A DNA stretch of 21,498 bases from a virus, in IMG/VR virus record IMGVR_UViG_3300046453_000090, positions 1-21,498 of that record. One strand, written 5' to 3'. The notes beneath the pieces were generated by a model that saw only the letters and a list, made by a program, of their open reading frames with translations, was not told where the DNA came from and ran no database searches. Positions 1-21,498 of the stretch are shown in pieces (within the stretch, counting starts at the first letter, position 1; each line of letters starts with the position of its first letter). Made by a program: the position numbers and the translations under genes.

Positions 1-3000
1 GAACAGGTTGATTAAAAATATTCGAGATCGTTTGATTATCATTAAAAGCTTTTGAACTTAGGAAAGAACGATTAAAGACACTCTCTGCTGAAGTGTTATT
101 TTGTGCATGGTTATTGATAAACGCTTCAGGGCCTGAGCTCTTACGCATAGTCTCGACTAAACCAACACCACCCCAACGGCGGATGTCGTCCTGTGACCAA
201 ACCACCTCTCCTTTATGCACAGCACCGGCAATTTGGTATTTTCCACCTGCTCCAGTGTAACCACCGTCCGCAAAGCCTTGATCTTTAATTGCACGGATAT
301 TCGCAATAATGCTAGCACCTTGTGCAACCGCCCCAGCAATTAAAGGTAAGTTGTAAGGGAAACCAACTTTTGAAGCTGCTGCGATATTTTGCTGAATAGC
401 AATACCTGCGGCTGCAATTGCATAAGCCTTATCCGCAGCAAACATAAGCTTGTACGCTTTGGATTGCTCACCAAACATAGAACCGAACATAGATGTGACT
501 GAACCCATCATTTGCCCACCAAGCGCAATCTGAGCGTTTAATCTATCTTGTTGATACTTGTCTTCAACATCCTTAGTGTTCTGGGCAAATTCGTTGTAAA
601 TTTGACTTCTTTGCTCTTGAGCAGCTTGAATAATGGCAGTCTTCTGATTTTCAAAGTCCTGTTGCTGAATTAATCCAGCTTCCATTTGTGCATTCAAGCC
701 ATCCAGACCGTTTTGTTCATCTAAATCTGCTGCTGCATATTGGCTATCAGCCAAATCATTTGCAGCACCCAAGCGGCTAAACCGTTCTTGATCCTGTCTA
801 TAGAACTCACTAGTACCATTCATATCTGCCTGGATACCGCCCCAGTTTTGAACAGCGCTATTAACTTTGTCGCGTGTCTCTTTGTCCTGCGTGGCTTTAG
901 ACAACGCGATTAGTTTTTGGCGTTCTTCAATTGAAAGCTTTGTATTCTTAAGAATTTCCTCCCGTTCGAGTCTGTAGCGTTCCTGCATTGCTTGAGTTTC
1001 GGAAAGCAGAGATAACCGAGCTTGAAATGCGCGTTGTTCTTGGGCCAACTGCATAAGTCCAATTTCTTGCTGCAATTGTTGAGCTAATAGATCAACAGTC
1101 TCTTTTCGCTGATCTTTCGTTAACTCTAGGTCATGCTCGGCCTCAAACTGACGCTTGGCATAGCTATCTTTTAAGATTTGTTCTTCCGACTTTGTGTAGT
1201 CTCGGAAAGAAGCAAGCTTAATCTTCGTTGCTTGTTCAGCAATAGCAATATCATTTTCTGCACGTGCTTGAAGTTCTGCTTTAATTTCAGCTTTGCGTTC
1301 TGGGCTAAAATTAGCTTTATCAACTTCTTCCAATTTTTTAGAAAGATCAAATCTAATCTGGGTAACTTGATTTGCAACATCATTTTCCAATTTAAGCCGA
1401 AGATTAGCTTGTTCTTCTGCCATTTTAGTGGTGTCTTGAATAATCTTATCGAAGTCTTTTGATGAGATATCACCAGTTGTATAACCATTAATACCCGCCA
1501 TATAGCCCTGATAGTCCTTCCAGTATTGATTATTATATTTACCAATACCTTTACCCTTCTGCACATTTCCTTCCCCTGCGTGATAGGCGCGTACAGCCTT
1601 CTCTAAATCCCCCTTAAAGAGTTTTAAAAGATAAGACATGTACTTTGCAGCGCCCTCAGCAGACTGTGCTAAATCAGTACGGTCCTTCACACCATATTGC
1701 TTAGCAGTACCTTCGAGAAATTGGAAGCCACCTGTGGCTCCAGTTTTTTTGTTGTAAGCTTTTGCATTACCTTGAGATTCGATCATATGAATCGCGGATA
1801 ATGTTCCAGATGGAAGTTGGTATTTAGACTCCAAATCTGAAAATCCAAACTTTGAAGCATTGGCTTGAACTTTGGCATTTACGGAGAGAACTTTTTGTTG
1901 ATTCTTAAGTTCCTTGTTCTGTGCACGTATTGAATCGGTTCTGGCATCAGTAATTGTCTTAATGGTCTCTTCTGACTTCCAAATTTCTTTTTGAGTCTTA
2001 ATAACCTCTTTATCTGCTGCTTTTAAGCCTTTAGAAATTGAATCTTTATAAACCTTCAATAAGTCATTGGCTTGAGATTCTGAGAAACCTTTCTTTAATA
2101 GAATTTCAACAAATTGGGTATCCCACAGTTTGTCTTGATACATTTTTTGTAAGGACTTCTGAGCGTCATCAGCAGCCTTTTTGGTGTTACCAATGGCATC
2201 TGCATGTTTCTGCTGCTCAATGGCTGCATTTTGAGCTTTATTGCCAGACAAGCTTACTTCTACACCAAACAATTTTACGGCAGTTTTAGTCTTATCGGCC
2301 TTATCATAAGCTTCATTATATTTTTCGATTTGCTCCTTCAAGGCATCTCTTAAACTCGGGGGTAATTTCTCTTTACCTAATAATTGCAATGCCTCTTTGT
2401 AACTAATAGTACCCATGCGAGCTTCATTAGAAATACGTGTAAGTTCAACATTCCCTTTACCGTAGTTCTGGATATCAATTAAAGCAGCCCCTACTGCCAA
2501 TTGGGTATTATGTATTTCCTCATTTTGAGCTTTAAAAGCTGTAGCTAAATCGCTTATTGCTTTGGTTTTAGCTTCACCTTTTAAACTTTTTAGCTCTTCT
2601 GTTGTACGGTTTGCAACCTCAGCTTGTTCAGCAAGGGTTCTGTTCGCTTCCTCAGCTTTACCTTTAAAATACGTATATGTTGCAGCTAGGGCAGATACAC
2701 CTAATGTGATTGCTCCAATTGGACCACCAATAAGCCCTAATGCTCGACTTCCAATGGCACCAGCCATAGAGGTTGTAGCAGAAAGCTTAGTTTGTGCAGC
2801 AGTTTGTGCATTAGTTGCTGCTGTCACAGCCGCCTGGGCTTGTGTATATCTTAGAGCAGCGGCTGTAGCTCCATATTTGGCTTGAGCCTCTGCATTTGTT
2901 GCCCGAACATTAGCAAGATGTGCTTTAGCAGAGTTTAATGTTGCTGAAGCTTCTACTACTTCTGCCTGGGCTTTAGTGATACTAGCTTGCCTGCTTATAA

Positions 3001-4105
3001 GAGTTGCAGCAGTTACTTGTTTAACGGCTGCACCCTTCATTAAAATTGCATGTGTAACAAAGCCAATTCCTACAACTAAAGCGCCATCAGCAATTAAATC
3101 AAGATTGCTAGCTAAGACCTGAACGGATCCAGCTAAAGCCTGAGCAGCCCCACTTCCTTTCCCAGCCTCGCCTATAAACTTTGTAACTTCATTACTCAGA
3201 AGAGTTAAAGACTGCCCAATAGTAATATCGGTTTTTGAGAATAATTCATCTACTGAAGCTTTTGCGTTTGTTAGTGCTTTTACCAACACATCGCTGGTAA
3301 TTTTACCCTCTTGGGCCATTGATCTAAGTTCACCAATATTCACTCCAAGACCACTAGCTATAGCCTTTAAAAGCCCTGGTGCTTGTTCAGCAACAGAGTT
3401 AAATTCCTCTCCTCTAAATACACCAGAAGCCAAGGCTTGCCCAAACTGAACAAGAGCAGCATCTGCTGAAGCGGCACTGGCTCCACTAATGGCAACTGCT
3501 TTGGATACAGTGTCTGTAAGTTCGGCTGTTTTGGCCATGTTGATGTTAAGTGTTTTAGAGTTATCCTGAAATCTTTGGTAGACCTGAATAACACTGTCCC
3601 AAGCTGAGCGAGTATTTTGAGCAATCCTGAAAGTAGCTTCAGTAGCATTATTTAGTTCTTCTTGGTTATTGGTTACTAATTTGAGTCGGTTTTGAAGGCT
3701 TGTATAGGCATCCATTTTTGATATGGCTGAATTTACAGTTGCTAGCCCAGCCATGTAGCCAGCCAAGGACTTAATTGCTACCCCATATGAATTTGCATTT
3801 CTTTCTTGTTTTTCTAATCCTTGAGATGTCGTTTTTAATTCTTGTCCAAACTTTTGAGTTTGCTGCGTTGCTTGCTTTGTTATTTCAACGTTTTTATTTA
3901 TTACAGAATTAGAATTATTTACGGTGGTATTAAAATTCTGAACAATATTATTTGTTATTGTTATCTGTTTAGACATTTCTTTTGAGGTGCGTGTTGCAGA
4001 ATCGCCCGTATCTGTAATTTTAGACATTTCCTCAGCCAATGCTTTTGCATTTCTCTCTGCATTTTTTGAATCAATAACAATGACCAACCGTGATTCTTGA
4101 GTCAT
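1..4105 (-). CDS. Tail tape measure protein with internal lytic transglycosylase domain (3' end beyond window)
   Basis: The protein sets tail length and is ejected ahead of the DNA. The frame is open from the ATG at 4105 to the left edge, 1368 codons without a stop, so the C-terminus is missing. A GAGGA ribosome site lies 8 nt upstream. The N-terminus (MTQESRLVIVID) and a following region resembling the phage tape-measure domain (TIGR02675-like, about residues 80-280, with EFNSVAEQAPGLLKAI) support the call. Hydrophobic stretches lie near 337-355 and 448-478. Residues about 755-860 are an SLT/lysozyme-like domain: HMIESQGNAKAY with E776 as likely catalytic acid, then GATGGFQFLEGTAKQYG and AYHAGEGNV. 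Long Gln/Glu/Lys-rich coiled coil follows to about 1250. Known in the family: such domains help cross the peptidoglycan on injection. The gene follows two exported-protein genes and a terminator hairpin. Confidence 0.93.
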   Translation of the reverse strand, partial: MTQESRLVIVIDSKNAERNAKALAEEMSKITDTGDSATRTSKEMSKQITITNNIVQNFNTTVNNSNSVINKNVEITKQATQQTQKFGQELKTTSQGLEKQERNANSYGVAIKSLAGYMAGLATVNSAISKMDAYTSLQNRLKLVTNNQEELNNATEATFRIAQNTRSAWDSVIQVYQRFQDNSKTLNINMAKTAELTDTVSKAVAISGASAASADAALVQFGQALASGVFRGEEFNSVAEQAPGLLKAIASGLGVNIGELRSMAQEGKITSDVLVKALTNAKASVDELFSKTDITIGQSLTLLSNEVTKFIGEAGKGSGAAQALAGSVQVLASNLDLIADGALVVGIGFVTHAILMKGAAVKQVTAATLISRQASITKAQAEVVEASATLNSAKAHLANVRATNAEAQAKYGATAAALRYTQAQAAVTAATNAQTAAQTKLSATTSMAGAIGSRALGLIGGPIGAITLGVSALAATYTYFKGKAEEANRTLAEQAEVANRTTEELKSLKGEAKTKAISDLATAFKAQNEEIHNTQLAVGAALIDIQNYGKGNVELTRISNEARMGTISYKEALQLLGKEKLPPSLRDALKEQIEKYNEAYDKADKTKTAVKLFGVEVSLSGNKAQNAAIEQQKHADAIGNTKKAADDAQKSLQKMYQDKLWDTQFVEILLKKGFSESQANDLLKVYKDSISKGLKAADKEVIKTQKEIWKSEETIKTITDARTDSIRAQNKELKNQQKVLSVNAKVQANASKFGFSDLESKYQLPSGTLSAIHMIESQGNAKAYNKKTGATGGFQFLEGTAKQYGVKDRTDLAQSAEGAAKYMSYLLKLFKGDLEKAVRAYHAGEGNVQKGKGIGKYNNQYWKDYQGYMAGINGYTTGDISSKDFDKIIQDTTKMAEEQANLRLKLENDVANQVTQIRFDLSKKLEEVDKANFSPERKAEIKAELQARAENDIAIAEQATKIKLASFRDYTKSEEQILKDSYAKRQFEAEHDLELTKDQRKETVDLLAQQLQQEIGLMQLAQEQRAFQARLSLLSETQAMQERYRLEREEILKNTKLSIEERQKLIALSKATQDKETRDKVNSAVQNWGGIQADMNGTSEFYRQDQERFSRLGAANDLADSQYAAADLDEQNGLDGLNAQMEAGLIQQQDFENQKTAIIQAAQEQRSQIYNEFAQNTKDVEDKYQQDRLNAQIALGGQMMGSVTSMFGSMFGEQSKAYKLMFAADKAYAIAAAGIAIQQNIAAASKVGFPYNLPLIAGAVAQGASIIANIRAIKDQGFADGGYTGAGGKYQIAGAVHKGEVVWSQDDIRRWGGVGLVETMRKSSGPEAFINNHAQNNTSAESVFNRSFLSSKAFNDNQTISNIFNQPV

Positions 4106-4123
4106 CTCTACTTTCCTCTAGGC

Positions 4124-4148
4124 AATAAAAAACCCGCTTTCGCGGGTT
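4124..4148 (-). terminator. Hairpin terminator before the tape measure gene
   Basis: AACCCGC at 4131-4137 pairs with GCGGGTT at 4142-4148 around a four-base loop (GAAA on the minus strand). A U-tract (TTTTATT) follows on the minus strand. It lies between the stop of the secreted-protein gene and the tape measure ribosome site, so it would attenuate read-through into the tape measure gene. Confidence 0.75.
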
Positions 4149-4163
4149 CTTTTACATGAAAAA

Positions 4164-5105
4164 TTACTTTTCTGGATCAGGATGATATTGACCATCACTT
4201 CCCAAAAATAAGACTTTATTTGCAAATCCAACAACATCAGCCCCATAAGAGTTTTGAGCTGTATATTCAATACCAATTTTAAGCAGTGCCCCTTCTTGCT
4301 TTACAATTGCGCTTCTTGGTTTAAATGAATAGGGGTTTTTTAAACCAATCTTTTCTAAAACTGACACAAAATATAAGTTCTGAGAAATACCCTTTTTTGA
4401 AAGGGGTAAATTAATATTTGGATCTAATACTGTTATTACACTAATGTTAGTTTGTTTCCCTTCTCCATCCTTAAGTTGAGCAATGTACTTTGTATCTTTA
4501 TGAATCAAATCCTTTAAATTCTTTTTTTTAAGGTTTTCATTTGCCAACTTATAAAGTTTTTTGTTTTCTTCAATTCTTTTTTCAATAATTTCAGAAAACT
4601 TTTTTTCAACTTGTTTTGTCTGATAATTCTCATTGAAGCTTGTGAACGTTAAAGATGATGAAAGATCTATTTTTTTAAAATACTCATTGGAACCAAATGA
4701 TGATTTTAAAGCGGAGATTAAGCTAGACGTCTTATTACCAATTATGTAGCTCTTTGATTCTTCATCTATTAAAACCACAAGTAGCTCTTTATTTTTTGAA
4801 TCAAATGCAACGAAACTTTTTAAATGCTGCCCAACAAATTTATTTTTATTTTGACGAAATTCGGCTGTTAATACTCCATTTATAAGATTATTTTCACCAA
4901 TACAGCCATCTTCATCAAAATCTGTAGATCTCATTGCTCCAAACTTCATTAATTTTGAATCAAATGCTTCTTTGAAATTCGCATCATAGGCTAGTAAATT
5001 AAAACCTCTTAATTTGCAATTCTCATTATAGTTAAGAGGTTGTGGAGTGTTCGCAATAGCAAGAACTGGAAAACAAATTAAACTTAAAAAAATAAACTTT
5101 TTCAT
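4164..5105 (-). CDS. Secreted protein of unknown function (313 aa)
   Basis: I do not recognise this family. The N-terminus is a clear Sec signal peptide: MKK, a hydrophobic core, then AIA with probable cleavage after residue 18. The mature part is Lys/Asn/Ser-rich, with cysteines C30 and C68 that could form a disulfide. A helical, charged stretch near residues 165-205 (EKKFSEIIEKRIEENKKLYK) looks like coiled coil. The start ATG has an AAGGG ribosome site 8 nt upstream. The gene is visibly more AT-rich than its neighbours and has its own hairpins on both sides, which suggests a separately acquired cassette. It sits between the tail chaperone and the tape measure, where no structural gene is required. 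An exported product of a late gene could act at the cell envelope (lysogenic conversion or superinfection exclusion); that role is inference. Confidence 0.85.
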   Translation of the reverse strand: MKKFIFLSLICFPVLAIANTPQPLNYNENCKLRGFNLLAYDANFKEAFDSKLMKFGAMRSTDFDEDGCIGENNLINGVLTAEFRQNKNKFVGQHLKSFVAFDSKNKELLVVLIDEESKSYIIGNKTSSLISALKSSFGSNEYFKKIDLSSSLTFTSFNENYQTKQVEKKFSEIIEKRIEENKKLYKLANENLKKKNLKDLIHKDTKYIAQLKDGEGKQTNISVITVLDPNINLPLSKKGISQNLYFVSVLEKIGLKNPYSFKPRSAIVKQEGALLKIGIEYTAQNSYGADVVGFANKVLFLGSDGQYHPDPEK

Positions 5106-5163
5106 AAAAATACCCTTTGTTTAGGGGTAATTTAGCAAATTGAGCAATATATGTCACATAAAG

Positions 5164-5189
5164 AAAAACCGCTATCTCTAGCGGTTTTT
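5164..5189 (-). terminator. Strong bidirectional-looking hairpin terminator
   Basis: An 11-bp perfect stem (5164-5174 with 5179-5189, AAAAACCGCTA arm) encloses a four-base loop. It has A-rich and U-rich flanks, so it could terminate on either strand. It separates the lipoprotein gene (stop at 5205) from the secreted-protein gene (start at 5105). Confidence 0.8.
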
Positions 5190-5204
5190 CTCAATCAATC
5201 AATT

Positions 5205-5552
5205 TCACTCACACTTAACTGCAAGGGCCTTTTTGTAAAAGTTGGACACACTCTCATAATCTGTTAATAGGGTTTCTTTTCTGTATATATATGGTGAGAG
5301 CTTGAGTAGAGCTGGCATATACTGTTTTTTGTAGACTTCAGGGTATGTCTTGCACAATATTTCCCGCTTCCGTTGAAGTGGCACATCTCGATTATTTAAA
5401 TCGTCCAGCATCTTTCCTATTTGTTGATCCGCGCTCATGAATTGCGCCTCAGCAGAAGGAAGTAGTTCCTTATTTTCCACTTGTTTAGTGCAGCTAACTA
5501 AAACCACCAAAGAAATAGATAACCCCAATGTATATAAAAGTTTTACTAACAT
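5205..5552 (-). CDS. Small phage-encoded lipoprotein (115 aa)
   Basis: The function is unknown. From the ATG at 5552 the protein starts MLVKLLYTLG, has a hydrophobic core, and reaches a lipobox LVSC at residues 18-21, so C21 should be lipidated. The +2 residue is Thr rather than Asp, which predicts outer-membrane sorting. The mature part is helical and charged, with cysteines in ILCKTY and at the end (VKCE). An in-frame TTG at 5564 would add four residues. I prefer the ATG, but neither start has a good ribosome site. Known precedent: phage lipoproteins (for example T5 Llp) block receptors against superinfection. Here it is encoded inside the tail operon between chaperone and tape measure, next to another exported protein. 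A regulator of lysis (Rz1-like) is less likely: there is no spanin partner and it lacks the proline-rich composition. Confidence 0.8.
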   Translation of the reverse strand: MLVKLLYTLGLSISLVVLVSCTKQVENKELLPSAEAQFMSADQQIGKMLDDLNNRDVPLQRKREILCKTYPEVYKKQYMPALLKLSPYIYRKETLLTDYESVSNFYKKALAVKCE

Positions 5553-5611
5553 ATTAATTTTCAATATAAATTATTGTTAATATTATATATTTCTACAAAT
5601 CAAAATACATT

Positions 5612-5643
5612 ATCTAAAATAGCCATCACGAGGATAGCTATTT
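5612..5643 (-). terminator. Imperfect hairpin after the tail chaperone
   Basis: AAATAGC (5617-5623) pairs with GCTATTT (5637-5643), and ATC (5625-5627) with GAT (5633-5635), with one mismatch. A short TTTT run follows on the minus strand. It lies directly after the GT stop codon. The U-tract is weak, so termination strength is uncertain. Confidence 0.5.
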
Positions 5644-5644
5644 A

Positions 5645-6408
5645 TTATTTTTTGGACTTGGCTGCCATCTTCTTATGAGCTTCCTCAAGAAGCAAATTAT
5701 CTAAAGCAAAAATACAGTCATTGAAGATATGAACATCAACAGGCAAATCATTATGCTCAGCATATACGTTGATAGCCTGCTGATCTAAAGATAGCGGAAT
5801 GCCCTGCTCATAACGCCTGGACCTAATAATCATGTAAAAGGCTGCAAGGATTGAGTCAGCTGCATAAGAATATTCTGGAGGTTCAGGAATATGTCCTTCT
5901 AAGAATTTGATTTGTTCGATTTCGTGCGGCGTTTTTGACGCATAGGTCTTTTTGTACTTGTAGAGTTCAATGACTTTCCCAAAATCGTCGCCTTATCTTT
6001 ATCTGCTTCTTCTTGGATCTTCTGCGCTTGCTCTTTGATAAATGACCAGATTAATAGGCCAATATCACCAAGGTTAAGCAACTTAGATGCATTTTCAGGC
6101 GTGTAAGGTTGATCAATTTCGAGTGTTTCACCATCTACCACTTCTGCAAAGACAACGCCCTTCCAGTCTTCAATTAAATGAGCACCTGCAGCATCTAATA
6201 AAAGCTCATGATAAAGCTTTCCGTTTTCGTCTTTTACCATTACATCATAGCCTTTAGATGAAATCTGATTCCCAGCTTTTTCTAACGCAACTTGAAAGGG
6301 TTTATAACCAATACCACGGATTTTAAATTCTGCCTGCCCAGCTGCGGTTTCAAACGTACACCACTTCGATACTTCCGAGCTTCGAACAATTCCAACTTTT
6401 AAAGACAT
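5645..6408 (-). CDS. Tail assembly chaperone, frameshifted long form (GT-like, 254 aa)
   Basis: This is the fusion made by -1 frameshifting at GGGAAAG (5980-5974). Residues 1-145 are shared with the short form. Decoding then resumes at 5974 in the -1 frame, giving KVIELYKYKKTYAS and 109 more residues to the stop at 5645-5647. There is no start codon or ribosome site for the downstream frame near the junction: the ATG at 5833 lies inside continuous coding sequence. Known in the family: lambda gpG/gpGT use the same heptamer, and the T segment recruits tail tube while G coats the tape measure. Position fits, just after the tail tube and before the tape measure. The T-like segment ends in a Lys/Ala-rich tail (AHKKMAAKSKK). 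Confidence 0.88.
5899..6408 (-). CDS. Tail assembly chaperone, short form (G-like, 169 aa)
   Basis: This is the zero-frame product. It begins MSLKVGIVRSSEVSKWC with an AGAGG ribosome site 5 nt upstream. It follows the tail tube gene across a hairpin. The body is a mixed alpha/beta domain ending in a charged helix (IKEQAQKIQEEADKDKAT). After residue 145 the zero frame runs on for 24 Ser/Lys/Arg-rich residues and stops, with composition unlike the rest, as expected for sequence whose main selection is in the overlapping -1 frame. By analogy with lambda gpG this form should be the abundant one and coat the tape measure during tail assembly. Confidence 0.88.
   Translation of the reverse strand: MSLKVGIVRSSEVSKWCTFETAAGQAEFKIRGIGYKPFQVALEKAGNQISSKGYDVMVKDENGKLYHELLLDAAGAHLIEDWKGVVFAEVVDGETLEIDQPYTPENASKLLNLGDIGLLIWSFIKEQAQKIQEEADKDKATILGKSLNSTSTKRPMRQKRRTKSNKSNS
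5974..5980 (-). promoter_or_regulatory. Programmed -1 ribosomal frameshift site, GGGAAAG
   Basis: On the minus strand the heptamer is read G GGA AAG in frame 0 (codons 144 and 145 of the chaperone gene) and can re-pair as GGG AAA. It is identical to the lambda G-T slippery sequence. The two overlapping frames together give one continuous chaperone-like protein. Confidence 0.88.
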
Positions 6409-6430
6409 ACCAACCTCTGAAATTTAGGAA

Positions 6431-6461
6431 ATAAAAAGGCCCATGGCACTCCATGAGCCTT
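6431..6461 (-). terminator. Hairpin terminator between tail tube and chaperone
   Basis: AAGGC-C-CATGG (6436-6446) pairs with CCATG-A-GCCTT (6451-6461) with one mismatch and a four-base loop. TTTTTAT follows on the minus strand. Placed here it could reduce chaperone expression relative to the tail tube. Confidence 0.7.
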
Positions 6462-6479
6462 GATGTTATTTAAGTTGAA

Positions 6480-7397
6480 TTACACAAGTGCTCGAACAAT
6501 CGTTGGGGTTGTACGAACTTGAGCAAAGTTAATGTCTAAAGTGATGATGTCATCACCTCCTCCATCCGGGTGATTGGCTTCCATAACTTCCAACTGCGGG
6601 AAGTTGAACGAGTATTTGCTTCCTTTACTGTCTTTAATGTCGAAAGTAAGAGTAAATACATCACGTGTTTTGATTGCATCAATCCAACCTGCGGCTGTTG
6701 CCGAGAACATGAATGATGCATTCGCTTCGATATCCATCATTTTTTCAAGATAAAACTCTGGAGTGTATTTACCATTTCCAATACAACGAATTGCTTCCAA
6801 ATTATTATTGATCGAAATAGTTAGCGATTGCATGCAGGCTTTACCCTGAATTGATTGACCATTCACCAATAGGTTCTCAACGTTTGGCATGCTGACCAAT
6901 GGACGGCTAGACGCAGCGACTGGATTAACAACTGGGTTTACTTGCTGACGAGTAAAAGAGCTACCAACCAAGCCAAAGTTACCAGTTATCTTCCCTGTGG
7001 CCTGAATGGTGATTTCACCCGTATTTACCTGAACACCACGGTAAATAAAGACCTGCCCCACATCTTCAAAGACTTTGACTAAAGTTAGTGATTTACGTAC
7101 GGCACCACCAAAGCTTAAAGAATTTCCCGCCCAGTTATTGAATGCCAGCGCACTCAAGAATAAATCGAATGTCCCTACCGATAATTCAAACTCTAACTGG
7201 CCTGCGACTTCTGCTTCAGTAACAACTCCACCTTGCCGAAAGCGTGAATCCACAACCTCACTACTCTCCTCAGTAGAAACGTTTTCTGATAAACCATCTG
7301 ATACACGGCGAACCGTTTGCCAGATCGGATTCGCCGGAGTGACTCCTAGCACTGCTTCTTCACAAGCATATAATCGAATTTTTGCGCCTGAACTCAT
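6480..7397 (-). CDS. Major tail tube protein (305 aa)
   Basis: The protein should polymerise into the non-contractile tail tube. Length (305 aa), beta-rich composition and position directly upstream of the frameshifted chaperone are the main evidence. The N-terminal region (residues 1-60, with IWQTVRRVSDGLSENVSTEES and SRFRQGGVVTEAEVAGQLEFEL) resembles tube proteins of Acinetobacter and Pseudomonas siphophages. The longer-than-lambda size suggests an extra surface domain, perhaps the segment after residue 160. A GGAG ribosome site lies 8 nt before the ATG. Tandem hairpins lie upstream and one lies downstream, so the gene is bracketed by terminator-like structures. Confidence 0.85.
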   Translation of the reverse strand: MSSGAKIRLYACEEAVLGVTPANPIWQTVRRVSDGLSENVSTEESSEVVDSRFRQGGVVTEAEVAGQLEFELSVGTFDLFLSALAFNNWAGNSLSFGGAVRKSLTLVKVFEDVGQVFIYRGVQVNTGEITIQATGKITGNFGLVGSSFTRQQVNPVVNPVAASSRPLVSMPNVENLLVNGQSIQGKACMQSLTISINNNLEAIRCIGNGKYTPEFYLEKMMDIEANASFMFSATAAGWIDAIKTRDVFTLTFDIKDSKGSKYSFNFPQLEVMEANHPDGGGDDIITLDINFAQVRTTPTIVRALV

Positions 7398-7421
7398 TTA
7401 TAGTTCTCCAAAATTTAGGCA

Positions 7422-7447
7422 TAAAAAAACCCGCTTTATCTGCGGGT
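7422..7447 (-). terminator. Second of two tandem hairpins upstream of the tail tube gene
   Basis: ACCCGC (7429-7434) pairs with GCGGGT (7442-7447) around a 7-nt loop, followed on the minus strand by seven U. It shares its arm sequence with the hairpins at 7466-7490 and 4124-4148. Confidence 0.7.
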
Positions 7448-7465
7448 CGTTTTAAAAATGGGTGT

Positions 7466-7490
7466 AAAAAAACCCGCTAAATTAGCGGGT
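7466..7490 (-). terminator. First of two tandem hairpins after the fibre-like gene
   Basis: ACCCGCT (7472-7478) pairs with AGCGGGT (7484-7490), followed on the minus strand by a run of U. It starts within 3 nt of the fibre-like gene's stop codon, so it is placed as a normal 3'-end terminator. Confidence 0.75.
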
Positions 7491-7492
7491 CC

Positions 7493-8797
7493 TTATTTAA
7501 TTTCATCTGAATTGGAGACTTCTGGAGGTTCGACACCTGCCATTGCATCTGCTACAGCTTGCGCAAGGTTAGTTGGCTGAAATTCAACTGGTGTTTCACT
7601 CAGTGGTTCTTCGGGTTCTGACTCAGGCTCTTCATGTAAGCGGATATCAATCCAACGCGAGAAAGGAATATCCATAGGATTTTCCAGATCTGCAACGATT
7701 GCAGCCAGTTCAATATCAAACTTACGCTTGTAGGTTTTAATGGAAATATCGCCATTCTCTAGCGTTTCATAGACAACTGCGACAACCGTGTTGCCATTCG
7801 CATCTTTTGGCACTTCGACGTACCAGCCTTCTTGTGCAAAACCAAGTGATCCCTTAATCAGGTAATCACCAATTCCATGTTTCTCAAAAGTGATGGGCTG
7901 TTTTTCAGCATCGGAGTTTAGATCAATATAATCACTGAACAGTTTTACAACCGGAGAGGCTGCCTTAATGAATCCTGATCCATCAACCGTGGTGTTGTGT
8001 TCACCACGTAAGGCGTACCAAGGAGAATATGCGCCCTGATAACTATGTCGTCTAAAGCCAAAATAAGCAGAAGAAGTCCCGACACTGATTTGTGCAGCGT
8101 GTTCGGCTGCACTAGTAATGTTTAATCCCAAAATATATTGAGCAAAAATTCCCGGATAATCGCCTGCAGCGGATGCATTTGCTCCTGTGCTCTGTAATCC
8201 AATAAAACTACCTCGTGCATCAAGAGTTGCTAAAGGAGAATTGCTCAATGGAAAGTTAGCAGCAAAACCATTATTTATTAATCGTTGATAATCCGCCGAA
8301 CTAGCATCTACAAGACGTTTCCAAGCGGTCCATGTCGCTAAGTCAGCAGTTGAGCGATACCAGATACGACCACTTGAAGCAGAAATATAGATCTGGTTGC
8401 GGTAATTATTGGAACCAGAAACATTTAATACCAACAATGTCCCAACAACTCCCGCTTCAGGGAAATTTAAGGCTAATGTAGCGCTAGCAAATGTATCGTT
8501 ACCATAGAACCCCACTGTAGTCATGTTGTTGAGGTCTGCACCACCAACATCAATATTCCGAAGTGGCTTACCTAAACCAAAGTCACCAACTCTAAGAACG
8601 CGACCAATCGTATCATCTAAATATGATGTGGTAAGTGTGCCTGCTGCTGCTGTCCCCGCCCCCTGAACCTGTGATAGTTGTGGGTTCAAATTCGGAATTC
8701 CAGAAGCAAAAGGCAGCATAAATTGCCGCTTACCTTCAGCCGCATTATATGGGAACGGCCGATGATCCCAGCTAAACTTAAATAATAGATTTGCCAT
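7493..8797 (-). CDS. Tail fibre-like / receptor-binding protein (434 aa)
   Basis: This is probably a host-recognition or virion decoration protein. Residues about 80-165 (NIDVGGADLNNMTTVGFY ... GRIWYRSTADLATWTAWKRLVD) match the pyocin-knob style repeat seen in phage fibres and R-pyocin tails. The middle (about 165-285) is Gly/Ala/Ser-rich, as in trimeric fibres. A conserved-looking C-terminal domain (about 295-390, with GWYVEVPKDANGN, YKRKFDIELAAI, SRWIDIRLHEE) is followed by an acidic Pro/Glu tail. The ATG overlaps the previous stop as TAATG, so translation is coupled to the 120-aa gene upstream. Location between the tail terminator and tail tube is unusual; fibres normally follow the tip genes. 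An attachment function is inference from the knob-like motif. Confidence 0.75.
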   Translation of the reverse strand: MANLLFKFSWDHRPFPYNAAEGKRQFMLPFASGIPNLNPQLSQVQGAGTAAAGTLTTSYLDDTIGRVLRVGDFGLGKPLRNIDVGGADLNNMTTVGFYGNDTFASATLALNFPEAGVVGTLLVLNVSGSNNYRNQIYISASSGRIWYRSTADLATWTAWKRLVDASSADYQRLINNGFAANFPLSNSPLATLDARGSFIGLQSTGANASAAGDYPGIFAQYILGLNITSAAEHAAQISVGTSSAYFGFRRHSYQGAYSPWYALRGEHNTTVDGSGFIKAASPVVKLFSDYIDLNSDAEKQPITFEKHGIGDYLIKGSLGFAQEGWYVEVPKDANGNTVVAVVYETLENGDISIKTYKRKFDIELAAIVADLENPMDIPFSRWIDIRLHEEPESEPEEPLSETPVEFQPTNLAQAVADAMAGVEPPEVSNSDEIK

Positions 8798-9147
8798 TAT
8801 GCAGTCACTCCATCAATCACCTGGAATGTCAAAGTTTCAGTGTGCTGTGTTGTCCCGCTTACCACTGCTTTAATATCCATTTGAACCAAACCTAGAGGCC
8901 ACGCAGTCGTGCTTGCACCAGATTTCACACTTAACCACCCCTTCTGAGTACTCTGACTTAAAGGGGCACAGGTCAAGGTAGCTACTGCAGTACCTTCTGC
9001 AGTTTTAACTTGAGATGTAAATGTATAACCTGTCAGATCAATTGCACGGCGCACATCATCGGCAGGAAATTGCAGAGTTTCATCCATATCGACGAGCTGC
9101 AAATTCAAGTTGAAGGTGTCACCACGCTTAAAAACAAAATTGCTCAT
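8797..9147 (-). CDS. BppU-N-like fibre or baseplate accessory protein (116 aa)
   Basis: From the ATG at 9147 the protein begins MSNFVFKRGDTFNLNLQL. A start at 9204 would translate the upstream hairpin region, and the CAGGA ribosome site 7 nt before 9147 decides the start. The pattern of RGDTF, IDLTGYTFTSQVKTAEG, a WPLGLVQMDIK strand and a final TLTFQVIDGVTA resembles the small beta-sandwich domain at the N-terminus of BppU-type baseplate or fibre-anchor proteins. It is coupled (TAATG) to the fibre-like gene. An adaptor that attaches or accompanies that protein is a reasonable inference. The family match is from pattern recognition and is not certain. Confidence 0.65.
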   Translation of the reverse strand: MSNFVFKRGDTFNLNLQLVDMDETLQFPADDVRRAIDLTGYTFTSQVKTAEGTAVATLTCAPLSQSTQKGWLSVKSGASTTAWPLGLVQMDIKAVVSGTTQHTETLTFQVIDGVTA

Positions 9148-9162
9148 AAGTGATTCCTGTAA

Positions 9163-9188
9163 AAATAAAAAACCACCGATGAGGTGGT
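9163..9188 (-). terminator. Hairpin just upstream of the fibre cassette
   Basis: ACCACC (9172-9177) pairs with GGTGGT (9183-9188) around a 5-nt loop, followed on the minus strand by TTTTTTATTTTT. It ends about 15 nt before the ribosome site of the gene at 9147. Confidence 0.7.
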
Positions 9189-9202
9189 AGTGATTAAAAT
9201 GC

Positions 9203-9222
9203 AAAAACCGCCCTAAGGCGGT
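9203..9222 (-). terminator. Hairpin after the zinc-ribbon gene
   Basis: ACCGCC (9207-9212) pairs with GGCGGT (9217-9222) around a four-base loop, followed on the minus strand by five U. With the hairpin at 9163-9188 it forms a tandem pair in front of the fibre cassette. Confidence 0.7.
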
Positions 9223-9239
9223 ATGATCCTGTTGTTTAA

Positions 9240-9449
9240 TTAGATCTGATTCTTTCTGTACTCTTCTTTGCGTGCTTCAATTTCTTTATTGGTGAATTTT
9301 TTTCCACAAGTAGAACATTTCCATAGATGATCACCTTTAAAACTATGGCAAACAGTTTCTACTTGCTCATGGTGGCAATTCACATCCTCTTCTTCGTCAT
9401 ACAAAGCAAAAGGTTCATAACCTGATATCTCTGGCTTCCCATTACTCAT
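9240..9449 (-). CDS. Small zinc-ribbon protein (69 aa)
   Basis: The function is unknown. Cysteines C25, C34, C45 and C48, with histidines near C25 (CHHEQ) and the knuckle CSTCGKKF, form a probable zinc ribbon. The N-terminus is acidic (YDEEEDV) and the C-terminus basic and helical. The ATG is preceded by AGGTGG at a good distance. The gene lies between the tail terminator gene and the fibre cassette and ends just before tandem hairpins. Small zinc ribbons in phages may bind nucleic acid or host proteins; nothing here decides between these. Confidence 0.8.
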   Translation of the reverse strand: MSNGKPEISGYEPFALYDEEEDVNCHHEQVETVCHSFKGDHLWKCSTCGKKFTNKEIEARKEEYRKNQI

Positions 9450-9472
9450 TCTGCCACCTCGCCTTCTAATCG

Positions 9473-9649
9473 CTAATCATTAATTGGTGGCAAATCTTGC
9501 CATTTAATAACTTTTTCACCATCGTCTACTTTGAAAAACCCACCATTGTAGTAACTGATATCAACAATTTCATAATGAGGCCCTTCTACAACGACGAGAT
9601 ACCGCCCTGCGCTTACGGGCCTCTCTTCTTTTAATATTTTCCACATCAT
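9473..9649 (-). CDS. DUF551-like small protein (58 aa)
   Basis: Reading the minus strand from ATG ATG at 9649 gives MMWKILKEERPVSAGRYLVV, then a short beta-rich segment and the end KWQDLPPIND before TAG. The GRYLVVVEG...ISYYNGGFF...W..LP pattern resembles DUF551, a short domain common in phages with no known function. The start lies just after the stop of the tail terminator gene (TGATATG), consistent with translational coupling. The upstream ribosome site is weak (GGTGA). Confidence 0.72.
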   Translation of the reverse strand: MMWKILKEERPVSAGRYLVVVEGPHYEIVDISYYNGGFFKVDDGEKVIKWQDLPPIND

Positions 9650-9650
9650 A

Positions 9651-10049
9651 TCAATTCACCGTATATCCAATAAAGACATTATACTTAACAAAGTCAGCAT
9701 CTTTACCCGCATCAATCGATTCGCCCTTCAAACATTCTAAATTCTCAAATGAGAAATACTCAAAATGTGCCAGCAAAGCATCACTTAGAACTGTTAGGGC
9801 TTTCTCTCCAGTATGAAGTCGGTCAAAGCATTGAATCATGATATTACCTGTGCGACGAGTACATGGTTTATCAGCAACACCTGAAGTAAAGCTTGAACCG
9901 CCAGCAATTTTTAATCGACACCATAAACCTTCCTTCGGCACAGTAAAGCCTGGTGCATTTGGAAACTGAATTCTGTCCTGGGCAATGCCTGTAAAGTTTT
10001 CCATACGATCGATGATAGCTAGCCTTGTCTGCTCTAATGTCATTGCCAT
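9651..10049 (-). CDS. Tail terminator protein (DUF4128-like, 132 aa)
   Basis: The protein should cap the tail tube and form the interface with the neck, like lambda gpU. From the ATG at 10049 it begins MAMTLEQTRLAIIDRMENFTG, then has FPNAPGFTVPKEGLWCRLKI and a beta-rich body with RTGNIMIQCFDR, ending FIGYTVN. Length and pattern fit the DUF4128/tail-terminator family. Longer in-frame starts to 10127 only translate the neighbour's coding region. The ATG lies two bases after the stop of the gp10-like gene, with GGTGG upstream. The second ATG at 10043 is an alternative. Its position after the gp10-like gene is the standard neck order. Confidence 0.82.
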   Translation of the reverse strand: MAMTLEQTRLAIIDRMENFTGIAQDRIQFPNAPGFTVPKEGLWCRLKIAGGSSFTSGVADKPCTRRTGNIMIQCFDRLHTGEKALTVLSDALLAHFEYFSFENLECLKGESIDAGKDADFVKYNVFIGYTVN

Positions 10050-10050
10050 C

Positions 10051-10419
10051 TTAACCACCGTACTTTTGAGAAATATAAGTAAACGTTGTACTGTAAATAC
10101 CCTGCGGTGCTTGGTCTGACCAACCATTCTCTAAGCGTTCAGCATATGACTGGTTGTTCTGAATATAGACCAAATTGCCCAGCTTAAACTTAACGGCTTG
10201 AATAGCTGCATCTTGCACGGCGTTTGCTTCAGGTCCACGAACACCAAATTCCTCAGATCCAATCGATACAATATGAGAGGATCGATAAGCACCAGTATCA
10301 ACGGGACTTGAAACTACAAGCGATTGCATCGTATCCATAATCATTTTCTTAACATCGTCTTCAGCTTTTTTTTCTACTTCAAAACTAAAGCTAGTCGGCT
10401 TTTTCCCCGTCCACCCCAT
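10051..10419 (-). CDS. HK97 gp10-like neck/tail completion protein (122 aa)
   Basis: From the ATG at 10419 the protein begins MGWTGKKPTSFSFEVEKKAE. It has an N-terminal helix (VEKKAEDDVKKMIMDTMQSL), then SPVDTGAYRSSHIVSIG, and ends YAERLENGWSDQAPQGIYS. The motif SPVDTGAYRSS and the YAERLENGWS segment are hallmarks of the HK97 gp10/Phage_HK97_TLTM group that joins head and tail. A GAGG ribosome site lies 9 nt upstream. The gene overlaps the end of the HEAVH gene (stop at 10391) by 29 nt, and the extended start at 10515 lies inside that gene. Confidence 0.85.
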   Translation of the reverse strand: MGWTGKKPTSFSFEVEKKAEDDVKKMIMDTMQSLVVSSPVDTGAYRSSHIVSIGSEEFGVRGPEANAVQDAAIQAVKFKLGNLVYIQNNQSYAERLENGWSDQAPQGIYSTTFTYISQKYGG

Positions 10420-10799
10420 GACTTTCAACCTCGCTTGCTTCATACATTTCAAATAGGTCTTGTGCGATTGACTGAATTGAATACGCTTCAAACTCAACAC
10501 TTGGCTCGCGCTCACCCATTCTTCGTTTTACTATTTGCCAGACATGAACAGCCTCGTGTAAAAGCAGTCCATAAACTTGTAATTGGTCCTTACCCCCCCT
10601 TATCACCAATTTGGACAATTGCATAAGCGCCATCAGAAAAGGAACTAACTTGAGCATCTGCCCCCATATCTAAAAATTGATCAGCTTTATCCATGTCCTC
10701 GAATAACAGATTCATGTGTAGCTGATTTCTGGCGAGTGTATATTTGACATGTTGAAACGGTGAGGTGTACCACTCAGGCACATAATCGGTATTAACCAT
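10391..10799 (-). pseudogene. HEAVH-motif putative metallopeptidase split by a G7 frameshift (135 aa if restored)
   Basis: Two frames together make one protein. Frame 1 starts at the ATG 10799 (MVNTDYVPEWYTSPFQHV, AAAAGGA upstream; ATG 10805 is an alternative) and ends at TAA 10592-10590 immediately after AAG GGG GGG. Dropping one G from the G7 run (10599-10593) gives IGDKGGKDQLQVYGLLL and continues to 10391. The second part has HEAVHVWQ (residues 81-85 of the restored protein) followed by GEREPSVEFEAYSIQ with possible third ligands E102 and E104, a gluzincin-like arrangement. Neither half is a sensible gene alone: the second has no proper start and the first lacks the catalytic motif. Causes could be a true lesion, phase variation, +1 frameshifting at GGG-TAA, or a homopolymer sequencing error. 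It sits among neck genes; function unknown. Confidence 0.8.
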
Positions 10800-10809
10800 G
10801 GCCATCCTT

Positions 10810-10980
10810 TTAGCTTGGTAAGAGTGTTTCAGTAGCCTCTCTACCATCAAATGAATTATGAACAAAAACGCCATCCTCAATTTTGGGATGGCATTCACAA
10901 TGAAAAAATGAGTGTGGTTTTAAATCATCTATAGGAACTACCTGAACACTTTCATGAAATGTATACACAACCCAAGACAT
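10810..10980 (-). CDS. Small conserved phage protein with HCECHP motif (56 aa)
   Basis: From the ATG at 10980 the protein reads MSWVVYTFHESVQVVPIDDL and contains HCECHP and VHNSFDGREATE. I recognise the general pattern (VPxxDLxxH, CxCxP, VHxSFDGRE) as a small protein that is widespread in phages, with no known function. The Cys/His cluster at residues 27-31 could bind metal. A longer ORF from 11070 only repeats the coding region of the stopper gene. The ATG overlaps that gene's stop as TAATG, and GAGGAG lies 6 nt upstream, so the pair is translationally coupled. Confidence 0.78.
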   Translation of the reverse strand: MSWVVYTFHESVQVVPIDDLKPHSFFHCECHPKIEDGVFVHNSFDGREATETLLPS

Positions 10981-11348
10981 TACACTCTCCTCAACTGACA
11001 TTTCCAAATAGTAGCTCCTGGGTCTTGTTGAATGTGTTTGACACGAAATATACCTAAAGGAGTAACCCACTCATCTTCCATTATGGGCACCATGGTCACT
11101 TCATTTTGCAGCACGGTCGCCTTTTTATCTGTAGCCAGTACTCCAAGCGTTTGTATTTCATATTGACTGTATGAGCCGAATAGAACACCACGACCAGTAT
11201 AGTTTTCTTTAACTTCAACATGAGTTTCTGTCTTAGGATCCCAATTCGTTTTAGAAATCCGCTCACAGGTAAAGGTATGCACGGCGTCCGCTAAATCTTC
11301 ATTTAATGCTTCAGCAATTTCTGCCTGAATTTCGTCACGTAAGCCCAT
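10980..11348 (-). CDS. Head-tail stopper/joining protein (122 aa)
   Basis: Order (adaptor, stopper, gp10-like, tail terminator) and a beta-barrel-like sequence support this. It begins MGLRDEIQAEIAEALNEDLA and later has YTGRGVLFGSYSQYEIQ and PLGIFRVKHIQQDPGATIWKCQLRRV. Neck stopper proteins of this group close the portal channel after packaging. An AGGA ribosome site lies 7 nt upstream, and the ATG overlaps the adaptor gene's stop as TAATG. No single invariant motif proves the family; position carries much of the weight. Confidence 0.72.
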   Translation of the reverse strand: MGLRDEIQAEIAEALNEDLADAVHTFTCERISKTNWDPKTETHVEVKENYTGRGVLFGSYSQYEIQTLGVLATDKKATVLQNEVTMVPIMEDEWVTPLGIFRVKHIQQDPGATIWKCQLRRV

Positions 11349-11728
11349 TAGATTTTCCTGACAAAAAATACTCGTTTGCTTTTGCGATATGGTTTGATCA
11401 AATCAAGAATAAACTGCTCAGTTGCCGTTAGTTTTACCGATCCGTCTTGATATTCTTTTTCCGTCTCAACCGTATCGGCCTTTACCTTCTTGCGCTTTAA
11501 TGCCTGTTCCTGACCTTGGTATAACTCCCCTTTCATAATGCCTTTAATGATCTGATAAGAGGCAGTTTTGAGGGGTTGAGGTACTGTAGCGACATCTACA
11601 TAAGGCTTAACATTACGTGCTAATAGATAAGCCTCAGACATCTGTAGATAATCAGCCTTATCACTGTCAGATAAAGCATCAAAGCCTACTACATGTTCAA
11701 TCGCTTCTTGTTCAGTGATAAAGCTCAT
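11348..11728 (-). CDS. Head-tail adaptor protein (gp6/DnaT-like, 126 aa)
   Basis: The protein is alpha-helical, begins MSFITEQEAIEHVVGFDALSD, and continues KADYLQMSEAYLLARNVKPY with a basic C-terminus (KPYRKSKRVFFVRKI). The arrangement of early helices with AxxLxxR followed by an internal GELYQGQ matches the head-tail connector group often auto-annotated as DnaT-like. It should bind the portal and extend the neck. AAGGA lies 8 nt before the ATG. It sits between the HeH-domain protein and the stopper. Confidence 0.75.
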   Translation of the reverse strand: MSFITEQEAIEHVVGFDALSDSDKADYLQMSEAYLLARNVKPYVDVATVPQPLKTASYQIIKGIMKGELYQGQEQALKRKKVKADTVETEKEYQDGSVKLTATEQFILDLIKPYRKSKRVFFVRKI

Positions 11729-11731
11729 GGG

Positions 11732-12106
11732 TTATTCCTTTGGAAGAAGTGCTAACAACTCATCTTTTTTAGCACCTGATTCAAATGCAATGCCCTTTTC
11801 GGTTAATACAGCACGAAGCTCATCAACTTTAAGTCCAGCATAGTTAATTGGTTGTACCTGGTCATCTCCAGCGTGTTGGCTGCCTTCAGAGTTTTGATTG
11901 CTTTGAGCTTGCTGATTGTCACCATCTGGTGTTTGTTTTCCTTCTCCCAATTCAAGCTCGGCAATACGTGCTTTCATTGCTTCAGGATCATTCTGAAAAG
12001 CAATAAATTCATCTTTCAGGGTTGCAAGTTGCTCTTCCAGCTCAGTAATTCTGTCTTGTGTCATTTGTTGTCTTTCCCGTGCACGGTTAAATGATGAAAG
12101 TCCCAT
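11732..12106 (-). CDS. Head protein with coiled coil and C-terminal HeH/SAP-like domain (124 aa)
   Basis: Residues 13-53 form a predicted coiled coil (RQQMTQDRITELEEQLATLK). A Gln/Asn/Gly-rich linker (about 55-85) follows. Residues about 90-124 (LKVDELRAVLTEKGIAFESG then AKKDELLALL) match a HeH/LEM or SAP-like helix-extension-helix domain, typically a nucleic-acid or protein contact module. GGAG lies 8 nt before the ATG. The gene lies just after the major capsid gene, where small head-completion or decoration proteins usually are. The exact role is unknown. Confidence 0.72.
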   Translation of the reverse strand: MGLSSFNRARERQQMTQDRITELEEQLATLKDEFIAFQNDPEAMKARIAELELGEGKQTPDGDNQQAQSNQNSEGSQHAGDDQVQPINYAGLKVDELRAVLTEKGIAFESGAKKDELLALLPKE

Positions 12107-12121
12107 TTGTTAGTCTCCAAA

Positions 12122-12143
12122 AGAAAAGGCGGATAAATCCGCC
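12122..12143 (-). terminator. Hairpin after the major capsid gene
   Basis: GGCGGAT (12128-12134) and ATCCGCC (12137-12143) form a 6-7 bp stem with a tight loop, followed on the minus strand by TTTTCTT. It would stop part of the transcripts after the capsid gene, favouring capsid over neck proteins. Confidence 0.65.
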
Positions 12144-12150
12144 CATGTCT

Positions 12151-13101
12151 TTATTTAATTTTGTGCTTAAAAGCCACAATACGAATTTGTTTTGGATCGT
12201 AAACACGTTCCCAATTATCGCCACTTGCAAGACCAGAGTTCTTCGGCGCAATACCATTCGCACCAGCCCATTTAATACCACGTGGATGTAGTACAAAGTG
12301 ACGGCGGTTAATCAAGATATCTACACCAGCAAGACTATCGCGATCAGTTTCAACCGCATTTGGTGCACCAATATCTTGGAAGCCAACAGCACCTTGACCA
12401 AATAGGAAAGAAGTAAATACATCACCATCAACGGGCATGCCATCATCAACAATCACACGGCGATCCATAAAGGTTTTATAGAGTAAAACCCCATCAGCAT
12501 CACGCACGGTTTCAATTAAACCCTGCTTAGATAAAGCTGACATAGTGAATGAATGCATTGAAATCGCCGTTAATTTATCGACCGCATCGCCAAGCTTATA
12601 TGACGCATCGACAAAAGAATGACCATCAATAACCGCTGCGGCCCCTACGCCAGCTGAAATATCATGTACGTTACTTGCCATACTTGCAGCACCAAAAACA
12701 CCTTTGAGGGTATTCACGGTAAAGCCCTGAAACTCACGCGCCCAATAATCTGCTACCAGATCACCAACCGCACCGAGTGGATCGTCACCAGATAAGGCTT
12801 TTGCTAGATCATTAGCACCCCATGCCTTACCACGGGCATGGAGAATTGCAATATCTTGACCTGATGTAATGTTATTTACAGTTAAAGGGGTTTGATCAGA
12901 GAGAACTTCCGATTCACCACTTAAATCGTTCCAAAAAGGAATATTTACAGTAGTACCACCCTTCGTTCCAAAAGCTACATCTTCTTCAAGATCCCCCACA
13001 ATGCCAGACTGCCATAAGGCAGATTTCTCAGCGGTTTTATTTAAAACATATGGAGTGAATAATTCAGGAACGATTACATCAGCAATTTTGGTATCAGCCA
13101 T
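12151..13101 (-). CDS. Major capsid protein (gp13-like, HK97 fold, 316 aa)
   Basis: The protein forms the icosahedral shell. The N-terminus MADTKIADVIVPELFTPYVL and segments such as FGTKGGTTVNIPFWNDL, ARGKAWGANDLAKALSG and DPLGAVGDLVADYWAREF match the gp13-like capsid family, as does the late GAVGFQDIGAPNAVETDRD region. The 316-residue length is normal. There is no N-terminal delta domain, and a separate scaffold gene precedes it, as expected for this family. AAGGAG lies 9 nt before the ATG, the strongest ribosome site in the window, consistent with high expression. Confidence 0.92.
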   Translation of the reverse strand: MADTKIADVIVPELFTPYVLNKTAEKSALWQSGIVGDLEEDVAFGTKGGTTVNIPFWNDLSGESEVLSDQTPLTVNNITSGQDIAILHARGKAWGANDLAKALSGDDPLGAVGDLVADYWAREFQGFTVNTLKGVFGAASMASNVHDISAGVGAAAVIDGHSFVDASYKLGDAVDKLTAISMHSFTMSALSKQGLIETVRDADGVLLYKTFMDRRVIVDDGMPVDGDVFTSFLFGQGAVGFQDIGAPNAVETDRDSLAGVDILINRRHFVLHPRGIKWAGANGIAPKNSGLASGDNWERVYDPKQIRIVAFKHKIK

Positions 13102-13114
13102 TTGGCTTTACTCC

Positions 13115-13906
13115 TTAAAGTTTAATATTGTGTTTTGCTGCCAGCTCTTTAGCTAACTGCGGATTTTCATTTCGTAATTGCGCCAATTTGGTTAAGTTCA
13201 CTGAACCATCTGGTTTGAGAATGTCGACCTGACCTTTTGTATTGGCACTACCTGGTGCCCCCATACCATTTGGTTTAGGCCAGTAGTACGGTTTTAGCTC
13301 CCGTAGAGATTCAACCCATTCTTTTGGGGTCTGCGGTGTCTGACCGTCTTTACCAATGACCACTTCACCGTTTTCATCTACAGCTACCGCTTTGCCGTTT
13401 TCATCTAATGCAAACTTGGATTTAGCTAAAAAAGCGATGTCACCTGTTGCTTCAGCTAATGCTTCAAGCTCTACAGCCGCTTGAACGATTTGCCCTTGAA
13501 TTACTGACTCCTTAAACTTATTTGCATAAGCTTCGGCTTTGTCAGCACGGTCTTTTTCGGCTTTAAGTACCTTTTCATGTTCTTCACGCATCTTCTCGGT
13601 GCGTTTCTGAATCACTTCGGTAATTTTGCCTTCAGCGATTAACTTTGCTTCTTCATCTTGATCAAGTTGAGCAAAGACTCTTTTGACAATTTCAGGGTCA
13701 ATTCCTTCGAACTGATTTTGAAGTTCCTGAAGTTTTCGTTTTGCATCCTTAGCGGCATCACGCTCACTTTGAAGTGCAGATTTCAAACCTTTAGGATCTT
13801 CATAGCCGTCTAAGTCAAGGCGAAACTTCCCGTTTTCCTCAACATACAAAGCGCGGTGCTCTTCTTTGATTGCATCAAGTGAATCAACAATAAATGGTAA
13901 TGGCAT
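13115..13906 (-). CDS. Capsid scaffold protein (263 aa)
   Basis: The protein is highly charged and helical and lies directly upstream of the capsid gene, the standard scaffold position. Residues about 38-135 (RDAAKDAKRKLQELQNQF through REEHEKVLKAEKDRADKAEAY) form a long coiled coil. The C-terminal part has WVESLRELKPYYWPKPNGMG and a small basic helical end (AKELAAKHNIKL) likely to contact capsid. The ATG at 13906 has GAGAGG 7 nt upstream; a TTG at 13912 is in frame but less likely. A hairpin separates it from the Acb2/Tad1-like gene. Confidence 0.88.
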   Translation of the reverse strand: MPLPFIVDSLDAIKEEHRALYVEENGKFRLDLDGYEDPKGLKSALQSERDAAKDAKRKLQELQNQFEGIDPEIVKRVFAQLDQDEEAKLIAEGKITEVIQKRTEKMREEHEKVLKAEKDRADKAEAYANKFKESVIQGQIVQAAVELEALAEATGDIAFLAKSKFALDENGKAVAVDENGEVVIGKDGQTPQTPKEWVESLRELKPYYWPKPNGMGAPGSANTKGQVDILKPDGSVNLTKLAQLRNENPQLAKELAAKHNIKL

Positions 13907-13952
13907 GTTCAAACCTCTCGTTTGATTTGGATAAAGCCTTATCTCAAGGCAT

Positions 13953-13976
13953 TAAAAAAGCGCCCTTAAGGACGCT
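13953..13976 (-). terminator. Hairpin terminator after the Acb2/Tad1-like gene
   Basis: AGCG-C-CCTT (13959-13967) pairs with AAGG-A-CGCT (13968-13976); the central CCTTAAGG is palindromic. The minus strand continues with TTTTTTAAT. A smaller inverted repeat, GCCTT/AAGGC at 13936-13950, follows it. Confidence 0.65.
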
Positions 13977-14004
13977 GTATTTAGATAAATAAGTAATACG
14001 TAAT

Positions 14005-14625
14005 TTAAATTTGGTTTAAACCTTCCACGCCTCGTTTCTGGCGATCTCGTGTACGATGTTCTAACCACATTTGGCCTTGCTCAATGTTCGTAATTGCAAG
14101 TGAATTTTCACGGCATGGAAACTCTTGATTCAATATTCGCAAGCGATGTAAAACTATTGCGAGTAATGCTTCATTCGTTATGCCATTTACTCCAACTTCT
14201 TTAACTGGACCTAGTTGAAATTGAATAGGTGTGAGTAAACCACCAGAAATCACATCGTAAAAATGTCCAGCTTTTAATGGCTGTTCACCATCCCGTGTTT
14301 TAACTGTTTCGTTATGGATAACTGTTACACCATTATCATCTTTATGAATTTCTCGGCCCAATACACAATTTTGAAAACCGTCTAGCTGATATGATTTTTC
14401 AAAAACATCTTTTGGTGACCACGAAATATATCCTTCATGATCTGGATGATTAGCCTTGCCGCCATCTTTGTATTCAATTAAATAACCCGGATCACCTGGG
14501 TCTTCGTTTTCTGGAATTTGCCATCCTTGGTATTCATTATATTCACCACGTGACATAGGTATTGCTAGAACTGATTTGGTGCCGATGTATGCAACCATCG
14601 AAAGTGCTAATAGTTTCTTAGACAT
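14005..14625 (-). CDS. Acb2/Tad1 hairpin-domain protein, probable anti-CBASS/anti-Thoeris sponge (206 aa)
   Basis: Residues about 10-85 (YIGTKSVLAIPMSRGEYNEY, GW, GYLIEYKDGG, GYISWSPKDVFEKSY) match an N-terminal domain that in other phages I recall being fused to Tad2/DUF2829. The C-terminal part (about 130-202) reads GPVKEVGVNGITNEALLAI, then CRENSLAITNIEQGQMWLEH, RTRDRQKRGVEG, the Acb2/Tad1 hairpin signature. N174, R191 and R195 have the spacing of ligand-binding N/R/R residues as I remember for Tad1. Known for the family: these proteins sequester cyclic di- and trinucleotides or gcADPR, blocking CBASS and Thoeris signalling. The gene is bracketed by hairpins among head genes. A GTGAG site is 7 nt before the chosen ATG; M10 is an alternative start without a ribosome site. 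The signal-peptide look of the first residues is probably accidental. Confidence 0.75.
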   Translation of the reverse strand: MSKKLLALSMVAYIGTKSVLAIPMSRGEYNEYQGWQIPENEDPGDPGYLIEYKDGGKANHPDHEGYISWSPKDVFEKSYQLDGFQNCVLGREIHKDDNGVTVIHNETVKTRDGEQPLKAGHFYDVISGGLLTPIQFQLGPVKEVGVNGITNEALLAIVLHRLRILNQEFPCRENSLAITNIEQGQMWLEHRTRDRQKRGVEGLNQI

Positions 14626-14635
14626 TTTTTACTCA

Positions 14636-14658
14636 CAAAAAAAGCACCCGAAGGTGCT
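14636..14658 (-). terminator. Hairpin terminator upstream of the Acb2/Tad1-like gene
   Basis: AGCACC (14643-14648) pairs with GGTGCT (14653-14658) around a four-base loop, followed on the minus strand by seven U. It lies about 11 nt before the start codon of the downstream gene, so it may also mask or expose that gene's ribosome site. Confidence 0.75.
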
Positions 14659-14704
14659 ATGGTTAAAATCAGTTATTTTCTGGGCATGTTTCAAGACCAG
14701 AGGA

Positions 14705-14977
14705 TTAAGTAAACTTACTATTTTTTACTGAAAATTCAGCTCTAGCTTTATGCCATGCTCCTTCAGAAATCACACCTGTTATAAATCCGAGCTCTAACCC
14801 ATCACCAATATATTGTCTAAATTGACTAGTAGTTAAATTAAACTTAATTGCCACTTCTTTGGCAATTAATGGGGCATGTTCTAGAAGTACATTCCATTCA
14901 TCTTGAGTAAGCTTTTCTTTTCCACGCAAAAATAACTCCATTGACTGTGCAAGTATTTCATTATTTATATCACTCAT
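14705..14977 (-). CDS. Hypothetical protein (90 aa)
   Basis: I do not recognise it. It is mostly helical, acidic at the N-terminus (MSDINNEILAQSMELFL), with EHAPLIAKEVAIKFNLTTSQ and FRQYIGDGLELGFITGVISE, which could be a helix-turn-helix-like arrangement, and ends in a basic tail. There is no clear ribosome site at the ATG (only AAG). It follows the 47-aa gene after a 78-nt gap with an inverted repeat and precedes the Acb2/Tad1-like gene, so it could belong to the same accessory cassette. Function unknown. Confidence 0.72.
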   Translation of the reverse strand: MSDINNEILAQSMELFLRGKEKLTQDEWNVLLEHAPLIAKEVAIKFNLTTSQFRQYIGDGLELGFITGVISEGAWHKARAEFSVKNSKFT

Positions 14978-15005
14978 ACGTACTTAGCCATTTTCTAAAA
15001 TTTTA

Positions 15006-15029
15006 TGGTTCTATATTAGCCGAACCATT
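15006..15029. repeat. Inverted repeat ATGGTTC-N10-GAACCAT
   Basis: Two 7-bp arms in exact inverted orientation flank an AT-rich 10-nt centre (minus strand GGCTAATATA). It lies in the 78-nt gap upstream of the gene at 14977. No U-tract follows directly, so it looks more like an operator-style site or an mRNA hairpin than a terminator. The central TAATAT could be part of a -10 element; no convincing -35 is visible. Confidence 0.4.
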
Positions 15030-15055
15030 ACATAATGCTACTGTTTAAAAAGACT

Positions 15056-15199
15056 TCAAATATGGCAGCAGGCTTTAGGGTATTTAAAGTTTAATCCGAA
15101 GAGAGCCATATATCTTGGAATCAACTTCCGAACAAATGGCACCAAAATAATATTAGTGCTTAGGATATATTGCGCTTGAGTCATAGTTACTTGTTTCAT
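15056..15199 (-). CDS. Hypothetical small protein (47 aa)
   Basis: Reading from the ATG at 15199 gives MKQVTMTQAQYILSTNIILV, PFVRKLIPRYMALFG and an end with two adjacent cysteines (ACCHI). The start overlaps the stop of the minor head protein gene as ATGA, and AAGGA lies 9 nt upstream, which together make it a credible coupled gene despite its size. Moderately hydrophobic and basic; I do not recognise it. It could be a membrane-associated peptide or a small capsid accessory. Confidence 0.6.
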   Translation of the reverse strand: MKQVTMTQAQYILSTNIILVPFVRKLIPRYMALFGLNFKYPKACCHI

Positions 15200-16302
15200 A
15201 ATCCAATGTCCTTAAATGTCTGCTCATCCAACTTTCGAAGTTGGTCCAGTGTGTAAAGCCGCCCTTTAGGATCAAAGAATTTATCAAAATCAAACTTTCC
15301 TTCTTTATAAAGTTTGTACCGCTTTGGCCCTAGCCATTCATTCTGGAAGAAATCATCTGTTTTCTTAAAGAACTCTTTGAATGTGGTGTTTGCGTCCAAT
15401 TGGCCGATGAGTTGGCTACGCTCGTCTTTTGGGATGTCTTTAACTTTTCGCTCATCCATTACAAACGGTCTTTCTCCCACAAGGAGACCATCCTTATCTA
15501 CAGCAACCAGAATACTGCGGCAGTTTCGATGTAATGGTGGTACTCGTTTTGCCGGATCATCAATTCTCCAGACAGTGCCATCTAATGACGCGCAAAGCTT
15601 TGTTGTTCTTCCATCCAATACACTGACAAAGCGGACATATTCAAAACCTAGCTGCTTGAAGGTGTCTAAATACGTTTGATTTGCTACATGGTTACGTAAC
15701 GTTCTTACAGTCTGATCAATGTCTGACTTAGTGCTAGTTAAAAGCCCATCTTCATAATTGAGGCGCTTGGTACCACGAATACGTTGGACAATTTCCTGAT
15801 TCGTTTTACCGGAGTTAATCCCATCCCGAATTGCATATTCAACTTTTTGGCGCGTTGTTTCGGCAATCTTGGCAAGTAGATCCTCTACCAATGCCCCGCC
15901 CACTAAGGGTGCTTTTTTAGCAGCTGAATAAAGTTTTTCGCCAATCGGCTTTTTAATCTTACCGCCGTACAGCTTTGCTGTGTAATTAGCCTCATATACC
16001 GCTAATGCTGTGGCTGAAACTGCGAATGCTTGAGGCAATGAAGTATTTATTGCCGTAAACCACTGAGAAATTAAATCCCGAATCTCTTTGAGGTTTGTCG
16101 TTGTGTACTGACCACCCGCAAGAGCAAGCTTTTCAGAATCACTTAACTCATCTAACAAGTCTCTAAGCTTTGCCAGCATTAATGCCGACTCATCATTAAA
16201 GATTGTTAATAATTCATTAACTGATTGAGAAGATGCTCGATATAAATACGCCTGGTGTTGTGTAAGTACTTCAATCAATGATTTTTCAATATTAGAAGCC
16301 AT
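15196..16302 (-). CDS. Minor head protein, Mu gpF-like (368 aa)
   Basis: The protein is a portal-associated minor head component involved in head assembly. The C-terminal half contains the Phage_Mu_F domain (about residues 165-268): FVSVLDGRTTKLCASLDG, then VPPLHRNCRSILVAV, with C237, H258 and C261 as the conserved Cys/His residues. The N-terminal half is helical, with ALVEDLLAKIAETTRQKVEY before the domain. Length is typical. AGAGG lies about 8 nt before the ATG. The gene follows the portal gene directly, as in SPP1/Mu-like arrangements. C-terminal RLYTLDQLRKLDEQTFKDIG is a small extra helical region. Confidence 0.9.
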   Translation of the reverse strand: MASNIEKSLIEVLTQHQAYLYRASSQSVNELLTIFNDESALMLAKLRDLLDELSDSEKLALAGGQYTTTNLKEIRDLISQWFTAINTSLPQAFAVSATALAVYEANYTAKLYGGKIKKPIGEKLYSAAKKAPLVGGALVEDLLAKIAETTRQKVEYAIRDGINSGKTNQEIVQRIRGTKRLNYEDGLLTSTKSDIDQTVRTLRNHVANQTYLDTFKQLGFEYVRFVSVLDGRTTKLCASLDGTVWRIDDPAKRVPPLHRNCRSILVAVDKDGLLVGERPFVMDERKVKDIPKDERSQLIGQLDANTTFKEFFKKTDDFFQNEWLGPKRYKLYKEGKFDFDKFFDPKGRLYTLDQLRKLDEQTFKDIGL

Positions 16303-16311
16303 TTAACACCT

Positions 16312-17661
16312 CTAAATCGGAGAGCTATCCCGCTCAGCTTCAACCCTCTTCAACTCTTCCTGATAATCATGACCAGGTAATTTTCCTGTAGCGATATATT
16401 CCCAATACGTCTGGAATGAGTTCTTTCCAGAAATTGCACCTTCATAAAGCTGCTTAGCCATATTGATATCGTATTGCTGGACAATAAACTCAGGCTCTAC
16501 CGTAAATACATTTTTGGAAGGATCTAGCTTTAACCACTGAGCTGCATATTTAATGGACTGCTCAATAGCAGCAGCTGCACACATCACAATACTGTGTAGG
16601 CTTGCTTGTTGATCATCCTGACGTGCACGGCGTGCTTCACCTGATTCTTGTGTATTCGTATCAACAACCTTTGCACCGGCTTCTAATGCTGCGTTCTTTT
16701 GTGCATCCATTTCACTCTTGGTAAGTTCGATACCATTACCTGAAATTTCTAAATAACCGCATTGTGAGTCCTTAGGCAGACTCCAGACAGCCATCACACC
16801 AGTAACACTAATATCGTCATCGTCCTCATCCCCTTCTAAACCATTAATCCAAGGCTGAGGATGTGCTGTATGATGAAGTGACTGAAAGTAATCCGCACTA
16901 AGCTGGTAACTCTTTAGAGCTGCTTTCGCCATAGTTAATAGCGGAATAGTTCCAACATTAGGAGAATTATCCGTGGTACCACAGAATACAAATGGTGTGA
17001 ATGAAAGCTGATTACCGCCAAGATCCGGAGTTTTATCTTCTTCACTAGAGCCATCAAACAAACGGACAGTTAAAGCACCTTCCTGCATAGCTAAAACACG
17101 GTGGACCGTTTTCGTGTCATGTCCGAATTCATCTTCACTATTATCAAACTGCTCCTCGAGCACCAATAGCTTCAGATCCTTACGACCACCAATACTGTTT
17201 TCCTTCCAGTTGATGATAGATAACGCATCGTATAGAGCAAAATATGGAACGCCTTTAGAATCGACATCGACCAATAAACCACAGCGGCCATACTCCAAAA
17301 GCTCTAAGCAAATTCGAATAAAGAGTTGTTTAAGGCCAAAACCATCATTAGTTGCGTTTTCAATCAAGCCCTTTAAAAGAGAACTTTCAATTACAATGTT
17401 TGGCTCAAGCTTAGAGACCAGACCAATCATCGTGCGAAGAGAGTCTTGAACCCAGAGGGGATATTGAGCGCGGCTTAAATAGGCTTTATAAATCTCTCCA
17501 GTCTTATCCCCCTGCTTTTCTGCCTCAATCATTCCAGCCGATTTAGCAAGATACTTGGTTTGTTCCTGTTTGATCTGCTCTTCGCCAGCAACGGCGTCAC
17601 GCATAATCTGCCAGCTTTTTTGTGCAGCAATATACTGCGGATGTTTATCAGTAACTGCCAT
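16312..17661 (-). CDS. Portal protein (DUF4055-type, 449 aa)
   Basis: The dodecameric portal is the DNA gateway and terminase docking site. From the ATG at 17661 the protein begins MAVTDKHPQYIAAQKSWQIM. Segments AYLSRAQYPLWVQDSLRTMI, LELLEYGRCGLLVDV, YALYDALSIINW-type strands and the late ESGEARRARQDDQQASLHSI match DUF4055 portals. A longer start at 17697 would translate the terminator-like hairpin in the leader, so I reject it. GGTG lies 5 nt before the ATG. The length is slightly shorter than SPP1 portals but normal for this family. It lies between large terminase and the Mu gpF-like gene. Confidence 0.9.
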   Translation of the reverse strand: MAVTDKHPQYIAAQKSWQIMRDAVAGEEQIKQEQTKYLAKSAGMIEAEKQGDKTGEIYKAYLSRAQYPLWVQDSLRTMIGLVSKLEPNIVIESSLLKGLIENATNDGFGLKQLFIRICLELLEYGRCGLLVDVDSKGVPYFALYDALSIINWKENSIGGRKDLKLLVLEEQFDNSEDEFGHDTKTVHRVLAMQEGALTVRLFDGSSEEDKTPDLGGNQLSFTPFVFCGTTDNSPNVGTIPLLTMAKAALKSYQLSADYFQSLHHTAHPQPWINGLEGDEDDDDISVTGVMAVWSLPKDSQCGYLEISGNGIELTKSEMDAQKNAALEAGAKVVDTNTQESGEARRARQDDQQASLHSIVMCAAAAIEQSIKYAAQWLKLDPSKNVFTVEPEFIVQQYDINMAKQLYEGAISGKNSFQTYWEYIATGKLPGHDYQEELKRVEAERDSSPI

Positions 17662-17672
17662 AAATACACCAA

Positions 17673-17697
17673 TAAAAAAGCACCTAAATAGGTGCAT
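17673..17697 (-). terminator. Hairpin between large terminase and portal
   Basis: GCACCT (17680-17685) pairs with AGGTGC (17690-17695) around AAAT, followed on the minus strand by TTTTTTATT. It starts 4 nt after the terminase stop codon. Confidence 0.75.
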
Positions 17698-17700
17698 TGT

Positions 17701-18993
17701 TTAACGAGAAAAACCAGCGATAGTTCGCCGTTTAAATACTTTCTGAATAATGATTGGAAAGCGCTTAGCTAATGGATACCCGCCAGCATCACCCACATGG
17801 TCCAAACCAGCACCTTTATCAGGCATTCCAAAAGCATCATAGACTTGCTGCTCTAGTGTTGCCGTAAAGTTAGGACATTTGTTTGTGTTCACTTTTAAAT
17901 GCCGTTCACCATCTGCATTTAGGATCTGAGCATTCACAGCATTGATACGGTCTTTTATGCCTGGGTTCACACCATTCACTTCAACTTTAAAACCGTTTTT
18001 CTTTAAGATTGCATGATCAGATTCACTAAAACCCTTCGATGATGTAGCTTGACCTGAGGCATCGGGTATCACCGTAATATCATGGCCAGGGAAGCGCTCT
18101 TTGATCAAATAACAAATAGTTGGTGTATCTCGCACACCAACTAATTCATCCAAGGCTCTTGGCTTACCATTTCTTATTACATAAACCACAGCTGCCATTT
18201 TCAAAACGTTAAAGTCCATACCAATAAGTAAGGATTCTCCTTGGTTAATTTCCTCATCTGTATGATTCAAGATCCGATCAAAATCAGGATAAACAGCACC
18301 ACTAGTTAAGTTGACAAACTTACCATCCAAATAAGCAGAAATCAGTTGAGGTGGATATGACTCAAATAAAGAAGAAATATAATCGTCCGGAAGATTGGCT
18401 TCATTGTCATAAGTTGAAGCTTGAATCATTCCATAGAGCTTACTCTTAGCCTCTGATTTATTTGCCTCTTTAACAAATTGCTCATATGTAAATTTAAAGC
18501 CTTCTGGCGTGGTGGCCACATCAATACCATTGACCAATCCAGCTTGCTTATAACGCATACGTGCAATGATCTTACGCCATGCTTGCTGGGCCTTAAGCTT
18601 AGCCATGACATCAAGTTCATCAATCAAGGCATGACCAATTTTAAAACCAACAATTGAGTCCGGAATATCCATCGACCGACAAATAATAGTGGTCCGATAC
18701 TGCCGACCATAATAAATATCGACTTCCTTGTTCGATTGATAAACTTTTGTCTTTAACCCCCAATCAAATGCAACCTCATCAATTGTTGGATAAAAGATAT
18801 CCCGTATTTGTGCATATGTAGGTGCAAAATATCCTAAAGGTACTTTTGGAAACTCCCATGACTTATTACAAAGGCTTGAGCTACCCACCCAAGTTTTCCC
18901 AGAACCAAACCCCGCGACAAAAGCCCGGAATTTATTTTCCATCTGTAAAAAATTAGCCTGAGGCACATTCAGCGTCGGATTGATGTTCGGCAT
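17701..18993 (-). CDS. Terminase large subunit (430 aa)
   Basis: This is the ATP-driven packaging motor with a nuclease that cuts the concatemer. From the ATG at 18993 (MPNINPTLNVPQANFLQMEN) the Walker A is AGFGSGKTW with K33, and Walker B is HALIDELD with D125 and E126. The coupling motif region is IDVATTPEG. The RNase-H-like nuclease begins with LLIGMDFN (D259), then VIPDASG (D310) and a final DHVGDAGGYPLAKRF carrying a third acidic residue. An ATG at 19008 (MRVKK) is in frame, but its ribosome site is no better and either start overlaps the small-subunit gene. Length is normal for this family. Confidence 0.95.
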   Translation of the reverse strand: MPNINPTLNVPQANFLQMENKFRAFVAGFGSGKTWVGSSSLCNKSWEFPKVPLGYFAPTYAQIRDIFYPTIDEVAFDWGLKTKVYQSNKEVDIYYGRQYRTTIICRSMDIPDSIVGFKIGHALIDELDVMAKLKAQQAWRKIIARMRYKQAGLVNGIDVATTPEGFKFTYEQFVKEANKSEAKSKLYGMIQASTYDNEANLPDDYISSLFESYPPQLISAYLDGKFVNLTSGAVYPDFDRILNHTDEEINQGESLLIGMDFNVLKMAAVVYVIRNGKPRALDELVGVRDTPTICYLIKERFPGHDITVIPDASGQATSSKGFSESDHAILKKNGFKVEVNGVNPGIKDRINAVNAQILNADGERHLKVNTNKCPNFTATLEQQVYDAFGMPDKGAGLDHVGDAGGYPLAKRFPIIIQKVFKRRTIAGFSR

Positions 18994-19468
18994 CTTTTTT
19001 ACTCGCATCTACAACTTGAATGGTTACTTTGACTGGTGTTGGGTCATCTTCCCCTTCGCCTTCCCTCATCTTCTCAATTTCAAGATGTTTCAACTCAACA
19101 TTTAAAAGCATCAAGTCATGGCCCTGCATTTCTTCCCGAACTTGCTTGATAACGCCCTGCTTCATCAGCCTATTGTTTTTATAACCTTCATAGATCTTCT
19201 GAAGTTCATTCAATCGATAGGCTTTGTTTGCTAGAGGGATGTCATAAACGTTCTTTTGGAAATCTGCCCTGGTCTTATTAAACAAAGTAATAAGTTTCTT
19301 ACTTAAGTTTTTTCCTGTTGGCTTTGTTGGATCATATGCAGCTACTTGTTGCCTTAGAATTTCAACTCCAAATTCTTGTTTTACAGCATCAGCTACTTGT
19401 TGAGGGGTGTCAAAGCAAGCAAGAGACTGAACTATAAAGATTTTTATAGGCTCCTTTAGTGTTGCCAT
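18953..19468 (-). CDS. Terminase small subunit (DUF2280-like, 171 aa)
   Basis: The small subunit recognises phage DNA and brings the large subunit to it. The N-terminus (FIVQSLACFDTPQQVADAVK, FGVEILRQQVAAYDPTKPTG, LITLFNKTRADF) matches DUF2280, with a helix-turn-helix in about residues 15-45. The middle is helical and mediates oligomerisation in relatives. The C-terminal tail is acidic (EGEGEDDPTPVK, DAEHQSDAE). AAGGGG lies 5 nt before the ATG. The gene overlaps the start of the large subunit by 41 nt. Confidence 0.92.
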   Translation of the reverse strand: MATLKEPIKIFIVQSLACFDTPQQVADAVKQEFGVEILRQQVAAYDPTKPTGKNLSKKLITLFNKTRADFQKNVYDIPLANKAYRLNELQKIYEGYKNNRLMKQGVIKQVREEMQGHDLMLLNVELKHLEIEKMREGEGEDDPTPVKVTIQVVDASKKDAEHQSDAECASG

Positions 19469-19506
19469 AACTACCCCTTCGTAAAACTACGTAAAACAAA
19501 CAGTGC

Positions 19507-19530
19507 AAAAAAAAGAGCCCTTAGGCTCAA
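19507..19530 (-). terminator. Hairpin overlapping the metallopeptidase stop codon
   Basis: GAGCC (19515-19519) pairs with GGCTC (19524-19528) around a four-base loop, followed on the minus strand by eight U. The right arm contains part of the stop codon of the upstream gene. Confidence 0.7.
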
Positions 19531-20168
19531 TTGATTGCGCAGTTTCCGCAGCATTTTGAAATATCTAAATTTGAAACAAACGGCGGGTTATTCGCAGCTT
19601 CAATAAGTCGCTTAACGTTCTTACTTACTCCCCACCGTTTGGTTACACCAATAAATTCTTCGACATCATGACCAGCCAAATAATGTTTAGGTAATCCCGT
19701 AGTGGTGCTAATCAACATGTCACCATCTTCGTCGCGCTCAACACCTATATGGTAAAGCTCATGCTCAAGCAAATAGCAAAACTCTGTATCGTTTGCTCGT
19801 TCACAGAAAGAAGCATCAACTGTAATTAAATAACTTGGTACTGAGCCGAACCAGTCTCGCATTTGTTGCTCTTGTCGAGCTTTGCGCCAACCACCGACAT
19901 TAAACATTACCTTTTCACACTGACCAAGAACCATGGCCTGTTTGCTCTTATAAGCACATGATGCCCAAGCAAATGCCAAGAATTCCTCATTATCATCGAG
20001 TAACTCAGCAATGTGGTCATGATCTGGATTGTGTAAAGGTCCACCAATCGTTAAATAATTTGCAATAACCCATTTCTTCAGGTCTGGTGCTGGTATTAAG
20101 CGAATTGCTTTTTCCTCTTCAGCGTCATCAATAAAGTCCGCTGGCGGGAAGGGTCTGATCTGTTCCAT
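19527..20168 (-). CDS. Putative phage metallopeptidase (PF18894-like, 213 aa)
   Basis: A zinc-peptidase signature HELYH is at residues 136-140 (FCYLLEHELYHIG), with a probable third ligand in LAGHDVEEF (H167, E170 or E171). This matches the putative phage metallopeptidase family, whose substrate is unknown. The N-terminal FPPADFIDDAEEEKAIRLIP and the zinc-region VGGWRKARQEQQMRDWFG fit the same family. The C-terminus has a CCGNC cluster (C206, C207, C210), perhaps a metal site. The gene overlaps the nuclease gene upstream by 41 nt and precedes the small terminase. Protein processing during head assembly is one possible role; host-protein cleavage is another. Neither is shown. Confidence 0.82.
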   Translation of the reverse strand: MEQIRPFPPADFIDDAEEEKAIRLIPAPDLKKWVIANYLTIGGPLHNPDHDHIAELLDDNEEFLAFAWASCAYKSKQAMVLGQCEKVMFNVGGWRKARQEQQMRDWFGSVPSYLITVDASFCERANDTEFCYLLEHELYHIGVERDEDGDMLISTTTGLPKHYLAGHDVEEFIGVTKRWGVSKNVKRLIEAANNPPFVSNLDISKCCGNCAIN

Positions 20169-20604
20169 TGAAAATTTGCCTCTTCAAATTTTTCAGCCAT
20201 TCGCTGGCAAAGCTTGCTTGAATTTGTAGCGGCCCTAATTCATTAATCTTAAATCTTGCTGCCGACTCTAAGCGAACTACGGTATAGCCCATCTCTTCAG
20301 CCACATCGTAACGATCAAGACTCCACGCCTTTGTTGCAAGCTTTCCTCGTCGACCTCCCGACCAAGGACCACCCGCAATTTCAACTAATATACGATGTTC
20401 AATTAAATGAAAATCAAAACGCCAATGCTTTGTGGATTTAAACTGGAATTTCTTCTCATATTTGATTTCCAGCACATCTAAAGCATGAGTAAATTCCTCT
20501 TCTGCCTCTAAATATTTTTGGGTTGCCTTAGGCAATGGTCTGCTTTTAGGTTTGGTTTTAGGTTCTTTTTTTCTGGTTAGCCAAAAATAATCTTTACTGT
20601 CCAC
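20128..20604 (-). CDS. PD-(D/E)XK-like endonuclease (158 aa)
   Basis: The core reads WRFDFHLIEHRILVEIAGGP, then LDRYDVAEEMGYTVVRLESA. D64 and E75 would be the catalytic acids, with D97/R98 in the DxxR helix and a terminal VVRL strand, as in DUF559/VSR-like nucleases. The ExK lysine is replaced (EIAG), normal for that group. A Lys/Pro-rich N-terminal tail precedes a helix. The start is GTG at 20604 with AAAGGG 7 nt upstream; no ATG is suitable. It is located two genes before terminase, where many cos or headful phages carry an HNH nuclease that assists packaging; a nuclease with the same job but a different fold is a reasonable inference. Confidence 0.72.
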   Translation of the reverse strand: MDSKDYFWLTRKKEPKTKPKSRPLPKATQKYLEAEEEFTHALDVLEIKYEKKFQFKSTKHWRFDFHLIEHRILVEIAGGPWSGGRRGKLATKAWSLDRYDVAEEMGYTVVRLESAARFKINELGPLQIQASFASEWLKNLKRQIFNGTDQTLPASGLY

Positions 20605-20615
20605 ACCTAAGCCCT

Positions 20616-20807
20616 TTAAAGAAATCCCTCAGGCTTATTGTTCAGCCGAGCTACCAACTTTTTCTGTTTTGCTGTGGCCAAAAAAAATCGCTCATCTAAG
20701 TGAGCGATCTGTTCTTCTGTGAGGCCCTTGGTAGTACAGCTTCCCAAGTGATTTAGCTCTGTTTGGAGCTGTCTAATCTCATTTATGTTTTTTTGAAATT
20801 CAGTCAT
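20616..20807 (-). CDS. Hypothetical small protein (63 aa) with an intragenic terminator-like hairpin
   Basis: The protein begins MTEFQKNINEIRQLQTELNH and is mostly helical, with a likely coiled coil and a basic end (AKQKKLVARLNNKPEGFL). AGAGA lies 6 nt before the ATG at 20807; the in-frame ATG at 20837 has no support. It overlaps the previous gene by 8 nt. The DNA coding for EEQIAHLDERFFLA is itself a perfect hairpin with a U8 tract, which would truncate mRNA before the stop codon. Function unknown. Confidence 0.7.
   Translation of the reverse strand: MTEFQKNINEIRQLQTELNHLGSCTTKGLTEEQIAHLDERFFLATAKQKKLVARLNNKPEGFL
20679..20708 (-). terminator. Intragenic rho-independent terminator-like hairpin
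   Basis: ATCGCTCA (20687-20694) pairs with TGAGCGAT (20701-20708), 8 bp with a 6-nt loop, followed on the minus strand by eight U. It lies wholly inside the coding frame at 20616-20807, about 35 codons after its start. Confidence 0.75.
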
Positions 20808-21018
20808 ATATTTCTCTTGAATCAAGAAAAAAGGCATCGGTATTTAAAACACCCTCACACTTCCATTGATTTTTGAAATCACACTTTTCAACATCTTCAT
20901 GAGCTGTATAGTTGGAAATGCTTTCTTTTAAAAGATTTATTGCCCGTGGAAAGTTGTCCTCACACACCCTTCTAGCAAACTTTTCAATATTAAAGTAAGG
21001 TGAGTCTATAGTGTTCAT
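20800..21018 (-). CDS. Hypothetical protein (72 aa)
   Basis: I do not recognise it. From the ATG at 21018 it begins MNTIDSPYFNIEKFARRVCE and is helical and charged, with cysteines in RRVCEDN, EKCDFKN and WKCEG. The ATG is preceded by AAGGTGG at good spacing, which decides this start over a GTG three codons upstream. It overlaps the next gene by 8 nt (end at 20800, next ATG at 20807), suggesting coupled translation. Three spaced cysteines could bind metal, but no known pattern is visible. Confidence 0.72.
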   Translation of the reverse strand: MNTIDSPYFNIEKFARRVCEDNFPRAINLLKESISNYTAHEDVEKCDFKNQWKCEGVLNTDAFFLDSREIYD

Positions 21019-21080
21019 ATTGACCACCTTTTAAATTGTGAAAAAGAAATATCACCCAGAAGGTGGTAGATACATGTAAT

Positions 21081-21233
21081 TTACTCAATAAAACCTTTCA
21101 GAATTTCAATCAGTTGTTTCGCGGCTTCCTTACTAATCACAATATCTGAATCTTTTTGATAGATTGTGACTGTACTTTCATCCACTCCCACTTCTAAGTT
21201 GAAATACTTCTCTTGTTTAATTTCGATACTCAT
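21081..21233 (-). CDS. Hypothetical small protein (50 aa)
   Basis: Reading from the ATG at 21233 gives MSIEIKQEKYFNLEVGVDES, a short beta-rich stretch, then ISKEAAKQLIEILKGFIE as a C-terminal helix. An excellent ribosome site, GGAGGA, lies 8 nt upstream, which makes this short gene credible. The beta-then-helix layout is common among small phage proteins. I do not recognise a family. A weak inverted repeat (ACCACCTT at 21022-21029 and AAGGTGGT at 21060-21067) lies between it and the next gene. Confidence 0.72.
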   Translation of the reverse strand: MSIEIKQEKYFNLEVGVDESTVTIYQKDSDIVISKEAAKQLIEILKGFIE

Positions 21234-21249
21234 ATATCAATTCCTCCAA

Positions 21250-21278
21250 AAAGAAAAAGCCCACCAAATGGCGGGCTT
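21250..21278 (-). terminator. Hairpin between the right-edge gene and the 50-aa gene
   Basis: AAGCCC-A-CC (21257-21265) pairs with GG-C-GGGCTT (21270-21278) with one mismatch and a short AAAT loop, followed on the minus strand by TTTTTCTT. It ends just before the GGAGGA ribosome site of the 50-aa gene. Confidence 0.7.
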
Positions 21279-21298
21279 CTATGTGTTTAAGTTCTAGT

Positions 21299-21498
21299 TT
21301 AAGAAAGATAAGTGTACTTTTCGGCTAGATGTTTGTGCGCGATTTTTGTAGTTTCAAAATAAGATATTTCTGCACACAGCCAAAATCTATATGTGTTTTC
21401 ACCAACTACATAACTCTGGCGGTTGTAAGTTGATTCTTTAGATGCATCTATTTCACTTGCTTCAAAATATGTACCTTCACGGTCATTTACAACTTCAC
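21299..21498 (-). CDS. Hypothetical protein, 5' end beyond window (65 codons visible)
   Basis: An open minus-strand frame enters from the right edge and ends at the TAA 21301-21299. The visible part reads EVVNDREGTYFEASEIDASK, then SYVVGENTYRFWLCAEISYF and ends AHKHLAEKYTYLS. The start codon lies outside. It is followed by a terminator-like hairpin. No family is recognised. Confidence 0.65.
   Translation of the reverse strand, partial: EVVNDREGTYFEASEIDASKESTYNRQSYVVGENTYRFWLCAEISYFETTKIAHKHLAEKYTYLS

Follow-up and report, generated by a model that had tools for sequence, protein, structure and literature searches.

The minus-strand open reading frame at positions 14005 to 14625 of the window (the whole stretch of 21,498 bases of a virus record analyzed here) starts with ATG and encodes P0001, a fusion protein of 206 aa that is probably a two-module phage immune-signal blocker, in which a Tad1 sponge is joined to an exchangeable N-terminal counter-defense module. 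The C-terminal part of P0001 is a Tad1 domain. The N-terminal module (N-domain) is not a satellite of Tad2; it was found together with Tad1, Tad2, Acb2, Acb4, RyR, crAss001_48 and WDGH domains, referred to below as payloads. The two-domain architecture proposed in the initial annotation held up in sequence, profile and predicted-fold tests. A protein 100% identical to P0001 is encoded in a 63-kb IMG/VR contig (L001). The closest genome-borne N-domains recovered by a scan of GTDB genomes were in genomes named Acinetobacter, which, judging from these relatives, is apparently the host of the prophage carrying P0001. One of the four Acinetobacter genomes with relatives had a match to ThsB_TIR (PF08937), a marginal one (21.7 bits against a cutoff of 21.2).

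The Tad1 domain (minus strand, 14011 to 14328) is delimited by phrog_2428, which spans residues 100 to 205 with an E value of 4e-37, and its assignment draws on Pfam, PHROG, phmmer, Foldseek and VIA. Compared by phmmer with PDB sequences, P0001 matched the solved CmTad1 (E 3.9e-17) and CbTad1 (E 3.5e-8), and the matches up to an E value of 10 comprised seven sequences, namely, six Tad1 (one of them, 7uav, deposited as an “ABC transporter ATPase”) and gp184 of 8y6v. The Pfam model PF24729 scored 25.9 bits (E 1.1e-5), just below its cutoff of 27, a shortfall that says little, since the stand-alone Tad1-like relative L051:5449-5829 also reached only 24.5 bits. The protein had been labeled Acb2/Tad1 type; the Tad1 half of that label stands by sequence, fold and conserved residues, while Acb2 was dropped, as no Acb2 chain was found among the PDB sequences matching up to an E value of 10. 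The Tad2 family (PF11195) was absent from P0001 in the Pfam search at E values up to 10. As a separate observation, a 299-aa protein (L052:3367-4263) combines a C-terminal Tad1 match with a different, unrecognized N-terminal region.

The C-terminal motif that had been read from the letters is present as CRENSLAITNIEQGQMWLEHRTRDRQKRGVEG, an exact match to the pattern given, together with the residues N174 (codon at 14104 to 14106), R191 (14053 to 14055) and R195 (14041 to 14043), all on the minus strand. In the phmmer alignment, these three correspond to residues 93, 110 and 114 of the 7uav chain. Over 23 aligned relatives, R191 and R195 were invariant and N174 was conserved in at least 90%; the three would be ligand contacts within the Tad1 pocket. 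No paper giving the CbTad1 residues N92/R109/R113 turned up in a search of open-license papers. The helical hairpin expected of this family was recovered in the predicted structure at residues 151 to 198 (minus strand, 14032 to 14175), as two long helices at residues 151 to 168 and 172 to 198. The CmTad1 and CbTad1 chains ranked at the top of the Foldseek search with the P0001 model (CmTad1, E 3.7e-4 and probability 1.00), and VIA superposed 68 residues on CbTad1 with a Z score of 8.7, a root mean square deviation of 1.9 and 35% identity. The Tad1 protomer has an N-terminal antiparallel beta-sheet, and its assembly is a hexamer of dimers. In our model, residues 83 to 147, including this beta part, mostly have a pLDDT below 50, and phrog_2428 covers residues 100 to 205.

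The N-domain occupies approximately residues 10 to 80 (minus strand, 14386 to 14598) and is phrog_872-like. Modeled alone, it folds as strand-helix-strand-strand-helix with a pLDDT of 94. In the alignment, several aromatic and polar residues of the domain vary little or not at all, and the protein sequence is conserved over loci of Proteobacteria, Bacteroidota and Firmicutes. Pfam assigned no family to this part of P0001, nor any N-domain family among 148 N-domain proteins, and NCBIfam gave two single-member matches (E 0.009 and 0.04) on 80 members. The best PDB sequence match had an E value of 0.2. Because no significant solved structural relative was found (Foldseek best E 0.76), any ligand named for the N-domain is a guess. 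Two candidate identities were not adopted. The top 18 VIA rows were chromodomains, but with Z scores of at most 3.6 (47 residues, root mean square deviation 2.8) and the Foldseek value just given; and a hidden Tad2 was not supported, with an hhalign probability of 0.4% and a Foldseek E value of 3.4 for SPO1 Tad2. Among predicted viral proteins, Foldseek matched the N-domain to a Tad2-domain protein (E 1.8e-7), a RyR-domain protein (E 1.4e-3) and a “NodB-like” protein (E 2.3e-3). The initial annotation had compared this part of the protein with a domain that other phages fuse to Tad2, and the resemblance was confirmed in the relatives that we fetched.

Relatives were collected through five IMG/VR scans (one of them seeded with Acb2), one GTDB genome scan and phage records, and their loci were labeled L001 onward. 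The IMG/VR queries were close to P0001 or were N-domain profiles headed by chosen members, and each scan contributed up to 80 loci; the relatives confirmed in the three N-domain scans numbered at least 577, 446 and at least 90. With the full-length P0001 query, 31 of 58 IMG/VR loci carried the complete N-domain–Tad1 fusion in one ORF. Among the relatives listed there were 226 distinct N-domain ORFs, a set that includes close relatives and in which Tad1 is inflated by that full-length query. At least one of Tad1, Tad2, Acb2 and Acb4 was present in 170, and crAss001_48 was the sole recognized payload in 32; 16 were N-domain alone (that of L032 is probably a broken fusion), 1 had WDGH, 2 had RyR (Pfam) and 5 fell in none of these classes. 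The most divergent scan yielded, among the matches listed, 45 further distinct ORFs: Tad2 in 16, Acb4 in 4, RyR in 2, N-domain alone in 10, crAss001_48 alone in 9 (one in reversed order) and with extra sequence in 1 more, and unrecognized extensions in 3. Stand-alone N-domain ORFs are 57 to 108 aa long. In N-domain ORFs of at least 100 aa, a payload of six families (Tad1, Tad2, Acb2, Acb4, crAss001_48 and WDGH) was found in 165 of 171, versus 29 of 1,491 other ORFs of the same N-domain-query loci. The payload calls in the 226- and 45-ORF sets, in the set of 163 proteins used below and in this enrichment were made with profiles built from the same loci, and RyR lay outside the profiles used for the 226-ORF, 163-protein and enrichment counts. 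An independent Pfam check covered 148 of 176 nonredundant N-domain proteins (all but 28 of the 91 N-domain–Tad2 rows) and gave Tad2-like in 69, PF13876 in 31, crAss001_48 in 29, PF24729 in 5, WDGH in 1 and RyR in 1.

The arrangement of the fusions is also variable, since in the 226-ORF set the N-domain may be N-terminal, internal or C-terminal. Stenotrophomonas phage Philippe encodes a triple fusion of Acb4, N-domain and crAss001_48; Rhizobium phage RHph_X2_28B has the reversed order, Acb4 followed by the N-domain; and N-domain–RyR fusions are encoded by Yersinia phage TG1 and Pectobacterium phage A38. Fusion to Acb2 was found once (L130, 51.1 bits). Comparison by hhalign of the profiles of Tad1, Tad2, Acb2, Acb4, crAss001_48 and the N-domain revealed no convincing relation and gave no support to crAss001_48 being Acb2 (0.5%). 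Searches of PDB sequences gave no match for crAss001_48, and only chance-level phmmer matches for an N-domain–Acb4 protein (E 1.1) and an N-domain–WDGH protein (E 0.7). Some partners are unrecognized: L068:577-999 has an N-domain followed by a C-terminal region of about 65 residues with no Pfam match, a candidate payload; two Lachnospiraceae loci (L204:2171-2683 and L207:2147-2671) have a shortened N-domain placed C-terminal to an unrecognized region of about 110 residues; and the unrecognized partners in L195 and L385 are truncated where the contig stops.

The placement of the gene inside the head operon, as originally described, was confirmed by Pfam and PHROG, which gave the order TerL, portal, Mu-F-like head morphogenesis, a 90-aa ORF, P0001, scaffold and major head protein. 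All the following features lie on the minus strand. Comparison of loci places P0001 in a variable slot bordered upstream by the Mu-F-like gene (15196 to 16302) and downstream by the scaffold gene (phrog_206, 13115 to 13912), with the major head protein (PF20036, phrog_247) at 12151 to 13101. The 90-aa ORF of the slot (14705 to 14977), standing alone amid the head genes, shows weak similarity to a tape-measure segment (PF20155, 25.2 bits against a cutoff of 41). Other slot proteins belong to phrog_31105 (L016:4425-4925 and L034:4172-4936); that of L034, which PF13876 matches very weakly (E 0.13), is perhaps a divergent Acb4. Of the 31 loci with full fusions (L001 to L031), 29 have a Mu-F-like gene upstream and 25 a similar scaffold gene downstream. 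The exceptions comprise short contigs and L025 to L029, where neither a similar scaffold nor a similar major head protein was found.

The hairpins said to bracket the gene both exist on the minus strand (14658 to 14643 and 13976 to 13959). With their U-runs, the leader hairpin covers 14633 to 14658, directly 5′ of a ribosome-binding-like GTGAG (14636 to 14632) and the ATG, and the terminator-like one downstream of the gene covers 13949 to 13976. Bracketing alone is not special, since terminator-like sites are common in the window (33 found over positions 1500 to 21400 versus a mean of 14.3 in shuffles), and we discarded it as a signature. In an alignment of 12 loci, the leader hairpin and U-run are kept before Tad1- and Tad2-bearing versions with changed stem sequences; TTTTTTGTGAG is invariant in all 12 leaders, with both payloads, and the stem sequence of L155 differs. 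The leader hairpin is a possible attenuator.

Exchange of payloads behind the same N-domain is visible at the DNA level. The N-domain–Tad2 genes of L095, L034 and L155 (the last in an Acinetobacter genome) follow a Mu-F-like gene whose product is 83, 49 and 54% identical, respectively, and where Tad2-bearing loci resemble the window in DNA, the similarity spans the leader and the N-domain and ends at the domain border. In seven pairs of loci with different payloads, DNA similarity is lost at nucleotides 212 to 243 of the gene (approximately codons 70 to 81), whereas in the eighth pair (L034 and L045), with Tad2 in both, it continues. Flanking DNA also matches in three of the seven differing pairs (L016/L095, L016/L034 and L040/L044), the remaining four matching in the N-domain only; between L040 (crAss001_48) and L044 (WDGH), similarity is back just 3′ of the stop codon. 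N-domains that are as much as 94% identical can bear different payloads. At least 56 changes of payload were required on a quick tree of 170 N-domain rows (167 labeled), with no shuffle control; since the domain is short, with about 70 residues, this number is soft.

Counter-immunity genes also occur next to the fusions. For 33 of 163 distinct N-domain proteins, the fetched stretch contains a further gene of a payload family, most within about 1 kb. An Acb4 gene lies near an N-domain–Tad2 gene in 16 loci and an Acb2 gene in L034; L051 has N-domain–Acb4 beside Tad1, and in L199 and L201 N-domain–crAss001_48 is flanked by Tad1 upstream and Tad2 downstream. Pfam backs the neighbors L034:5542-5862 as Acb2 (52.8 bits) and L095:3040-3360 as Acb4 (31.5 bits). 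In these two loci, they make up a small counter-immunity cluster amid the head genes, adjoining the N-domain–Tad2 gene that follows the Mu-F-like gene.

The available texts describe the recognized payloads as neutralizers of immune signals. Tad1, Tad2 and Acb2 are established sponges (PMC12043709). PF13876 is the Acb4 family, in which binding of 3′,3′-cGAMP was observed for SPO1 Acb4 and for the eight homologs that were assayed, and some Acb4 homologs bear additional extensions left unexplained by Chang et al. (PMC11722364). RyR proteins of phages break down 2′ and 3′ cADPR or sequester them, the founding member, RyDEP, being an enzyme that cleaves cADPR signals (PMC13232231, preprint). The N-domain is thus joined to five families published as signal neutralizers. 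The module itself is not described in the available portions of PMC12043709, PMC11722364, PMC12657218, PMC13232231 and PMC11312562, and our search of open-license papers found no title or abstract describing it.

By homology to known Tad1 proteins, the Tad1 domain of P0001 would form oligomers with gcADPR as ligand, cyclic di- and trinucleotides probably being bound as well, and the Thoeris and CBASS effectors would be starved of signal. The N-domain, with its predicted autonomous fold, its occurrence alone and its varied payloads, is probably a separate, exchangeable toolkit unit of about 70 residues. We consider it most likely that its target is one that these pathways share, be it an immune signal of nucleotide type or an immune protein of the host, and binding to it might widen the action of the sponge or anchor it. 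Fusion is an association, so a role as stabilizer or tether could also explain it. As to timing, a preprint reports the major head protein as the trigger of Thoeris in Staphylococcus aureus (PMC11312562), so a sponge expressed from the head operon would be expected to appear together with its trigger.

Several other explanations of the N-domain have to be weighed. It could be merely a tag that helps small sponge domains to oligomerize, stay soluble or remain stable, with no target of its own, and the number of small sponge-type domains that it accompanies and the many payloads that it tolerates are what such a tag would show. We nevertheless consider this unlikely, given the N-domains encoded on their own (16 of the 226 ORFs, that of L032 probably derived from a fusion, and 10 of the 45 further ones, among the matches listed), the freedom of placement at the N terminus, inside or at the C terminus, and the aromatic and polar positions that hardly vary. 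More doubtful still is a conserved anchor acting mainly as DNA, with little protein function, through which homologous exchange swaps the payloads. The loss of homology near the domain border in seven of eight pairs, the four of seven in which nothing else in the fetched loci matches and the resumption just after the stop codon in L040/L044 are in its favor, yet a local DNA anchor would not need a protein sequence conserved across three bacterial phyla, and we regard this explanation as highly improbable.

Virion packaging, with the N-domain as the signal by which the sponge is loaded into the capsid, injected and made protective from the first minute, seems rather improbable, standing between the tag and the DNA anchor in our estimate. 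The P0001 gene lies between head genes, the gene of N4 gp49 (N-domain–Tad2) adjoins that of the virion RNA polymerase, and Aeromonas phage JELG-KS1 encodes a lone N-domain annotated as “putative decoration protein”; however, N-domain genes are also found near ssb, lysis, chaperone and dUTPase genes. Two Tad1-type proteins, orf71 of Lactococcus phage 1706 (annotated as “structural protein”) and gp280 of 201phi2-1 (annotated as “identified using mass spectrometry”), would also fit packaging, but a profile search found no N-domain in either. Their Tad1 profile scores were 95.8 bits (L441:3893-4246) and 63.9 bits (L442:1129-1728), respectively; gp280 is noted as similar to phiKZ gp184, and PDB 8y6v contains a chain named gp184. 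Tad1-type domains may be virion associated in some phages.

Returning to the N-domain as a counter-defense module, the broader proposal is that it is a general counter-immunity module, common to several known families of signal blockers, with its own ligand or host target, a constant chassis for interchangeable payloads, and that its partners crAss001_48, WDGH and others are unrecognized immune-signal blockers; to this we give about an even chance. A comparable design is that of polymorphic toxins, in which a constant head carries swapped toxic tips. If the N-domain is a constant antisignaling module, crAss001_48 and WDGH, the two of the seven payload families with no known function, are predicted to be signal blockers and become testable as anti-immune proteins. 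Each family of phage sponges has so far been described on its own, their folds being different, and the recurrence of the N-domain with five experimentally shown families ties them together, its fusion partners offering a cheap route to new ones. It also raises a concrete question, namely, what the N-domain itself binds.

Among known systems, P0001 shares the hairpin fold with Tad1 (CbTad1, 7UAV/8SMD; CmTad1, 8KBB; and SBSphiJ7 Tad1), as well as the signatures QxGPxKExGVNG and CREN...R...R...VEG, and is 52% identical to SBSphiJ7 Tad1 over residues 128 to 205. Unlike P0001, the solved Tad1 chains matched have 123 to 138 aa, too short for a Tad1 part plus an N-domain. The hairpins of Acb2 and Tad1 are covered by the single Pfam model PF24729, although the profiles of the two built here gave no convincing alignment (hhalign probability of 4.7%). 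N-domain–Tad2 proteins, such as Escherichia phage N4 gp49, have the same N-terminal module as P0001 and in related phages the same position after the Mu-F-like gene, but their payload, Tad2 (PF11195), is unrelated to the Tad1 of P0001 (hhalign, 0.3%). Acb4 sponges (PF13876) are fused to the module of P0001 or encoded beside it and differ in payload family. Finally, phage RyR-domain proteins share this module in the TG1 and A38 fusions, whereas RyDEP differs in being an enzyme.
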